Assembly (NCBI RefSeq): GCF_017875465.1
Contig: NZ_JAGGMQ010000001.1
Span: forward strand, 4,216,001 to 4,280,000
Length of the DNA: 64,000 bases
Source: Winslowiella toletana
GTDB taxonomy: Bacteria > Pseudomonadota > Gammaproteobacteria > Enterobacterales > Enterobacteriaceae
Direction: 5' to 3'
A program made the translations under genes and the position numbers. The notes under the pieces were generated by a model. The model had not been told where the DNA came from, searched no databases, and saw only the letters and a program-made list of their open reading frames with translations. Shown in pieces: positions 1 to 64,000 of the stretch (position 1 is the stretch's first letter; every line of letters starts with the position of its first letter).

Positions 1-678
1 GTTAAGCACGCGGCGATCTTTGGCATAACGACGTGTCGCCAGACGACTGTCGCGCTGATCCAGATAGTAACCGGTTTTATGGCCGCCCTGAATATCCACC
101 AGCAGCTTCATGCCATGTTCGGTAATCGGCAGCAGTGGCGGTGGCAGCTCACCGCAAACCACGCCCTGCGTCAGCTCCAGTCCCTCTTTCTTACGCACCG
201 AAACATCAGAGCGATCATAGATGGCGCAGTCCGGATAACATTGTGTCAGGGCGGCAATCAGCGGTGCGCGCTGGTACTCAGCGCCAGCGGAGAGCAGTTG
301 CAGTACCAGGAAATTGCCAAAGCGGTCAATAGTGACGCCAGGCATACCGTCAGATTCACCGGCAATCAGGCGATAGCTGTCGAGATCGTCACGCCGGGCC
401 AGCCAGTCGCGCAGCAGCTGCGCCGCCTGCAGACGTCGGACAAAGAAATCGATATCAACAGACTCGTCCTGTTCCCAGCTCCAGACGCGCGCGCGGATCT
501 GAGATTGCGGCGAATAAGCGGCGCGTGCCAGCCATTTACCCTGGCTGTCGCAAACATCAATGGTTTCGCCACTGGATGCTTTGCCTTCCAGACGCGCCAC
601 CGCGCCGGAGAATACCCATGGGTGACGACGTAACAGGGACTTTTCACGGCCCTTAGCGAGAATCAAACGAACGGTCAT
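1..678 (-). CDS. rlmI: 23S rRNA m5C1962 methyltransferase RlmI, 3' part cut by window edge
   Basis: The reverse strand opens at the ATG at 676-678 and stays open to position 1, giving 226 codons of a protein usually near 396 aa. The N-terminus ([20 protein letters not shown]) and the later [29 protein letters not shown] block are nearly identical to E. coli RlmI (YccW). This visible half is the PUA domain plus the linker, ending near the [13 protein letters not shown] stretch. The SAM-binding Rossmann methyltransferase domain lies beyond the edge. The enzyme methylates C1962 of 23S rRNA. It is divergent from yccX, the same arrangement as in E. coli. Identity is very secure; only completeness is unknown. 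Confidence 0.95.
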
Positions 679-830
679 ATTTTGCTATGCTTACCTGGAG
701 AAAATTTGGCGCCATTGTCCGGTGCTGGCCGCAAAATTGCACGAAAAATTGTAATTGCTGCTAATGGGGGACTGTCTCCGGCGGGGAGGGCGTCAGTTTA
801 CGGTATTGAATCGCATAACCGGAGGTCAGG

Positions 831-1118
831 ATGTCTTCAGCAGACAATAAGTGCATAAAAGTATGGGTACATGGCATGGTGCAGGGCGTCGGCTTTCGTT
901 ATTCCACTCAGGTGCAGGCAAAAACGCTGGGGTTAACCGGCTATGCGCGTAACCTGGATGATGGCAGTGTCGAGGTGCTGGCATGCGGCGCGGAACAGCG
1001 GGTTGATGAACTGGTGGCCTGGCTGAAAGCGGGCGGACCACGCAGCGCACGGGTCGATAAAGTGCTGACCGAGCCGCATCAGCTCGCTGAATTGCCGCGT
1101 AGCTTTACCACCGGGTAA
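831..1118 (+). CDS. yccX: acylphosphatase YccX
   Basis: A 95-aa protein, close to the 92 aa of E. coli YccX. It carries the acylphosphatase signature [10 protein letters not shown] (the Arg binds the acyl-phosphate carboxyl-phosphate) and the second signature [13 protein letters not shown], whose Asn orients the catalytic water. It hydrolyses carboxyl-phosphate mixed anhydrides in the cytoplasm. The ATG at 831 is preceded by GGAGG at 821-825, a strong ribosome-binding site. The gene is divergent from rlmI and convergent with tusE, whose stop lies 1 bp past the yccX stop, so no separate terminator fits between them. Confidence 0.95.
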
Positions 1119-1119
1119 C

Positions 1120-1446
1120 TCAGAGACATTTTACCGGTTTAGGCAGGCCAGCAATTTTGGTTGCCTGCTTTGCCGGACCTTCCGGAAACAGGCGGAACAG
1201 ATAACGGCTGTTGCCTTTCTGTTCACCAAACTTGTTTGCCATCGCTTTGACCAGCATTCGCACCGCCGGCGAGGTGTTGAACTCGAGATAGAATTGACGC
1301 ACAAAGCGCACCACTTCCCAGTGAGCGTCAGTCATGACGATCGCTTCTTCTGCGGCGATCTGCAGCGCCAGCGCTTCGCTCCAGTCGCTGAGATGTTTCA
1401 GATAACCCTGCGCGTCGCGCTCAACCTCTTTACCTTCAAATAACAC
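1120..1446 (-). CDS. tusE: sulfurtransferase TusE (tRNA 2-thiouridine synthesis)
   Basis: A 108-aa DsrC/TusE family protein, one residue shorter than E. coli TusE. The C-terminal motif GLPKPVKCL holds the penultimate Cys that accepts persulfide sulfur from TusBCD and passes it to MnmA for 2-thiolation of U34 in Lys, Glu and Gln tRNAs. The [28 protein letters not shown] region is typical of the family. It lies between yccX and yccA as in E. coli. A hairpin terminator separates it from upstream yccA, so it is probably transcribed from its own promoter between 1447 and 1505. Confidence 0.95.
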
Positions 1447-1507
1447 GCTATTGCCTCATTAACCATTTACGTCGCGCAGTTTAGCAAACTTTTCCGCAGG
1501 CAAAAAT

Positions 1508-1531
1508 AAAGCCCCGCATTTGCGGGGCTTT
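1508..1531 (-). terminator. Rho-independent terminator of yccA
   Basis: An inverted repeat (AAAGCCCCGCA / TGCGGGGCTTT) lies 20 bp beyond the yccA stop. On the minus strand it is followed by TTTATTTTTG, a T-rich tract, which fits intrinsic termination of yccA before tusE. Confidence 0.85.
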
Positions 1532-1550
1532 ATCTGTCTGTCAGACTGAA

Positions 1551-2207
1551 TTAGTTGCTACGGGCGAAGCCGAGGATGCTTAACAGACTGATAAAGATAT
1601 TATACAGCGAGACATACAGGCTGACGGTGGCGCGGATATAGTTGGTTTCACCGCCATGGATAATATTGCTGGTTTCCCACAAGATGGCGCCGGCGGAGAA
1701 CAGAATAAACATCGCACTAATCGCCAGATGCAGCGCCGGGATTTGCAGGAACAGGTTAGCCACCACGGCCACCAGCAGCACCACAAAGCCAGCCATCATC
1801 ATGCCGCCAAGGAACGACATATCTTTGCGCGTGGTCAGCACATAGGCTGAACAGCAGAAGAACACCAGCGCGGTTCCGCCTAACGCCAGGGCAATGGTAT
1901 CGCCCATTCCGGCACTGAGGTAGCTGTTAAGAATCGGGCCGAGGCAGTAGCCAAGGAAGCCGGTAAAGGCAAAGGCAGCCAGAATACCCATTGGGCTGTC
2001 AGCCAGTTTATGGGTCAGGAACATTAAGCCGTAGAAGCCAACCAGCATCAGGATCAAACCCGGTGAGGGCAGCGCAAACACGGTGCTGGCGGTGGCCGTA
2101 ATGGCCGAGAAGGTCAGCGTCATGCCCAACAGGAAGTAGGTATTGCGCAGGACTTTGTTGGTACTTATTAGCGAGCTTTCGCGGGTGGAAGTAACAATGC
2201 GATCCAT
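1551..2207 (-). CDS. yccA: BAX inhibitor-1 family membrane protein YccA (FtsH modulator)
   Basis: A 218-aa integral membrane protein with about seven hydrophobic segments, matching E. coli YccA (219 aa) in length and context. It starts [28 protein letters not shown] and ends with a membrane segment plus ILGFARSN. YccA belongs to the BI-1/TMBIM family and in E. coli is both a substrate and an inhibitor of the FtsH membrane protease. The start codon follows a CTCTT-type stretch that reads AAGAG on the minus strand. It stands alone between tusE and the tRNA-Ser gene. Confidence 0.93.
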
Positions 2208-2386
2208 ATAAAGAGCCTCTTATCAGGTCACAAATATAGCTGTGACAATAGGGATTCAGGCCAGACAAAGAAAGTCGTTTTACCCTTCTTTACGCGTTAA
2301 ACCGCTGATAATTCGCGCGCGCTGGCGATAATTACGGCAAAAACACCACGGTTGGCGATTTTTCAGGCGAACGAATCAAAACAGGC

Positions 2387-2415
2387 TTTACAACACTGGG
2401 GCACATGTTTATAGT
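2387..2415 (+). promoter_or_regulatory. sigma-70 promoter of the first tRNA-Ser gene
   Basis: TTTACA (2387-2392) and TATAGT (2410-2415) are separated by 17 bp, and a GC-rich discriminator (GCGCCTC) lies between the -10 and the tRNA. This is the typical layout of a stringently controlled stable RNA promoter. Confidence 0.75.
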
Positions 2416-2424
2416 GCGCCTCAT

Positions 2425-2519
<95 letters not shown>

Positions 2520-2888
2520 CTCTTAGCGTCCTGCTAAATGTGTAAATTACCTAAATTACTGCTCGACATCTCAACGTATAATGTTCTGCGTTGGCAATAA
2601 AACCCTTCATTGTCAGATCAAATTCCCCAGGTGCTGGCGACAGAATACCACGGGCTGCGCTGTATAAAATCAAGATACAACACCTGGTCAAAAAGCGCAT
2701 ATGGGGTAATTACCCCCTTTTCAGTGCGGACTTAATCTGTTATGGCAAGAATAACGGTGAGAAAAGCATAAAAAATGTTTAAGTATTTTCGCGGATGTGA
2801 TAATTAAATGTTCTGTCTGTGCCGCGTGGTTGTGTTTATTAATATTATATCTTAACTATTAATTAACTCTCTAAGGATGGGGAAAACA
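2520..2888. other. intergenic, AT-rich, left end of the tRNA-flanked segment
   Basis: About 370 bp between the tRNA and the LuxR-type gene. It is visibly AT-rich toward the right (2780-2870), where a promoter for the downstream genes is likely. No convincing gene or terminator is seen; short open frames here lack ribosome-binding sites. Confidence 0.5.
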
Positions 2889-3656
2889 ATGGATATTCAT
2901 ACATGCCAGCAAGCCAGCGCATCGCGATCATTTAGCAATGCCGTGAGCAGTAACCTCGATTTATCTTATTATGATATTTCATTCTCAGTCATTGATACTC
3001 AATCATTGCGCGTGGTTGCGGTAACCTCAAACTATGAATGGCATCTCTGTTACTGGGGGTATGATCTCGATAAAGAATTAAACCAGCGGCTAATTACGGG
3101 TGTGCGAACCTGGAATAATTATGATCTCAGCCATGCGACTGTTTTTGCAAAATGCTTGCCGGAGAGAAACACAAAAATAGATATCTGTACCCGGCATGGC
3201 GCCTGCTTTGAAATTATGTCAGTCAGCAGCAGCAACGAAATGGAATTTACTCAGATCATCAGCCTGATGAGACTCAAGCCCGCCATTAGCGCAATGGCAA
3301 GAAATCTCTGCAGAAAAAAACAGGATGAGCTGTCACTGCCGTTACGCAGTCGTGAAACGGGGCGAGTTGTTGAAAAGGTAGCTGCTATTTCACTGATTAA
3401 TCATGATATATGGCAATTTGGCCATCTTACTTTTACCCGACTGGAAATGGATAGCATTCGTCAGTTACTGATGTGCCGGTCGATGAAAGAAATTGCCTGG
3501 GCCCATCAATGCAGTGTTAAAACAGAACATAACCGCCTCAATAATATCAAAATGAAAGCCGGTTGCCCGCACCATCCTAACTCATCATTATTTGATATAT
3601 TAAATCGCAATGGAGTGACTCAGGCATGCCTGGAAAACTTCACCATATCTCGTTAA
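2889..3656 (+). CDS. LuxR-type helix-turn-helix regulator (no recognised sensor domain)
   Basis: A 255-aa protein. The C-terminal part (about residues 190-240, FTRLEMDSIRQLL to KTEHNRLNNIKMKAGC) has the shape of a LuxR/FixJ helix-turn-helix: an L/F-T-x-x-E start, then a two-helix block with KTEHNRL in the recognition helix. The N-terminal 180 residues resemble no family I recognise and lack the autoinducer-binding pattern seen in SdiA. I chose the ATG at 2889 over the one at 2877 because AAGGATGGGG lies 7 bp ahead of it. The 3' end overlaps the VOC gene by 31 bp, so the three genes of this segment probably form one operon. It may control its own neighbours. Confidence 0.7.
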   Translation: MDIHTCQQASASRSFSNAVSSNLDLSYYDISFSVIDTQSLRVVAVTSNYEWHLCYWGYDLDKELNQRLITGVRTWNNYDLSHATVFAKCLPERNTKIDICTRHGACFEIMSVSSSNEMEFTQIISLMRLKPAISAMARNLCRKKQDELSLPLRSRETGRVVEKVAAISLINHDIWQFGHLTFTRLEMDSIRQLLMCRSMKEIAWAHQCSVKTEHNRLNNIKMKAGCPHHPNSSLFDILNRNGVTQACLENFTISR

Positions 3657-4009
3657 CCTGTCGCGATTTACTTGCCTCTCAACTATTTTACCAGCAGTTT
3701 GGTTTTGTCGCCGTTCAAAAATATGAAGATGATGATGTGGTTATTTTGTTCCTTAAAGATGAGAGTCTGTTTATTGAGTTGTTCCACTTTAAGCGCTTAA
3801 CCAATCCTGTTATTCAGGCAAAGCGTCTGGAAAATATTGGTTTGACCCATCTGGCATTAAAAACCGGTTGTCTGGCCACCAAACGTCATTTGCTGGAGCA
3901 AAGGGGGCATATCTGTCAGGAAGTTCATAATGCCAGAGTGAGTAATTTTCGTTACTTCTTTACTGCCGATCCGGATGGCAATTTAGTTGAGATTATTGAG
4001 GAGCCTTAA
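3626..4009 (+). CDS. VOC (glyoxalase/bleomycin resistance/dioxygenase) superfamily protein
   Basis: A 127-aa single VOC module, beginning MPGKLHHISLTCRDLLASQLFYQQFGF and ending with the family's usual DPDGNLVEIIEE. The metal-ligand positions are visible as His in LHHISL near the start, His in LTHLALKT, and Glu in LVEIIEE. Such proteins bind a divalent metal and act on small ligands or sequester them; the substrate cannot be read from the sequence. It overlaps the LuxR-type gene and ends 1 bp before the transporter start. A metabolite enzyme or binding protein working with the adjacent exporter or importer is the simplest inference. Confidence 0.8.
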   Translation: MPGKLHHISLTCRDLLASQLFYQQFGFVAVQKYEDDDVVILFLKDESLFIELFHFKRLTNPVIQAKRLENIGLTHLALKTGCLATKRHLLEQRGHICQEVHNARVSNFRYFFTADPDGNLVEIIEEP

Positions 4010-4010
4010 T

Positions 4011-5228
4011 ATGAGATGGAGACAAAGGATTGGTGTTGTCGCAGGGAATGCGATGGAGTTTTATGATATTGCAGTGTACGCCGCCATCTCAGGATGGCTG
4101 TCGTTGCTGTTTGAACAGCAGGGAGTAGGGCATGGCGCTGCAATTGTCTGGGGGATATTTGCTCTGCGTTTTCTTATCCGACCACTGGGCGGCATCGTTA
4201 TCGCCCGCTATGCAGAGAAACGCGGCAGGAAAGCAGCATTGATCTTTACCAGTACTTTAACCGGCGTAGCGACATTCGCCATGGCCTTTCTGCCAGTGTC
4301 GCTGCTCGGACACACGGTCATTGCCGCCTTTTTGCTGTTGCAAATGCTGCAGGCTTTCTCCTTCGGCGGCGAATATCCCACGGTAATTAACTATTTACTG
4401 AGGGATGCGAAAAGTAATCAGTTTGGCAGAATCAGCGCCATGATTGTCGCCAGCTCAATGGTCGGTGTGGTTGCTTCAGTCAGCATTGTGCTGGTGCTTA
4501 GCGCCATCCTGAGTGATGAACAGATGCTTGATTATGGCTGGCGCATACCACTGGTGATTGGCGGCCTGAATATTGTCCTCAGCTTCTGGTTCCGCGCCCG
4601 CCTGCCTTTTCAGGCGCCCGAGGCGAGGGCAGAACAGAAAAACCGTTTACTCAATAAACACACCCTGTTGATCTTCTTAATCGCTATTCCTGGCGCAGTG
4701 GTGTTCTATATCCAAAATATGGCCAGCACGCTGATGGGTAACGCGTTGCTGATCGGCGAGATAAAAGCGTTTTATCCCATTTTCAACTCACTGTTATTAA
4801 TGATGATGGTGATCGCCGTCGGCATCTGGGTGGATAAGTTCTCCAGTCCGTTAAAAATCTTTAACCGCGGCGCGCTGTTACTGCTGATGCTGGCACCACC
4901 GCTCTACTGGCTAATGGATAGCCTGTCACTGCTGGTGATAGCGCTGGCTGCGCTCTCGCTGTCATTTATTACTGCTCTGATTCTCGCCAATATGGCCGCC
5001 GTGTTATGGCAACAGGCCGGCGGTCAGGATTTGGCGCTGAGCCTTGGCTATAATCTTGCCCTGTCCATTTTTGGCGGTTTAACGCCGGTAATCGTTAATA
5101 CGATTATCCCTTCTGGTTTTCTCTATGCTGGTCTCTATGTTGCGGCATCGGTTTTGCCGCTGTTTCTGGTTAATAAATTTCAGGCTGAAAAGACAAAAAC
5201 TGGCAGAACGCTGATCGCCGGTAAATAA
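4011..5228 (+). CDS. MFS transporter, metabolite:H+ symporter (MHS, ProP-like) type
   Basis: A 405-aa membrane protein with about twelve hydrophobic segments. Features typical of the MHS branch are GNAMEFYDIAVYAAI at the first helix, RFLIRPLGGIVIARYAEKRGRKAALI (the RxxGxxxxARYxxKxGRK loop 2-3 motif) and FSFGGEYPTVINYLL in helix 5. MHS members import organic acids or compatible solutes with protons. The substrate is unknown. The ATG at 4011 is preceded by GAGGAG, so the longer in-frame extension upstream, which overlaps the VOC gene, is not needed. It is the last gene before the second tRNA-Ser copy. Confidence 0.85.
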   Translation: MRWRQRIGVVAGNAMEFYDIAVYAAISGWLSLLFEQQGVGHGAAIVWGIFALRFLIRPLGGIVIARYAEKRGRKAALIFTSTLTGVATFAMAFLPVSLLGHTVIAAFLLLQMLQAFSFGGEYPTVINYLLRDAKSNQFGRISAMIVASSMVGVVASVSIVLVLSAILSDEQMLDYGWRIPLVIGGLNIVLSFWFRARLPFQAPEARAEQKNRLLNKHTLLIFLIAIPGAVVFYIQNMASTLMGNALLIGEIKAFYPIFNSLLLMMMVIAVGIWVDKFSSPLKIFNRGALLLLMLAPPLYWLMDSLSLLVIALAALSLSFITALILANMAAVLWQQAGGQDLALSLGYNLALSIFGGLTPVIVNTIIPSGFLYAGLYVAASVLPLFLVNKFQAEKTKTGRTLIAGK

Positions 5229-5276
5229 CTGGCGCCATAAAAGTACAGAATTTCAGCTTAACAACTTAAAAGACAA

Positions 5277-5323
5277 GCAATTAGCGCATATTTTCGACGG
5301 TCAGCAACAATAGCGCTAATTGC
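5277..5323. repeat. perfect 11-bp inverted repeat near the right tRNA-Ser copy
   Basis: GCAATTAGCGC (5277-5287) and GCGCTAATTGC (5313-5323) are exact complements 25 bp apart, in the 195-bp gap between the MFS gene and the tRNA. No T tract follows, so it is not a normal terminator. It could be a factor-dependent terminator or a protein-binding arm. Confidence 0.6.
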
Positions 5324-5420
5324 CTGTTGCTCTCATACAATCAAACTACTACACTGCTACGCATCTTGAAGAGCTGAGCCAGACATTACAGTGCTTTGAG
5401 ATGACTTTAGTAATAAAGTC

Positions 5421-5515
<95 letters not shown>

Positions 5516-5836
5516 TATTCCCGCTTGTGCCATGAACATTTCTGTTCAGACTCTCTTTGTTATACTCCCTCAATACTTTGTCTGTGCGCGACTTTAACGT
5601 CCGGTTGTCACTTCACTGATTCTGAAAAACATCCTGTTGCTTTTCAATCTGCTATTGGCACTAAACCGTTGCTGCCAGAGTCTGCTATATTGCTAACACA
5701 ATCTACGTCACTGCAAACGTCCGGGGCTTTTCGGTACTGGGCAGGTTATGATGTTCCGATATTTTTCGTTGTCCGGTCGCGGGCAGCGTGTTTGATAGCC
5801 GGGATGTTTATCATCTGAATCAATGGAATAAGCACA
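5516..5836. other. intergenic, agp upstream region
   Basis: About 320 bp between the second tRNA-Ser and agp. TTGTTATACT-like and TGCTATATTGC stretches could serve as promoter elements. No gene with a ribosome-binding site is visible. Confidence 0.5.
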
Positions 5837-7435
5837 ATGATCAAAAAATATACTCTCTGCGCGTTATCCGTACTGGCCGCGTTACCTGTCGGGTTCTCCG
5901 CCATTGCCGCGGATGGCGATTTGCAGTTACAGCAAGTATTGATGATGAGTCGCCACAACCTGCGTGCCCCGCTGGCGGATAATGGCAGTGTATTAGAGCA
6001 ATCAACGAAAAAAACCTGGCCGCAGTGGGATGTTCCCGGCGGTCAGCTGACCACCAAAGGCGGCGTGCTGGAAGTTTACATGGGCCATTACACCCGTGAG
6101 TGGCTGGCGCAGCAGGGCCTGGTGAAAAATGGCGAATGTCCGGCGTCAGATCAGGTATTTGCCTATGCCAACAGCCTGCAACGCACTGTGGCGACTGCCC
6201 AGTTCTTTATTACCGGTGCTTTCCCGGGCTGTGATATTGCTGTTACCCATCAGGATGAGATGGGCAGCATGGACCCGATCTTTAATCCGGTGATCACCAA
6301 TAGCAGTGAAGAGTTTAATAAGAAGGCGCTGACGGCCATCAATGCCGCCGGTGAGAAGCTGAGCCTGAAACCTGCTTACCAGCGCCTGGAAAAGATCATC
6401 GATTATAAAAATGCCCCGGCCTGTAAAGATAATAAACAGTGCAGCCTGAGCGGCGATAATCAGAATAAATTTAAAGCGAATAATGGTGAAGAGCCGGGCG
6501 TTGCCGGCCCGCTGCGCGTGGGCAATTCGCTGGTTGATGCTTTCACTCTGCAATATTACGAAGGTTTCCCGATGGAGCAGGTAGCCTGGGGACAGATCAA
6601 AACCGCTGAGCAGTGGAAGGAACTGTCAGCAATTAAAAATGGCTATCAGGATGCGCTGTTCACTTCAGCGGATGTTGCGCGCAATGTCGCTGCGCCGCTG
6701 GTGGACTATATCCGCAGTCAGCTAATCGATCAGGACAAGGCATCAGCGCCAAAAGTCACACTGATGGTTGGTCATGACTCTAATATCGCTTCACTGCTGA
6801 CCGCGCTGGATTTCAAACCTTATGACTTGCCAGGCCAGAATGAGCGCACGCCAATTGGTGGTCAGGTGGTATTTGAACGCTGGCATGATCCTAAGAGCGA
6901 TAAAGACCTGGTGAAAGTAGAGTACGTTTACCAGAGTTCTGAGCAGCTGCGTAATGCCGAACCACTGACGCTGAAGAATCCGCCACAGCGTGTAACGCTG
7001 CAGATGAAAGGCTGTGAAACCGATGCGAATGGCTTTTGTTCATGGGAGCAGTTCACCCAGGTGCTGAATACTGCGGTGCAGGGTACTGCCATGCAGCGTG
7101 CGGCGCCGGCTGCTCAGCCTGCCGCCGCGCCAGCTGCCGGACAGGATGCAGCGAAAGTGGCCGCAGATAAAGCCGCTGCCGCCAAAGCAGCAGCTGAGAA
7201 AGCGACTGCCGACAAGGCCGCCGCAGATAAAGCCGCGCAGGAGAAAGCCGCTGAAGAGAAGCTGGCGGCAGATAAAGCTGCTGCTGCCCAGGCTGCTGCG
7301 GATAAAGCCGCCGCAGACAAAGCGGCATCTGAGAAAGCGGCAACTGATAAAGCCGCCGCCGATAAAGCTGCAGCTGATAAAGCTGCTGCTGATAAAGCTG
7401 CTGCTGATAAAGCCGCAGCGGCTAAGCCTCAGTAA
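5837..7435 (+). CDS. agp: periplasmic glucose-1-phosphatase Agp with long Ala/Lys-rich C-terminal tail
   Basis: A 532-aa histidine acid phosphatase. Residues 1-24 form a signal peptide (cleavage likely after FSAIA). The phosphohistidine motif SRHNLRAP is at 38-45, the proton-donor motif [10 protein letters not shown] lies in the second half, and the body aligns with E. coli Agp (413 aa) nearly to its end. It releases glucose from glucose-1-phosphate in the periplasm. From about residue 426 to 532 there is an extra tail of pentapeptide-like units ([15 protein letters not shown]), about 107 residues. It resembles the helical middle of TolA and is absent from the E. coli enzyme. The tail is in frame, followed by a stop, and encoded by near-identical 15-bp units toward its end. 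Confidence 0.93.
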
Positions 7436-7439
7436 ATCT

Positions 7440-7503
7440 ACGGGCGGCGAGAACGCCGCCCCTGCACCCGCATGACCATAGGGGCGGCGTTCTCGCCGCC
7501 CGT
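7440..7503. repeat. perfect 24-bp-arm inverted repeat after agp
   Basis: Arms at 7440-7463 and 7480-7503 are exact complements, very GC-rich (GGGCGGCGAGAACGCC core), with a 16-nt spacer. Each arm is itself partly self-complementary (GGGCGGCG...CGCCGCCC). There is no T run. It resembles a REP/BIME-like or dispersed palindromic element between convergent genes, and could also stop transcription. Confidence 0.8.
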
Positions 7504-7510
7504 GATAGAT

Positions 7511-7540
7511 AAAAAAAGGGCCGACAATTGTCGGCCCTTA
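7511..7540 (-). terminator. Rho-independent terminator of the aldehyde dehydrogenase gene
   Basis: GGGCCGACAATTGTCGGCCC is a perfect hairpin, and the A7 run at 7511-7517 becomes T7 on the minus strand. It lies about 25 bp past the stop of the 7565-8941 gene. Confidence 0.88.
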
Positions 7541-7564
7541 CTGTTTCTGGCAGCGAATAACGTT

Positions 7565-8941
7565 TTACGCTTTCGCCACTACCACCAGTTTCTGATTCAC
7601 AAACTCTTTGATACCGAGATCGGACAGCTCACGACCAAAGCCGGAGCGTTTCACGCCACCGAAAGGCAGCTCAGCAGCGGTATCGGTCATGGAATTGATA
7701 TACACCATGCCGGTTTCGATCTGTGACGCCAGTTTTTTACCGCGCTCGATATTGCTGGTAAATACTGATCCACCGAGGCCGTAGTGAGAATCGTTGGCCA
7801 GCTGCACCACTTCTTCATCATCTTTGACCACGTAAACTTGCGCCACCGGACCGAAGAACTCTTCGAAATATGCCGGGTTGTCGCGCGTGATGCCGGTAAG
7901 AATCGTCGGCTGATAGAAACAACCTTCGCCTTGCGGAACGTTGCCGCCAAAGTGCAGTTTCGCGCCATTATCCACTGCCGCTTTCACCTGTTTTACCAGC
8001 GTATCGCGTGCGCCGGCGGAAGAGAGCGGGCCTAAAGTGGTGCTCTCATCCAGCGGATCGCCCAGCTTCGCCGCTTTAAATGCCGCGGTGAATTTCTCAA
8101 GGAAGGCGTCAGCCACTTTCTGATGGACGATAAAACGTTTAGCGGCAGTACAGACCTGACCCGCATTATTAAGTCGCGCCTGTGCGCCCTGTTTTACGGC
8201 TTCATCGAGGTCGCAGTCATCCAGCACGACAAACACATCGTTACCGCCCAGTTCCAGCGTCGATTTTTTCAGGTATTTTGCCGCCTGTGCGGCGACAATG
8301 CTGCCCGCTTTTTCTGAACCGGTCAGCGCGGCGCCCTGAATGCGATCGTCAGCAATCAGCTCCGCTACCTGATCATTCGAAATAAACATATTGGTCCAGG
8401 CGCCTTTTGGTGCACCGGCATCCAGCACCATCTGCTCAAAGATGCTGGCGCAGTGCGGCACGATGCCAGCATGTTTGGCCAGCACCGGATTACCGGCGGC
8501 AAGGTTTGGCGCCAGCACGCGCATCAGCTGGTAATAAGGGAAGTTCCACGGCTCCACCGCCATCAGCACGCCAATCGGGTGGTTCTCAACCCAGGCTTCG
8601 CCGAGGTCGGTAGGATAACGGGTTGGTTGCAGAAAACGCTCAGCATTTTCCGCATAATAGCGGGCGATTTGTGCGCAAAGCTTTACTTCGCCACGGCTCT
8701 GATTAATCAGTTTACCCATCTCTACGCTGGCGATTTTCGCCAGTTCATCAACACGGCTGTCAATAATATCGGCCAGCTTTTTTAGCACCTGCAGGCGCGG
8801 CTGGATGTCACCCTTCGACCAGGATGATTTATACAGTTTTGCTGCGGTATCCAGCGCTTGCTCCACTTGCTGCGGGCTATGGTCCGGCCATGATTTAATC
8901 AGCTTATTATTCGCCGGATTGATGGTTTGATATGCAGACAT
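7565..8941 (-). CDS. NAD(P)-dependent aldehyde (succinate-semialdehyde) dehydrogenase, Sad-like
   Basis: A 458-aa aldehyde dehydrogenase, the length of E. coli Sad/YneI (462 aa) and similar to it throughout (AVEPWNFPYYQLMR, LELGGNDVFVVLDD, NNAGQVCTAAKRF, PFGGVKRSGFGREL). The catalytic Cys is in GQVCTAAKRF and the general base Glu in LELGGND. The family oxidises succinate semialdehyde and related short aldehydes in the cytoplasm. It reads toward agp and ends in its own hairpin terminator. Substrate assignment rests on family resemblance only. In E. coli sad is elsewhere, so this placement beside agp and yccJ is not the E. coli arrangement. Confidence 0.85.
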   Translation of the reverse strand: MSAYQTINPANNKLIKSWPDHSPQQVEQALDTAAKLYKSSWSKGDIQPRLQVLKKLADIIDSRVDELAKIASVEMGKLINQSRGEVKLCAQIARYYAENAERFLQPTRYPTDLGEAWVENHPIGVLMAVEPWNFPYYQLMRVLAPNLAAGNPVLAKHAGIVPHCASIFEQMVLDAGAPKGAWTNMFISNDQVAELIADDRIQGAALTGSEKAGSIVAAQAAKYLKKSTLELGGNDVFVVLDDCDLDEAVKQGAQARLNNAGQVCTAAKRFIVHQKVADAFLEKFTAAFKAAKLGDPLDESTTLGPLSSAGARDTLVKQVKAAVDNGAKLHFGGNVPQGEGCFYQPTILTGITRDNPAYFEEFFGPVAQVYVVKDDEEVVQLANDSHYGLGGSVFTSNIERGKKLASQIETGMVYINSMTDTAAELPFGGVKRSGFGRELSDLGIKEFVNQKLVVVAKA

Positions 8942-9032
8942 TGATTTACTCCCTGATTACTCTCCAGCCAGTGATGGCCGGGGACAAAATATTTATTCCG
9001 GGCAGGCAATTTCCCGCCCGGACAGTACCGAT

Positions 9033-9263
9033 TCAGACATTTTTACGATTGACCACTTTGTCATCCCAGGTCAGTACGTCTTTATCGGTTTTCTCAAAGG
9101 CGCGCAGCAAGACATCATCGCTGCCTTGTTGCTCCCAGATTTTTTCAGCGACTATTTCGTCATACGCTGCGACTTCAAAAATCGCTTCAGCGATTTCCGG
9201 CGAGGTATGACGCAGGCTTGCCCATTCTCCTACACGATGTGCTTTCGACTGTTGCGTTGCCAT
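9033..9263 (-). CDS. yccJ: small conserved protein YccJ
   Basis: A 76-aa protein nearly colinear with E. coli YccJ (75 aa): [30 protein letters not shown] near the start and a shared RKNV end. Function is unknown. It lies 22 bp downstream of wrbA on the same strand, as in E. coli, so the two are probably co-transcribed and stationary-phase induced there. AGGAGG (as CCTCCT on the plus strand) precedes the start at 9263. Confidence 0.92.
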
Positions 9264-9285
9264 GTTTGCCTCCTGAAAGGTGAGA

Positions 9286-9885
9286 TTAACCGTTTAGTTT
9301 TGCCGCCAGTGTGGCGACATGTTCGCCCTGATAGCGGGCGATAGTGAGTTCTTCTTCACTGGGCTGACGTGAGCCGTCACCGCCAGCGATAGTGGTGGCG
9401 CCATACGGGGTGCCGCCACGTACCTCGCTGATATCAAACAGCTCTTTGGTGCCGTAACCGATCGGCACAATCACCATGCCGTGATGCGCTAAAGTGGTCC
9501 AGGTCGATGTGATGGTTTGTTCCTGACCGCCGCCGGTGCCGGTTGAGGCGAATACGCTGGCCAGCTTGCCGTACAGCGCGCCTGAAGCCCAGAGCCCACC
9601 GGTACGATCGAGAAAGGTGCGCATCTGACCTGCCATATTGCCAAAGCGCGTTGGCGTGCCGAAGATAATGGCGTCGTACTGCGGTAATTCATCCGCGGTA
9701 GCTTCCTCTGCCGCCTGCTGGGTTTTGCCGCCCACCTGCGCAAAGCGTTCTGCGTCCATGGTTTCTGGAACGCGTTTGATGGTCACTTCAGCACCCGGAA
9801 CTTTACTGGCGCCTTCAGCTACCGCTTTGGCCATGGTTTCAATATGTCCGTACATCGAATAGTAGAGCACAAGAATCTTCGCCAT
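9286..9885 (-). CDS. wrbA: NAD(P)H:quinone oxidoreductase WrbA
   Basis: A 199-aa flavodoxin-like protein, one residue longer than E. coli WrbA. The FMN phosphate-binding loop is [15 protein letters not shown] near the start, and the flavin-contacting segments [18 protein letters not shown] and [11 protein letters not shown] are intact. It reduces quinones by two electrons as a tetramer with FMN. It is the first gene of wrbA-yccJ. A small gene with its own terminator lies immediately upstream, so wrbA needs a promoter in the 9886-9920 gap or inside it. Confidence 0.95.
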
Positions 9886-9920
9886 TGATTATCTCCGTGG
9901 TGGATGGGTGATTGCAGATT

Positions 9921-9954
9921 AAAAAACTCGCTGGCCCGGAACGGGCCAGCGAGT
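9921..9954 (-). terminator. strong Rho-independent terminator of the 32-aa gene
   Basis: Arms ACTCGCTGGCCCG (9926-9938) and CGGGCCAGCGAGT (9942-9954) form a 13-bp perfect stem with a 3-nt loop. On the minus strand it is followed by at least five T. It starts 3 bp past the stop of the small ORF at 9958-10056. Confidence 0.9.
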
Positions 9955-9957
9955 GCG

Positions 9958-10056
9958 TCAGAGTTTTTTTCGGGGTTTTTGCGGCATTTTGTCGCCTGAT
10001 TCAGGCGCATTTTTTGGATCGTCTTTAGCCGGACGGGGCTGTGGTTTTGCCATCAT
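9958..10056 (-). CDS. 32-aa Pro/Lys-rich small protein of unknown function
   Basis: On the minus strand ATGATGGCAAAACCACAG opens a 32-aa frame (MMAKPQPRPAKDDPKN... to PQKPRKKL). AGGAG stands 4 bp before the first ATG and 7 bp before the second, so either could be used. A 13-bp-stem terminator follows 3 bp after the stop, which argues that this is a real, separately expressed gene. The product is highly charged, proline-rich and without a membrane segment, and probably disordered. I do not recognise it. It lies upstream of wrbA on the same strand. Confidence 0.65.
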   Translation of the reverse strand: MMAKPQPRPAKDDPKNAPESGDKMPQKPRKKL

Positions 10057-10414
10057 ATTTCTCCTGCATAGTAATGCGATTGATGAGGCGATAACTAAAG
10101 TATAGAAGAGAAAGTCACATTTTGCCGGATGCGACGGTTATTGAAGGGAGGCGGCAGCAACGTCGATGGACACGGCGGCTATTTCGATAGTGCTTATAAC
10201 GGTTTAAGTGAAGTCTGCGGAATTAAATGAATTTTATAGCCGATTGTTTGTTTCTAAATATAAATGAGCGCCAGAAAACAGGTCGTTTCGTCTAAACTGA
10301 AAGTGGTGGTGATGACAAGCGGGCTTCCTTCTGGTGCCCGATTCCGCCACCTCCTTTCGCCAACAGCGAAGGGGGCTTTAGCAATATGATGTCTTAACTA
10401 TTCGGAGGTAAGAA
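10057..10414. other. intergenic between the small gene and the KGG-repeat gene
   Basis: About 360 bp. It should hold divergent promoters for the small gene and for the rightward stress-protein gene. An imperfect stem (CTTTCGC...GCGAAGG, 10355-10373) lies 40 bp before the latter's start. No other gene is visible. Confidence 0.45.
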
Positions 10415-10579
10415 ATGGCAGAACATCGTGGAGGCTCTGGTAATTTCGCTGAAGACCGTGAGAGAGCATCAGAAGCTGGCCGTAAAGGAGGTAAAAGCAG
10501 CGGGGGAAACTTTAAGAATGACCCGCAGCGCGCCTCCAAAGCAGGTGAAAAAGGGGGACGGAGCAGCGGCAAGAAATAA
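10415..10579 (+). CDS. ymdF: KGG-repeat general stress protein (Con-10/YmdF-like)
   Basis: A 54-aa basic, glycine-rich protein with two copies of the KGG (con-10) motif: FAEDRERASEAGRKGGKSSG and FKNDPQRASKAGEKGGRSSG. These small hydrophilic proteins are stress or stationary-phase induced; E. coli YmdF is the neighbour of wrbA and rutG, as here. GGAGG at 10404-10408 precedes the ATG. Biochemical function is not established. A GC-rich hairpin follows the stop. Confidence 0.88.
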   Translation: MAEHRGGSGNFAEDRERASEAGRKGGKSSGGNFKNDPQRASKAGEKGGRSSGKK

Positions 10580-10613
10580 CTGCCTGCTGTCTGTTGTCTG
10601 AGTATTTCCCCCA

Positions 10614-10638
10614 GCCGCCGGGTGATGCCCGGCGGTTT
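10614..10638 (+). terminator. hairpin after the KGG-repeat gene
   Basis: CCGCCGGG (10615-10622) pairs with CCCGGCGG (10628-10635) around a 5-nt loop, followed only by TTT. Likely terminator, though the T tract is short. Confidence 0.6.
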
Positions 10639-10719
10639 GCCTGATAAATGATTTATCCCCATTGACCTGTTTACCTCCTCAACGCACACTGACGCCCAAT
10701 TTATTAAGTGGATCGGGCT

Positions 10720-11649
10720 ATGTCGGCATTTCTCTCGCGTTATAAATTCAGCATCAACCTGCCGGAAGTGGTGTTAATCCTGATTACTGTGTTATGGGGT
10801 GGCACTTTCCTGGTGGTGCACCATGCGATGACCGTCAGTGGCCCGTTCTTCTTTGTCGGCCTGCGTTTCGCCACTGCTGCGCTGCTGCTGGCGCTGGTAT
10901 CGTGGAAAACCCTGCGTGGATTACGCTGGCAGGAAGTGAAGGCCGGTGCGTGGATAGGGCTGGCGATTGCCGGTGGCTATGGCCTGCAAACCTGGGGAAT
11001 GCAGACCATCTCCAGCAGTAAATCCGCCTTTATTACCGCTATGTATGTGCCGCTGGTGCCGCTGCTGCAATGGCTGTTTTTGCGCCGCATGCCGGGGATA
11101 ATGGCGTGGACTGGCGTAATCCTCGCGTTTAGCGGTCTGTTGCTGCTGGCCGGGCCGGAAGGTGACACGCTGGCGTTTAGTGCTGGCGAGATCGCCACGC
11201 TGCTCAGTACGCTGGCGATTGCCGCCGAAATTATCCTGATTAGCGCCTGTGCCGGGAAAGTGGACGTGCGGCGCGTCACCATCGTGCAACTGGCGGTGGC
11301 CTCGCTATGTGCATTTGCCTTTATGCTGCCCAACGGCGAGTCGGTTCCGGCGTTCTCACCGTATCTGTTGTACAGCGCTATCGGTCTCGGCGTCGCCAGC
11401 GCGCTGATTCAGGTCACCATGAACTGGGCGCAGCGCAGCGTTTCACCGACCCGCGCCACGGTGATTTATGCTGGTGAGCCGGTGTGGGCGGGGATTGTCG
11501 GACGTATTGCCGGTGAACGGCTGCCGGGCGTCGCGCTGCTTGGCGGTGCGTTGATCGTGCTGGGCGTACTGATCAGTGAGCTGCGTTTAAAACGCAATAA
11601 AAAGGCGAAGGATAAACCTTCGCCTGAGCAGGTTACGCAAAACCTTTAG
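10720..11649 (+). CDS. EamA/DMT family inner-membrane transporter
   Basis: A 309-aa protein with ten hydrophobic segments in two EamA halves: LWGGTFLVVHHAM and FVGLRFATAALLLAL in the first, SPTRATVIYAGEPVWAGIVGRIAGERL in the second. The family exports or imports small metabolites or amino acids; the substrate is unknown. I favour the ATG at 10720 over the GTG at 10708, although neither has a strong ribosome-binding site. The Lys-rich C-terminal tail (KRNKKAKDKPSP) is encoded by a hairpin that works as a terminator for rutG on the other strand. The stop codon overlaps the rutG stop. Confidence 0.82.
   Translation: MSAFLSRYKFSINLPEVVLILITVLWGGTFLVVHHAMTVSGPFFFVGLRFATAALLLALVSWKTLRGLRWQEVKAGAWIGLAIAGGYGLQTWGMQTISSSKSAFITAMYVPLVPLLQWLFLRRMPGIMAWTGVILAFSGLLLLAGPEGDTLAFSAGEIATLLSTLAIAAEIILISACAGKVDVRRVTIVQLAVASLCAFAFMLPNGESVPAFSPYLLYSAIGLGVASALIQVTMNWAQRSVSPTRATVIYAGEPVWAGIVGRIAGERLPGVALLGGALIVLGVLISELRLKRNKKAKDKPSPEQVTQNL
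11597..11624 (-). terminator. rut operon terminator embedded in the EamA coding sequence
   Basis: GGCGAAGG (11604-11611) and CCTTCGCC (11617-11624) form a perfect 8-bp stem with a 5-nt loop. On the minus strand the hairpin is followed by T5, exactly an intrinsic terminator for rutG, whose stop is 22 bp upstream in that direction. Confidence 0.85.
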
Positions 11650-12977
11650 CTGTCCTGTGGCAATGCCTTGCTGTCGCTGAGCGTTGTCGCCCGGCGATGG
11701 CTGAGAATCGCATTAAGAATAATCGCGCCGAAGGTGGCGGTGCCGATGCCGCCGAGGGTGAAGCCGCCAATATTGAGGGCAAAATCACCGGCGCCCAGTA
11801 CCAGGGTGACGGCGACCATAATCAGGTTGCCGTTCAGGCTGAGATCAACATTGTTCTGCACCCAGATGCGGGCGCCGGCAACGGCAATCAGGCCAAACAC
11901 CACAATTGATGCGCCGCCAATCACCGCTGACGGGATGGTGTGGATCAGCGCGCCAAACTTCGGAGAGAAGCCGAGCAGCATCGCGATCACCGCTGCGGCG
12001 ACAAACACCAGTGTCGAGTAGACTTTGGTCACCGCCATCACGCCAATATTTTCCGCATAGGTGGTGACGCCGCTGCCGCCTGTTGCGCCGGAGAGCATGG
12101 TCGCCAGGCCATCACCGACAAAGGCGCGGCCCATATAAGGATCAAGATTGCGCCCGGTCATGCCGGCTACCGCTTTGAGGTGTCCGAGGTTCTCCGCCAC
12201 CAGAATCACCGCCACCGGCGCAATCATAAACATCGCCTGCATGTTGAAGGCTGGCGCGGTGGTTTGCGGCATGCCAAACCATGGCGCGCTGGCCAGCAGG
12301 CTGAAGTCTACCGGTTTGCCAAAGCCCAGCCCGTTGGTAAACAGCGCATACACCGCCCAGGCCAGCATCAGCCCGACGAGGATCAGCAGACGCTGCACCA
12401 TGCCACGGGTAAATACCGCGACGACGCCGATACACAGCACCGTCATCACCGCCATCCAGCTGTCAAACATTGAAGCTGACACGCTGCGTACCGCAATCGG
12501 CGCCAGATTGAGGCCGATAGCCATCACCACCGCGCCAGTGACCACCGGCGGCATCAGACGCTCGATCCAGCGGGTGCCCGCTTTCATTACCACCAGCCCC
12601 ACCAGTGTATACAGCAGACCGCAGGCGATAATGCCGCCCAGCGCCACGCTGAGGTTTGGATTCAGTCCCTGGCCATTAAAGCCGGTTACCGCGATCACCA
12701 CGCCAACGAAAGCCGCGCTGGAACCGAGATAACTTGGCACCCGGCCACCGGTGATCAGGAAGAACAGCAGGGTGCCGATGCCGGACATCAGAATCGACAG
12801 ATTGGGATCAAGCCCCATCAGCAGTGGCATCAGCACCGTTGCGCCAAACATCGCGACCGCATGTTGCAGGCCCATAATAATGGTCTGCCCGGCGGGCAGA
12901 GTTTCATCAGGGGCGACTAAACCATTGTCAGTGACCGCCGATTTTTTACGCCATTGTGGAAACCAGGAACCAGACAT
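11646..12977 (-). CDS. rutG: pyrimidine (uracil/thymine) permease RutG
   Basis: A 443-aa nucleobase:cation symporter-2 family protein with about twelve to fourteen membrane segments. Family hallmarks are GLQHAVAMFGATVLMPLL near the start, VAENLGHLKAVAGMTGRNLDPYMGRAF and the GATGGSGVTTYAENIGVMAVTKVYST signature. It imports uracil and thymine. It is the last gene of rutABCDEFG. Its terminator lies inside the converging EamA gene. All key motifs and length agree with E. coli RutG. Confidence 0.95.
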   Translation of the reverse strand: MSGSWFPQWRKKSAVTDNGLVAPDETLPAGQTIIMGLQHAVAMFGATVLMPLLMGLDPNLSILMSGIGTLLFFLITGGRVPSYLGSSAAFVGVVIAVTGFNGQGLNPNLSVALGGIIACGLLYTLVGLVVMKAGTRWIERLMPPVVTGAVVMAIGLNLAPIAVRSVSASMFDSWMAVMTVLCIGVVAVFTRGMVQRLLILVGLMLAWAVYALFTNGLGFGKPVDFSLLASAPWFGMPQTTAPAFNMQAMFMIAPVAVILVAENLGHLKAVAGMTGRNLDPYMGRAFVGDGLATMLSGATGGSGVTTYAENIGVMAVTKVYSTLVFVAAAVIAMLLGFSPKFGALIHTIPSAVIGGASIVVFGLIAVAGARIWVQNNVDLSLNGNLIMVAVTLVLGAGDFALNIGGFTLGGIGTATFGAIILNAILSHRRATTLSDSKALPQDS

Positions 12978-13024
12978 CGTTTTCTCCCTACCCTAAGCAT
13001 TAACAGAGGCCGTCAGATGGCGGA

Positions 13025-13549
13025 TTAACTGGCTTCCTGCCGCATCAGATGATGATATCCACGATCAAAATAGATCAGGCCGTGCGTATCGTCGTTACAC
13101 ACCAGCGCCTGTGCTTCACAGAACAGAATGTCATGGGTGCCCACGCTGACCACCTGAGTGACTTTGCAGTCAAAAGAGGCCACCGCGCCCGCGAGGATTG
13201 GCGATCCGGTCACCAGCGTTGACCATTCGGCGGCAATAAAACGCTCCGCCATTGTGGTTTTACCGCCAAACAGGTTAGAGAGCGATTCATGACCGGCGGC
13301 CAGCGTATTGACGCACAGGGCCTGGTTTTCAGTGAACGCCGGATGCACCGAGGCTGAGCGGTTCAGACAGACCAGCAGCGTCGGCGGACTGTCGGTGACG
13401 CTGCATACCGCCGAGGCGGTAAAACCCGCGCGACCGCCGGGACCGTCGGTGGTGATAATATTAACCGCCGCGCCAAGACGTGACATGGCATTACGGAATT
13501 CCTGTTTTTCAACACCGGACGCAGCCAGTGGCAGGGTATGCAGCGACAT
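13025..13549 (-). CDS. rutF: NADH:FMN oxidoreductase RutF
   Basis: A 174-aa flavin reductase-domain protein. It has the [50 protein letters not shown] pattern of short-chain flavin reductases (HpaC/RutF type). It supplies reduced FMN to the RutA monooxygenase so that uracil can be ring-opened. It is the sixth gene of the rut operon, 10 bp after rutE. Confidence 0.94.
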
Positions 13550-13559
13550 GCTTTACTCC

Positions 13560-14150
13560 TTATCCGAGCACGCAGGCGTCGGCAAAATCGAGGCGCGGCA
13601 GACGGCCATACACTTTACTGGCATCGCCGTAGCCGATATTAACCAACAGATTGCTTTTCCAGCCGCTATCGGCAAAAAAGGCGGCATCCACTTTGGCGCG
13701 ATCAAAACCGGACATCGGACCGGTGTCGAGGCCGAGTGCACGGCAGGCGATAATCAGATAAGCCGCCTGGAGCGAGCTGTTACGGAAAGCGGTCTCTTCC
13801 GCCAGTTCCGCGCTGGAGGTAAACCACGAGCGCGCGTCGCCATGAGGAAACAGGGTTGGCAGCGCATCATAAAATTGCGGATCCCAGGCGACGATGGCGG
13901 TAACCGGCGCGCTCATGGTTTTCTCAAGATTGCCGCTGGAGAGTGTGGGGCGCAGTTTCTCTTTGCCTTCCGCACTGCGCACAAACACGAAGCGCGCCGG
14001 ACTACAGTTAGCCGAGGTCGGTCCCATACGCAGCAGCTGATAAATGTCCGCCAGCTGCGCGTCCGTAACGGGTTTATCCTGCCAGCCATTGTGGGTGCGC
14101 GCCGCAGTAAACAGGGTGGCGAGGGCTTCGCGGGTTAGTGGTTCTGCCAT
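13560..14150 (-). CDS. rutE: malonic semialdehyde reductase RutE
   Basis: A 196-aa nitroreductase-fold flavoprotein, the exact length of E. coli RutE. I start at the ATG at 14148-14150 ([23 protein letters not shown]), which overlaps the rutD end by 16 bp; the longer frame upstream has no family support. Typical segments are [19 protein letters not shown] and [16 protein letters not shown]. It reduces toxic malonic semialdehyde from uracil breakdown to 3-hydroxypropionate. Confidence 0.94.
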
Positions 14151-14962
14151 GATGGCTCCATTAAAGTGGGGGTGATCGCTGCCGGGTGTGGGCTGTTCAG
14201 CCACTCCAGCAGCATTGCGTTAAAAGTCTGGCTGTCGGTGACGCTCATCGCATGGCCTCCCCATTGCATCTTTTTGAGCGTCGCATTGGGCAGGGCATTA
14301 AGCAGCGTTTCCGAGCAGGTCCAGGGCACCAGAAGATCGTCCTGTGAACAGATCAACAGCACTGGCTGCGTAATATTCGCCGCCGTGATGCTGAAATCTG
14401 TCTCCATTAATGCATGCAGACGGCGCAACAGGTTTTCCATCCCCTGGAAGTGAGCGACATTCAGCGTATCTTCCGCTTCAATACGCACCTGATTATCGGA
14501 CAACCAGTCAGCGGGATAGAGAAACAGCGGCTGGGCGCGCACAAAGGCTTCGATGCCCACATTCAGCAGCAGGTCGCGACGGACATGAAAGCAGCGCCGG
14601 GTATGGGCATCAAGCGTTAACCAGCCGTTGATCACCACCACGCGCGCTACCCGTTCGGGATAATCCAGCGCCATCTGCAGGCCGATCAGACCACCCAGCG
14701 CATGGCCCACCACATCACACTGGGTGATGTCGTTTTTCGCCAGCACCATCGCCAGTTCGGCGGCCATATCCTGCATGCTGTAACCATCAGGCAGCGTATC
14801 CGGGCTGCGTCCGGTGCCACGCTGGTCATAAACCACCACACGATACTGCTCACGCAGCGCGTTTAACTGCGGGAGCCAGAAGTTGCCCGAGCCGCCCAGA
14901 CCGGCCGAGAGCACCACGGTTTTTGCCTGCGGATGTTGCTGACCTGATAGCTCGATATACAT
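14135..14962 (-). CDS. rutD: putative aminoacrylate hydrolase RutD
   Basis: A 275-aa alpha/beta-hydrolase. The oxyanion region is [16 protein letters not shown], the nucleophile elbow is [13 protein letters not shown] (Ala in place of the usual Ser, as in E. coli RutD GHALGAL), and the late His is in [10 protein letters not shown]. It speeds conversion of 3-aminoacrylate to malonic semialdehyde in pyrimidine breakdown. The ATG at 14962 (MYIELSGQQ) has AGGGGC 7 bp upstream and gives a length near the family's 266 aa; the longer frame starting at 14983 overlaps rutC. Confidence 0.92.
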
Positions 14963-14972
14963 ATCGCTGCCC

Positions 14973-15359
14973 CTATTTGCCAATATGCGCCACGCTGGCG
15001 ATCTCGATAAGTGCGTCCGGTTTCACCAGACCGCACTGAATACAGAAGCGCGCCGGTTTCTCGCCGGGAAAGTACTCGGCATACACCTGATTGACTGCCG
15101 CATAGTTGCTCCAGTCAGTGATAAAAATCGAGTTAAAGGTGACGTCATCCATGGTGCCGCCAGCAGTTTCAATCACACTTTTAATTGTCTCCAGCACGTG
15201 ACGGGTTTGCGCCGCCGCATCGCCGATATGCACCACATTGTTCTGCTTATCGAACGGCAGAGTGCCCGAGACATATACCACGCCATCAGCAAGGGTGCCG
15301 GGAACAAACGGGGCGATGGGAACTGTCGTGCCTGGCGGCGTGATCACGGTTTTTGGCAT
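14973..15359 (-). CDS. rutC: 3-aminoacrylate deaminase RutC (RidA family)
   Basis: A 128-aa Rid/YjgF family protein, the same length as E. coli RutC. It contains [21 protein letters not shown], the substrate-binding Arg in [20 protein letters not shown] and the conserved Cys-bearing end. It deaminates or protects against 3-aminoacrylate produced after RutB. It lies 21 bp after rutB. Confidence 0.94.
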
Positions 15360-15380
15360 AGCAACGTCTCCTTAATGGGG

Positions 15381-16127
15381 TCAGGCCTGGCGCTTAAGCG
15401 GCATGGCAGGGGATTGCAGGGTGCTGCAAAAGCTGTCGACATCGGAAACCCAGCCGAAGAAGGTTTCGATATTAAAAATGGCCGCCTGCTGGGCGAAGGC
15501 CGGACCGGCCTGATAAGTCGCGTCTTCCAGCACCACGCCAAAATATTCAAGGAAAAAGCCATCGCGCAGCGTCGACTCGACGCAGACATTGGTGGCGATA
15601 CCAGTGAAAATCAGATGACGAATACCGCGGCTACGCAGCATGCTGTCCAGCGGCGTATTGAAAAAGCCACTGTAGCGCGGTTTCGGCAGTACAATATCGC
15701 CTGCCTGCGGTTGCAGCTCGTCAACCAGCTGGTAATCCCAGCTGCCTTTCGCCAGCAGCGTGCCCTGTAATTCGGGATTTTTGCGCATGGTTTTCAGCGC
15801 ATTGGATTTATGAAAGTTTGGCGAGCCGGCGCCACCTGCGTCCACATACTGGTCATCCCAGCCGTTCTGGAACCAGATAATCTGAATGCCAGCGGCGCGT
15901 GCTGCGTTGACCGCAATATTGATTTTCTCAATTACCGGTTTGGTGGCGGAAACATCAAAGCCTGCGAGGTCGAGATAACCGCCCTCGGTGGCATAGGCAT
16001 TTTGCATATCGACCACAATTAGCGCCGTCTGCTGCGGCGGAAAAGCGATCGCTTCCGGGCGCGCAGGCAGCGTCAGGTTGTTTTCCGCCGCAGCGGTGGA
16101 GCAAACGACGGTGTCAGCAGTATTCAT
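15381..16127 (-). CDS. rutB: ureidoacrylate amidohydrolase RutB
   Basis: A 248-aa isochorismatase-like cysteine hydrolase, slightly longer than the E. coli protein at the N-terminus. Catalytic elements are Asp in [17 protein letters not shown], a Lys in [22 protein letters not shown] and the nucleophile Cys in [22 protein letters not shown]. It cleaves ureidoacrylate to carbamate and 3-aminoacrylate. The start codon overlaps the rutA stop in TGATG, giving translational coupling. Confidence 0.95.
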
Positions 16128-17218
16128 CAGGCTACCTCTTTTGCGGCGTCAATGACGTCAATGCGGCTGGTCATCAGTGGCTGGATACGTTCGCCAAAGG
16201 CTTCGATACCCTGCAGGAAATCATCAAAGGTCAGCAGTACACCCTGGGTGCCGTCTACCGTAGCGACTTCATCCAGCATGCGCGCCACCGTGGCGTAAGA
16301 GCCGACCAGCGTGCCCATATTGATATTGACTGCGGAAGTCGGATCCGCCATCTGACGCACATTGGTATCGCTGCCGGATCGCTTATCCTGCTGGCTCTGG
16401 GTGGTCAGCCACGCCAGCGCTTCTTCATCGGCGCCCGCTTTATAGTGTTCCCATTTGGCGCGCGCGGCTTCATCGCTTTCATCGGCAATAATCATAAACA
16501 GCACATAGGTGCCGACATCGCGGCCAGTGGTTTCGGCAGCGGCTTTCATGCGGCTGGCGGTGGGTGCAAAAGCAGTTGGCGTATTGACGCCTTTGCCAAA
16601 GCAGAAGTTGTAATCAGCATATCTGGCGGAGAATGCCATCCCGGCGTCGCTCTGACCGGCGCAGATCACTTTCATCGGTTTCTGCGGCTGCGGACTGAGG
16701 CGGCAGTCGTTCATGGTGAGGAATTCACCTTTTAAATCGGATTTGCCGGTGCCCCACAGATCGCGCAGCACCTGCACATATTCGGTCAGATAGTCGTAAC
16801 GGCGTGAGAAGTACTCATCCCCCGGCCAGATGCCCATCTGGTCATACTCGGGTTTCTGCCAGCCGGTAACCAGATTGACGCCAAAGCGGCCATTGGAAAT
16901 CGAATCGATCGTCGATGCCATGCGTGCAACAATGGCTGGCGGCAGCGTCAGGGTAGCCGCGGTGGCATAGATTTGGATGCGTGAGGTGACGGCGGCAAGG
17001 CCGGCCATCAGAGTGAAAGATTCGAGATTGTGATCCCAGAACTCGGTTTTACCACCAAAGCCGCGTAGTTTGATCATCGAAAGGGCAAAATCGAAATGAT
17101 AATGCTCAGCTTTCTGCACGATGGCCTTGTTAAGCTCGAAGGTCGGCATATATTGCGGCGAATTGGTTGAGATCAACCAGCCGTTATTGCCGATAGGGAT
17201 AAAAACACCAATTTTCAT
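16127..17218 (-). CDS. rutA: pyrimidine monooxygenase RutA
   Basis: A 363-aa bacterial luciferase-like flavin monooxygenase, beginning [18 protein letters not shown] and almost identical in layout to E. coli RutA. It opens the uracil or thymine ring with reduced FMN and O2, giving ureidoacrylate peracid. I start at the ATG at 17216-17218, which is preceded by GAGGG; the longer frame has no support. It is the first gene of the operon and faces rutR across 330 bp. Confidence 0.95.
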
Positions 17219-17548
17219 GTGAAACCCTCTGTTTAGCGATGGACGTGGTTCACGCGCTGCGGTGCATCCTGCAATTTCCCTCAAGGCGGCGCTCAGAAAC
17301 CATTCACAAAATTATTCACCAAAAGAATTGCAAACGCTGTGCCAGAAATTAAAAGATGTTTGTAAACAGAGTGTTGGTTTAAAATCACCATATTGTTGCA
17401 GAGCAAGCGGTCCAAAACAGACCATCTGGTAAAAAATAACTGCACAATAAACATGCACAGATGTCTCATTTGAGTGCATCGCGACGTATTAGTGATGAGC
17501 AAACCACTTTGCTATCATGGGCCGACGAATAATGGAGAAGGAATCACA
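17219..17548. promoter_or_regulatory. rutA-rutR divergent control region
   Basis: About 330 bp between divergent start codons, AT-rich around 17300-17480. It must hold both promoters and the RutR and NtrC-type control sites expected from E. coli. I could not identify a clear TTGACCA/TGGTCAA RutR operator; GGTCCAAAACAGACC at 17410-17424 is symmetric but of the wrong orientation. Confidence 0.5.
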
Positions 17549-18184
17549 GTGAAGTCTTCAGAAAAAGCACCTACGCGCCGTTCGCGCGCCGTTGCCGCAA
17601 AACGTGAGGCGATCCTCGGCGCTGCACTGGAGTTTTTTTCTCAGTTTGGCATCCACGGCACCAGTCTGGATAAAGTAGCGGAGCGCGCCGATGTTTCGAA
17701 AACCAATCTCCTCTACTATTTTCCGTCGAAAGAGGAGCTGTATATCGCGGTGCTGAAAAATATTCTGGATGTCTGGCTGGCGCCGCTGCGCGCGTTTAGC
17801 GACGATCTGCAACCACTGGAAGCGATTCGCGAATATATTCGCATGAAGCTGGTGGTTTCCCGCGATCATCCGCAGGCATCACGGCTGTTCTGCCTGGAAA
17901 TGTTGCAGGGCGCGCCGCTGCTGAAAGGTGAACTGGAAGGGGCGCTAAAAGCGCTGGTGGATGAAAAGTCCGCGGTGATTGAAGGCTGGATCGACCAGGG
18001 ACGACTGGCGCCAGTGGAGCCGCACCATCTGATCTTTATGCTGTGGGCCACTACCCAGCACTACGCTGATTTCGCTACTCAGGTCGAAGCTATTACCGGA
18101 CAAACCCTTAGCGATGACAGTTTCTTCAATCAGACGGTTGAGAATGTGCAGCGCATGGTGATTGAAGGTATTCGCGTTCGTTAA
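17549..18184 (+). CDS. rutR: TetR-family regulator RutR
   Basis: A 211-aa TetR-type repressor matching E. coli RutR (212 aa). The helix-turn-helix is at about residues 34-55 (TSLDKVAERADVSKTNLLYYFPSKEELY). The ligand domain contains ASRLFCLEMLQGAPLL and WATTQHYADFATQV. It binds uracil and thymine and releases the rut promoter. Start is the GTG at 17549, with GGAGAAGG 8 bp upstream; the longer ATG frame lacks homology. It is divergent from rutA, as in E. coli. Confidence 0.95.
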   Translation: MKSSEKAPTRRSRAVAAKREAILGAALEFFSQFGIHGTSLDKVAERADVSKTNLLYYFPSKEELYIAVLKNILDVWLAPLRAFSDDLQPLEAIREYIRMKLVVSRDHPQASRLFCLEMLQGAPLLKGELEGALKALVDEKSAVIEGWIDQGRLAPVEPHHLIFMLWATTQHYADFATQVEAITGQTLSDDSFFNQTVENVQRMVIEGIRVR

Positions 18185-18200
18185 CCCACCGGGAGTCACT

Positions 18201-19178
18201 ATGGATTCGGTCTCGCAATTGGTTCTCGGCGCCTCGGTATCGATGGCGGTGATGGGGCGCAAAGCGCCGTTATGGCAGGCGGCATTAACCGGCGCGATTT
18301 GCGGCACGCTGCCGGATATGGATGTGTTTGTTGACCACGGTGATGCGATCCGCAATATGACGCTGCACCGTACCGAGAGCCATTCGCTGTTCTGGCTGAC
18401 GCTGCTGTCGCCAATACTGGCGTGGCTGATTGCTATCCTGACAGGTCAGCGGCAGCAGTGGCTGCGCTGGTGGGGGGCGGTCTGGCTGGCGCTTATTACC
18501 CATCCACTGCTGGATTTAATGACGGTATATGGCACCCAGCTTGGCCTGCCGTTTACGAATTTTCCGTTTGCCATCAGCAGCATCTATATTGTCGATCCGC
18601 TGTATACCCTGCCGTTACTGATCTGTCTGGTGGTGGCGCTCTGCCTGCGTGGCAAACGTGGTTTGTGGTGGAATACGCTGGGGCTGACGCTAAGTACGCT
18701 TTATCTCGGCTGGAGTGTGCTGGCGCAAAGTTATGCCACTCATCAGATTAAAGCGGAAATGGCGCGGCAGCATCTGACGGCAGATCAGTTACTGGTGACG
18801 CCAACCGCATTTAATACGCTGGTGTGGCGCGTGCTGGTGATGACACCGGAGGGATATGCCGAGGGTTTCTGGTCACTGCTGTCGCCACAGCGCCCGTTGC
18901 AGTTGAGCCATCACGAGCGCGGTGCGGCATTGTATCAGCGCTATAAAGCTAACTGGTACGTGGAGCGTGTCGCCTGGTTTAGTCACGGCTTTTTTGCCAT
19001 GCGCGAACAGCGTGGACATCTGCTGATTACCGATCTGCGCATGGGCGAGGATCCGCATTACACCTTTACCTTTGACCTCGGGAAACCGGCGCAACAGCAG
19101 GCGGTTGCGGCGTCACGTCAGGAGATGCCGCGTCCGTCGTTAGCCAGCTCATTCAGTCTGTGGTGGCGGCGTTTATAG
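18201..19178 (+). CDS. membrane-bound metal-dependent hydrolase, YdjM/DUF457 family
   Basis: A 325-aa protein with an N-terminal YdjM-type domain. Metal-ligand-like residues are visible in GTLPDMDVF, HRTESHSLFW and ITHPLLDLMTVYGTQ, and four or five hydrophobic segments anchor it in the inner membrane. The C-terminal third (about 220-325) is soluble and probably periplasmic. Family members are annotated as putative metal-dependent hydrolases; no reaction is known. GGGAG precedes the ATG at 18201. It is 16 bp after rutR on the same strand and may be co-transcribed. The E. coli ydjM relative is LexA-regulated, but I see no SOS box here. Confidence 0.8.
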   Translation: MDSVSQLVLGASVSMAVMGRKAPLWQAALTGAICGTLPDMDVFVDHGDAIRNMTLHRTESHSLFWLTLLSPILAWLIAILTGQRQQWLRWWGAVWLALITHPLLDLMTVYGTQLGLPFTNFPFAISSIYIVDPLYTLPLLICLVVALCLRGKRGLWWNTLGLTLSTLYLGWSVLAQSYATHQIKAEMARQHLTADQLLVTPTAFNTLVWRVLVMTPEGYAEGFWSLLSPQRPLQLSHHERGAALYQRYKANWYVERVAWFSHGFFAMREQRGHLLITDLRMGEDPHYTFTFDLGKPAQQQAVAASRQEMPRPSLASSFSLWWRRL

Positions 19179-19186
19179 CCGTTGAA

Positions 19187-19212
19187 CGGGCGGCATTAAC
19201 TCATGCCGCCCG
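19187..19212. terminator. bidirectional hairpin between convergent genes
   Basis: CGGGCGGCAT (19187-19196) and ATGCCGCCCG (19203-19212) form a 10-bp perfect stem between the YdjM-like gene and cycA. Neither side has a T tract, so it may need Rho or only protect 3' ends. Confidence 0.5.
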
Positions 19213-19220
19213 CTGACTGA

Positions 19221-20615
19221 TTATCCCGCTTTACGTTTACGTAAAAACCAGCCAATCGCCAGTAATACGAACCACAGTGGCGTGACCATCAGCGCCTGAC
19301 GGGTATCCTCTTGCAGCGTCAGCAGCACCAGTACAAACACAAAGAACGCCATACAGGCCCAGCACATAAATTTGCCCAGCGGCATTTTATACACTGACTC
19401 GGCATGCAGCTGGGGACGCTTTTTGCGGTACACCAGATACGAGCAGAGAATAATGGTCCAGACAAACATAAACAGAATCGCGGAGACAGTCGTTACCATG
19501 GTGAATACTGTCATTACATCCGGGATCAGGTAAATCAGCGCCACACCGCCCAGCAGGCAGAGACAGGAGAAGAACAGACCGTTAGTCGGCACCGCACGAC
19601 GTGACAGACGACCAAAGCCACGATGCGCCACACCCTGTTGCGCTAAGCCATACAGCATACGGCTGGTGGAGAAGATACCGCTGTTTGCTGAAGAGGCCGC
19701 CGAGGTCAGCACCACAAAGTTAACAATACTGGCCGCCGCAGGCAGACCGATCAGCACAAACATCTCGACAAACGGGCTGCGGTCAGGCATCACCTGGTTC
19801 CAGGGCGTCACCGCCATAATCACCATCAGCGCCAGCACGTAGAAGAAGATAATACGAATCGGAATGGCGTTAATCGCGCGTGGCAGCACGGTTTTTGGAT
19901 CGTGGGTTTCTGCCGCGGCGGTTCCCACCAGTTCAATCCCCACAAAGGCAAATACCGCGATCTGGAAGCCGGCAAAGAAGCCGCTCAATCCTTTCGGGAA
20001 CATACCGCCGTGATCCCAGATATTGGACAACGATGCGGTGCTGCCTGCGGAGGAAGGATAGTGAATCGCCACCAGCACAATACCGGTGACAATCAGCGCC
20101 ACGATGGCGACGATCTTAATAATCGCGAACCAGAACTCCAATTCACCAAACAGCTTTACCGTCGCAATATTCAGCGCCAGGAACACCACCACGCAGAGCA
20201 GCGCACTCATCCAGATCGAGAAATCAGGCAACCATAGCTGGAAATAGGAGCTGATGGCCACCACGTCGGCAATACCGGTGACCACCCAACAGAACCAGTA
20301 GGTCCAGCCGGTAAAGTAACCTGCCCAGGGACCAAGCAGATCTGCGGCGAAATCGCTAAATGATTTATATTCGAGGTTGGAGAGCAGCAGTTCGCCCATG
20401 GCCCGCATCACGAAAAACAGCATAAAGCCGATAATCATATAAACAAAAATGATCGAAGGTCCGGCGAGGCTGATGGTTTTGCCGGAACCCATAAATAAGC
20501 CAGTACCGATGGCGCCGCCGATAGCAATAAGCTGAATATGACGATTGTGAAGATTACGCTGTAGCTTATCCGGCTCTGCGGATGTCAGCTCTGTCTCTTT
20601 AGATTGGTCAACCAT
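19221..20615 (-). CDS. cycA: D-serine/D-alanine/glycine:H+ symporter CycA
   Basis: A 464-aa amino-acid permease of the APC family with twelve membrane segments. Long blocks equal E. coli CycA, including NRHIQLIAIGGAIGTGLFMG, SNLEYKSFSDFA.DLLGPW and LVYRKKRP.LH..S.YKMPLG. It imports glycine, D-alanine and D-serine (and cycloserine) with protons. The gene stands alone. In enteric bacteria cycA mRNA is a GcvB sRNA target; I did not resolve such a pairing site here. Confidence 0.94.
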   Translation of the reverse strand: MVDQSKETELTSAEPDKLQRNLHNRHIQLIAIGGAIGTGLFMGSGKTISLAGPSIIFVYMIIGFMLFFVMRAMGELLLSNLEYKSFSDFAADLLGPWAGYFTGWTYWFCWVVTGIADVVAISSYFQLWLPDFSIWMSALLCVVVFLALNIATVKLFGELEFWFAIIKIVAIVALIVTGIVLVAIHYPSSAGSTASLSNIWDHGGMFPKGLSGFFAGFQIAVFAFVGIELVGTAAAETHDPKTVLPRAINAIPIRIIFFYVLALMVIMAVTPWNQVMPDRSPFVEMFVLIGLPAAASIVNFVVLTSAASSANSGIFSTSRMLYGLAQQGVAHRGFGRLSRRAVPTNGLFFSCLCLLGGVALIYLIPDVMTVFTMVTTVSAILFMFVWTIILCSYLVYRKKRPQLHAESVYKMPLGKFMCWACMAFFVFVLVLLTLQEDTRQALMVTPLWFVLLAIGWFLRKRKAG

Positions 20616-20945
20616 AACAATTCTGTTCCTGTCAGTGATGATGTGTCAGCTCTGCTGGCTGTTATTTAATCCGGTTAATAACCAGATAAGTTGGCATAAG
20701 ATAGTGTAATAAGCCGGTTAACAGGTAATTTTTTTTGTCTTCAATGAGCAGTTTTGCGCTTATTTTGACCGGATATGCTGCGGCAGAACGCAGGCAGGCA
20801 ATATTGGCGCTTTTATCCGCGGTGTGCAGGTAAAGTTCGGTATAAATAGTCGTCTGACCGTTCTGAATTTTCGCAACCGGGCTATTGTTGATACGGGGTG
20901 CGTATGCATGCGAGTAAAACCTGTCGGTTGAGGAAATAGTCATCA
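20616..20945. other. intergenic between cycA and the extensin-like gene
   Basis: About 330 bp carrying the cycA promoter and leader (leftward) and the promoter of the rightward gene. A 93-codon antisense frame here has no ribosome-binding site and no recognisable content. Confidence 0.45.
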
Positions 20946-21644
20946 GTGAAATTTTTGGCCGCGATAGTCATTATTATTCTGGGCGTAACGCTGGCAATGC
21001 CGTGGATAAAACAGCATCTGCCCGCCGAATATAATCCATTTACCCCGCTGGCGGTGACCGATCCCCCTAATCTGATTACCCGCTATAAACTGCGCCAGCT
21101 GGCAAAGGATCCGCAGGCTTGTCTGGCAGTGATGGAGCGCGCGCGCGACGCCGGACTGGTCTCGTTTAGCCGTCCTGGGACGATAAGCGGCCAGTGCCCG
21201 CTGGAGAATGCGTTAAGCATTCAGCGCTATGGCGACGTGCAGCTGAGCAGCCGTTTTCTCGCCAGTTGCCCGCTGGCGGTGAGTAGCGTGATGTTTGTCT
21301 TACGTGTACAGGAAAAACGCGGCAGCGGCCCATTCGCTTCGCCGCTGGCGCGCATCGACCACCTTGGCAGCTACGCCTGCCGCAATATTTATCATCGTGC
21401 GCAGGGGCGGCTAAGTGAACATGCTACAGCGGATGCCTGGGATATCGCCGGCTTTCAGTTAAAAAATGGTCAGCGCATCAGCGTATTAAATCACTGGCAA
21501 CAGCCGCCAGAGAAGGCGGCATGGCTGCATCAGACCTTTCAGCAAAGCTGCAGCTACTTTGGCAACTCACTCGGCCCGGATTATAACGCCGCTCATGCCA
21601 ACCATTTTCATCTCGGAATGCGCGGTTTTGGCATTTGCCGGTAG
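20946..21644 (+). CDS. extensin-like C-terminal domain protein, membrane anchored
   Basis: A 232-aa protein. Residues 1-20 form a signal anchor (FLAAIVIIILGVTLAMPWI), so the rest is periplasmic. The body has the extensin-like/ExtC pattern: GxCPLENALSIQRYG, RIDHLGSYACRNIYHR, LSEHATADAWDIAGFQLKNG, CSYFGNSLGPDYNAAHANHFHLGM. The conserved His-x3-Ala-Asp-Ala-Trp-Asp and H-x-N-H-F-H-L set resembles the metal site of M15-type peptidoglycan peptidases, so cell-wall hydrolysis is possible but unproven. The start is the GTG at 20946, behind a GAGGA about 14 bp away. Confidence 0.75.
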   Translation: MKFLAAIVIIILGVTLAMPWIKQHLPAEYNPFTPLAVTDPPNLITRYKLRQLAKDPQACLAVMERARDAGLVSFSRPGTISGQCPLENALSIQRYGDVQLSSRFLASCPLAVSSVMFVLRVQEKRGSGPFASPLARIDHLGSYACRNIYHRAQGRLSEHATADAWDIAGFQLKNGQRISVLNHWQQPPEKAAWLHQTFQQSCSYFGNSLGPDYNAAHANHFHLGMRGFGICR

Positions 21645-21648
21645 CCGC

Positions 21649-22326
21649 TTACAGCGCCGCTTTTTTGCCGTGCTTCAGCAAAAAAGTGCTGGCGGGCCAT
21701 GAAAAAAGAAATCCTGCGATCATCGCAACCTGCAACATAAACCAGAACAATAACAGCATTGGATTGACCTGATCGTGAAGAACAAATTTCAGCGCCAGTG
21801 ACATGGTAAACAGAATGCCCAGCTGATAAATCACTAACGGAAAGGTTTGTGATCGGCAGGCAAGCAGCAGGGCAGGGATTACGCGCAACGAACGGGTCTG
21901 ACGGATGATCAGAAACTGAAACAACACGCCAAGCAACAGCGAGAGTAGCAGACAATAAACCCCTTCCAGCCACAGTGGGGTGACAATCGCAAGGTGCTGT
22001 AACAGTATCAGCAGCGGCACTGTCGCGCTGGTACCCAGCACGCATGCCGCGGCGCACAGGGAGGTGGAGGTAAATACCCGCTGCCATAGCAGCAGGTGAC
22101 CGCCCGCATGCTGTGGGATACGCAACGCCGGTGCTCGTTTATGGAAGTGATTACGACCAAGGTACCACCACGCCAGCCAGCCGAAGAATGGCATATACAG
22201 GCCAGTGATTGGCCAGACAATGCTCATAACTGCCAAATGATGCGGCGACCTGATGAGATCCCTGGCAATCATCAGCGCAGTACAGATCCCGAGAATTAAA
22301 CACAGCATGGCAAACTGGTTGAGCAT
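21649..22326 (-). CDS. polytopic membrane protein, DUF4396-like
   Basis: A 225-aa protein with six or seven hydrophobic segments. The N-terminal WPITGLYMPFFGWLAWWYLGR segment and the TSTSLCAAACVLGTSATVPLLI segment resemble the DUF4396 family. In better-known members the second region reads SHCGAGCxLGD; here several of those residues are changed, so a metal-binding role may be lost. No function is known. It converges on the extensin-like gene, with 4 bp between the stops. Confidence 0.6.
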   Translation of the reverse strand: MLNQFAMLCLILGICTALMIARDLIRSPHHLAVMSIVWPITGLYMPFFGWLAWWYLGRNHFHKRAPALRIPQHAGGHLLLWQRVFTSTSLCAAACVLGTSATVPLLILLQHLAIVTPLWLEGVYCLLLSLLLGVLFQFLIIRQTRSLRVIPALLLACRSQTFPLVIYQLGILFTMSLALKFVLHDQVNPMLLLFWFMLQVAMIAGFLFSWPASTFLLKHGKKAAL

Positions 22327-22789
22327 GATGCTATTCCTGTTGTCGTGTCCGGATAATGTCTTTTAGATTAAATTTATTTAAATACAATTAGTTATGTGGT
22401 TTATGACTTTTCTTACAGAGCGGCTAATTTAACTTATATCTAAATATGAGCCATTAATAATAAACCGGTCAAAAATATTGAATCTTGATAAGAAAAATCT
22501 TATTCTCTGAGATCGTGATAAATGAAAATCGTGGATGCGCGGCAGTACCGGCGACAACTAATGCCGTTGATTGATGGCGCCCGCTGTTTATTTTTGTTTT
22601 AAATGAATCGAACTTCTCCTTCTGCCATGAATAATTTTCATTACTACGCGGTGCAAATACGGCAGGTTTTTCTGTTGATTATTGCAGATAATACGCCATT
22701 TTTGCGTATAAGATCTTTTTTTTACTCCGGCATTTACCAGCACAATTATAAGCGCGGCGCGAATGACACTGCGTATCGATGAGGCATTA
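22327..22789. other. sdiA upstream region
   Basis: About 460 bp, strongly AT-rich. Around 22486-22502 ATAAGA and TCTTAT flank a short A-rich loop. Promoter elements for sdiA should lie near 22680-22760 (for example TTGATT and TACGCC-type hexamers), but I cannot choose one. No gene is visible. Confidence 0.45.
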
Positions 22790-23512
22790 ATGACGTCCGA
22801 AAACTATTTCAGCTGGTGTGGTGAAGTCGGGGTTCTTTTCCATAATGCGTCTGAAACTGGTCAGCTGATCTCTATCGTCCAGCAGCAGATTGAACAGCTG
22901 GGCTTTGACTATTTCGCCTTAAATATCTGGCACCCCGTGCCTTTTACGCGACCTGAGACGCATCTGTTCACCACCTTTCCTGCCCGCTGGGTCAGCCATT
23001 ATCGGCAGAAGAAATATGTCGAAGTAGACCCTATTGTGCGAATGCGCCACTCGCCAGGAAAAATAGTGCAGTGGAAAGAGGACATTTTTGTCGATTGCGG
23101 AAGGCTCTGGCGTGAAGCAAATGATTTTGGCCTGCGTGCCGGGTTTTCCTGTTCTATAATGGCAACTAACCGTGCCACCGGCATATTGTCTGTGTCATCA
23201 CGCATTTCTTTAAAAACCATTGATGTCGATCCGACCTTTCAGATGAAATTCCAGCATCTGACGGAGCTGTATCTGACGGCGCTGATGCGTCTTGGAGACC
23301 GTTCTATGTTGGTGCTCGATATGGTGTTTACTGAGCGCGAGCTGGAAATCGTAAAATGGACCGCTGAAGGAAAAACCGCCGCAGAGATTTCGCTGATTCT
23401 GGGGATTTCGCAGCATACCGTCAATTTCCATCAAAAAAATATGCAGAAACGGTTTAATGCGGCGAACAAAACTCAGCTTGCCTGTTATGCCGCCGCCACA
23501 GGCCTAATTTAA
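22790..23512 (+). CDS. sdiA: LuxR-family quorum-sensing receptor SdiA
   Basis: A 240-aa protein, equal in length to E. coli SdiA. The autoinducer-binding domain (residues 1-165) contains HPVPFTRPETHLFTTFPARWVSHY, and the C-terminal GerE/LuxR helix-turn-helix reads FTERELEIVKWTAEGKTAAEISLILGIS.HTVNFHQKNMQK, ending CYAAATGLI as in E. coli. It binds acyl-homoserine lactones and activates target promoters. I start at ATG 22790 (MTSENYFSW), which has GAGG 5 bp upstream and the family length, instead of ATG 22763. It lies directly before luxI on the same strand. Confidence 0.93.
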   Translation: MTSENYFSWCGEVGVLFHNASETGQLISIVQQQIEQLGFDYFALNIWHPVPFTRPETHLFTTFPARWVSHYRQKKYVEVDPIVRMRHSPGKIVQWKEDIFVDCGRLWREANDFGLRAGFSCSIMATNRATGILSVSSRISLKTIDVDPTFQMKFQHLTELYLTALMRLGDRSMLVLDMVFTERELEIVKWTAEGKTAAEISLILGISQHTVNFHQKNMQKRFNAANKTQLACYAAATGLI

Positions 23513-23520
23513 AAAAAAGC

Positions 23521-23540
23521 AACTACCAATATTGGTAGTT
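23521..23540. promoter_or_regulatory. perfect 20-bp palindrome, candidate lux box of luxI
   Basis: AACTACCAATATTGGTAGTT is an exact palindrome with no loop, starting 8 bp after the sdiA stop and about 100 bp before the luxI start. Lux boxes are 20-bp dyads bound by LuxR dimers; the half-site CTACCAA differs from the classical ACCTGT. It is unlikely to be a terminator since there is no loop or T tract. Confidence 0.65.
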
Positions 23541-23561
23541 ACATCTCGCGAATCGGTTGTC

Positions 23562-23609
23562 TACCCTGCGCCCAGGGTAACAAATCTGCTGATGCCGCGA
23601 CCTCGCGGC
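23562..23609 (+). promoter_or_regulatory. two GC-rich hairpins in the luxI leader
   Basis: TACCCTG/CAGGGTA (23562-23568 with 23573-23579, loop CGCC) and GCCGCG/CGCGGC (23594-23599 with 23604-23609, loop ACCT). Both lie between the palindrome and the luxI ribosome-binding site and could affect read-through from sdiA or mRNA stability. Confidence 0.5.
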
Positions 23610-23638
23610 GTTTACGAGGGATGCGACAGGGGACAGTG

Positions 23639-24253
23639 ATGAAGATTATTCAAACCCAGCTAAAGGATATGCCATCTTCGTTGTTGGCGGAATTAGGTAG
23701 TTACCGCTACAACGTTTTTGCCCGTGGAGAAGGCTGGTCTATTCCATCGCGATTGCGGACGCCCGGTCAGGAATATGATCGCTTTGACCGTTCGGATGTC
23801 AGCTGGTTAATTGCATGGAGTGCAAAACATGGCATCAGTGGCTGTGCGCGCCTGATGAAGTGGCAGGATACGGAAGTCAGCGAGGGGATCACTGTGCCCT
23901 TTAATGCTGATATGACCTGGGAGATGTCGCGTTTCTCTGCCCGGCTGGAAATCGATAAAGAGTTACCACTGAATATTTTGTGGCATGCGCTACAGATGGC
24001 GGAAAATGTCGGTATTGAACATGTGGTCAGCGCAGCAACCCCGATGCTGGAAAAAATGTTTGAGCAGTATCAGGTAAATTATGAGCCATTAACCCCTGGG
24101 CTGATTCACTCTGAGGATAATTTATTTGCGGTTAAGATCCCGGTTAAACAGCCGACGCTGGCGGATAAATATCATGGCGCACGCCGTTTTAGCCCGGAAG
24201 AAGTACTGCCTTCGCTGGGGGTTTCCGTGAACTGGCATGCGCGTGGTCGTTAA
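23639..24253 (+). CDS. LuxI-family N-acyl-homoserine-lactone synthase (ExpI/PhzI-like)
   Basis: A 204-aa autoinducer synthase. All family-invariant residues can be placed: R23, F27, W33, D47, D50, R71, E95 and R98 (RYNVFARGEGW, EYDRFD, GCARLM, WEMSRFS). It makes an acyl-HSL from SAM and an acyl-ACP; the acyl length cannot be read from the sequence. The ATG at 23639 has AGGGGA 5 bp upstream and begins MKIIQTQL; the ATG at 23621 is less likely. Its gene abuts sdiA, so SdiA is probably its receptor. It converges with glpM: the stops are adjacent. Confidence 0.92.
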   Translation: MKIIQTQLKDMPSSLLAELGSYRYNVFARGEGWSIPSRLRTPGQEYDRFDRSDVSWLIAWSAKHGISGCARLMKWQDTEVSEGITVPFNADMTWEMSRFSARLEIDKELPLNILWHALQMAENVGIEHVVSAATPMLEKMFEQYQVNYEPLTPGLIHSEDNLFAVKIPVKQPTLADKYHGARRFSPEEVLPSLGVSVNWHARGR

Positions 24254-24589
24254 TCAGGCCCAGCGCGACCATAAAGTAATCAGCAGCCAGGCGACGATGA
24301 CCCAGCACAGCAGCGCGCCGCCAAAGGCAAAAGGCAGACGCATCATGCCAACGAAATACCATAAGGATAATAAGTACGCGAAGTAGGGCAGGATCGCCCA
24401 CATACCAAACACAATGGTGGTGCGTAGCGCTTCAACACCGCGCTCTGTCACCACGACATAATGGGCAATGAGTGCAAAGGTAGGAAACAGCGGGAGCAAG
24501 CCGGCAATATAGTAATTGCGCGTTTTTGCCAGAAAACCGATTAACACTACTACTGCCGCACCCAGCATCGCTTTGATAAGTAAGCCCAT
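24254..24589 (-). CDS. glpM: GlpM family inner-membrane protein
   Basis: A 111-aa protein with four hydrophobic segments, matching E. coli GlpM (109 aa) in nearly every block: MGLLIKAxLGA, AKTxNYYIAGLxPLFPTFALIAHY, ERGxEALRxTIxFxMW and YFxGMMRLPxAF. It is a conserved membrane protein without a settled function; in Pseudomonas the homologue was linked to alginate production. Its stop touches the luxI stop. Confidence 0.9.
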   Translation of the reverse strand: MGLLIKAMLGAAVVVLIGFLAKTRNYYIAGLLPLFPTFALIAHYVVVTERGVEALRTTIVFGMWAILPYFAYLLSLWYFVGMMRLPFAFGGALLCWVIVAWLLITLWSRWA

Positions 24590-24666
24590 TGTTCCGCTCT
24601 GTCAGACCCAAAAGGTTAAAATGGGCTAATTACGGCGCAAAATCAATGGGCTTTCCCGGAAAAGCG

Positions 24667-24891
24667 TTACTGGCGATAGGCGAATTTAATCTGTTTGATG
24701 GTGTTGCTGAACACCTCAGCCTGATTCTGATCTTCCAGCTGCGCGATAAATCTCTCCATATTAATGATGACCTTGCCCGCGTCTGCCTGGCCCATGCCTT
24801 TCAGCATCAGAGTCACCATCGCTTTAAGGCAGGCAACCTCATCGGCCAGCGCCTGAGTATGTTGTGAAGTGGTAAAGTCGATCTGGCTCAT
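24667..24891 (-). CDS. yecF: DUF2594 protein YecF
   Basis: A 74-aa protein of the same length and pattern as E. coli YecF (LAxEVxCLKAMxTLMLxxMGQADAGxVxxxME, ending IKQIKxAYRQ). Helical, cytoplasmic, function unknown. Start at ATG 24891, which has AGGGAG 7 bp upstream; the longer frame starting at 24909 is not needed. In E. coli it lies between sdiA and uvrY, as here. Confidence 0.9.
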
Positions 24892-25320
24892 TGCTATCTC
24901 CCTGGACATGTATTTCGCTTATAACCATGATGTTATGTAAATAAACACTGTTCGAAGTATACCACAAATCGGCTACTGGCTAACCCCGCTGAGCGCGGGG
25001 AATTTAACCGAAAGTAAACAGTTATTAATTGATGCAAAAATGATAACTTAAGTTACTTTTTTAACTGTATGATTTTTATATATTTTATTTTATTACAATA
25101 TATTGAATGTTGATGTAATTAACTCTGGTTATATTCGCGAGGCAATGGCGTTAAAAAACACTTGTTGATCAAGATAATTATTTCATCTTCTAATTAGCAT
25201 AAATCATTACAGTATAAACGGTGATTTATGTTCATTCCTCGCCGAAAAAAGAGTAACATTGGCGGTTAAATATTCCTGTTTTCTCTACTTACACCTTCGA
25301 CCATTCTGGAGAGATCTCTT
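24892..25320. promoter_or_regulatory. yecF-uvrY divergent region
   Basis: About 430 bp. A small GC hairpin (CCCCGC/GCGGGG, 24984-25000) lies near yecF; the rest (25020-25250) is extremely AT-rich and must carry the uvrY promoter. GGAGAG at about 25309 serves the TTG start of uvrY. No gene is visible. Confidence 0.5.
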
Positions 25321-25980
25321 TTGATCAGCGTTCTTCTTGTTGATGACCACGAACTGGTACGCGCAGGGATTCGTCGCATACTGGAAGATATCAAAGGCAT
25401 TCTGGTTGCCGGTGAAGCGAACTGCGGCGAAGATGCGGTCAAATGGTGTCGCGCCAACAACGTTGATGTGGTGTTGATGGATATGAATATGCCGGGTATC
25501 GGCGGTCTGGAAGCCACGCGTAAAATCGTGCGCTTTAATCCCGATATCAAAATTATTATGCTTACCATCCACACGGAAAATCCGCTACCGGCAAAAGTGA
25601 TGCAGGCAGGCGCCGCTGGATATCTCAGCAAAGGTGCTGCGCCGCAGGAAGTAATCAGCGCGATTCGGTCGGTCAATGCCGGGCAGCGTTACATTGCTTC
25701 CGATATCGCTCAGCAGATGGCGCTTAGCCAGATTGAACCGCAAAAAGCGGAATCACCTTTCAGCTGTTTGTCGGAGCGTGAGTTACAGATTATGCTGATG
25801 ATCACCAAAGGGCAGAAAGTCACCGAGATTTCCGAGCAGTTAAGTCTCAGCCCAAAGACAGTTAACAGCTATCGCTACCGTATGTTCAGTAAACTGAATA
25901 TCAGTGGCGACGTTGAGTTAACGCATTTAGCCATTCGTCATGGCATGTTTAATGCGGAGTCGTTGATTAGCAGTGAATGA
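25321..25980 (+). CDS. uvrY: response regulator UvrY (BarA/UvrY, GacA orthologue)
   Basis: A 219-aa NarL/FixJ-type response regulator. In the receiver domain the acidic pair is DD in [12 protein letters not shown], the phosphorylated Asp is in [18 protein letters not shown], and Thr and Lys are in [10 protein letters not shown] and GYLSKGAAP. The LuxR-type output domain is at 150-210 ([35 protein letters not shown]). BarA phosphorylates it and it activates csrB/csrC sRNAs. Start is a TTG, as for the E. coli gene as far as I recall. It overlaps uvrC by 8 bp. Confidence 0.95.
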
Positions 25981-27805
25981 AGCGTTTGAAGCAAAATCCT
26001 TTCTGAAGACCGTTACCAGCCAGCCGGGCGTTTACCGGATGTACGATGCTGGTGGTACGGTTATCTATGTTGGTAAAGCCAAAGATCTGAAAAAGCGTCT
26101 CTCAAGCTATTTTCGCGTAAACCCCGGCAGCCGCAAAACAGAGGCGCTGGTCGGGAATATCTGCCAGATTGATGTCACCGTTACCCATACGGAAACCGAA
26201 GCGCTGCTGCTGGAGCACAACTATATCAAGTTGTATCAGCCGCGTTATAACGTGCTGCTGCGTGACGACAAATCCTATCCCTATATTTTTCTCAGTTCGG
26301 ATGCTCATCCGCGTCTGGCATCCCATCGTGGCGCCAAACATGCGAAAGGGGAGTACTTTGGCCCGTTTCCCAATGGCTACGCGGTGCGCGAAACCTTAGC
26401 ACTGCTGCAGAAGATCTTTCCGGTGCGGCAGTGTGAAAACAGTGTCTATCGCAACCGTTCTCGTCCCTGTCTGCAATATCAGATTGGCCGCTGTCTTGGC
26501 CCCTGCGTTAGCGGACTGGTCAGCGAAGAGGAGTATGCGCAGCAGATAGAGTATGTGCGTCTGTTTCTCTCCGGGAAAGATGATCAGGTGCTGAATCTGC
26601 TGGTCAGCCGCATGGAGCAAGCCAGCATGGCGCTGAAGTTTGAAGAAGCGGCGCGGTTGCGCGATCAGATTCAGGCTGTACGTCGCGTGACTGAGAAGCA
26701 GTTTGTTTCTAATCAGGGTGATGACCTCGACGTGATCGGCGTGGCCTTTGATTCCGGTATGGCCTGCCTGCATGTGCTGTTTATCCGTCAGGGTAAAGTA
26801 CTGGGTAGCCGCAGCTATTTCCCGAAAGTGCCAGGCGGCACCGAACTGGCGGAAGTGGTGCAAACCTTTGTCGGTCAGTTTTATCTGCAGGGCAGTGAAG
26901 CGCGTAGCCTGCCGTCGGAGATATTGCTTGATTTCACGCTGCCGGAACGCGAATTATTATCCGATTCTTTAACCGAGCTGGCTGGTCGGCGCGTTAATAT
27001 CCAGAGCAAACCGCGTGGCGACCGTGCGCGTTACCTGAAACTGGCGCGCACCAACGCCGCTACCGCGCTGGTCACCCGCCTGGCGCAGCACTCGACCATT
27101 CATCAGCGCCTGTCGGCGCTGGCGGAAACGCTTAAACTGCCTGCTATCCGGCGGATGGAGTGTTTCGACATCAGTCACACCATGGGGGAGCAAACCATCG
27201 CTTCGTGTGTGGTGTTTGACAGCAATGGGCCGCTGCGCGCCGAGTATCGTCGCTATAATATCAGCGGCATCACGCCGGGCGATGACTATGCGGCGATGGA
27301 TCAGGTTCTGCGTCGTCGTTACGGTAAAGCGCTGGAAGAGAGTAAAATTCCTGATGTTATCCTGATCGATGGCGGTAAAGGGCAGCTGGCGCAGGCCAAA
27401 ACCGTTTTCGCCGAACTGGATGTCCCCTGGGACAAACACCATCCGTTGTTATTAGGGGTAGCAAAGGGTAGCGATCGTAAGGCCGGTCTGGAAACACTGT
27501 TTCTTGAACCGCACGGTGAAGGTTTTTCTCTGCCGCCGGACTCGCCTGCGTTGCATGTAATTCAACATATTCGTGACGATTCTCACAATCATGCAATTAC
27601 AGGACATCGTAATAAACGCGCTAAAGTGAAGAACACCAGCGCGCTGGAATTAATTGAAGGAATCGGGCCGAAGCGCCGCCAGCAGCTGCTTAAGTACATG
27701 GGGGGGCTGCAGCCTTTGATGGCGGCAACTGTCGAGGAAATAGCCAATGTGCCGGGTATTTCCCATGCTCTTGCGGAAAAAATCTTCCATTCACTGAAAC
27801 ACTAG
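25973..27805 (+). CDS. uvrC: excinuclease ABC subunit C
   Basis: A 610-aa nuclease that makes the 3' and 5' cuts around DNA lesions with UvrB. The GIY-YIG domain is N-terminal ([30 protein letters not shown]), the UVR UvrB-interaction motif lies at about 200-240 ([16 protein letters not shown]), the RNase H-like domain carries DISHTMGEQ, and tandem helix-hairpin-helix motifs end the protein ([37 protein letters not shown]). Start is a GTG inside the uvrY 3' end, so the two are translationally coupled as in E. coli. Confidence 0.97.
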
Positions 27806-27876
27806 CATTGAATAGCGGGGAGCAATGTTGCAACATACAGGTAAATCCTACTCCGGCCAGACAGTTACCGTAGCAT

Positions 27877-28425
27877 ATGCAATTTAATATACCGACGTGG
27901 CTCACCCTGTTTCGTGTCATCCTGATCCCGTTCTTTGTGCTGGCATTCTATCTGCCATTTCATTGGGCTCCTCTGGCTTGCGCGCTGATTTTCATCTTCG
28001 CTGCGGTTACCGACTGGTTTGACGGCTTTCTTGCCCGTCGCTGGAAGCAAACCACGCGTTTTGGCGCTTTCCTGGATCCCGTCGCCGATAAAGTGATGGT
28101 CGTGATGGCGATGGTACTGGTTGCCGAACACTTTCACGCCTGGTGGATTACCCTGCCGGCAGCGACTATGATTGCCCGTGAAATTATTATTTCTGCGCTG
28201 CGCGAGTGGATGGCGGAAATTGGTAAGCGCAGCAGTGTGGCGGTTTCCTGGATTGGTAAAGTCAAAACCACGGCACAGATGCTGGCGCTGTTTGCGTTGC
28301 TATGGCGTCCGGACGCGATGGTCGAAGGGGTTGGCGTGGCTGCACTGTATATTGCGGCGGTGCTGACTTTCTGGTCAATGTTCCAGTATTTAAGCGCCGC
28401 GCGCGGCGATTTGTTTGAACGCTGA
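27877..28425 (+). CDS. pgsA: CDP-diacylglycerol--glycerol-3-phosphate 3-phosphatidyltransferase PgsA
   Basis: A 182-aa CDP-alcohol phosphatidyltransferase with four or more membrane helices. The signature D-G-x2-A-R-x8-G-x3-D-x3-D is present as [25 protein letters not shown]. It makes phosphatidylglycerol phosphate, the committed step to PG and cardiolipin. It lies 71 bp after uvrC and before the tRNA operon, as in E. coli. Confidence 0.96.
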
Positions 28426-28475
28426 TCGATACGATTTAAAAAGCAGCAAACGGACACGGAGTGAGGATAATTCTG

Positions 28476-28503
28476 TTGACTCATTTCCTCAGGTCAGTAG
28501 AAT
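28476..28503 (+). promoter_or_regulatory. promoter of the glyW-cysT-leuZ tRNA operon
   Basis: TTGACT (28476-28481), a 16-bp spacer and TAGAAT (28498-28503), followed by a GC-containing discriminator GCAACGC. This is a typical stable-RNA promoter about 80 bp before the first tRNA. Confidence 0.8.
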
Positions 28504-28589
28504 GCAACGCATCGAACGGCAGCTAAGCGCCAGAAGATAAATTAAATCAGCAAGTTCGGAAGAGTTTCTTAGTGAGTTAGCTGATAATT

Positions 28590-28665
<76 letters not shown>

Positions 28666-28718
28666 AATCAGGTTATCAGAAACCATCTGGTAACAGCCTG
28701 AAAAGGCAGCAGAATTAA

Positions 28719-28792
28719 GGCGCGTTGGCAGAGTGGCCATGCTGCGGATTGCAAATCCGCCTACCTCGGTTCGACTCCGGGACGCGCCTCCA
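28719..28792 (+). tRNA. cysT: tRNA-Cys(GCA)
   Basis: A 74-nt tRNA with encoded CCA; acceptor GGCGCGT pairs with ACGCGCC, anticodon loop TTGCAAA gives GCA. Second gene of the operon. Confidence 0.97.
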
Positions 28793-28803
28793 ATTTACAC
28801 CCT

Positions 28804-28889
28804 GCCCGGGTGGTGAAATCGGTAGACACAAGGGATTTAAAATCCCTCGGCTTATGGCTGTGCGGGTTCAAGTCCCGCCCCGGGCACCA
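28804..28889 (+). tRNA. leuZ: tRNA-Leu(UAA), integration target of the ICE
   Basis: An 86-nt class II tRNA with encoded CCA; acceptor GCCCGGG pairs with CCCGGGC, anticodon loop TTTAAAA gives UAA. It is third in the operon and directly precedes the integrase gene. P4-type integrases usually use the 3' half of a tRNA gene as attB, so the left attachment site is probably within or just after this gene; the right copy would lie outside the window. Confidence 0.95.
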
Positions 28890-28900
28890 TGCTTCAGAAA

Positions 28901-28928
28901 AAAGTCACCCCGCGGGTGACTTTTTTTT
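28901..28928 (+). terminator. tRNA operon terminator
   Basis: GTCACCC (28904-28910) pairs with GGGTGAC (28914-28920) around CGC, followed by T8. It starts 12 bp after leuZ. Confidence 0.92.
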
Positions 28929-29105
28929 CGTCCGTATCCTTCCGCAGCGGTGCTTAATACGCTGTTCTTTATACGAATATCCCCAAGTAAACCATTTTTC
29001 AACAGAACGCATTCAGTGCGTGCTGGTGCGTTTCTGTGCGTTGACAGCCGCGGCATTTGGGGGTTGAATTGGGGGCTTGATAGTCAGGTTAAGGAGTAAC
29101 CCCCA

Positions 29106-30359
29106 ATGCCCCTAACAGACTTTAAAGCTCGCAAAGCTGCGCCTCGTGAGAAACCTTATAAGCTGGGTGACAGCCATGGCCTCTATCTGATCATTTACCC
29201 CACAGGTTCCAAACACTGGTATCTGAAATTTAGATACCAGGGTAAAGAGAATAGAATTTCTTTTGGCGCTTATCCTACTGTTACTTTAAGTGATGCCAGG
29301 GAATTGCAGACAAAAGCACGTGCAATGCTGGCTCAGGGAATTAACCCGTCGGAGAATCGTAAAGAAGAAAAGCGCGGGGGAGCAGCGTTACTAACTTTTT
29401 CATCTGTGGCACTCGAATGGGCTGCCAGCAATCGTAGCTGGTCAGAAGAGCACACTCGTAGGGTAGAACGCTATTTTGAGTTATATGTTTTTCCTGTTAT
29501 CGGTTCGCGGGATATCAGAGAACTGAAATTGCGTGATTTGCTTAAGCCAGTCAAGACAGTTGAATTGGCAGGTAAAATTGATGTAGCTACCAGACTACAG
29601 CAGCGCATAGCTGGCGTTATGCGTTATGCAGCTCAGAACGGTTTGATAGACTCGAATCCGGCCCTTGACCTGAGGGGAGCTGTAGCCACCGCCAAAACAC
29701 GTCATCATCCTGCATTGCCATTGGAACGATTGCCTGAACTACTGTCGCGAATAGATCACTACAAAGGGCGGGTGTTAACACGACTGGCAGTGCAGCTAAA
29801 TCTTTTACTTTTTGTTCGCTCAAGCGAATTGCGATTTGCTCGCTGGAATGAAATCAATCTTAAAAAAGCGCTCTGGACTATCCCGGCGACACGTGAACCT
29901 ATTGAAGGAGCAAAATTCTCCGGGCGCGGAGCTAAAATGCGTACTCCCCATCTGGTCCCATTATCCCGTCAGGCTATATTATTATTCAGGCAGATTTTGA
30001 GCATTAATGTGCCAGATTTGGATCTGGTTTTCCCATCAGAACATAACTGTAATAAGACTATCAGCGAGGGTACAACCAACAAAGCGTTGCGCATAATGGG
30101 GTACAACAGTAAAACTGAAATTTGCGGGCATGGCTTTCGTACAATGGCTTGTAGTGCGCTGGTTGAGTCGGGTCTATGGTCTCGAGATGCAGTGGAGCGT
30201 CAGATGAGCCATCAGGAGCGTAGTGGGGTTCGCGCGGCGTATATTCATAAGGCCGAACACATGGATGAGCGTCAGAAGATGATGCAGTGGTGGGCGGATT
30301 ATCTTGATGCGAATCGTGTGGGGTGGGTGAGCCCGTATGATTTTGGGAAGGTGCGCTGA
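29106..30359 (+). CDS. int: P4-type tyrosine integrase
   Basis: A 417-aa site-specific recombinase. The N-terminal DUF4102 arm-binding domain spans about 1-90 (MPLTDFKARKAAPREKPYKLGD), followed by the SAM-like core-binding and catalytic domains. The catalytic set is R238 (FVRSSELRFARW), H342-x-x-R345 (CGHGFR), H369 (MSHQE) and the nucleophile Y379 (RAAYIHK); all are present, so the enzyme should be active. It integrates and, with an excisionase, excises the element at leuZ. The ATG at 29106 follows AAGGAG (29090-29095). It points away from the tRNA, the usual orientation for this class. Confidence 0.93.
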   Translation: MPLTDFKARKAAPREKPYKLGDSHGLYLIIYPTGSKHWYLKFRYQGKENRISFGAYPTVTLSDARELQTKARAMLAQGINPSENRKEEKRGGAALLTFSSVALEWAASNRSWSEEHTRRVERYFELYVFPVIGSRDIRELKLRDLLKPVKTVELAGKIDVATRLQQRIAGVMRYAAQNGLIDSNPALDLRGAVATAKTRHHPALPLERLPELLSRIDHYKGRVLTRLAVQLNLLLFVRSSELRFARWNEINLKKALWTIPATREPIEGAKFSGRGAKMRTPHLVPLSRQAILLFRQILSINVPDLDLVFPSEHNCNKTISEGTTNKALRIMGYNSKTEICGHGFRTMACSALVESGLWSRDAVERQMSHQERSGVRAAYIHKAEHMDERQKMMQWWADYLDANRVGWVSPYDFGKVR

Positions 30360-30700
30360 AATAAGGCTAATGCCTCATTAATTTGGCTCACCAGTATACT
30401 GCCAGGATCAGGTATATTATCTGTTCTGGAAATATGAAAAAGTCGCAGAAGCTCTTCTTTGCCAAATTCTTTATAAGTAACCTGGTATTGTATGAAGTAA
30501 TGATATCACCTCTGTTTAGGCAGCAAAATTCAGCTTGCCAGTACGCACATGACTCCAGCTACCCTTAGGGCAGTATGCAGCCAATAACAGGGGCTCAGCA
30601 AATGAGAAAGCTTATGCGGTGATATTAATAAATTTAGGGCGCTGATGTATGTGCAGTGAGTATAGGGTTGAACGGCAAAGATTCGTTCCCTTTCTTATGC
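30360..30700. other. intergenic after the integrase gene
   Basis: About 340 bp with no convincing gene. AAGGC...GCCTC-type short stems after the int stop are too weak to call a terminator. One 61-codon frame has no ribosome-binding site. Confidence 0.45.
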
Positions 30701-30958
30701 TTATTTCTTCCTGATTCGCTTGTGACGTTCTATCAGTTTTCCTTCGGTATCATAGTAGCGGCTTGGCCAGATTTCGGCCGGATGAATACCTAATGCTTCA
30801 GCAATCAGAAATTCTGCTTTGGGCCATGGGCGGATAAGCACATTAGCCAGGGTTGCCGAGCTCATTCCTGCCTGTCGTGATAACGCCGCCATGGTGGTAT
30901 TCCTCTTACGCAATAAGGCGATAATGTCCGCCCGGTGCATATCAATTTTGCTGCGCAT
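30701..30958 (-). CDS. Ner/Nlp-family DNA-binding protein (cassette 1)
   Basis: An 85-aa small regulator. The family core is clear: HRADIIALLRKRNTTMAALSRQAGMSSATLANVLIRPWPKAEFLIAEALGIHPAEIWPSRYY, with the helix-turn-helix at about 22-45. Ner proteins of Mu-like phages and the SfsB/Nlp proteins repress or activate divergent promoters. AAGGAGG precedes the ATG at 30958. It is divergent from two XRE genes, with a palindromic operator in the 120-bp gap. The same layout recurs at 43,842-45,022. A role in controlling the ICE is inferred. Confidence 0.85.
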   Translation of the reverse strand: MRSKIDMHRADIIALLRKRNTTMAALSRQAGMSSATLANVLIRPWPKAEFLIAEALGIHPAEIWPSRYYDTEGKLIERHKRIRKK

Positions 30959-31001
30959 GTATCCTCCTTTCTCGAAGATTCATCAGTATTAGAAGTATCA
31001 A

Positions 31002-31020
31002 TGCTAAGTAATACTTAGTA
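31002..31020. promoter_or_regulatory. palindromic operator, copy 1
   Basis: TGCTAAGTAATACTTAGTA, one mismatch short of a perfect 19-bp palindrome, between the divergent Ner-type and XRE genes. It equals the 31,395 site except at one outer base. Confidence 0.75.
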
Positions 31021-31078
31021 TTATTTCAACAAGCAGCCATGAAAATCATCGCTGGGTATAGGGTTTGTTGAGATTATC

Positions 31079-31330
31079 ATGCTGCCATATCGTTTGAAGG
31101 AAGCCAGACTAAGAGCTGGGTTGTCCCAGCAGCAACTTGGAGTGCTCGCCGGTATTGACGAGGCGACGGCCAGTGCACGGATGAATCAATATGAGCGCGG
31201 TGTCCATACGCCCGATTTTGAGCTGCTATGCAGGGTAGGGGAAGTGCTGGAAATTTCAGCCAGTTACTTCTATACCCTTGAGGATGAATTGGCTCAAGTC
31301 GTCCTTAATTACCCTCTCTCAGGAAAATAA
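31079..31330 (+). CDS. XRE/Cro-family regulator (cassette 1, first)
   Basis: An 83-aa helix-turn-helix protein, MLPYRLKEARLRAGLSQQQLGVLAGIDEATASARMNQYERGVHTPDFELLCRVGEVLEIS. Almost all of it is the HTH_3 domain (residues 5-60), so it is likely a dimeric repressor. The first 50 residues are nearly identical to the next gene, showing a tandem duplication. The 19-bp palindrome at 31,002 lies about 60 bp upstream. No strong ribosome-binding site precedes the ATG. Confidence 0.85.
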   Translation: MLPYRLKEARLRAGLSQQQLGVLAGIDEATASARMNQYERGVHTPDFELLCRVGEVLEISASYFYTLEDELAQVVLNYPLSGK

Positions 31331-31394
31331 CGTCATTTATTATATGCTTTCGTCGCTGATGAGTATTAGTTTCATCGGTTTTTATTACCGGAAA

Positions 31395-31413
31395 TGCTAA
31401 GTAATACTTAGCA
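31395..31413. promoter_or_regulatory. palindromic operator, copy 2 (perfect)
   Basis: TGCTAAGTAATACTTAGCA is a perfect 19-bp palindrome upstream of the second XRE gene. A repeat of the site at 31,002. Confidence 0.8.
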
Positions 31414-31473
31414 CATTTTTAACAGACAGGCATGAAAATTACGGCTTACACATTGGGTAAAGTCGGGATGACC

Positions 31474-31725
31474 ATGCTGCCATATCGTTTGAAGGAAGCC
31501 AGATTGAAAGCGGGTTTGTCGCAACAACGGCTGGGTGTTTTAGCCGGGATTGATGAAGCCACAGCCAGCGCCAGAATGAATCAGTATGAGCGCGGAGTTC
31601 ATACGCCTGATTTTGATCTGGCATGTAGACTGGCGGCGGTGCTGGGTGTTCCGGCCTGTTATTTCTATACAGTAGAAGATGATCTGGCAGAATTGATTTT
31701 TAACTATAAAACGACGAAGAAATAG
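31474..31725 (+). CDS. XRE/Cro-family regulator (cassette 1, second)
   Basis: An 83-aa paralogue of the preceding protein, with MLPYRLKEARLKAGLSQQRLGVLAGIDEATASARMNQYERGVHTPDFDL shared and a divergent C-terminal 30 residues. I place the start at the ATG at 31474 to match the paralogue; in-frame ATGs at 31432 and 31468 are alternatives. It has its own copy of the palindromic operator 60 bp upstream, so the duplication included the control site. Confidence 0.82.
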   Translation: MLPYRLKEARLKAGLSQQRLGVLAGIDEATASARMNQYERGVHTPDFDLACRLAAVLGVPACYFYTVEDDLAELIFNYKTTKK

Positions 31726-31805
31726 GCGTTGGCAGGCCATTTGGTTATAACCGGGTTGAGTGAACTCGCGATACATGCCGACGATACCCCAGAGTCAGTG
31801 CTGCT

Positions 31806-32009
31806 GCCGGGCAATTTGAAGAGGAATACCGGGCCTGTTCTTCGGGTCAGATCACTGATGAGGTGTACTGCCTGGCAGGAACGTGCAAACTGTATGGAGT
31901 GGATCCTGAGTGTTACCTGCGGCATATACTGATGGTTATCGCCAACTATCCAGTTACCCGGATGCGTAAACTGTTGCCGTGGAATATCGTTATCCCTTCT
32001 GAGAAGTAA
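31806..32009 (+). pseudogene. C-terminal remnant of an IS66-family transposase
   Basis: In the frame ending with the TAA at 32007-32009, the reading GTCKLYGVDPECYLRHILMV followed by IANYPVTRMRKLLPWN matches the C-terminal hallmark of IS66 TnpC transposases (G-T-x-K-L-N-G-x-D-P-E-x-Y-L-R-H, then L-L-P-W-N). Nothing before about 31,840 is recognisable, and no start, partner genes or inverted repeats are visible. It is a decayed fragment directly abutting the relaxase stop. Confidence 0.75.
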
Positions 32010-33623
32010 TCAATACGATTCAGGCGATATGCTAACCTTGAGTCTTAGCCATGGATTATTACTCAACACTTGGTTACCGAGAACTGGTGATGAGTTAATC
32101 AACAAATACCCCGTGATCTTACTCCCCCCTCGTGGCCCTTTGACCTCACAAGTCCAAATATTGACGCCGTCATGGCCACGGCGATGCAGCTGCAACTTCT
32201 GGAAATCTTTCTGCACCTGCTTCCACTCATCGCCCGTGGTGCCAGATGTTTCTTTTACGTAATGTTTAAAGATCCCTGGCGAGACAAGGAACAGCTGGTT
32301 CTCAACAATATGGAGCAGGGCTGCGGGTGCATTCACCGGCAGATGTCCTGAACCGATGCCCGTTTTCAGCCAGTTGATAAAATGTTCACCAACTGAAAAG
32401 CCAGATCGGTCAGCGCAGGAGAGGTTTTTTGCATTTTTTTGTTGCTCAGCAGGTTCGGGAACAGATTCAACCTGTTGTTTATTGACCACAGGTTCAACAC
32501 TTCCGCTAAAAATCGCAGGCCGTTGCTGACCTGTTTCCCAGATTAATGCAGGGGGAATCTGAAGCAGTGTCAGTGGAACGCCGGCCTCCCAGCCACTCTC
32601 AGACGCCACCGTGCAGGACCAGATCACCTTATCCCCATTCGGCACCGCAATCTTGTGCGCCAGCATCTCATCAAACAGGCGGATATTACTGTCAGGTACG
32701 CCAGTAATCCCCACCCCTAATAAATATGCGCGAATCCGGTCAGCAGTGGTTTTGCTGATTAACCACAGCGCGTCCTCTGTCAGCCAGCCATCGGAACCGC
32801 TGTCTGGATTACTGAGTTTGAATTCATTCTGCACCAGATAGCGAAGGGCGCCGACCATCTGCTGAGCAAATGACGTCACCGGCTGCCGGAAAGCTTTAAC
32901 CGCATCTCCCCCAAGATTCTGCGCCACCGACGCGCGGTCAGCCTTCTGCACCAGCTCACCCAGAACACCTGCATATTCATAATGTCCTGATATGCAATAA
33001 ACCAGCGCGGTAAACGCTTCCCGATAATCCGTTAACCAGCTGAGTGCTTGCGGTGGCAGAATCTGCGTACATAACAGTGCGCCAGCAGCGGGATGAAGAC
33101 GATAATCTTTGTCTTGCGCCGGATAGCGTAACCGCCATGGTTGCCTGACCGGTCCCAGCCACGGATGCCAGTTGCTGCCATCAATAAGTTCGACAGTGAT
33201 GTCGACAGCGACTTTTCCCACATCATGCAGCAATGCCGCGTAAATCACCGCTGCTGTCCAGACTTCCGTTTGACGGGACTGTTCTTCCGCTGGTGCAGAA
33301 GGGGGGAGTAAATAATTCTGGCGCAGCCGTGCTGCGAAGCAGGCAACTTCCAGACAGTGGTCCAGCATGCCGCCCGGCGCTGAATGGTGGTGATTTTCGG
33401 AGGCAGGAAATAGCTGGACCAGCTCGGCCAGACGATTAACCGGCGTCAGGTAAAGCTGGTCAAACAGCGTGCGGGGAACAGCGGTGCATTGCCAGAGCTG
33501 ATTAAGCAGACGTTGCCGCTGCGGTGTGGTAAGAAGTTTTTCAGCTGACGCAGGTTTAAACCAGCCATCAGATAGCTCTGCGTCTGGCGCAGGAGCAGTT
33601 TTACGTCTCAGCCATTTCAGCAT
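32010..33623 (-). CDS. traI: MOBH-family conjugative relaxase (TraI/MobH)
   Basis: A 537-aa relaxase. The N-terminal TraI_2 domain shows the histidine cluster ENHHHSAPGGMLDHCLEVA at 76-94 and the HD pair at 133-134 (ALLHDVGKVAVD), metal ligands of MOBH nucleases. A C-terminal DUF1528-like domain spans about 425-520 (FINWLKTGIGSGHLPVNAPAALLHIVENQLFLVSPGIFKHY). It nicks oriT and pilots the single strand to TraD. Many homologues exceed 600 aa, so the linker here is short. The start at 33623 has AAAGGA upstream. As in related ICEs it lies near the integrase end. Confidence 0.9.
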   Translation of the reverse strand: MLKWLRRKTAPAPDAELSDGWFKPASAEKLLTTPQRQRLLNQLWQCTAVPRTLFDQLYLTPVNRLAELVQLFPASENHHHSAPGGMLDHCLEVACFAARLRQNYLLPPSAPAEEQSRQTEVWTAAVIYAALLHDVGKVAVDITVELIDGSNWHPWLGPVRQPWRLRYPAQDKDYRLHPAAGALLCTQILPPQALSWLTDYREAFTALVYCISGHYEYAGVLGELVQKADRASVAQNLGGDAVKAFRQPVTSFAQQMVGALRYLVQNEFKLSNPDSGSDGWLTEDALWLISKTTADRIRAYLLGVGITGVPDSNIRLFDEMLAHKIAVPNGDKVIWSCTVASESGWEAGVPLTLLQIPPALIWETGQQRPAIFSGSVEPVVNKQQVESVPEPAEQQKNAKNLSCADRSGFSVGEHFINWLKTGIGSGHLPVNAPAALLHIVENQLFLVSPGIFKHYVKETSGTTGDEWKQVQKDFQKLQLHRRGHDGVNIWTCEVKGPRGGSKITGYLLINSSPVLGNQVLSNNPWLRLKVSISPESY

Positions 33624-33736
33624 TTTTTATCCTTTCAGGGCAGGCCCCTTGCCATTAACTCCCTTCCGTTAAATAGCCTTTCTCCTTTTTACCATTTACC
33701 CTTTAGTCCCCCTCCTGACAACGAAGGGGGCAAAGG

Positions 33737-33937
33737 TTATGCAGTAATTTGCGCCGGCTGATTAACCCTTTCCAGCAGCCATTCGCAGGCATTGCGGGCG
33801 AAGCCGCTGGCACGGATAATAGCGCGTTTGTCATTTTTTAATACCCGCAGCCAGCTTTCAATATATCCATATCCGGCGTGCTGTAGTTTCGCCTGGATGC
33901 CAACATGAGCACAGAGAAATGCTGACCCCATTTCCGC
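33737..33937 (-). CDS. ardC: ArdC antirestriction protein, 3' exon
   Basis: Codons AEMGSAFLCAHVGIQ to the stop (66 aa) continue the ArdC reading frame after removal of the group II intron: ...AFEELI joins AEMGSAFLC. The block GYGYIESWLRVLKNDKRAIIRA is the usual ArdC C-terminus. ArdC proteins bind single-stranded DNA and have a zincin-type domain that shields incoming DNA from restriction. Exon 1 lies at 36513-37229. The joined protein has 305 aa, the family's usual length. Translation depends on splicing. Confidence 0.82.
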   Translation of the reverse strand, partial: AEMGSAFLCAHVGIQAKLQHAGYGYIESWLRVLKNDKRAIIRASGFARNACEWLLERVNQPAQITA

Positions 33938-33988
33938 ATTGGGTCGGGAGGATCATGTCTCAGAGAGAACATGCCTCTCCCGCCCACC

Positions 33989-34022
33989 GAACCGGACGTG
34001 ATAGTTTCCCATCATCCGGCTC
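33989..34022 (-). ncRNA. group II intron domain V
   Basis: The 34-nt hairpin starts GAGCCGGATGA, has a GAAA tetraloop-like tip and ends TCACGTCCGGTTC on the minus strand, the catalytic AGC-containing core hairpin. The RT stop codon (TGA) lies inside it. Confidence 0.85.
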
Positions 34023-35871
34023 TCCATGTTTGCCTGTTCCCATTCCCGTTAAGTGGTTTCAGTGTTCCTGCATGCAGAGCCTTATGGCATGTCAGGCACA
34101 GAACGATTCGCTTGCGCCGTCTTGCCGCCGCCACCTGTTTCCAGAGTGGTGTATCCTTCATATCCGCAAGCTTACGGCTGTGATGGATTTCACATGGAAC
34201 GCCTGTTGCTCCGCAGTATTCACACTGTCGGGCTAAAAGCCTGTCCATAACATCAGAACGTCCGCTGGTAAACCAGGGAACTGCCAGCATATCAACTTTG
34301 TTTCCGAGATTCGGAAGCTGGTTCAGGTGTTTCAGACTGAACACGGCAACAGCCCGCTCTTTGCCATGTATACAAAAGCGAACCACGAGACCATTTCTTG
34401 TTTTAAGGCGATGAGCTACCTGATTTACGGAAAGGCGTAATTTGAAGGCCAGCGTTTTGAGCAGGCTGGTTTCCCAGAGGAACCACAGCTTGCGCAGGCT
34501 GAACTTCGCACAGTAAGCCAGACGGTAATAATTGGCCAGCCCCCTCATTTCCGCGTTATAGGCTAAAACGATTTCCAGCAGGCTGCTGTCCACCAGATGA
34601 CGCCGGTGTATCGCTTTCAGACGACCGAGATCACCATAGCCATTACGCTGATTAAACCGGACCAGCCTTTCAGGCGGAACAAGAAGATGGATCCGACCCG
34701 CCGGATCCCTTGAACGAACTACGCGCCTGCCCAGTTTCGTTCTTCTGATCCGACTGTCTGTGATCGCTCTCACTGTGTAACCAAGGAAAATAGTTCCATC
34801 CGTTGCCTTACTGATTTTGCTCTTTTCCGGAGACGCCTCCAGATGGAGACTTTCAGAAAGAAATGCTGTGACTTCGCGCATTATTTCCCGTGCTTCGTCT
34901 CTGGAACCGATAACGCCAATCAAAAAATCATCAGCATACCGGCAGAACATTAACCGTTTATAGCCCGGATCCATGCCGTCTTTTGATGGCATGACGGATC
35001 GTTCCTCTTCAAGACAACGGACCGAGGTGAGGATTTCCTGAGCATCGCCTTCACGGCCTTCACTCAGTAATTTCTCAGCCCTGCGTCTCCTCTGATATAT
35101 ACGCTGTGTAAGACGCCGGTATTGCGGGTTTTCCGCACGGCGCTCACCCTTATTGAACTGTGATTTTTTCTGTATCAGAAACTGATCCAGCTCATGCAGG
35201 TAAATATTGGCAAGGATGGGTGAAACAACGCCGCCCTGTGGCGTTCCACTGTAGGTGGCGCTGAACTTCCAGTCCTCCATATAACCTGCTTTCAGCATAT
35301 TGTTTATCAGCATGAGGAACCGTTTGTCCTCAATTTTCCTGGATAACAGTGCCAGCAGTACACGGTGATCAATGTTGTCAAAAAAGCTGACCACATCTAC
35401 GTCGATCAACCACTTAACTCCGGTCCAGTGATGTTTAATATCCAGAAGTGCATCATGGCACGAACATCCCCGCCGGAAACCGTATGATTTTGGCGAAAAC
35501 ACTGGTTCATAGATGCGCTCAAGAATAATTTTCACCACTGACTGCACCAGTTTGTCACTCGCCGTTGGAATGCCCAGAGGGCGGGTCTTTCCATTGGCTT
35601 TAGGAATGAGTACCCGGCGGACAGGGGAGAACCTGTAGGTGCTGTTACTGACCTGACCGATAATTTTGGTTAAACGCGCCAGAGAGAAACCATCCAGTGT
35701 GTCGCTGGTGACTCCCGGGGTCGTCGCCCCACGGTTAGGTGCAATATCTTCATACGCCTGCAACCAGAGCTTCGGCGCAGTCATAATCCGTGACAACCCA
35801 TTGATTCTCTTCTCCTGTTTCGACAGGACGGGAATTGATTCCAGTCGCCTTTGCAGAGTATCGGACAGCAT
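34012..35871 (-). CDS. ltrA: group II intron reverse transcriptase/maturase with HNH endonuclease
   Basis: A 619-aa intron-encoded protein. The RT domain holds LIPKANGKTRPLGIPTASDKLVQ (RT2), DVDVVSFFDNIDH (RT3), GTPQGGVVSPILANIYLHELD (RT4) and the catalytic YADD at 312-315. Domain X (maturase) includes GLANYYRLAYC. An HNH module follows at about 555-605 (CEYCGATG.PCEIHHSRKLAD...CLTCHKALHAG). It splices the intron RNA, nicks the target and copies the intron. I start at ATG 35871, which has GAGGGGAT upstream. All catalytic motifs are intact. Confidence 0.94.
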   Translation of the reverse strand: MLSDTLQRRLESIPVLSKQEKRINGLSRIMTAPKLWLQAYEDIAPNRGATTPGVTSDTLDGFSLARLTKIIGQVSNSTYRFSPVRRVLIPKANGKTRPLGIPTASDKLVQSVVKIILERIYEPVFSPKSYGFRRGCSCHDALLDIKHHWTGVKWLIDVDVVSFFDNIDHRVLLALLSRKIEDKRFLMLINNMLKAGYMEDWKFSATYSGTPQGGVVSPILANIYLHELDQFLIQKKSQFNKGERRAENPQYRRLTQRIYQRRRRAEKLLSEGREGDAQEILTSVRCLEEERSVMPSKDGMDPGYKRLMFCRYADDFLIGVIGSRDEAREIMREVTAFLSESLHLEASPEKSKISKATDGTIFLGYTVRAITDSRIRRTKLGRRVVRSRDPAGRIHLLVPPERLVRFNQRNGYGDLGRLKAIHRRHLVDSSLLEIVLAYNAEMRGLANYYRLAYCAKFSLRKLWFLWETSLLKTLAFKLRLSVNQVAHRLKTRNGLVVRFCIHGKERAVAVFSLKHLNQLPNLGNKVDMLAVPWFTSGRSDVMDRLLARQCEYCGATGVPCEIHHSRKLADMKDTPLWKQVAAARRRKRIVLCLTCHKALHAGTLKPLNGNGNRQTWRAG

Positions 35872-36512
35872 CAGCACATCCCCTCTGTAGGCAGACCCGA
35901 ATCGCAAACACTGCTGCCCTTCACCTGATCAGCGGATACTCCCGGCCCGGTCACCCGGAACCTTTCGTTCCCGATCATCCACCCTGAGATGGCTGTCCTG
36001 AGCATTACCTCAGGCATTTGGCTAATATGGCAGCTCTGTCGCCATGTGGGTCGCAAAACTCGCGCCCATTTAGGCGATCCCGTAGTTACGCGAATATGGA
36101 GATACGATGCGGACAGATGCCCCGTTCGTCCTTTTGATCCCCCTGACAGGGGGCAGACCGTGCAGGCTGGGCCGAAGATGTTTAATCGCACCATCTTCTT
36201 CAGACCGGGCCTCATGGCATCCCGGTATCGGCACGGCACGACGTTGCAGCCACCGCTACGCCGTTGTTGAGGATAAAACTCTGAGGACTGAGGTTCAGGC
36301 AGTTTAGCTTTCACCATACGCATCTTGCGATGACCCGCCCGGCCTACGATGGCTTCGGCAGTTTGGGCCTTTTCCTGACATGCTATGGTTCCGTTCCCCT
36401 TTCGGGATTTCAGCCGGTTCATCACCGACACCGGTAAGTCAGGCTCGCATGGATTTTCCCAGCTATCCAGAATAATCATATCCACTCCAGTATTCACGCC
36501 TCTACGGCGCAC

Positions 36513-37229
36513 AATCAGTTCCTCGAAAGCATAAACCGGATCGCCGAAGGTTTTGCTGGTAGAGGTGATACCTTCGCGAGCTAGCCTGGATACATGGCCG
36601 CTGGCGTGGGTAATTTCATGCAAAAGAGTGCCGTAATAATCAGTCACCTCATTAAACTGCTCGGGATGCGGCATAATGATGACATCGCGCAGCGGGTAGT
36701 AATATGCTCGCTGCTGGCGTCTGTGGATCACCGGTACACCGCTATGACTGATTATGGCGTCGGCTGATTCAACTGGCGCGCTGACCTGAATCACAGGCTG
36801 CATATACGACAGCGGCAGCCCTTCACATTGCGCGATATTAAATAGCCGGAACTCACGCAACAGAGCGAAGTGCTTAATCTTCGGCTGCCCGTTTTTATCA
36901 ATAATCGGATTGCCATTCTCATCTTTATCTGTCCTTTCCTGCGGAAGATAAAGTACAGCAAGCGTTGACTTCTCACCCATTCGGACGTAACCACCCGCAT
37001 TTAATGCCTGTCGGTAAGTCAGCCATCGGTCATGCTCATATCCGTTTCGGTTGGCACTGTGCCACAGTAGCGGAATATTAATACCGTTATAGGCTCGGTT
37101 AAGTGCAGCGTTGATCGGGAAAACGGGTTCCCCGTCGCGCCAGGGGCGTATCCAGGGAATGCAACCTTCTTCAACTGCAGCAATAATCTCATCGGTAACT
37201 TTCTGATAAATATCTGTGATTATTTCCAT
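36513..37229 (-). CDS. ardC: ArdC antirestriction protein, 5' exon
   Basis: Exon 1 encodes 239 residues: the ssDNA-binding N-terminal DUF1738 part (IYQKVTDEIIAAVEEGCIPWIRPWR...NRAYNGINIPLLW) and the zincin-like peptidase motif HEITH at 204-208. The frame ends ...VYAFEELI exactly at the intron 5' splice site. Without splicing, translation would run on into the intron and yield a 452-aa product missing the true C-terminus. GAGGAAC-type Shine-Dalgarno sequence precedes the ATG at 37229. Confidence 0.88.
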
Positions 37230-37314
37230 TTTCTGTTCCTCTGAAAAATGGCAGAGGAGCTCTCCCTGAGCGGAAAAGTCCTCCGCCAGGAGATGAAAAT
37301 ATTAAGTCAGGAGA

Positions 37315-37599
37315 CTAGCTGCATAAGTAAACTGATATAAATTCCATGGAGTAATTCAGCTGTAGTTTGACCAGTTCAGCGACTTTACTATTGCTGTCAG
37401 AGGGCAGACACCAGATACCGTACTTTACCGGGTAGGATCCAGATTCCACATTGCAGAAATACATTAACGTGGTCATTAATAGTTTACCTAACCGCTGATG
37501 TTCCAGGTCAGGCTGTTGAGGATACCTGACTGTTTTTTCCCAGACTTCAGGGGAGATAACAACAGGCAAAACGCTTTTAGCAACTCCATTTTCACACAT
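37315..37599 (-). CDS. 94-aa ICE protein of unknown function
   Basis: MCENGVAKSVLPVVISPEVWEKTVRYPQQPDLEHQRLGKLL... to SVYLCS. AAAGGAG stands 8 bp before the ATG, so it is probably a real gene. No signal peptide or membrane helix; mixed alpha/beta composition. It lies just upstream of ardC on the same strand and could be co-expressed at entry into a recipient. I do not recognise the family. Confidence 0.6.
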   Translation of the reverse strand: MCENGVAKSVLPVVISPEVWEKTVRYPQQPDLEHQRLGKLLMTTLMYFCNVESGSYPVKYGIWCLPSDSNSKVAELVKLQLNYSMEFISVYLCS

Positions 37600-38250
37600 G
37601 GTATTTCTCCTTTTGATTGACAGGGATATACACCACTACAGTGGGTATTTTCCCTGAGAATGAGTAAACAGATATCCAACACGGAACATCGTTATTACAG
37701 GCGGATACCGGTAAACCCGGGCGAGCTACACCGGAATGGTGGCAACCTCAGCTCTGGTTGCAGGGCGCTGACAAGGCAGCAGTAACGGATTAAGTGTTGT
37801 ATTTGTAAGAGGAGAAATGAAGGGGGAATTGGTTTAGAAAAACTAAAAATTAAGAGGGGGAAGATGATTTATCACACAGGAATTAAAACAACAAATATCT
37901 CATGCAGCGTGTGAGATATTCGTTATTAATAAGTTTGATTGAGGGGCGGTACTGCGAAATCTTGTTAATTCAACCAGACGATATTCATATGTCTTTTCAG
38001 CGTATTAACCAATGGTTACTTTTGGATTAGCCGCCACTTAACCTGGCAGCTTTCAAAAAAACACAGCAAAATCTGGCTGACAACTATGAGCGAAAATCGA
38101 AAATCACAGACAAATAGCAATTTATAAAAATTGTGTTTCTGGTTACATGAATAGTTGTAAAGTATTTAACAGGTGTGGAATGAGTTCACCGCCCGAAATC
38201 ACTACAATAACTTTAGCACTCCCAACACCAGGTACTCTTTTGCATAAGAA
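37600..38250. other. 650-bp intergenic region with a hairpin; no gene seen
   Basis: AT-rich. An exact 9-bp inverted repeat (AATATCTCA, 37894-37902; TGAGATATT, 37912-37920) forms a hairpin with a 9-nt loop. The location beside antirestriction genes, on the leading side of transfer in some elements, makes an origin of transfer or single-strand promoter possible, but nothing in the sequence proves it. Confidence 0.5.
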
Positions 38251-39348
38251 TTATTGCTCAGGTTTTCTCAGTAGCATACTTGTATATTCTGCAACTTCAG
38301 TTAACGACTTGAGCAATGACGTCTTAGCATTAGAAGGGGAGTTTTTCAAAGCGCAGAAAATTTCCATCTCTATTTTTGATAAAGCTCGATCAGGAGAAAC
38401 TAGCTTGGTTGAGCTTGTATCCGGGTCGCGGGCCACCCAAATCTGTATAAACTCTTTCTCGGTGTGAGCTACGGTTGCTCTCGCAATAACATTGTTAATA
38501 TAAAGTTTTGCTGTTTTTTGCAGTTTGAAATCATCCCTGGGTTTAACCACGCCAACTGAGAATTTTTTTTGGGTCAGAAAATCCTTAACATATTCAATGT
38601 ATAAATTATCAACAGAATGCATGTGATCAACAATAATAACGTCGAAAGCTTCTTTCTGTATTTCGCCAACATTTTGCGGATCTAATTCTTCATGCGAAAA
38701 AATGAATGAAACCAGATTAGCAAGTTCATCTGTCATATTGTAATACGAATTCTTTTTTATTTCGCCACTTCTATCTTCTTCAAGCAGGCCGTAGTTGATC
38801 AGCTGGCGCAAAGATTTCTTAATGATCCCTTGCTTACTGGACGTTAATTTTCCCTCTGCTTCTCGCAGAGAAGTATATCCGCAAAGTGGGATTGTCTGGC
38901 TGATGTATAACTTCTTCGCGAAATCAATATCAGCTCCAGTTAACTCGCTTAATGTATTGATATAATATATTTTATCGTCTGCACCCAACCCGCTTTTGGC
39001 CAACCCGATAGCAAGCCTGGTATAGTATTTTGTTTTCCTTTTCTCATCATCGCGCAATAATTTTGTCACGATGGCGTCGAAGCACTCAGCTGTTAAATCG
39101 TCGAGTTCAATGTTCAATTCAGCATCCCGAATGCCCATTACGAAATCGAGGAAACGGTTCTGAAGCTGGTCATCCCGCATTTTGCTGTAACACTGGAGCA
39201 CCTCAGCCGCTAAGCTAACCCCTGGGATTTTACGCGCGATAATGGCGGCTAGTTCATCCACCATCTTATTCATGGAAGACCCCTTTGCTAGCGTGACGAT
39301 TTTCCTTTCGCCTTCATCATGCGGCTTTAAATCCAACGGTTTGCTCAT
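38251..39348 (-). CDS. 365-aa protein of unknown function, probable cargo
   Basis: I start at the ATG at 39346-39348 (MSKPLDLKPHDEGERK), which has AAGGGAT 8 bp upstream. The N-terminal half is helical (IARKIPGVSLAAEVLQCYSKMRDDQLQNRFLDFVMG...). A winged-helix-like stretch lies at about 170-215 (GIIKKSLRQLINYGLLEEDRSGEIKKNSYYNMT). An alpha/beta stretch at about 234-305 (FDVIIVDHMHSVDNLYIEYVKDFLTQKKFSVGVVKP) has the look of a small nucleotide-binding or TIR-like fold, though no catalytic residue can be named. The gene is clearly more AT-rich than the transfer genes beside it, a sign of separate acquisition. A regulatory or defence role is conjecture. Confidence 0.6.
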   Translation of the reverse strand: MSKPLDLKPHDEGERKIVTLAKGSSMNKMVDELAAIIARKIPGVSLAAEVLQCYSKMRDDQLQNRFLDFVMGIRDAELNIELDDLTAECFDAIVTKLLRDDEKRKTKYYTRLAIGLAKSGLGADDKIYYINTLSELTGADIDFAKKLYISQTIPLCGYTSLREAEGKLTSSKQGIIKKSLRQLINYGLLEEDRSGEIKKNSYYNMTDELANLVSFIFSHEELDPQNVGEIQKEAFDVIIVDHMHSVDNLYIEYVKDFLTQKKFSVGVVKPRDDFKLQKTAKLYINNVIARATVAHTEKEFIQIWVARDPDTSSTKLVSPDRALSKIEMEIFCALKNSPSNAKTSLLKSLTEVAEYTSMLLRKPEQ

Positions 39349-39539
39349 TGTACTAATCCCTTTTTTAAATCTAAAAAAATCAAAACAAGTTAGCTCGGGA
39401 TCAACATTATACCTTTGCCGCCGCCGCTTCAGCAATTCATTAGCAATTATTGTGACGTTCGCAATGCCCGCTTCACATAACCGATGGTCAGATTAGACAG
39501 CGCTCAGTTCAGCGAAGATGTCAGACCGAATATAGGCCA

Positions 39540-41021
39540 TTACATTTTTATTAATAAAGAGCCTTTACCACCCGCACCCTTAACATCAGCAGTCCCACTC
39601 GCCGCAACCCCACTTAGTGCCGCCCCTATATGGACACCCGCCCAGCTGATGGCGCCAAGCCAGAGCACAGGCAGCACCACAAACATAGTGCCCATCACCA
39701 GATTAATAATGATGTCATCCTGGCTGTTCTGTAGTCCGGCAAAATTCCAGCTGCTATGCGCATCACTGCTATACAATGCATATAGCAGCCAGCTGTCGAG
39801 CCAGCGGGCTAGTTCCCACCAGAATGTCAGAAAGACCAGCGCAAATTGTACCAGGGAAAGCATGATGATGGTTTTAAGCTCGTAGGCTGAAAACAACGTG
39901 ATTAATGGAAAACAGATAATCAGTGCCATAATTAATATCGCCTGAATCATGGGCAGCGCCTGCCGCACGCTATCAAATGCCGGAAAGGCGGAGATACTGC
40001 CAATTAACTCGCCAACAGTGGACAGGGTGCGAGTCGCAGCATTGCTTAATGAGCCACTGGTGTTACCGCCAAAGCCGGGGTAGACACGTCCATCCTGAGA
40101 TAGCTGCATATTGTCCTGGCTTACCAGCGACCGCAGTACTGATTCTTCATACACCTCCCTGGTCTCGCGCGAACGCTGGATCAGATTCCAGAGTGTGGCA
40201 GGAATTGGTTTCAAAACCCGATCGCGAATACCGATCTCTTTATCCTCCCACCATTGTTTACAGGTTGGATAGCCGCCATTACCGCTGTTGAACAGTCCTG
40301 CATCGCGACTGCTGTTATATGGCCAGCTCTGGTGAGGGGAATGAGCATGGTCGCTGTCATAAAACCCCGGCGTCCGCAAAAAATAGCTCGACCCTATCCA
40401 GCGGGTACTCTCACTCTGTTCATCACTTAAATGAGCCTCACGCGCTTTTAATCGTGCCAGTGAAGGGGAGTAGCACTCCTGTGCGAAGTCGAGGATCTCC
40501 TGGTTCAATGCCGGATCGGCAATATGAGTATGCTGAACTTCAAAACGAATTTGTCGCAGGTCTGGCTGACAGGGAAGTGTCGCCACGGCAGCGTCAGTTA
40601 CCCCTTTTGCCAGCGCATGTATCAGATACCACCACACCGGCACCGAAGCGGTTTGTCCACCAATCTGATTTATCAGGCTGTGATAGCCGGTATCAGCGGG
40701 CTGTGGCACAGAATAACCGCACTGGCGGGTGCGGCTGGTATCAAATTTAATGGTGTTCAGGTCGATATTGAGAAAGGGAATGCAGGTAAACAAGATGACC
40801 ACTAAAGAGGTATAGATATGGTTTTCCATCCACAGCAGAGAAAGTGACCCTTTATTACCCTCATCAATGCCCTGGGCGCGGACTTTCAGCCACAGTGATA
40901 TCAGCCTGAGTAGCAAAGGGAAGGCAAAAAGACCGGTGCTGCTGATAATGGCCCAGATACCGTTATTAACCAGCCAGCCCAGCAGAGTGAGAAAGTATTC
41001 AAGATAGCTATTCGTGGTCAT
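39540..41021 (-). CDS. traG: TraG N-terminal-domain conjugal transfer membrane protein
   Basis: A 493-aa protein with three N-terminal hydrophobic segments, a periplasmic loop rich in Trp, Tyr and Cys (about 95-340) and two or three C-terminal membrane segments. This is the layout of the TraG_N family of MPF_G systems, needed for pilus assembly and mating-pair stabilisation. The C-terminus ends in a Gly/Ala-rich tail (VAASGTADVKGAGGKGS). Its start overlaps the next gene's stop by 4 bp, so it is translationally coupled. It is the last transfer gene of this leftward run. Confidence 0.85.
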   Translation of the reverse strand: MTTNSYLEYFLTLLGWLVNNGIWAIISSTGLFAFPLLLRLISLWLKVRAQGIDEGNKGSLSLLWMENHIYTSLVVILFTCIPFLNIDLNTIKFDTSRTRQCGYSVPQPADTGYHSLINQIGGQTASVPVWWYLIHALAKGVTDAAVATLPCQPDLRQIRFEVQHTHIADPALNQEILDFAQECYSPSLARLKAREAHLSDEQSESTRWIGSSYFLRTPGFYDSDHAHSPHQSWPYNSSRDAGLFNSGNGGYPTCKQWWEDKEIGIRDRVLKPIPATLWNLIQRSRETREVYEESVLRSLVSQDNMQLSQDGRVYPGFGGNTSGSLSNAATRTLSTVGELIGSISAFPAFDSVRQALPMIQAILIMALIICFPLITLFSAYELKTIIMLSLVQFALVFLTFWWELARWLDSWLLYALYSSDAHSSWNFAGLQNSQDDIIINLVMGTMFVVLPVLWLGAISWAGVHIGAALSGVAASGTADVKGAGGKGSLLIKM

Positions 41022-41278
41022 GACGCTAACCAGTTAGTTAGCTCACTGGTTATAAAAAATAGCGCCACGATAACTTCCATTCGGGTTACCGGGCCGCGTT
41101 CCCGGAGCTTCGACCAGAACCAGAAAATCAGTGAATACAGCGCCAGCCGCCAGGGGAAAAGACCAAATTTAAGCTCGTCCAGCCTGTGCAATGGCTGGGG
41201 TGGTGATGACAGTAGTAGCACCCAGCTAATGGCTGCTACTACTATTGCAATCAATATAAAACGAAGCTTTTGCATCAC
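41018..41278 (-). CDS. small ICE inner-membrane protein
   Basis: 86 aa with an N-terminal hydrophobic segment (FILIAIVVAAISWVLLL) and a second in the middle (ALYSLIFWFWS), both ends overlapping neighbours by 4 bp. It sits where MPF_G elements usually keep a small membrane protein between the TIGR03755 and TraG genes. Probable pilus or envelope component; the family is not recognised. Confidence 0.72.
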   Translation of the reverse strand: MMQKLRFILIAIVVAAISWVLLLSSPPQPLHRLDELKFGLFPWRLALYSLIFWFWSKLRERGPVTRMEVIVALFFITSELTNWLAS

Positions 41279-42657
41279 GGTACCTCCTGATTTACCTGAT
41301 GCTGCAAATCATTGACGCGTTTATCCACGTCATCACCGACAGCCACCGCTTTTCCTTTCAGCGTGGTGCGTAACTGCTGGCGCTCAAGAATTTTGCTGGC
41401 GGCGTTATCGGCCAGTTCATGGCGAACATCGAGTTCCAGTTTAAGCTGACTCAGTTCTTCATCAAGCTGAGTCAGCGTACCGTTGAGCTGATATTGAGCA
41501 GTTTTCTCATCCGCGATATTGGGCTCGCGCATTCCGGCTAACAGGGTTCTGCGGGCGGCAAGCGCCTGCTCCATTACTCTGGCCAGCGCCATTTCGCCCG
41601 ATAAACGCTCGATTAAAATTGTGGCATCAGGATCGTCACGCAGTGCCTCCACCACGCCGCGCGTCAGCAACAGACTGCCTCCGCTGCCTTTCGCCAGGTT
41701 CTCCTCAGTAGGCCTCAGTGAACCTTTAACCAGCTCAATAATTGTCTGACGTATCTGTTGCTGCTCCTGCTGAATAAGCGGATTAAGTCCGATACCCGCC
41801 TGACTGCTGGTTTTATTGGTGTCCGCGGTACCGGTATTACAGTCCCGGCAAACGTTGACGGTCTGTTCGCCGACCACTCTGGTGAGCCAGCGGGCGGACT
41901 GTTCGGGTGATTGCCACAGGGTACAAAGCTGATTGCGGCAGTCTGATGTGGGGATTGAGGAGCTGTCGGTTGCGGAGCGGTTATTTAGCAGGTTATAGCC
42001 AGCGGCGGCAGCATCATGCACCAGCCTGATTGGTGGCTGTCCTCTGCCGCCCCGGCGCTGGCCGCCGACCCAGCGTTTACCTTTTTCTGCGGCTTCGCGT
42101 TTAGCTTCTAAATCTGCTCTGACTGCGTCGGTATTGGCACTGGCTACCGTCTGGTAATTTTCCGCTTTGGCGCTGTCGGTCCAGGTCGAGTTAAAAGCCA
42201 GGTCTCCGAGCTTTTTCGACATTTTCTCGCAACTTAGCAGGGAGCGATCAAAGTCCAGCCGTCCCTGCAGGATGCCGTTGGTCAGTAAATCATATAGCTG
42301 AGGATCTGAGCGCTGAATAACCATTGCTGGCAGGCTGGCTACTGCTCCAGTGGCGCTACTGATCACTTCTCCCATCAGGTCGTGAAATCCCTGGGTGATG
42401 CCATTAAGCTGATTTTTAATAGTGGTGCGGATATCAAAATTGCCGCACATCAGGTCACTGTTCCAGCCAGCGCCTACCGCGATGGCGTCCGGGCTGTGTT
42501 CGGTAAACATCGGCGATATCACTGAACCACCGCCGATTTGGTAATAGACGGAGTCCGCTATACTGCCCTGAGTTTGCAGTGCATAAGGTGGAGCGTTATC
42601 GGCGAAAGCTATTGGGAGTGAAAGCATAAAGGCTATGGCACCTGCGCAACGCAGCAT
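41275..42657 (-). CDS. integrating conjugative element protein, TIGR03755 (PFL_4711-like, TraH-like)
   Basis: A 460-aa secreted protein: signal peptide MLRCAGAIAFMLSLPIAFA, then the conserved SDSVYYQIGGGSVISPMFTEHSP-type segment (here SIADSVYYQIGGGSVISP) and paired cysteines (LMCGNFD, SLLSCEKM, CRNQLC, CRDCN). The C-terminal part has long helices and a probable coiled coil (LTQLDEELSQLKLELDVRHELAD). Probable periplasmic assembly factor of the conjugative pore. It lies between TIGR03756 and the small membrane protein, as in PFGI-1-type ICEs. Confidence 0.85.
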   Translation of the reverse strand: MLRCAGAIAFMLSLPIAFADNAPPYALQTQGSIADSVYYQIGGGSVISPMFTEHSPDAIAVGAGWNSDLMCGNFDIRTTIKNQLNGITQGFHDLMGEVISSATGAVASLPAMVIQRSDPQLYDLLTNGILQGRLDFDRSLLSCEKMSKKLGDLAFNSTWTDSAKAENYQTVASANTDAVRADLEAKREAAEKGKRWVGGQRRGGRGQPPIRLVHDAAAAGYNLLNNRSATDSSSIPTSDCRNQLCTLWQSPEQSARWLTRVVGEQTVNVCRDCNTGTADTNKTSSQAGIGLNPLIQQEQQQIRQTIIELVKGSLRPTEENLAKGSGGSLLLTRGVVEALRDDPDATILIERLSGEMALARVMEQALAARRTLLAGMREPNIADEKTAQYQLNGTLTQLDEELSQLKLELDVRHELADNAASKILERQQLRTTLKGKAVAVGDDVDKRVNDLQHQVNQEVP

Positions 42658-42659
42658 AA

Positions 42660-43586
42660 TTATTCTCCTGTGCTGCCAAGGAATATCTGCCCGCGCTTTT
42701 TGCAGCAGCTATAAGGGCGCCACAGTGCCCAGGCATAACCACCGTCACTGGCAAGCTGGTCGGCAAAGGAGTCTGCAGGTGAGCCATTGGGGAAAATAGC
42801 GCACTGGCTGCTTAGTTGAGGAACCAGCATCTGCCATTTATGATTGCCGTGCTTTCCTTCCTGAACGGGTGCGGGTGGCCAGTAACCATCATGAGGCTCT
42901 GCGGTAGCGGGCAGATAAACATGAGGCTGACCATCGCGAGTGATGATATCGGCGACGCGCTGTGCGACCACCGCCGCCGCTTTATAGTCACAGGTCTGAA
43001 CCACCGCACCGGTACGCGGATAGATATTTCCCCAGACAGCGCCATCAGCGCCTAATTCTCTTACTCCTGGCGTCAGAGATTCAGGATAGAACTTCTCCGG
43101 TATGCCATGGCGCCACGCAAGGGTGTCCAGCTGGCTGAGGAAATAAGGCTGAAATGGGCGGGATGATCCCGGGCAGCTTGTACCGAACGTCTCCAAAAAT
43201 TGGTTAAACACTTCTCCACCCGGATGACCGATGGCATCGGCGTTTTTAAATCGCAATTTGCTGTGCTGATAAGCCGAGCGGGGATGGGTATCACCGCCAT
43301 CGGAGGCATCCGGAGGGAGTGGTGGTGACAGAGGGGCCATTTCAGACCACGGGTTATGCCCGGTGCAGCTATAGGCGGATATCACATGATCGGGACGGTA
43401 ATATCTGACTTTTACCGAAGTTCTGACCGAGCAGCCAAAAGGCGTGCAAAAGAGCCAGTAACAAATCCCGGTAACGCGATATTCCAGGCAATCTGGCGAC
43501 AGTGAGGAGTTGATAATCTGCGGTGTAGATATGGCACTGGCTAAACAAGGCATCATCAGCAAATAAAGAATACTCCGGCGCATCAT
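42660..43586 (-). CDS. integrating conjugative element protein, TIGR03756 (TraU-like)
   Basis: A 308-aa exported protein: signal peptide MMRRSILYLLMMPCLASA, then SPDCLEYRVTGICYWLFCTPFGCSVRTSVKVRYYRPDHVISAY, the cysteine-rich hallmark of this family, and a further pair near the end (YSCCKKRG). TraU-type proteins help extend the mating channel in the periplasm. The gene ends 2 bp before TIGR03755. Upstream, where a TIGR03757 gene is expected in this ICE class, there is instead a regulatory cassette. Confidence 0.86.
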   Translation of the reverse strand: MMRRSILYLLMMPCLASAISTPQIINSSLSPDCLEYRVTGICYWLFCTPFGCSVRTSVKVRYYRPDHVISAYSCTGHNPWSEMAPLSPPLPPDASDGGDTHPRSAYQHSKLRFKNADAIGHPGGEVFNQFLETFGTSCPGSSRPFQPYFLSQLDTLAWRHGIPEKFYPESLTPGVRELGADGAVWGNIYPRTGAVVQTCDYKAAAVVAQRVADIITRDGQPHVYLPATAEPHDGYWPPAPVQEGKHGNHKWQMLVPQLSSQCAIFPNGSPADSFADQLASDGGYAWALWRPYSCCKKRGQIFLGSTGE

Positions 43587-43841
43587 CTTTTCACCCGAAA
43601 TGCAGACAGTTTCTTGCCAGCCAGCTCAATATCACTGACACCATAGATAGCAGGTATCGTAAGAACTTAAATGAGAAGGACATAACAAATAATCTCATAG
43701 AAAAACTGCTATAAGATCTAACCCAATTAAATATCAATGACATTTAAAAATTGTTTATGCCCTGAGATGATTTATCTGAATATTGATTGGGGATAAGAGA
43801 TACACAAAAAGAGAATGTATCTCTTATTAACCAAAACCTGC

Positions 43842-44135
43842 TCATTGTTTATCTGCCGGTTTTTTAATTATGGGCAAAAATGGAACTCTGGGTACCCTCG
43901 GTTCCGAAGCCTTAGCGTAGCGGCTGGGCCAGATCTCAGAGGGATGTATTGCCAGGGCGTTTGCAATCAGCCACTCCCCTCTGGGCCAGGGGCGCGTAAG
44001 CGCGTTGTATAATGTAGGTGATGCAAGCCCGGCGCCCCTTGATATTGCACTTAGTGTTGTTCCACTTTTTTTTATCGCTGCCACTATGTCTGCTGGATGC
44101 CAATCCTTGCTCTGATAATATTTAACTCTTCTCAT
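43842..44135 (-). CDS. Ner/Nlp-family DNA-binding protein (cassette 2)
   Basis: A 97-aa protein with the same family core as the one at 30,701: HPADIVAAIKKSGTTLSAISRGAGLASPTLYNALTRPWPRGEWLIANALAIHPSEIWPSRYAK. AGGAG stands 8 bp before the ATG at 44135. The C-terminal 25 residues are basic and Pro-rich. It is divergent from two XRE genes across a 170-bp AT-rich gap containing AAGTT/AACTT and GAAGT/ACTTC inverted repeats. Probably represses or switches the neighbouring promoters. Confidence 0.85.
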   Translation of the reverse strand: MRRVKYYQSKDWHPADIVAAIKKSGTTLSAISRGAGLASPTLYNALTRPWPRGEWLIANALAIHPSEIWPSRYAKASEPRVPRVPFLPIIKKPADKQ

Positions 44136-44305
44136 AATTATCTCCTGTTAAGTTTAACTTCAACAGGTAAATATTAAATCTAAAATCGGCGAATAAAAAG
44201 ATAAATTTGAAGTTTTACTTCTTTTATTAAATATTTTATTTAAGATATTCTTGCCACTCTGGATTGATAATAAAATAAAGATATGTCCTTCAATAAGGTG
44301 GTTAA

Positions 44306-44593
44306 GTGATTGGAAAACGTTTGAAACTGGCCAGAGTCAATATGAAGTTGACGCAAGCTGAATTGGGAAGCAAAGCTGGAATAGATGAGGAAACTGCCAG
44401 CTCCCGGGTCAGCCAATATGAAAGGGAAATCAGCGAGCCAAGTTTTGCCATTGTCCGTCAATTTGCACTGGTTTTAGATGTCCCCGGGGCTTACTTCTAT
44501 GCAGAGGATGACGATCTGGCTTCATTGATCCTGCAATATCACCGGTTCAAAAAAGAGAGACCCGAAAGCTTTGTTATGTTGATTCCCAGGTAG
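44306..44593 (+). CDS. XRE/Cro-family regulator (cassette 2, first)
   Basis: A 95-aa helix-turn-helix protein (MIGKRLKLARVNMKLTQAELGSKAGIDEETASSRVSQYEREISEPSFAIVRQFALVLDVPGAYFYAEDDDLASLILQYHRF). It is a paralogue of the next gene and a more distant relative of the cassette 1 XRE proteins, sharing the AxSRxxQYER core and the FY-DDL end. Start is a GTG with AAGGTGG 6 bp upstream. Divergent from the Ner-type gene. Confidence 0.84.
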   Translation: MIGKRLKLARVNMKLTQAELGSKAGIDEETASSRVSQYEREISEPSFAIVRQFALVLDVPGAYFYAEDDDLASLILQYHRFKKERPESFVMLIPR

Positions 44594-44734
44594 ATCTGGC
44601 CAAGCCATTATTTTTCATATAGACAGTGGAGCCTTACGTGATGAGTAACATAAATTCTTAAAAAATATTTAAAATAATTATGCCATTTAGCTGATAATCA
44701 CATGCACTGTCATATAAGCATGGAAGGCTGAACA

Positions 44735-45022
44735 ATGATTGGTAAACGACTCAGGCTGGCAAGAGTAAATGCAAACCTGACGCAGAGTGAACTGGGACGT
44801 CGCGCAGGTATGGATGGTGAGTCCGCAAGTACCCGGATAAGCCAGTATGAAAGGGGAACTCACGCTCCCGATTTCAAGCTTGTCTGCAAGTTCGCAGTGG
44901 TGCTGGATGTTCCGGAAGCCTGGTTTTATGCGGTTGATGAAGATCTCGCCGCGATGATACTTCAATACCATCGTTACAAAAAAAATAATCCTGGCGCCGG
45001 GATTGTGATCTTGCCTCAATAG
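44735..45022 (+). CDS. XRE/Cro-family regulator (cassette 2, second)
   Basis: A 95-aa paralogue of the preceding protein (MIGKRLRLARVNANLTQSELGRRAGMDGESASTRISQYERGTHAPDFKLVCKFAVVLDVPEAWFYAVDEDLAAMILQYHRYKK). GGAAGG precedes the ATG. The 3' end overlaps the end of the converging VirB4-like gene by 7 bp, so transcription from this cassette would run antisense into the transfer operon unless stopped. I see no terminator between them. Confidence 0.84.
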   Translation: MIGKRLRLARVNANLTQSELGRRAGMDGESASTRISQYERGTHAPDFKLVCKFAVVLDVPEAWFYAVDEDLAAMILQYHRYKKNNPGAGIVILPQ

Positions 45023-47670
45023 GACTGTTCAATCTTTTCAGCAATGATTATCGCTGCATCCAGTTCACTAATCCCCAGCGCCTGCATCAGTGCATAACGC
45101 TCGGCCTTTTCATGCTTCTCGGTCATCGCCAGTGCAAGGTACAAAGGAGGGGGCACTACCCGAAACAGGCCTTCTGTTTTAGATGACAGCACGACACCCT
45201 CGGTATATTGCCCCGGCGATTTACGTGCGGATTGCAGCAGCAACCGCTGTTCTTCAGTCAGCGCTTTAAAGCGGCAAACCTGCGCAATTTCCTCTTCCGG
45301 CATCACCAGCAGTTCCCACCACTCGATCATATTCAGCAGCTTCTTAGCTTCATCCGGAAAATCTGCCAGATTCTGGGTAGCCAGCCACAGCCAGATGCCC
45401 AGCTTGCGCCACATCTTGGAGCCTTTAGCCAGGAACTTAGCCAGCAACGGGTTAACGGTAATGATATGCGCCTCATCGGTGATATTAACGATGGCACGTG
45501 CCAGATGCTGATCCCGTTCGCCCAGATTATTAATATGGTTAATCAGTGAAATATAGGCAATGGCTAACTGCGCTTCATAGCCTTCACGCGCAAAGGTCGC
45601 CAGGTCTACCAGCGTGATATCCGCTTCCGGCCAGATTTGTCCTTCGCGGTTAAACAGCTCACCTTCAAACCCCGAACAAAACAGGTTAATGGATTCTGCC
45701 ATCTCATAAGCCCGGTTGCGGCGTGGGGCAGGGAGTGTTTCATCCTTAGCGATGACAAATAAAGCCTCGCGGACGTCCTGCGTCAGCGTCTGTCGCTGCT
45801 GCTGGTGGCAGATATTTGCCGCCGCGATAATGGCCTGCCGGATCATTGCCCGGTCAGGGCGGGTCAGCCGTGCGTCTTCCTTGTGCTCACCACCGGTAAT
45901 CATCAGCCTTGCGGTAATCTCCATTTCTCCGAGGATATCCCGCTGCTCGTCATTATCATCCTGTTCATCACTGTCAGGCAGCTCGCCGCTAACGATATTT
46001 TCTGCCACCAGTCGCCAGGCATCAGCAAACAGAGGGAGGGTAACGCCACTGCCTGGATGCAGGCTGATTCTGTTGACGCTTAGCCCATAGCGCCCGGCGT
46101 ACTGTGCGATCAGACCAAATGAGTTGCCAGCTTCGACAATAAACAGCCGTGGACGATGCAGCGCTAACAGCTGGGCGATTTTTGCATTCAGGGTGGCTGA
46201 TTTACCGGCACCGGTGGGGCCGAGCAGCAGCAGATGACCATTTTTAGCGCGGTCCAGTTTGTTTAACGGGTCGAAGCACAGTGGTGCGCCACCTCGATTA
46301 AAGTAGCTGATGCCCGGATTGCCAGTGCCGGTCTCACGCCCCCATAGCGGCGCCAGGCTGGCAAGATGTTGCACAAAGTTAAAACGGGTATACAGGGCGC
46401 GCTTATCGCGGGAGGGATCGAAGCACATCGGTAACCAGCGCAGCCAGGCGCTGAGTGGTGCCACCTCATGGTTTTCCTGCACCGGCACCAGCCCGGCGTT
46501 AAGTAATGTGCTGTTGAGTTGATACTGATTCTGGCGCAGGGTGGGTAAGTCGCTGGCGGTAAGATAAAACGCCAGAGCACTGCGATAAAGCTTATGGCCC
46601 TGATGCAGATAGTGTTTTACTTCCTGACAGTCGCGCCGGGTGTATTCAGAATCGATGTTTTCACCGATCGCACGGTTTGCCAGCAGGTTAAGATGATCCT
46701 CCAGCAAATCCTGTGGATGGATGACCACCGTCATACTCAATATTGAACCCGGCGGCAACAGATCAAACAGGGCATTGGTTCCTTCGCCGCGCGACGTTTC
46801 ACCGGTCAGTAAGCTGGGCTGAGGCACGCGACGCAGGCGGTCGACGACAACCACTTTATGCGGCTGACTATCCAGCCACCATACGCCAGCTGAACTGTCT
46901 GAACGGGGTTCACTAAGCAATAATCGCTCAGCAAAATCTGTTAATACCGTTGCGTCGGCTAAATCCAGCGTTCGGTAGACCTGCTTTTTATCTGGCAGCA
47001 AAACGGGGGCGGGGTTAAACCATTTAAGCAGCCAGCGATGAATATCCTGCTCGTTCTGGCGTAAAGCCGTGATGCCGGCGCTTTTCAATACGCTGATAAT
47101 GCGCTCACAGATATGATTGAGTGCCATCTCGGGCGGGAGTGATGACGAAGGTGCTGAAGGCAACCAGCGATAAATCACCATTCGGGTGCGTCGCCACCTT
47201 GCTCGCCAGCGGGTACGGGTGACGGTGTTATCTAAAAACAGACCCTCTGGTCGGCTAAGATTATTAAGATGGCGCTGCATCTGCGCCAGCCACTCGCGGG
47301 TGAAGTCAGTGTTTTTAGCTTCAGCGACAGCATACTCACTGAGTTGTGCCAGCCAGCTATCTGCATCATCTTCATCCTGACAGAAAAACTGTACTACCCA
47401 AGGCGCTTTATCGTCTTCATCAAAACTGTCCTGCAAAGCATCGGCTATCCGGTCTCTGACATTCTCCAGCCAGGCAACTGAGCGTCCTTCAGTTGCCACC
47501 GGTATCAGTTCATAGACGGCTCCGACTGAACGGCCATCTTCCAGCAAAAGCGCCTGGCTTTCCGGTAAGAATTCCACCCATGGCAGATGATCGACAAACG
47601 AGGGACCTCTGATCTCGTCTTGCCTGCGGAGCCGCTCGCTGTAGCGTCCGGTGCGTTCGACGTAGCGCAT
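45016..47670 (-). CDS. traC: VirB4/TraC-like conjugative transfer ATPase (TIGR03744)
   Basis: An 884-aa ATPase of the MPF_G secretion system. The Walker A motif GPTGAGKS is at 484-491, in HLLLLGPTGAGKSATLNAKIAQL; the Walker B region is NITDEAHIITVNPLLAKFLAKG, and the late motif LWLATQNLADFPDEAKK follows. It is cytoplasmic and membrane-associated and powers pilus assembly and DNA export. The start codon directly follows the stop of the TIGR03751 lipoprotein gene. The length is slightly below the 900 or more residues typical of the family. Confidence 0.92.
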   Translation of the reverse strand: MRYVERTGRYSERLRRQDEIRGPSFVDHLPWVEFLPESQALLLEDGRSVGAVYELIPVATEGRSVAWLENVRDRIADALQDSFDEDDKAPWVVQFFCQDEDDADSWLAQLSEYAVAEAKNTDFTREWLAQMQRHLNNLSRPEGLFLDNTVTRTRWRARWRRTRMVIYRWLPSAPSSSLPPEMALNHICERIISVLKSAGITALRQNEQDIHRWLLKWFNPAPVLLPDKKQVYRTLDLADATVLTDFAERLLLSEPRSDSSAGVWWLDSQPHKVVVVDRLRRVPQPSLLTGETSRGEGTNALFDLLPPGSILSMTVVIHPQDLLEDHLNLLANRAIGENIDSEYTRRDCQEVKHYLHQGHKLYRSALAFYLTASDLPTLRQNQYQLNSTLLNAGLVPVQENHEVAPLSAWLRWLPMCFDPSRDKRALYTRFNFVQHLASLAPLWGRETGTGNPGISYFNRGGAPLCFDPLNKLDRAKNGHLLLLGPTGAGKSATLNAKIAQLLALHRPRLFIVEAGNSFGLIAQYAGRYGLSVNRISLHPGSGVTLPLFADAWRLVAENIVSGELPDSDEQDDNDEQRDILGEMEITARLMITGGEHKEDARLTRPDRAMIRQAIIAAANICHQQQRQTLTQDVREALFVIAKDETLPAPRRNRAYEMAESINLFCSGFEGELFNREGQIWPEADITLVDLATFAREGYEAQLAIAYISLINHINNLGERDQHLARAIVNITDEAHIITVNPLLAKFLAKGSKMWRKLGIWLWLATQNLADFPDEAKKLLNMIEWWELLVMPEEEIAQVCRFKALTEEQRLLLQSARKSPGQYTEGVVLSSKTEGLFRVVPPPLYLALAMTEKHEKAERYALMQALGISELDAAIIIAEKIEQSY

Positions 47671-48051
47671 TCACAACGGCGCCTCGCGCTCCCCCGGTAA
47701 GGCATACTGGGTATGGGAATAGAAGGGGAATACGGTGCTGTAGCCGGGTACCGGTGTAGTGCGGTTCCCTGCCAGATGCGGGAAGATATACAGCACCATA
47801 TCCGGGTCTGGCAGACGGGGAAATAGCTGGTGGATTTCATTAGTGGCGTTACGGCTGTAGCTTCGCTGGTCGGATACTTGCGCCGGTGTGCGGCGCAACA
47901 GAGAACGGCTATCCAGCAGTAACTGCGTGCCGCCGCTTTGCTGTTGCCACAGTTTTAGCATGGTGGTGTCCTTGTCGACCGGCATCATCTGTTGTTGTGA
48001 GGTACTACAGGCGCTGAGCAACACCAGTGGGAGAATTGTTAATCTTTTCAT
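47671..48051 (-). CDS. conjugative lipoprotein, TIGR03751 family
   Basis: A 126-aa lipoprotein: signal MKRLTILPLVLLSACS with the lipobox LSAC (lipidated Cys15). The segment LFPRLPDPDMVLYIFPHLAG and the later VPGYSTVFPFYSHTQYALPGE are family hallmarks. It is a TraV-like outer-membrane component of the secretion core. Its start overlaps the upstream stop by 1 bp and its stop touches the VirB4-like start. Confidence 0.9.
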   Translation of the reverse strand: MKRLTILPLVLLSACSTSQQQMMPVDKDTTMLKLWQQQSGGTQLLLDSRSLLRRTPAQVSDQRSYSRNATNEIHQLFPRLPDPDMVLYIFPHLAGNRTTPVPGYSTVFPFYSHTQYALPGEREAPL

Positions 48052-49397
48052 CAGTCGAGTTCTCCACCTTGCTTATCTGCGGTGGCGTATTTCACCTTAC
48101 GCCCCGCTGGTGCGTAATCAATGGCCAGCGGCTGACTGATATGCACCGCAACCCGGTGGCCGGGCGGCACATAGATGGCATCAAAACTCTGCCCAAAGTG
48201 CTGCTTCATCCAGTCAGCGGTATCTTTCAGGCCGCCACCCAGTGCCTGCCCCAGCACGTACTTGCCGTTATTACCGGTTACCGCGCTGACAAGATTGCCG
48301 CCTTCAACGGCGGTGGTGTTCTGGCTGTTGGCAAAAGCCTGCGCGGCAGCGCTGGATCCTGACAGCAAAAACTGTGAGCTGAGATACTGCGCGGTATTAC
48401 TCTTCCGCGCGCCGGGAACGCAGGGAAGTCCCTGTTCATCTGACAGCCAGCCAATATCACTGGCTGAGTCGCTGCTATTTTTGCGGTCCGGAACGGTACG
48501 TATGGTGCCGTCATTAAACACAAAGGTGACCGAGTGTATCTGCCCGCGTACGCATGACAGCGTCCAGTCACCGGACGCGGTGCCGGAGATAACCGCACCG
48601 GTCACATCCGGCAATTCGATGCCATTGGCCGTCAGGTTGCTGCTGCCAATCAGAATTTTGAACGGGTAGGGATCGCTGACGCTACCGTTTACCGGAATAC
48701 GACCGATCAGGGCGGTCATCGCCACTGAACCTATCAGCGTGGCATTTTCGGGCAGGGTATAAACGGGTTTGTCGGCAGGGAGAAGATCACTGTGCCTGTT
48801 TGTTGCCGAATTAATCTCTGTGGCATGACCAAACTCAACCGGCAGATTTACGCGTGTAGTTTTATCCGCTGGCGCGTCCAGGGGGGCGACCCAGCGCACT
48901 TCATCTTCCACGCCGGAAGGCAGTTCACCGGGGGGCAGGCCAAGATCCGCGGGGATATCGCTATCATTATTTTTGCTTTTGGTCGCGGATAAACCGTGGA
49001 TCTCATCTTCAAGTTTATCCAGCAAACCCTGCTGGTGTCTGTCCAGCTCGGTTTTCAGTTCGACCTGATTATCATGCACGGTGTTATTTAAGCGTGTTTC
49101 CAGCGTCTGTTGCTGTTCACGCAGACGCCGGTTTTCTTCCTGCTGAGACTGACTGGCGCTGGCGATCTGCTGCAATGCCTGACGATATTGCTTCATCTGG
49201 GCCACCAGTGTGGCAAGCGTATCGGCAGGAGAATCTCCATCGATGCCAAGATCGTGTAACTGCTGAGGAGTCAGATCCGCGACGCTATTTGAGCTGCTAT
49301 GTGTGGCTGACTGCCGGTTGAAGTGCCGCACAACCAACAGCGTGGTCAGCAGTATCAGCAGTGGCACCCCAATTTTTAACAGTCCGCTGATACGCAT
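48051..49397 (-). CDS. conjugative core protein, TIGR03752 (TraB/VirB10-like)
   Basis: A 448-aa inner-membrane-anchored protein: a short cytoplasmic N-terminus, one membrane helix (IGVPLLILLTTLLVV), a coiled coil at about 60-140 (MKQYRQALQQIASASQSQQEENRRLREQQQTLETRL), then a periplasmic VirB10-type beta domain (LIGSVAMTALIGRIPVNG.VSDPYPFKILIG) ending in GHRVAVHISQPLAIDY. It bridges the inner and outer membranes in the pore. It overlaps its neighbours by 1 bp on both sides. Confidence 0.9.
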   Translation of the reverse strand: MRISGLLKIGVPLLILLTTLLVVRHFNRQSATHSSSNSVADLTPQQLHDLGIDGDSPADTLATLVAQMKQYRQALQQIASASQSQQEENRRLREQQQTLETRLNNTVHDNQVELKTELDRHQQGLLDKLEDEIHGLSATKSKNNDSDIPADLGLPPGELPSGVEDEVRWVAPLDAPADKTTRVNLPVEFGHATEINSATNRHSDLLPADKPVYTLPENATLIGSVAMTALIGRIPVNGSVSDPYPFKILIGSSNLTANGIELPDVTGAVISGTASGDWTLSCVRGQIHSVTFVFNDGTIRTVPDRKNSSDSASDIGWLSDEQGLPCVPGARKSNTAQYLSSQFLLSGSSAAAQAFANSQNTTAVEGGNLVSAVTGNNGKYVLGQALGGGLKDTADWMKQHFGQSFDAIYVPPGHRVAVHISQPLAIDYAPAGRKVKYATADKQGGELD

Positions 49398-50185
49398 TAT
49401 GGCTTAACCTCCCTGGTGCCGGTGGGCTCAGGAAGAATCGCCTGAGAAAGGTCACCATGCTGCGTCACCAGATAAACCACGGTGGTATCGCCGTCACTCC
49501 CCGCAGGTTCCAGCGTGTCATGCTGGAAAGCAGCAGCATAGAACTGGCCCTGCAGATCGCGTGGATCAACAACCAGACGGCACACGCTCTGGTTTTTGAG
49601 CAGGACGGCGGTAACAGTAGTTGAATCAACGCGCCATGCCATCAGCGGTGAGGTGCGCACCGGCATATTCGGCAAAAGGGTAGTAACAGTGTGCGGCAGA
49701 TGGGGCGGTATCATGCTGACGCCCGGTAAACTCTCCACCGTGCGTAGCGGAGCATAGAGGCTTTGCGCGGCATATCGCACTAATAACACCACCAGCGGTT
49801 CAGCCGAAGAGCTGGATGATGGTGGCGACGCTGTTGATCCAGCAGTAGAGGTAAATACCAGACGCAAAGGCTCCAGTGACTGCTGTTTATCACTGGCACT
49901 GATATCCAGCAGTACCAGTTCGCCGTTATTAATATCACGCAGTTGCAGGCGAGCTGACGGGAAACTTTTAGAGGCGAGCAGATACAGCATGCCGTCAGCG
50001 CTCTGAATGCGCAGCTTGCCGTCGAGCGAAGCGGGATAACCCACCTTAAACTGTCTGTCGGTCTGTATTAATCTTTCCTGACCGGTTACCAGCGCCACCG
50101 GAATCGGCACTCGCTCCCATTGCAGGATTTCGGTGGCGAATACTGGTGTGCTGATTAACAGCGCGAACAGAATGACTATTTTCAT
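49397..50185 (-). CDS. conjugative protein, TIGR03749 (TraK-like secretin partner)
   Basis: A 262-aa exported protein with signal peptide MKIVILFALLISTPVFA and the LQWERVPIPVALVTGQERLI opening of the family, beta-rich after that. It probably forms the outer ring with the TIGR03751 lipoprotein. I start at ATG 50185, inside the end of the preceding gene (4-bp overlap); the longer frame from 50257 has no signal peptide at its start. Confidence 0.88.
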   Translation of the reverse strand: MKIVILFALLISTPVFATEILQWERVPIPVALVTGQERLIQTDRQFKVGYPASLDGKLRIQSADGMLYLLASKSFPSARLQLRDINNGELVLLDISASDKQQSLEPLRLVFTSTAGSTASPPSSSSSAEPLVVLLVRYAAQSLYAPLRTVESLPGVSMIPPHLPHTVTTLLPNMPVRTSPLMAWRVDSTTVTAVLLKNQSVCRLVVDPRDLQGQFYAAAFQHDTLEPAGSDGDTTVVYLVTQHGDLSQAILPEPTGTREVKP

Positions 50186-50850
50186 AACGGCTCCAGCGGT
50201 GTATCCGCCACCAGATGCTGCGGCGCGCCCGCAAAGCAGTCTATCGCCAGTCCCCACGGATTCTTTTCCGCATCGATGGCATAGCGCACTACCTTTAACG
50301 GATAACGCACCAGAACCCGCTTCACCGGCTCGTTATGCAGATATTCATCGACGGCAACATCAAGCATTACGCGCCAGCTGTCCCGGCTGAGAACCTGAAC
50401 GCGGTTTACCGTCTTTCCCTGTGCGGTGCGAATGCTGTCGCCAAACCCGTGATCGGGAATTTCATACACTCCACGTACCCGATCACGTAACTCGCCACCC
50501 TCTTTACGCAACTGATAGTCCTTATTCAGCCATGCCAGGCAGGACGGTGTGATATAGGCCTGCAAGCGGTGAATATTGCGGGCATAGTCAGCTTCGCCAT
50601 TGGCAGGCCAGCGATTAAGCTGCTGGAACAGGTACACAGTGAAGGCATAAACGCTGGCGGGCGGGATTAGCCACCATGGCTGGGTGCTGCCGCTACGCAG
50701 ATCGGGAGGGAGGTAAACGGTGAGGTGTTGCGGAGCGGAGTACCAGCCGTATCCCATCCCGGCAATAATTATGCTCTGCACCATCAGCGCGATTTTAAGG
50801 GACTTCAGATGGGAATCGCGCTCTGCCAGCGCATGACGGAACTGGCTCAT
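50182..50850 (-). CDS. conjugative protein, TIGR03746 (TraE-like)
   Basis: A 222-aa protein with one N-terminal membrane helix (SLKIALMVQSIIIAGMGYGWYSA) and a periplasmic VirB8/TraE-like domain (DLRSGSTQPWWLIPPASVYAFTVYLFQQLNRWPANGE...). It is an inner-membrane scaffold of the pilus machine. ATGA-type overlaps with both neighbours indicate tight coupling. Confidence 0.9.
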   Translation of the reverse strand: MSQFRHALAERDSHLKSLKIALMVQSIIIAGMGYGWYSAPQHLTVYLPPDLRSGSTQPWWLIPPASVYAFTVYLFQQLNRWPANGEADYARNIHRLQAYITPSCLAWLNKDYQLRKEGGELRDRVRGVYEIPDHGFGDSIRTAQGKTVNRVQVLSRDSWRVMLDVAVDEYLHNEPVKRVLVRYPLKVVRYAIDAEKNPWGLAIDCFAGAPQHLVADTPLEPL

Positions 50851-51200
50851 TTCAGGCTCCGGCGGATAACCCAGACATCGCTGTTAATCATTAACTGCCG
50901 GTCCCCCAGCCCGTGCTGTGCCAGCCAGGCGGCGAGGGCCTGGTAGAGCCAGCTGTCGGGGCGTCCGCGTTTAAGCCGCGCCAGCCATCTTCCTCCCGAC
51001 TGAACACAGAGCGCGGCGCAGGCCAGCATAGATGTGGGAATTAGCGGCCAGTGCCCGCTAAACAGTGTCAGCAGCGTACCCGCCACTGCACCTGCCATCA
51101 GCCCAGCCGCAAGTGCCATCATCAGTTCGGTAACGGTCAGCCCGCGGAACACAGTGGGTTCGCGGTTGAGGCGGTCAGGAAGAAAGTTGATGGTAGCCAT
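50847..51200 (-). CDS. conjugative membrane protein, TIGR03750 (TraL-like)
   Basis: A 117-aa protein with two adjacent membrane helices (ELMMALAAGLMAGAVAGTLLTLF and WPLIPTSMLACAALCV) after a cytoplasmic MATINFLPDRLNREPTVFRGLT start, as in TraL-like proteins. It probably anchors the pilus base. The ATG at 51200 begins right after the upstream stop; the in-frame ATG at 51224 is less likely. Confidence 0.88.
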   Translation of the reverse strand: MATINFLPDRLNREPTVFRGLTVTELMMALAAGLMAGAVAGTLLTLFSGHWPLIPTSMLACAALCVQSGGRWLARLKRGRPDSWLYQALAAWLAQHGLGDRQLMINSDVWVIRRSLK

Positions 51201-51201
51201 A

Positions 51202-51531
51202 TCAGAGAATTTCCGTAGCCTCATTCAGTAGCCAGATGATAATCACCAGCAGCATGGTGCCGACACCTGCCATGGCACCCAGATCTTTCCACTGCTTTTT
51301 GCCGTGCTGGATCTCGGAGTAGGTGGCAACACAGTTATTTGCCACTACCAGAAAACCAACGGCGCAAATACCCAGCGCCAGCAGAATAACGATGTCATAG
51401 CCATAGTTGCGGATAGTTTCGATAGTGCCTCTGCCTTTACCCCGGGAAGGATCTTCCATATGTGGCAAATCGGCATATGCGAAGGCGGTATGAAGCCAGA
51501 TTGGGTAAGACGTGAATCGTGACAGGCGCAT
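51202..51531 (-). CDS. conjugative pilin-like protein, TIGR03745 (DUF2976)
   Basis: A 109-aa protein with a leader region ending HTAFAYADLP and two later membrane helices (YDIVILLALGICAVGFLVVANNCVA and MAGVGTMLLVIIIWLL), the shape of TraA/VirB2-type pilins. It is the probable pilus subunit. The neighbours (TIGR03758 upstream, TIGR03750 downstream) support the call. Confidence 0.87.
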   Translation of the reverse strand: MRLSRFTSYPIWLHTAFAYADLPHMEDPSRGKGRGTIETIRNYGYDIVILLALGICAVGFLVVANNCVATYSEIQHGKKQWKDLGAMAGVGTMLLVIIIWLLNEATEIL

Positions 51532-51542
51532 TTACCACCTCG

Positions 51543-51776
51543 TTAACTCAGCACCAGCAAGAAACTCACCAGCAACAGCAGCAGCGTTCTGGCCGCCATT
51601 CCACCAAGCTCACGCCAGCTCAGCCGATGGCTGGCAACCCCCCGGTAAGCACTTATCAGTGCCCAGCTACTCCATAGCAATAGCGTGGCGCAGAACAAGC
51701 TCAGCATCAGCAGATTAACGGCCTGCGGATCTGTAAGGCTTCCGGCCCTGAACGCGTTAATTTGCTCATCACTCAT
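51543..51776 (-). CDS. conjugative membrane protein, TIGR03758 (DUF3262)
   Basis: A 77-aa protein with two membrane helices (VNLLMLSLFCATLLLWSSWALIS and TLLLLLVSFLLVLS) and the family's FRAGSL opening. Its role in the pilus system is not established. It overlaps the RAQPRD gene by 8 bp and is 11 bp from the TIGR03745 gene. Confidence 0.86.
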   Translation of the reverse strand: MSDEQINAFRAGSLTDPQAVNLLMLSLFCATLLLWSSWALISAYRGVASHRLSWRELGGMAARTLLLLLVSFLLVLS

Positions 51777-52083
51777 GAGACGTGTGCTCCAGACGGAATT
51801 GGGCGTTCAGTTCTTGCGGTGTTCGTGGCTGTGCGCGTGCCGGTATCAGGTAATGCTGTATACCCTGACGGATAATGCCAATATCCCGATGTGCTTTACG
51901 ATAATCGAAGAAATATCTGGCTTCCGGTGCGCTGTCGGCTCCCTGTTCAGCGCGCTCAAGGGTGTTTTCAATATGGTCCAGCTGCCTGAGGGCAAGGGCA
52001 AGCTGTTCGGACTCAGTGCTGTCGGCGGCAGACGACAGGCAGGAGTGGCTTAGTAATACCCACATCAATATCCTGATACGCAT
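51769..52083 (-). CDS. RAQPRD-family conjugative element protein (TIGR01690)
   Basis: A 104-aa exported protein with signal peptide MRIRILMWVLLSHSCLSSAA and helical body. The family's name motif is partly visible as RAQPR in HYLIPARAQPRTPQEL. It is found only in ICE/plasmid MPF_G clusters and probably acts in the periplasm. It is the first gene of this leftward pilus run; the cargo operon lies upstream. Confidence 0.88.
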   Translation of the reverse strand: MRIRILMWVLLSHSCLSSAADSTESEQLALALRQLDHIENTLERAEQGADSAPEARYFFDYRKAHRDIGIIRQGIQHYLIPARAQPRTPQELNAQFRLEHTSHE

Positions 52084-52336
52084 AACCTTACCCCACTGAG
52101 CCCGAACAGGGGGTTAGCATGGGAGTTGATCGGGATTTTGGCAGCAGGAAATTCGTTGTCGGGGTGGGAGAATTTATTAGGGGGGGATTGAACGCCTTCA
52201 CCTGGTCCCACTTTGAGCTAAACCTGATTTGACAGTCGGCTTTGTGCCAAAAGCGGAAGCTGGAGTGCCAAAGACTCTCTAATAGTGGATGGGTAATTTT
52301 GCAGGGGTGTTTACATAGCGCTTCGCTTGCTGCCTT

Positions 52337-53950
52337 TTACTTAGGTTCTGACGAATACTTTTTCATATGCAGTTCATTGGTAATATAAGGAATATTGTCT
52401 TTTTTTTGTTTCTTACCTTCATGTCTAACCATAAAAGCAAATGAAAATATTGCTGAACGGGTGATCTGAATCAACTGACCGAAATGGTGAATAAACTCAT
52501 CCTCTTTGATAAAAAGAATATCTTTAATCAATTTATAAGACTGGTAAAGATCTTCTGCTTTATCACTTTTGTGTACTACCAAAAATTTATGTTCTAGACC
52601 ATTGCGCCACTCTTTATAAAAAGCCAATTCGCCACCTTTATTTTTATTCAGGTCAGTAGCAATGCTGTACAATGCTAAAAGTCCAGGTGACTTTATATCT
52701 TCAAACCGTTGTCTTCTGTTATCAACGTCTAACTGCCAGAAGCTTTGAAAATAGATATTTTTCTGTAACCCGCCCTTCTTTGCAGGTGGATAAACTTTGT
52801 GAAGTTCACAGATACACACCGCAATCTTATCGAGAATACCAAAGCAAAGACGAAATGCCGTTCTGATCTTCTCAATATCAATGCCTAAGATCTCGTCATT
52901 ATGTAACTCCAGAAAATGGCATTCTTCTTTTATAGCATCCGTATCCTGAGGATAAAGGTAATCAAAATAGAGATGGCGGGCGAGTGAAAACTCCGATTTA
53001 AAGCGGTTTAGCGCCATCTCCATAGGAACAATAAAATCACCGGTTACACCACCGGAGGAAGAGATGACAAGATTATCGGTGGCACTCCCCACGCAGGGGC
53101 AATAAAGACCGTGCTCGGACAGTGTCAGATGATTTACAAGGCAGAATTGCCTATATGCACTCAATGCGCCAAACTCCTGTTGTGTGAGCATGTCATCATG
53201 CTCGTCCGTTTCGCCTTCTGCTGATACACATTTTTGTATTTTATCGTTTGTTTGTGCTATACGCCCAAGATAGAATGATTCCCATTGTGGAGGAATTTTT
53301 TTGGAAACAGATGCATTAATATAACCTTTTCGTATTTCCTTCAATTGCATAATGGAGTATGAAGATGAAACAAGGTTTAGCTCAATGAGCGCGGCAGAAC
53401 GATTGACCCAAGACTGTGGTATATCTAATCCCTTGCGATTAGTGAGATCATAATATCTAAGTGCCTCACTCAGCCTAAATTGACTTCTTAACGAATTGGC
53501 CAGATTAACGGACAGTTCCGCCTGAAACTCTTCGCTCTCTTGCGAGCAGAACATAAAGGCTCGCCAGTAGATGTTTTTTAACGAAACAAGTTCTTCTATT
53601 GACTGGAATGTGTGGTCGTGAGGATTATCGACACTTATCTTATTAGACAAGGCATTAGCATAATTATAATAAAAATGGCTCTCTCCTTGTACAAGCGCTA
53701 ATGCTTCCTTATTATTATCCATCAGCTTAATACCAAGCTCTGCTGCATTTTTATGCTTGCTCATTTGCCCAATATCTACAAGACCACCAGCCACATTCCC
53801 CAGCACTATAAAATAATTATCGCCTTTGACCTTTATCTTTTCCAGTTTTTCGAGAAATACAACGGATTGCTGATATGCCAGATCAAAATCACCACAATCA
53901 ACCAGTCGGTGAATATTGAGACTTTCATCTACAAGTTCTTTTGTAATCAT
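52337..53950 (-). CDS. LA2681-like HEPN-domain protein with TPR-like N-terminus
   Basis: A 537-aa soluble protein. The first 200 residues are helical repeats of TPR type (SHFYYNYANALSNK, AELSVNLANSLRSQFRLSEALRYYDLTNR). The C-terminal region holds a HEPN ribonuclease motif R-x4-H at R449-N-G-L-E-H454 (YKEWRNGLEHKFLVVH). LA2681-type HEPN proteins are predicted RNases of defence or toxin systems. A strongly conserved-looking CPCVGSA motif lies in the middle. The gene is AT-rich and follows the STAND-nuclease gene by 12 bp, with AAGGAAAG before its ATG, so both are made from one mRNA. Function as its effector or partner is inferred. Confidence 0.75.
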   Translation of the reverse strand: MITKELVDESLNIHRLVDCGDFDLAYQQSVVFLEKLEKIKVKGDNYFIVLGNVAGGLVDIGQMSKHKNAAELGIKLMDNNKEALALVQGESHFYYNYANALSNKISVDNPHDHTFQSIEELVSLKNIYWRAFMFCSQESEEFQAELSVNLANSLRSQFRLSEALRYYDLTNRKGLDIPQSWVNRSAALIELNLVSSSYSIMQLKEIRKGYINASVSKKIPPQWESFYLGRIAQTNDKIQKCVSAEGETDEHDDMLTQQEFGALSAYRQFCLVNHLTLSEHGLYCPCVGSATDNLVISSSGGVTGDFIVPMEMALNRFKSEFSLARHLYFDYLYPQDTDAIKEECHFLELHNDEILGIDIEKIRTAFRLCFGILDKIAVCICELHKVYPPAKKGGLQKNIYFQSFWQLDVDNRRQRFEDIKSPGLLALYSIATDLNKNKGGELAFYKEWRNGLEHKFLVVHKSDKAEDLYQSYKLIKDILFIKEDEFIHHFGQLIQITRSAIFSFAFMVRHEGKKQKKDNIPYITNELHMKKYSSEPK

Positions 53951-53962
53951 GATTCACTTTCC

Positions 53963-56900
53963 TTACTTAGATGATTTTTGCGTTTCAACAGTCGAATTAG
54001 CCTCACCTGATACGTCAATTACTATCGCGGACAGGCGGCCTCGCTTAACCATTGGCACAGCTTCATTAAGAATGCCCTCCATTGTCGCGGCGTTTACTGG
54101 GGGTGGCGTGTCTTTCGCCGCGCGAGGGATAGCGTTTGGTCGAGAAGCACCAAACCAGAAGACCAGATAGATGCCGTAGCCTGCGGCATCGGGATTGGTA
54201 GTATAAAGTTGGTCCAGTTGCTCGTTAAGCGCGCTCCAAACGTCCCGGTGATAATCACGCTTTATCTCAATGGGGATCTTTATTCCTGGAAGTGAAATGA
54301 TGATATCAGCCCTTTTACCCGAAACCATGTGGCCTTCTGGCTCACAGATTATTTGTAACGGATGGAGTCGTGCTCTAAGCAGCTCCAGAAAAAAATTCCG
54401 ACAGCTCTCTTCAGGCTTAGGCACTAAAATTTGACCATTGCCATTCTCATTCCAGAACTGTTTATAAATATCGGTATTTTCATAAGTAATTCGGTTAGCG
54501 ATATCCCGCAAATGATCTAACAATAACGCATAGAGATCCATTACATTAGCTGGGGTCTGATTTTTCAGCGTATTCAACGCTTTCTTCCAGTTAGTGTGTT
54601 GAAACTGTGATTCCCGATACCGCACCTTCTGGTTGCTTTGGGCGTGTAAGAGATAATCCCGGTAACTTGTACATTCTGGCAGTAATAATAAACGTTCAAA
54701 TACTTCACCGGCATCGTATAAGGAAAAAGAAGAAACGTCATCAATCAATCTTTTGATAAAATCAGCATACTCCCAATTGTTTGCTGAGTTAGAGTCGTTA
54801 CTTGCAACGCGGTCTGCATTAGGAAAATGAGTAGCAGAGACAGTGATGATCGCTTCCAATTGTGTTAGTGATAAACGTAGCTCACTACTCCCACGACCTC
54901 TTTTCGCCTTACCTGATAGTTGACGAATAAGTGCTATCATTTCCGGCGCGGATTTTGATTCAGATAAAAATAGATCCTGACGCTGGTCTGGAGCGAATAA
55001 ATAAGTACATACCAGCCAAATTTGATAACTTGGCTTTTTAAGTTTTGAGGGTTGCGCTATCATCAACTCAGATAACTGCAACAACTTTGCATGACTCTCA
55101 GGGTGCGCTAACAACCACCCCACCAGGTTTTGTAAGTGGAGAACATCATCAGGGTGCTCTTTAGCTAGTCTCATAACTAAAGGAACGGTATAGTCGATTG
55201 GAATGCAGGTATCATTTAACAGATAGTTAAGTGCACGGATATCATGCAACTGATTATTAATGCAGAAATTGATAATGTGGTAATAGGTTTTGATGAAAAA
55301 TGCTGTTTTGTTAAGTATCACATCCCTTTTCCACGGTAATGAATAATCACTTACAACATTACTGTCTTTGGTGAAAAGTGCTAATATAACATCCAGAGCC
55401 AATAGCGTTGTTAATAAATCTTCGTTCCATTGTGTAACATCAGGATGTTTTTTAAATAACTCATCACTTCCTGCCAGTACCGCATACCACCATTTGTAAT
55501 ACTCCCTCTTCAGCAAAGCACAATTCACCTCGTCAATTGTGGGCAGATCTGAACGATTTAAAATCGCTAAAAGACCGGATATCGCATCAGTGACGTTTTC
55601 GGCACCTAATATGTCTGCACAGCGCTGCACTGGCGTCAATTTGTCATCAACATCGCTGTATTTCGAATAGTAAATATAGGAAATGTGTTTGAGCCACTCC
55701 AAATGTTGGCCCGATACAATTTCCTGACGATATAACTCGAAACTGTGCCTATCTTCATAACGCGCCGCGTTTCGTTCTTTCTCATACGCTATTTGGCTAA
55801 GATTATGTTTTACTCGCCAATCGTCAATCTCGCAGAAGATGGAAGTCTCAAATACAGTAGTCAACTTTACATTTAAATGGCAGTACGCGGAAAGAAATTC
55901 AAACGTCTCTTGGGATTGCTTGGCACATCGGTAAAGGACCGCAAATGTCAGTCGATAAATACATTCAGTTTTATGTGAACTAGCTTCAGCATGGGATAAA
56001 TAGTGGATAAAACGTGCCAGCAAAATCTCATCAGGAATAAGATAGAAGGTGCTTCCACCAAATTCATGTAAGAACAAGTAATGAGTATCATAGCGTGTAA
56101 ATGAAAGAATGGCGGCGTCTATAATATCTTCATATTTCCAGCTGCGATTTTTTATCTCCTGAACGATAGATTTCTGCACATTGTCATAACCGCGATAGTG
56201 GTGATTATGGGAGTAGCTATAGAACGTTTTTAGGCACAACCATATCTGAGATGCGCTGTAACCATTCTTCTCGCCCAGTATCTGCAATAATCCAGCTTCC
56301 AGAAAATGCACAATCTCATAATGATTTTTAGCTGAAGAATACCAGTCTTTACTGTGAGCGGTGTGGTACCGATCGAGATGCTCAAAGATAGCGAGTAGAT
56401 CAGCTGCCGGTACAATAGTATTCAGCCGCCATAACGCGCCTATCGGTAATCGCTCACTGGTTATGTTTAATGTATCAATCAGCAGTTGTGCTATATCCTG
56501 CGGTGTAAAGTAATCTTTATAAAGCAACTGAATGATATGGTTACGCAACCGGATGCTATCGTGATTTTTGTCTTTTAACTCCGCAAAAAAACGTACCGAA
56601 AATTTCTGGCCAGACGCTCCAAAATGGATTAATGCCGTTATTGCTTCCTCTTTTTCCGCATACGATGAATCCTCCGATTTGGCAATTTTAATTAAGTCAT
56701 CACTCAGTGCGACTATCGGTGTTGCCACCGATAAGGATTCCAAAACGATCATCCGCAGAGAAAATGACGAATGAGGATCGCGGACTATCTGTCGCAATAG
56801 AGCTTCCATTTCTACCGTCGCGAAGCCATTCAGATATGAATTGAGACCGTGATTTCTAAACCAGGGATCACGTTCTGATAGTTTTGACAGCGCCACCAGT

Positions 56901-58033
56901 AGATTTTGTTTTTCCGCTGTCGGTAATGAAGCTGCATCGCCATAGGTCAGAACGCCGTAAGGATCGGCTTCAATGAATACCTGGGCGTATTGCGGTAAAA
57001 AGACCGCTAGCCATGCGTGTAAACCTCTCAATTCTGAAGACGGATAACCCTCAAATCCCAGCATACTTCTCAAACGTCCCATGGGTAGCCCTTTGTCAAC
57101 GATCCCGGCTAACCATTTTGCCGCTAAATACTCAGCAATTGTCCTGTGGCTGTACTCAACAGTCTCAAGCTCATCTCCGGCAGAAAAAACCCGCCTCGAT
57201 AACGCCGCTCTAATTATTTCATGTGAGAAGAACGAGATGGTTCTGTAACTGGGGTATTCTGGTCGGATATCGTTCAGAAGCAGAGAAACCCCGGAAACAT
57301 TACTCAATATGCGCAACGCGCAAATTGATCCTGCAGGATACTCTAACTCGTCGCAGGTATAAATTCCTGAAGTTAGCCGCGTATGTTCTTGGCTATGTTC
57401 AGTTAAAAGGAACTGTGTCGCAGAGTGGAAAAGTTCAGATCTTGTACGGGGCCAGTTTCCTTCTTTAACGGCTTCAGCCAGCATTATTAGATTTTGTGGG
57501 TTGTAAAGAAATTCGCTGGCGTCATGTTTTTCTGCTTCAGCCAGAAACGCTTCGGGGTGTTCTACACCATTCGCTTGTAGAATTGCAGTTTGCTCTTCTT
57601 TTGAGAGCGGCTGCAAATGTAAAACAACATAGCCTCCCGTCTGCTCAAAATAGGGTAAAAATGCTGACAAGTCTGATTCGCCTAACCAATCCTGAGAGCG
57701 ACAAGAAATTCTGACATTTTGTGGCGTTTGGGAAAAAAGCCTACGGACGATGTCATCTACAACGTCACTACTGTTACTGGCACTCCTCTTCTCATCTAAT
57801 GCATCGATGAATAACGTTTTCTGATTATCAATAGGTACGCCACTTAAGAAGTGACGTACTGTCAGATATTTTGCCTCTTGCAATGCCGCAAACTGTTTGA
57901 AGAGGTGCGTTTTTCCAGCACCAGGATCACCAAGCAGAACAATGTTTGGAAAGTGAGAATAATCACTAAATACCACCGTTTGGGTACCTTTATCCTGTTG
58001 AGGATAGATTTGCCTGACTTGCCTGGTTAGCAT
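53963..58033 (-). CDS. large STAND/NACHT-like P-loop protein with C-terminal PD-(D/E)xK nuclease
   Basis: A 1,356-aa protein. The Walker A motif GDPGAGKT is at 35-42, Walker B LFIDALDE at about 74-81 and the sensor-like RISCRSQDW at 108-116, all typical of NACHT/STAND ATPases. Residues about 300-1,180 are a long alpha-helical, probably HEAT/TPR-like sensor region. The C-terminus has a restriction-like nuclease core, D1243 in GKRADIIIS and E1256-x-K1258 in IPIEIKRD, with Q1272 in NEQLDQLYT as a possible further motif. An in-frame stop precedes the ATG, so no N-terminal effector is missing. Known Avs proteins mostly carry the nuclease at the N-terminus. AT-rich; a defence role is inferred. Confidence 0.78.
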   Translation of the reverse strand: MLTRQVRQIYPQQDKGTQTVVFSDYSHFPNIVLLGDPGAGKTHLFKQFAALQEAKYLTVRHFLSGVPIDNQKTLFIDALDEKRSASNSSDVVDDIVRRLFSQTPQNVRISCRSQDWLGESDLSAFLPYFEQTGGYVVLHLQPLSKEEQTAILQANGVEHPEAFLAEAEKHDASEFLYNPQNLIMLAEAVKEGNWPRTRSELFHSATQFLLTEHSQEHTRLTSGIYTCDELEYPAGSICALRILSNVSGVSLLLNDIRPEYPSYRTISFFSHEIIRAALSRRVFSAGDELETVEYSHRTIAEYLAAKWLAGIVDKGLPMGRLRSMLGFEGYPSSELRGLHAWLAVFLPQYAQVFIEADPYGVLTYGDAASLPTAEKQNLLVALSKLSERDPWFRNHGLNSYLNGFATVEMEALLRQIVRDPHSSFSLRMIVLESLSVATPIVALSDDLIKIAKSEDSSYAEKEEAITALIHFGASGQKFSVRFFAELKDKNHDSIRLRNHIIQLLYKDYFTPQDIAQLLIDTLNITSERLPIGALWRLNTIVPAADLLAIFEHLDRYHTAHSKDWYSSAKNHYEIVHFLEAGLLQILGEKNGYSASQIWLCLKTFYSYSHNHHYRGYDNVQKSIVQEIKNRSWKYEDIIDAAILSFTRYDTHYLFLHEFGGSTFYLIPDEILLARFIHYLSHAEASSHKTECIYRLTFAVLYRCAKQSQETFEFLSAYCHLNVKLTTVFETSIFCEIDDWRVKHNLSQIAYEKERNAARYEDRHSFELYRQEIVSGQHLEWLKHISYIYYSKYSDVDDKLTPVQRCADILGAENVTDAISGLLAILNRSDLPTIDEVNCALLKREYYKWWYAVLAGSDELFKKHPDVTQWNEDLLTTLLALDVILALFTKDSNVVSDYSLPWKRDVILNKTAFFIKTYYHIINFCINNQLHDIRALNYLLNDTCIPIDYTVPLVMRLAKEHPDDVLHLQNLVGWLLAHPESHAKLLQLSELMIAQPSKLKKPSYQIWLVCTYLFAPDQRQDLFLSESKSAPEMIALIRQLSGKAKRGRGSSELRLSLTQLEAIITVSATHFPNADRVASNDSNSANNWEYADFIKRLIDDVSSFSLYDAGEVFERLLLLPECTSYRDYLLHAQSNQKVRYRESQFQHTNWKKALNTLKNQTPANVMDLYALLLDHLRDIANRITYENTDIYKQFWNENGNGQILVPKPEESCRNFFLELLRARLHPLQIICEPEGHMVSGKRADIIISLPGIKIPIEIKRDYHRDVWSALNEQLDQLYTTNPDAAGYGIYLVFWFGASRPNAIPRAAKDTPPPVNAATMEGILNEAVPMVKRGRLSAIVIDVSGEANSTVETQKSSK

Positions 58034-58374
58034 TCTATAGGTTCCTGAGTATCTATTTTTGTTTTACCAAATCTGTATGGTAGGTTTTACTCCAAATTTA
58101 TCATAGACTTTCAGCCGATACAGTAAACCATCTAACCCACCATGATTGCTATGATGTCACGTTTTGGTTTACATGACAGACTCATAGTGAGCAGAACTGG
58201 CTGCTAGGACGTCGAGTGCTGATACCATTCAAACATTGATGGAATCCGGGATGACGCTGGCTCCGTTGCATGGGCTGCATGTCGCTCGAAGGTGACCATA
58301 ACTCATACCTGACTGTTCATAGCCGCAATCATCCTGTCCGTCATGGAATAGAGGGTCAGGAAAACAGAAAACGC
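58034..58374. promoter_or_regulatory. upstream region of the STAND-HEPN operon
   Basis: About 340 bp between the cargo operon and the DUF4400 gene. It contains an inverted repeat TACCAAATCTGTATGGTA near 58064-58082 and should hold the leftward cargo promoter. No gene is seen. Confidence 0.5.
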
Positions 58375-59049
58375 TCATATATATTTTTTAAACGAGCCAA
58401 TGATTAACGATATGCTGATGCCACTGGCTATCGCCATCAGTAGCAGCCATCCATTGGTGACGTTCCAGGGGGATACCAGATAAATCAGCCCACAGGTAAA
58501 ACTTACAGTGCTGAATGAATAGCGTATCCGGTGATGAATAAACCCGGACTCATATCCGGCGCCTAAGCGCCTCAAATCGCGCTGAACCAGCCCTTCGACA
58601 AAACCCACGACTACGCACAGCAGAAAGAGTGGCAGCGCCAGATACAGCCTTAGCACGCGTATCACCACCGAGTTAATGCTGCAAATCAGGGTTTCAGAAA
58701 CGCTGTTTAAAGCGGCGTAAAGCGGGTAGGGAAGCAGTCGTTCCATAATCAGAGTGATGTAATGAATACCCAGCGTCAGCCCCTGGGTTACTTTTAACTC
58801 AATTGAGTAAATAACAGGCCGGATCCTTATATCTTCAGCTAACCACCGCCATTCATTCCTGAACACTTCACAACTATGAGCAGAACCCTGCTGCGGCCAG
58901 AGAAATACCAGTCCGAGCAATTCAATAACCATGCGCAACAGCAGAGCCGCAATAAGCATTGTCAGCACCCGGCTTACCCATGACAAAAATATGCCAAATG
59001 GCCCTCTGGGTTTTGCAGGCTGAGAAGCTACGGGTTGTTGTTCCACCAT
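58375..59049 (-). CDS. ICE membrane protein, TIGR03747/DUF4400 family
   Basis: A 224-aa protein with four membrane helices, including GIFLSWVSRVLTMLIAALLLRMVIELLGLVFLW at the start and FVEGLVQRDLRRLGAGYESGFIHHRIR between later helices, which is the family signature. It always follows traD in this ICE class and overlaps its end by 22 bp here. Role unknown, probably with the coupling protein. Confidence 0.87.
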   Translation of the reverse strand: MVEQQPVASQPAKPRGPFGIFLSWVSRVLTMLIAALLLRMVIELLGLVFLWPQQGSAHSCEVFRNEWRWLAEDIRIRPVIYSIELKVTQGLTLGIHYITLIMERLLPYPLYAALNSVSETLICSINSVVIRVLRLYLALPLFLLCVVVGFVEGLVQRDLRRLGAGYESGFIHHRIRYSFSTVSFTCGLIYLVSPWNVTNGWLLLMAIASGISISLIIGSFKKYI

Positions 59050-60563
59050 CGTTCTTCACTTCGGTAGTTTTTCTGCATCGCCTCGGCAATCTGCTGGATT
59101 GAGGCGGGTAAGGGAACACGTCGATCATGAACGGGCAATGGCAGGCGAATCTTCCACAGCTGTCCGCCTTCCAGCAGTGCAAACGCCTGCCCTTTAGGAA
59201 GCTGCACCAGCGCTGAGCTATCCAGCATGGGTACGCGGGTAAGATTGATTTGCTCGCTGGTATGGCTGGTAAAATCACTTTGCCCGGCTGGTACTGAAGC
59301 GTCGGTCACGCCAGAAGTGACGCTGCTGCTGCGGATCTCCACCTCTGGTAACTGGCCGGTTAACAACTCCGCCGTCGCGGTTTCACGTACCCGTAGCATA
59401 ATCAGATTATTGAAATTGCCGACAACCTGTCCGGCTTTGGCGACGCTGCCGATCCCGGCCTGAATATCCGACAAGGTCTGGGTGTAGGCCGTAACCTGAA
59501 TGCCGGTGCCGCCACCTTTATTAATAAGCGGAATAAATTCTTCTCCCATCAGTTCGCTGAATTCATCGCAGTGCAAATTAATCGGCACTCGTTCCGAAGA
59601 ATTCCCCGGTAAACCATCATTGATACCGAACTTATAAATATGTCCGGCGACACTGACCAGGTCGGCAAACATGGAGTTACCCACTGCGCCGGATACTTCG
59701 CTATCAGAGAGGGCATCAAACGCTACATAGGCAATGCCGCGCTTGCGGATCAGCTGAGGCCAGTCGAAAATTGGGCGAGGATCGTTAAGATCGCTGTAAT
59801 CCGGCGCCAGCAACTGTGCAATGCTGCCGGTGGTGAGTTTTTCCAGTAACGGTAGCAGTGAGGCAACGATTTTATCAAAGTAGGTGCGGTCATAACGAAC
59901 CGCAGAGCGAAGACCGTCAAGGATGGGGTCATAGATGCCGGACTGGTTAATATATTGCTCTAAAGCCACGACATGGCGATCGCGCCCCAGCAGATTACGC
60001 GGCGTGTTTTTGTCGTTAATATTGCTGGCCAGCTGAGCAACCACCTCCCAGGCTTTACGATCGATTGCCGTCAGGGCATGACGGGCATAATCGATAAATA
60101 ACCCGTCGATATTCACTACGTGGCGGGCGATTAGCTGGTAGTCCGGCCTTTTACCTAACGCCACCAGAGCGCGGGTAATAATATTCACAAAGCGCCAGGC
60201 AAACTCGCGAAACGCCGCACTGTTGCCTTCATTGCTGAGCTGTCCTGCAATACGTGATGCCACTTCTGAGATGCGACCAAAGCGACCGATGGCATTGTAC
60301 CGCGCGCTCAGTTCCGGCCAGCCGAGGTGAAACAGGTAAAACTCATTCTCGCGTCCGGCGCGCACCGCCTCGGACCAGGCTCGCTTAAGCAAATCGGCAT
60401 CGCCTTTTGGATCGAAGATAATAACTACGTCGCCGCGCCGGATATCCTGAGTGATCAGCAGTTCAGCCAGCCGGGTTTTGCCAACCCGGGTGGTGCCCAT
60501 CACCAGGGTATGGCCGACACGGTCTGCCAGCGGCATAGTGACATTCTGTTCCCGGCGTTCCAC
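59028..60563 (-). CDS. traD: TraD conjugative coupling protein, ATPase part (second frame of a split gene)
   Basis: A 511-aa frame from a GTG at 60563, but homology continues upstream of it in the same frame to about 60641. It carries the Walker A GTTRVGKT, DPKGDADLL after it, and the CDEFSELMG Walker B region. The full family protein needs the N-terminal membrane part encoded at 60641-61027 in the other frame. If a -1 shift occurs at the slippery site the fused product is 666 aa, within the usual range. TraD links the relaxase-DNA complex to the pore. Without the fusion this part would lack its membrane anchor. Confidence 0.85.
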   Translation of the reverse strand: MERREQNVTMPLADRVGHTLVMGTTRVGKTRLAELLITQDIRRGDVVIIFDPKGDADLLKRAWSEAVRAGRENEFYLFHLGWPELSARYNAIGRFGRISEVASRIAGQLSNEGNSAAFREFAWRFVNIITRALVALGKRPDYQLIARHVVNIDGLFIDYARHALTAIDRKAWEVVAQLASNINDKNTPRNLLGRDRHVVALEQYINQSGIYDPILDGLRSAVRYDRTYFDKIVASLLPLLEKLTTGSIAQLLAPDYSDLNDPRPIFDWPQLIRKRGIAYVAFDALSDSEVSGAVGNSMFADLVSVAGHIYKFGINDGLPGNSSERVPINLHCDEFSELMGEEFIPLINKGGGTGIQVTAYTQTLSDIQAGIGSVAKAGQVVGNFNNLIMLRVRETATAELLTGQLPEVEIRSSSVTSGVTDASVPAGQSDFTSHTSEQINLTRVPMLDSSALVQLPKGQAFALLEGGQLWKIRLPLPVHDRRVPLPASIQQIAEAMQKNYRSEERWWNNNP

Positions 60564-60631
60564 ACCATGCAGTAACGAACTTCCACCAACTTGTTGAGCA
60601 GTTTTCCGCTGATTCCAGCTGGAATCACTTT

Positions 60632-61027
60632 TCAGCAGGGCTTTTTTCTCGGGATTAATCCGCGTGAAAGATAGTGCTGAACTTCCGGTCGCAAGCAGTC
60701 ATGCAGCCGCTGCGTATGGATCGCCTGCCAGCGAAACCCTTTGCCTAAAAACAGGCGGTGTTTGCTCACCGGTATCTGTGTACTGCGTAGTTGATAGCGG
60801 GGCAGACGGCGCAGATTTCGGCGATAGCGTAGTACTTCCAGGCCCTGCCAGCCTCTTCGTAGCGCCAGCAAACCGAAGGCGGTTATCAGCAGTTGTGCTG
60901 ACTGTGGCTGCAGCATTATCCACTCAGGGAAGAGAAAGCAGATTAGAGCAGAACAGAGGGCCGTCCACATGCTGTAGAACTCCACTGCCGGGCGCAGCTT
61001 TACCTCCAGCGGATATTTTTGCTTCAT
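60632..61027 (-). CDS. traD: TraD N-terminal membrane part (first frame of a split gene)
   Basis: 131 aa: MKQKYPLEVKLRPAVEFYS, two membrane helices (ALCSALICFLFPEW and LLITAFGLLALRRGW), then the family's RYRRNLRRLPRYQLRSTQIPVSKHRLFLGKGFRW and TQRLHDCLRPEVQHYL. The frame stops 9 bp after a perfect A AAA AAG heptamer. The ATG overlaps the stop of the preceding 36-aa gene in ATGA. It is the true start of traD. Confidence 0.85.
   Translation of the reverse strand: MKQKYPLEVKLRPAVEFYSMWTALCSALICFLFPEWIMLQPQSAQLLITAFGLLALRRGWQGLEVLRYRRNLRRLPRYQLRSTQIPVSKHRLFLGKGFRWQAIHTQRLHDCLRPEVQHYLSRGLIPRKKPC
60641..60647 (-). promoter_or_regulatory. candidate -1 ribosomal frameshift site in traD (A AAA AAG)
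   Basis: Minus strand reading AGA AAA AAG CCC in the upstream frame, so the heptamer A AAA AAG sits in the correct phase for a -1 slip as in E. coli dnaX. After the slip GCC CTG CTG AAA continues into the downstream traD frame. A hairpin with 7-bp stem TGATTCC/GGAATCA and loop AGCT starts 13 nt later (60610-60627). Confidence 0.6.
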
Positions 61028-61134
61028 TGGGTATCCAACGGTGCTGCCGGTTCATCGCCCGGTTCGGCATCCAGCTTAAATGCGGCGTTCACTTGCAGAT
61101 GAACCAGCATCAGGAGAGATATTATCAGCTTCAT
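61024..61134 (-). CDS. 36-aa exported small protein between the transglycosylase and traD
   Basis: MKLIISLLMLVHLQVNAAFKLDAE... to LDTQ. GGAGG lies 6 bp before the ATG at 61134, and the ORF is coupled on both sides by ATGA overlaps with the transglycosylase stop and the traD start. The first 18 residues look like a signal peptide, leaving a short acidic tail. Spacing and coupling make it a likely real gene. Function unknown. Confidence 0.6.
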   Translation of the reverse strand: MKLIISLLMLVHLQVNAAFKLDAEPGDEPAAPLDTQ

Positions 61135-61658
61135 CTGGTACCTCCGTTTAGCGTTTGCAGGTGATGTTGAATAACACGCTGATACTGATGCATTCTGATG
61201 CCTCCCGCAGGATGGTGATAACGGCCTGCGGCATTCAGCCAGCTTCCCGGCTGTTCATCATAGCGTTGCCTTAACAGTTCTGCGGCAACCGCCAGATTCA
61301 GATAGGGGCTGAGGGCGGCACAGGGAGAAGAAAACTGCTTTGCATGCCAGCCGAGGTTGATCTGCCCGAGGCCAATATCAATATGCTTTGGGTCAACATG
61401 GCGGCTGAAATTTTGCAGAGCAAGACAGGCGTCATGCTGACGGCGATATCGGTATCCTTTCCCGCGTACGTTAAGCGTCCACGGCCAGGGGCGAACAGCC
61501 AGCCCAACCCGTGTGGCACTTTCCGTCAGCGCGATGGCATACAAAATTTCTGCTGGCACCTGATATTGCCCGGCAATACGACGGTATCCTTCGGGTATGG
61601 CACTGGCGCAGGCAAGCAGCGGAAATAACAACAGCATCAGGGTGAGACGATTTGCCAC
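61131..61658 (-). CDS. lytic transglycosylase of the conjugation system
   Basis: A 175-aa exported protein with signal peptide MANRLTLMLLLFPLLACASA. The SLT core shows the catalytic Glu in YAIALTESATR and GLGQINLGWHAKQF, then LNLAVAAELLRQRY and AAGRYHHP. It opens peptidoglycan locally so that the pilus can pass. It overlaps TIGR03759 and the small gene. Confidence 0.88.
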   Translation of the reverse strand: MANRLTLMLLLFPLLACASAIPEGYRRIAGQYQVPAEILYAIALTESATRVGLAVRPWPWTLNVRGKGYRYRRQHDACLALQNFSRHVDPKHIDIGLGQINLGWHAKQFSSPCAALSPYLNLAVAAELLRQRYDEQPGSWLNAAGRYHHPAGGIRMHQYQRVIQHHLQTLNGGTR

Positions 61659-62314
61659 GTCGCCCCTTGTTGCTGCAGCACGGCAGGCATCATCTGCTGA
61701 CCATACTTTTGCCAGCGACCTGCATCATGATTCAGGGTGATATTTCGTTGCTGCACCTGCCGGGCATCAATGCCGTGTGCCTGCGCCCAGTGTTCAATAC
61801 GATTGTCATCGCCCTGGCTGTCCACCAGATAGATATCTAGCGGACGGCGTTCTGCCAGCAGCTCGCGCAGCTTGTTATCACAATCCGGGCAATTTTCACG
61901 AACGAATAGCGCCAGCCGTTGGGAGCCATTGGTTATCATGCCAGCCGTACGAATGGGCGTTAGATCGGGATAAAGCCGCTTCCACGCAGCATCATAGGCA
62001 CGCTGAAACGACAATTCTCGTTCCACACGCAGGTACTCTTTTTTTACCAGCAGTTCGGCAAAGTGGCGGCGTTCCTCTTCGCTTGTCGCTTCAACTCCCA
62101 GTGTGGTTAAGGGATCCAATCCAGGTGACCAGATTCCGCGTTCTTCCAGTTTTAGCTGCTGGTATCGCAGCCATTCCGCCGTAGTCAGCCCCCAGCGGCT
62201 GGATTGCTGTTTTATGGTAAGAGGTTGCAGAACCAGAGGCTGCGCCTGCAATGGTGAATCTGTTGCCCAAACTGGTGACAATATCATCGGTAAAAGCCAG
62301 GATAATTCAGTCAT
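61637..62314 (-). CDS. ICE protein TIGR03759 family
   Basis: A 225-aa exported protein with a hydrophobic start (MTELSWLLPMILSPVWA). Family features are the WGLTTAEWLRYQQLKLEERGIWSPGLDPLTTLGVEA block and a later thioredoxin-like FVRENCPDCDNKLRELL with a CPDC motif, suggesting disulfide chemistry in the periplasm. I start at ATG 62314, preceded by AGGGAGC; the longer frame to 62407 overlaps the next gene and lacks a signal. Confidence 0.87.
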   Translation of the reverse strand: MTELSWLLPMILSPVWATDSPLQAQPLVLQPLTIKQQSSRWGLTTAEWLRYQQLKLEERGIWSPGLDPLTTLGVEATSEEERRHFAELLVKKEYLRVERELSFQRAYDAAWKRLYPDLTPIRTAGMITNGSQRLALFVRENCPDCDNKLRELLAERRPLDIYLVDSQGDDNRIEHWAQAHGIDARQVQQRNITLNHDAGRWQKYGQQMMPAVLQQQGATWQIVSP

Positions 62315-62316
62315 CG

Positions 62317-62931
62317 TCAGCTCCCTGTAACAGGTGCATGCAGCTTCAGATGCACTTTTCCCGTCACAAAGGTGGCCCACTGGCCATTGATATTGATTAG
62401 TTGCCATTTATGCCAGTGCTCACCAATACGCAGTAAAATTGTCTGATCAATGTTCCTGCCGTGTAACGGCATAATGACTGCCAGCGCTATACCCGCGCGG
62501 TACTCGACTCCCTCAAGAGTAAAAGGGGCCATTGCGGCCCGACGGGGAGTGGTGGCGGGAGGGCGGCGAAGGGGAATAACTGCCGCCTGTGGAGGAGTCG
62601 GTGGCTTCAATGCAGCAACTTCTTTCTGCACTTCAGCCAGTGAAGATTGCAGCGCCTGATTGCTGTTCTTCAGTTCGTTAAGCATTTTCGTATGGTTCAG
62701 GATTTCTTTGGGCTGATAGACCCGCAGCGCATTAATACGCTGGTTGAACGTCTGAAGATCTGGCTGAGGGCGATTTTCCAGCTGATTAATACGCTGCTGC
62801 ATTTCTGCCAACAAATGATCTGTCTGCGTTCTGATTTTGCTGAGGTTGTGATAGCACAGCAGCAGGAGTGTGCTGAGGCCGCTAATCAGTACCAGCAAGA
62901 TCAGGTCGCAATGTCGAAGCTTATCCGGCAT
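62317..62931 (-). CDS. membrane-anchored coiled-coil ICE protein
   Basis: A 204-aa protein with one N-terminal membrane helix (LILLVLISGLSTLLLLCY), a helical coiled-coil region (about 30-105, TDHLLAEMQQRINQLEN...SSLAEVQKEVAAL), a Pro/Arg linker and a small beta-rich C-terminal domain (YRAGIALAVIMPL...LLRIGEHWHKWQLININGQW). It lies between PilL and TIGR03759 in the usual place of the PFGI-1-class type IV pilus-associated genes. Exact family not recognised. It overlaps PilL by 11 bp. Confidence 0.75.
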   Translation of the reverse strand: MPDKLRHCDLILLVLISGLSTLLLLCYHNLSKIRTQTDHLLAEMQQRINQLENRPQPDLQTFNQRINALRVYQPKEILNHTKMLNELKNSNQALQSSLAEVQKEVAALKPPTPPQAAVIPLRRPPATTPRRAAMAPFTLEGVEYRAGIALAVIMPLHGRNIDQTILLRIGEHWHKWQLININGQWATFVTGKVHLKLHAPVTGS

Positions 62932-63412
62932 AGCTCGCTCCTGTTTTTAGCGGGTATGGCTGAAGACGGAAGCAAACGATGCGATACAAGCGATCAACAG
63001 TAAGCCGCCATACCGGGCCTGCCAGCACCTGAAGTGCTTCATGGAGCGGTATCGGCCCAAGATGGGTTTGCGCCAGCGGCAGTGGCTGCTGATAGAGCAG
63101 TTGTCTTTGCTGACTGGCGAAACAGAGCGAGTAGCCGCTATCACGCAGCAGGTAGCGGATAGCTTCACTGACGGTGGGTTTAACATCAGCAGGAATTGAT
63201 ACATCAATAATCTGATTAAGTGGGTCGCGTTGTTCAGCGGCGGGTTCAGTATTGATCATCAGGTAACGATCGCCATGTATGACTGCTGGTGGCGTTTGGG
63301 AGGTGGGTGCTAACTGGGTGGCGCGGGAAGATGACGTCGCCGGGATGGCCTCAGGCTCTGTATTACAGCCAGCCATTAACATTACTATCCCAACCAGAAT
63401 GATATTTCTCAT
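62921..63412 (-). CDS. pilL: PilL N-terminal-domain lipoprotein
   Basis: A 163-aa lipoprotein with lipobox LMAGC (lipidated Cys16). The body is the PilL_N type: RYLMINTEPAAEQRDPLNQIIDVSIP...TVSEAIRYLLRDSGYSL, a secretin N-domain-like fold, ending LHEALQVLAGPVWRLTVDRLYRIVCFRL. PilL is a pilus assembly or secretin partner in PFGI-1-type ICEs. The ATG at 63412 begins MRNIILVGIVMLMAGC. Confidence 0.85.
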   Translation of the reverse strand: MRNIILVGIVMLMAGCNTEPEAIPATSSSRATQLAPTSQTPPAVIHGDRYLMINTEPAAEQRDPLNQIIDVSIPADVKPTVSEAIRYLLRDSGYSLCFASQQRQLLYQQPLPLAQTHLGPIPLHEALQVLAGPVWRLTVDRLYRIVCFRLQPYPLKTGASYAG

Positions 63413-63486
63413 TACTGAAAACCCTGAACAGTTGAATTCTGCTGGCAGGATGGCGGGGAATGACTGGCGCAGCCAGAATCAATTGT

Positions 63487-63942
63487 TTATGGCTGCAGAA
63501 GAATAACGGGGGAGTTTATCGACCTGAGTTGCCGCAGGATAAAGGTCATTACTGAAACCTGACTGTTAATTATCTGCCTTTCATATTCTATAGTCATCAG
63601 GCCGTTTTTAAGCGCTGATGTAGTCTCTGGTTGCTGCAATATTTCCTGCAGGGCAGGCGTTCCGGATCGGTTGTTAGCAAGATTGCGCCAGCGTAAAAAA
63701 GTTGCGCCAGAGCGAGCAGGATTACGCGTTAATATCAGCGGCAGATAACGAACGGGCAGGGTATAGACGCTCTGCACCAGGCGGTTTTGCATGGTGCAGA
63801 GCTGGTCTCTGGTCTGGTTTATTTCTTCAATTAATGCCGCAACCTCTCCCTTACCCTTAAAGGCCATTAAAAGGCCCTTTAGCGAGCTTTTGCGGGCAGT
63901 GAGATCGTAATCACTATCGGTTAACGGCAGCCAGCTGATCAT
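63487..63942 (-). CDS. DUF3158-like ICE protein
   Basis: A 151-aa soluble protein with LKGLLMAFKGKGEVAALIEEINQTRDQL, RYLPLILTRNPARSGATFLRWR and long helices. This resembles DUF3158 proteins that lie in the early region of PFGI-1-like ICEs. Function unknown. Start at ATG 63942 follows AAGGAG, which also ends the upstream gene's coding sequence. Confidence 0.65.
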   Translation of the reverse strand: MISWLPLTDSDYDLTARKSSLKGLLMAFKGKGEVAALIEEINQTRDQLCTMQNRLVQSVYTLPVRYLPLILTRNPARSGATFLRWRNLANNRSGTPALQEILQQPETTSALKNGLMTIEYERQIINSQVSVMTFILRQLRSINSPVILLQP

Positions 63943-63944
63943 CG

Positions 63945-64000
63945 CTACTCCTTTGATTGATCTGATTCCGGCGTCTGTTTAACGTCCTGCGTGCTGGTCA
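63945..64000 (-). CDS. 3' end of an upstream ICE gene, cut by window edge
   Basis: The minus strand reads ...STQDVKQTPESDQSKE then TAG at 63945-63947, with the DUF3158-like gene starting 3 bp later. The tail is charged and polar. Too little is visible to name the family. Confidence 0.5.
   Translation of the reverse strand, partial: TSTQDVKQTPESDQSKE

Follow-up and report, generated by a model that had tools for sequence, protein, structure and literature searches.

The window analyzed in this study, a 64,000-nucleotide stretch of Winslowiella toletana DNA, carries a candidate anti-phage locus in which an EruA-family STAND NTPase with a predicted C-terminal nuclease is followed by a gene for a TPR protein with an LA2681-type HEPN domain (Table 1). 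EruA is an already named family. The reading that we favor, to which we assign a probability of roughly 0.6, is that EruA would be a self-sufficient STAND nuclease sensor to which a co-translated, autonomous HEPN RNase has been appended, the two moving as a unit.

Table 1. Features of the EruA-HEPN locus and of the flanking transfer genes, in positions of the window
Feature	Position	Strand	Remarks
ICE transfer genes upstream of the cargo	58375..60563	(-)	TIGR03747-like membrane protein (slightly under cut-off), TraD coupling protein
EruA-family NACHT/STAND NTPase with predicted C-terminal PD-(D/E)xK nuclease	53963..58033	(-)	1356 aa
Walker A, GDPGAGKT, residues 35-42 (K41)	57908..57931	(-)	K41 invariant in 21/21 rows
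Walker B, LFIDALDE, residues 74-81 (D77, D80, E81)	57791..57814	(-)	all three residues invariant in 21/21 rows
Predicted PD-(D/E)xK nuclease domain, residues ~1163-1356	53966..54547	(-)	conserved residues, AlphaFold2 model, VIA matches
EruA stop TAA, overlapping AAGGA Shine-Dalgarno-like sequence, HEPN start ATG	53948..53965	(-)	TAAGGAAAGTGAATCATG
TPR and LA2681-type HEPN protein	52337..53950	(-)	537 aa
ICE transfer genes downstream of the cargo	45016..52083	(-)	RAQPRD, TIGR03750, PFL_4703, TIGR03749, TIGR03752, TIGR03751, TraC ATPase

Gene organization of the locus

The initial annotation had described two open reading frames 12 nt apart that carry NTPase, nuclease, and HEPN motifs. Both frames and all of these motifs are present, and the motifs are not a product of chance, since the catalytic residues are conserved across the alignment rows of relatives. 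Comparison of the open reading frames gives a distance of 12 nt from the EruA stop to the HEPN start. Because the probable ribosome-binding sequence of the HEPN gene overlaps the EruA stop, both proteins are probably made from one message, and we infer that the genes are translationally coupled across this overlap.

The cargo is AT-rich, as had been claimed: the GC content is 42.8% for the EruA gene and 38.6% for the HEPN gene, compared with 55.0% for the transfer genes at 45016-52083. The pair is flanked on both sides by transfer genes, and different genes are found at the same position in other ICEs. The earlier assignment of the pair as ICE cargo is correct, and the pair occupies a cargo slot of a PFGI-1-class element.

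N-terminal NTPase of EruA

The upstream protein matches the NCBIfam model NF058535 (antiphage_EruA) with 1230.1 bits against a cut-off of 1000; the match extends over residues 7-1342 and covers positions 1-1318 of the 1318 in the model. By this cut-off, the protein is classified as a member of the EruA family. The 14 best relatives among the EruA matches listed are 92-96% identical and include proteins from Serratia, Klebsiella, Leclercia, and Pectobacterium. The NF058535 match and the invariant Walker A and B motifs, which are also conserved in the six best-scoring NF058535 relatives examined, uphold the assignment of the upstream gene as a NACHT-type NTPase. Only 34 residues precede Walker A. 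An in-frame stop lies 11 codons 5' of the ATG, so EruA has no longer N terminus, and the candidate of a hidden N-terminal effector in a longer protein is thereby excluded. A PDB sequence search with EruA gave no convincing relative (best E-value, 0.076), PADLOC detected no system in the protein and returned only a 16.8-bit LmuA stretch (residues 1215-1270), and a PHROGs search gave nothing useful for the pair.

C-terminal nuclease domain of EruA

The C-terminal domain of EruA is a predicted PD-(D/E)xK nuclease, whose core is formed by E1233, D1243, and E1256-x-K1258. These four residues are invariant in all 21 EruA rows and in all 27 rows of the nuclease alignment, and the E-D-ExK pattern is equally invariant in six examined members of the best-scoring NF058535 group. 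In the AlphaFold2 model of residues 1031-1356 (pLDDT = 85.1), the core takes the order helix, three strands, helix, and strand, and the VIA matches of the nuclease-domain model are restriction enzymes and Can2 (OkrAI, Can2, BamHI, and BglII); Foldseek alone gave no match for this domain at E-values up to 0.001. The invariant residues, the modeled fold, and the VIA matches together bear out the nuclease core that had been read from the sequence.

The effector of most Avs proteins is N-terminal. Avs and bNACHT proteins share with EruA a STAND switch and a nuclease effector, whereas the effector of EruA is placed at the C terminus (residues ~1163-1356) and Walker A begins at residue 35. The initial annotation had pointed out this difference from most Avs proteins, and it holds, given the 34 residues before Walker A and the lack of an upstream extension. 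According to the available excerpts of PMC12169576, bNACHT proteins have an N-terminal effector and a C-terminal sensor; a clear NACHT protein with a C-terminal effector would be the reverse of that order.

TPR-LA2681-HEPN protein

The downstream protein matches Pfam PF18733 over residues 308-511 (E-value = 1.6e-36; 126 bits against a gathering score of 27). The motif R449-N-G-L-E-H454 is the sole R-x4-H in the 537 residues; R449, N450, E453, and H454 are invariant in all 20 HEPN-protein rows, and the motif arginine and histidine are invariant in all 14 rows of a diverse HEPN set. The model of the protein (pLDDT = 82.0) has a TPR-like superhelix at residues ~1-247. The 50 rows of VIA matches shown for this model are of the TPR or helical-repeat type and lie mainly on residues 1-244, with the HEPN half barely covered, and nearly all matches in a PDB sequence search were TPR proteins. 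The TPR-like N terminus and the HEPN motif at R449/H454 noted at the outset are thus both corroborated by the PF18733 match, the motif invariance, and the superhelix in the model. The protein probably works as an RNase on its own, and it was matched by none of the NCBIfam and PADLOC models. The earlier statement that the pair belongs to no named system accordingly stands for the HEPN half and fails for the EruA half, which exceeds the cut-off of NF058535.

Distribution of the pair among EruA relatives

In the EruA tree of 43 rows, the HEPN gene lies beside eight rows, which form one fully supported, enterobacterial branch. The gene was seen with none of the other 35 rows, among which L012 has no downstream sequence, L033 and L059 have less than 1 kb, and L018 and L038 have ~1.4 kb; of the 33 EruA loci without HEPN, six (L033, L041, L048, L052, L054, and L059) have less than 1 kb of downstream sequence. 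The pairing is therefore conserved within one branch (8/8 rows) and not seen beyond it, so HEPN is an addition rather than a defining part of the architecture. The proposal that EruA systems always include HEPN was rejected, with the gene beside only 8 of 43 rows. Among the relatives sampled, the addition of the HEPN gene is confined to enterobacteria. A separate branch of 12 rows carries a gene for an AAA_14-DUF4143 ATPase upstream of EruA instead (12/12). EruA thus looks like a core that recruits different partners, namely, HEPN downstream and the AAA_14-DUF4143 ATPase upstream.

The 12-nt spacing is common to the window and to L005, L008, L029, L030, L031, and L102, and the two genes overlap by 4 nt in L103. 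The settings differ among pairs and comprise the ICE slot, an E. coli tRNA-Thr island, and a tRNA-Asn island. The pair is conserved down to 66% identity for EruA and 77% for HEPN, the latter being the more conserved partner. The omega values of HEPN were 0.06-0.13 in 35 of 36 pairs, with 0.23 in the remaining pair; those of EruA were 0.11-0.38 in 34 of 36 pairs, and dS was saturated in the other two. These values indicate that purifying selection acts on both genes.

Of 30 E. coli genomes, seven keep an annotated HEPN gene although their EruA is interrupted, truncated, or mostly missing (the loci were examined in three of the seven; four are known from the annotation listing). Two broken EruA genes adjoin an annotated HEPN gene with the same accession as in the whole pair. 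In IMG/VR, HEPN was found in one contig, beside a broken EruA gene, and EruA was found in that contig and one other. Phage records contained one partial EruA match and no HEPN relative.

LA2681-HEPN genes in other neighborhoods

HEPN relatives were few in wide genome samples, with counts of 3/295, 15/398 (mostly repeat-only), 1/369 at an E-value of 1e-10, and 3/244, each of which includes the genome of the window. A set of 21 LA2681 loci was assembled, in which the window alone stands for all enterobacterial EruA-HEPN pairs; near-identical plasmid records (three from Alteromonas mediterranea, three from Rhodococcus, two from Vibrio, and two from Klebsiella), one partial Rhizobium match, and weak repeat-only genome matches were not counted. 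Most plasmid loci were assigned by record annotation, with PF18733 run on 7 of the 21 and L129 assigned by tblastn alone; the gene calls of L119-L123 are longest-ORF picks. In six of the 21 loci, the HEPN gene immediately follows one with a defense-family match, at a distance of at most 150 nt on the same strand, one of the six overlapping; the number, a raw count with no background rate, becomes seven if a DEAD/DEAH helicase is included. The other 15 (14 if the helicase counts), including L127, whose neighbor was not scanned, are not directly behind a known defense-family gene, which speaks for a HEPN protein that is independent of such systems. The upstream systems elsewhere are Qat, a type IIG restriction enzyme, AbiE, PDC-M54, and an LmuA-like ATPase, the last being a weak assignment (E-value = 1.2e-6, residues 10-230). 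A tentative and rather doubtful generalization is that TPR-LA2681-HEPN might be a portable second-layer RNase 3' of unrelated, complete defense operons; each copy would guard its upstream system and shut down translation upon activation of this system or its blockage by a phage, and the EruA core would recruit branch-specific partners.

Proposed mechanism and alternatives

In the favored reading, the NTPase switch would sit at the extreme N terminus of a self-sufficient anti-phage sensor-effector, the long helical-repeat region would probably detect an infection signal, and the C-terminal nuclease of the activated protein would probably cut DNA. Domains were assigned at both ends of EruA; sensing, assembly, and substrate are extrapolated from other members of the STAND class. 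A TPR-LA2681-HEPN gene would have been appended 12 nt downstream in a single lineage of enterobacteria. Its product, probably an autonomous RNase with a TPR sensor or docking domain of its own, would act as a second, abortive layer once the EruA layer is triggered or fails. The pair would travel as a unit, here in the ICE slot. Abortive infection by a DNA-cutting and an RNA-cutting effector, as first proposed for this locus, is plausible.

The strict co-conservation of the pair could mean dependence rather than two autonomous layers. TPR domains usually bind partner proteins, and EruA might sense infection and license HEPN through the TPR domain, with HEPN as the main killer and the EruA nuclease secondary. 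Such an interdependent two-component machine would agree with the presence of the pair in 8/8 rows of one branch at a nearly fixed spacing and with the higher conservation of HEPN. On the other hand, the nuclease residues of EruA are invariant also where HEPN was not seen, and the E. coli genomes with broken or mostly missing EruA retain HEPN; we regard this arrangement as unlikely. The opposite extreme is that two unrelated single-gene defenses share a promoter and an island and hitch-hike without a functional link. Defense genes tend to cluster, and each protein type is found elsewhere without the other, but the pairing is confined to a single tree branch, and a near-identical junction with its stop-overlapping Shine-Dalgarno-like sequence has been kept down to 66% EruA identity, which makes this reading quite improbable.

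HEPN proteins are frequent toxins, and the location of the genes on a mobile element would also suit a toxin-antitoxin module that stabilizes the ICE, with HEPN as the toxin and EruA as the antitoxin. However, EruA has the domains of an NTPase and a nuclease, and 35 of the 43 EruA tree rows showed no HEPN gene. The antitoxin role is disfavored because 7/30 E. coli genomes keep the HEPN gene with a broken or largely lost EruA, and a toxin-antitoxin module, rejected as the main model, is considered highly improbable. If the favored reading of an autonomous HEPN layer appended to EruA is true, a complete single-gene STAND defense gained a second, chemically different effector by plain gene addition, another EruA branch gained another partner, and the acquisition of backup defense layers would be directly testable with natural pairs of loci with and without the addition.

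Comparison with known systems

The window protein shares with NF058535 EruA the full-length match, the N-terminal NTPase motifs, and the C-terminal E-D-ExK nuclease. Partial alignments with the best-scoring members examined give an identity of only ~24-39%, and any transfer of EruA function therefore spans a long distance. The additional HEPN gene of the window is absent from the ~20-kb stretches examined around six loci of this best-scoring group. Residues 132-772 are also related to NF058534 (antiphage_HyoA; 159.5 bits), although far under its cut-off of 1200 bits.

The R-x4-H motif and the TPR fusion are common to the HEPN protein and the LA2681 HEPN family, for which a 2013 survey (PMC3710099) gives the entry "Fused to TPR, and in operon with TPR"; the available portions of that survey contain no mention of EruA NTPases as operon partners. 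LA2681 is named in a single paper of the collection searched. Some of the validated DefensePredictor systems, named DS-n, carry NACHT, PD-(D/E)xK, or HEPN domains, and in the accessible text of PMC13092281 the likeness to the pair described here is by named domains alone. In the collection of papers searched, none of those with the word EruA is about phage by its title, the founding paper did not turn up, and no paper names any two of EruA, HyoA, EruB, EruAB, and HyoAB. A SlyA-family regulator of adherent-invasive E. coli, which is unrelated to the protein described here, is reportedly also called EruA (PMC12839154).

Structure and setting of the gene pair

EruA, a NACHT/STAND NTPase with a C-terminal PD-(D/E)xK nuclease (NCBIfam NF058535), is encoded immediately upstream of a TPR protein with an LA2681-type HEPN domain (PF18733; the HEPN protein), and the active sites of the pair are invariant. 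As the initial annotation had it, the two ORFs are 12 nt apart; EruA has no earlier start, with an in-frame stop 11 codons upstream. The sequence from the EruA stop to the HEPN start is TAAGGAAAGTGAATCATG, which places a Shine-Dalgarno-like AAGGA over the EruA stop codon. The junction is also 12 nt in the compared loci L005, L029, L030, and L102, likewise in L031, and, from annotation, in L008; in L103 the two genes overlap by 4 nt. The description as AT-rich cargo agrees with GC contents of 42.8% (EruA) and 38.6% (HEPN gene) versus 55.0% in the transfer genes.

The flanking ICE genes encode TraD, a TIGR03747-like protein (128.7 bits, below the cut-off of 138.5), RAQPRD, TIGR03750, PFL_4703, TIGR03749, TIGR03752, TIGR03751, and TraC PFL_4706, and a PFGI-1-class MobH relaxase gene and an integrase gene lie elsewhere within the window. 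In three E. coli ICEs examined, other genes occupy the interval that runs from the DUF4400 gene to the RAQPRD gene: either a TIR-domain gene with DUF4231 or DUF1848 with a hypothetical gene. The proposed placement as ICE cargo agrees with the transfer genes on both flanks, and the DUF4400/TIGR03747-like-to-RAQPRD interval looks like a variable cargo slot. The MobH relaxase gene adjoins a group II intron reverse transcriptase/maturase-like ORF (290 bits versus a cut-off of 300). Three further ORFs (394 to 493 aa), in a stretch where GC drops to 38%, had no NCBIfam match at E 1e-5 and are perhaps additional cargo. Genes for tRNA-Gly, tRNA-Cys, and tRNA-Leu(taa), with an integrase gene after them, probably mark the place where the ICE integrated and where its left end lies.

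Positions of the features, and genes upstream of LA2681-type HEPN genes
Feature	Locus	Position	Strand	Length or distance	Source
EruA ORF	window	53963-58033	minus	1356 aa; 12 nt upstream of HEPN	
HEPN ORF	window	52337-53950	minus	537 aa	
Transfer genes	window	45016-52083			
DUF4400/TIGR03747-like-to-RAQPRD slot	window	52083-58375			
Same slot	L130	11250-12541			
Same slot	L131, L132	7730-9459			
MobH relaxase gene	window	32010-33623			
Group II intron ORF	window	34012-35907	minus		
Three further ORFs	window	35871-41021	minus		
tRNA/integrase region	window	28590-30359 (integrase gene at 29106)			
EruA-HEPN pair	L065 (IMG/VR contig)	1028-6277			
Schlafen AlbA_2 + HATPase_c_4 gene	L039 (Hyphomicrobium MAG)	8210-9847			
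PDC-M54A	Gemmobacter			122 nt	
qatD	Sulfitobacter			101 nt	annotation
Type IIG restriction-modification gene	L119			11-nt overlap	
AbiEii	Roseovarius			118 nt	annotation
1332-aa protein, weak LmuA-like N-terminus	Agrobacterium			41 nt	
DEAD/DEAH helicase gene (seventh case)	Agrobacterium			91 nt	

Distribution of EruA and its HEPN-linked branch

EruA forms a broad family: scoring of 7998 candidates gave 915 proteins at E up to 1e-3. Its loci span several proteobacterial groups, Dadabacteria MAGs, one Acidobacteriaceae MAG, and one Bathyarchaeota MAG. Matches above the curated NF058535 cut-off occur in 8 of 295 genomes of the order, the window's included, and in 0 of 14 control genomes, two of which have weak matches. 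Many of the homologues P0001 to P0120 carry the precomputed Pfam domain PF28130.1, probably a more recent model of the family, which is lacking from the Pfam scan of the window's EruA.

HEPN linkage is confined to a small part of this range in the sampled rows. An LA2681-HEPN gene adjoins EruA in 3 of 36 loci (Rahnella and two Citrobacter) and was not beside it in the other 33, six of which have less than 1 kb of downstream sequence; none was found in the approximately 20 kb around each of six loci examined from the group that scores best with NF058535. In the family sample, EruA (E up to 1e-60) is present in 3 of 392 genomes, and the HEPN gene accompanies it in all three, both counts including the window's genome. 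In a 43-row EruA tree (quick method, SH-aLRT support only, L018 on one very long branch), the eight HEPN-linked rows (window, L005, L008, L029, L030, L031, L102, and L103) form a single fully supported branch, and linkage requires one change versus a shuffled mean of 7.5 (0 of 500 shuffles as low). The neighborhood check proposed in the initial annotation therefore gives a divided answer: the pairing recurs within one branch but was not seen in the other 35 rows, of which L012 has no downstream sequence and four more have under approximately 1.5 kb.

A second branch of 12 rows (L049, L050, L051, L053, L055 to L060, L062, and L063), mostly Comamonadaceae with two Dadabacteria MAGs, other betaproteobacterial rows, and one unassigned row, has an AAA_14-DUF4143 ATPase gene, not HEPN, upstream of EruA in every case, ending at most approximately 200 nt from the start of the EruA open frame; Pfam scans covered 4 of the 12 loci. 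This gene was absent from the other 34 EruA loci searched and is a second, independent partner. With HEPN in one branch and the ATPase in the other, EruA looks like a core whose partner gene differs from branch to branch. In the Hyphomicrobium MAG, a Schlafen AlbA_2 and HATPase_c_4 gene immediately precedes EruA.

Intact and damaged pairs

The pair was matched in 30 of 5426 E. coli genomes, where it is also found at a tRNA-Thr island and near tRNA-Asn genes. By annotation, both ORFs are apparently whole in 14 (H125, H126, H129, H130, H132, H134 to H136, and H54 to H59), an IS3 lying between them in H125; L005, L008, L106, and L133 were examined directly and the rest taken from annotation listings. 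Seven matches retain HEPN although their EruA is interrupted, truncated, or largely absent (H127, H137, and H150 examined directly; H131, H151, H152, and H153 from the annotation listing), and in two of the three examined directly the HEPN accession is identical to that of the whole pair in L005. The remainder comprise a split HEPN with whole EruA (H133), six EruA genes cut short in matches without HEPN (H138 to H143; L006 and L007 examined directly), one match limited to the query's first 1373 bases (H154), and one with IS1 inside the matched stretch (H128). Were EruA the antitoxin of HEPN, HEPN would not be expected to outlast it; its retention without whole EruA in 7 of 30 matches argues against that role. 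One contig of a viral collection (L065) also has the pair, its HEPN ORF whole and its EruA split into two pieces that lie apart.

Purifying selection acts on both genes. Among 36 comparisons of nine paired loci by simple NG86, dN/dS for HEPN is 0.06 to 0.13 in 35 and 0.23 in the remaining one, and for EruA 0.11 to 0.38 in 34, dS being saturated in the other two comparisons; the set includes a piece of the broken EruA of L065 and the EruA copy of L030 that is cut by the contig end. The two HEPN-bearing sub-branches are approximately 66% (EruA) and 77% (HEPN) identical, and dN/dS between them is rough because dS is approximately 1.5 or more. The faster evolution of EruA fits a putative sensor role.

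Proposed mechanism and relation to known systems

EruA and HEPN would be cotranslated. EruA may sense and assemble in the manner of STAND proteins and cut DNA with its C-terminal nuclease, with the HEPN protein as a presumptive RNA-cutting second layer and a probably abortive outcome. The EruA structure was modeled over residues 1031-1356, and the helical repeats of the middle of the protein are putative. In bNACHT proteins, as described in PMC12169576, the effector is N-terminal and the sensor C-terminal, whereas the EruA nuclease is at the opposite, C-terminal end.

The pairing had initially been left unmatched to a named system. This stands for the HEPN protein, which matched none of the NCBIfam and PADLOC models, but not for EruA, which NCBIfam already lists under that name as an anti-phage family; PMC12839154 uses the same name for an unrelated regulator. 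No description of the pair was found in the limited set of literature searched.

The HEPN protein in other contexts

TPR fusions and TPR operons of LA2681 are recorded in PMC3710099, the single paper of the searched set in which LA2681 occurs. At 6 of 21 distinct LA2681 loci, window included, a gene with a defense-family match lies directly upstream on the same strand; a helicase gene provides a seventh case, and the other 14 (e.g., Rhodococcus, Tistrella, and Klebsiella) are not behind such a gene, L127 being counted with its upstream neighbor unscanned. These are raw counts, and the pattern is a lead, not a result. His280, Cys284, and Cys286 of the HEPN protein form an H-x3-C-x-C motif, which may be a metal site lying between the TPR and HEPN regions. 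All 20 of the 20 close relatives compared share it unchanged; the invariant and nearly invariant columns of the diverse HEPN-protein set do not include it.
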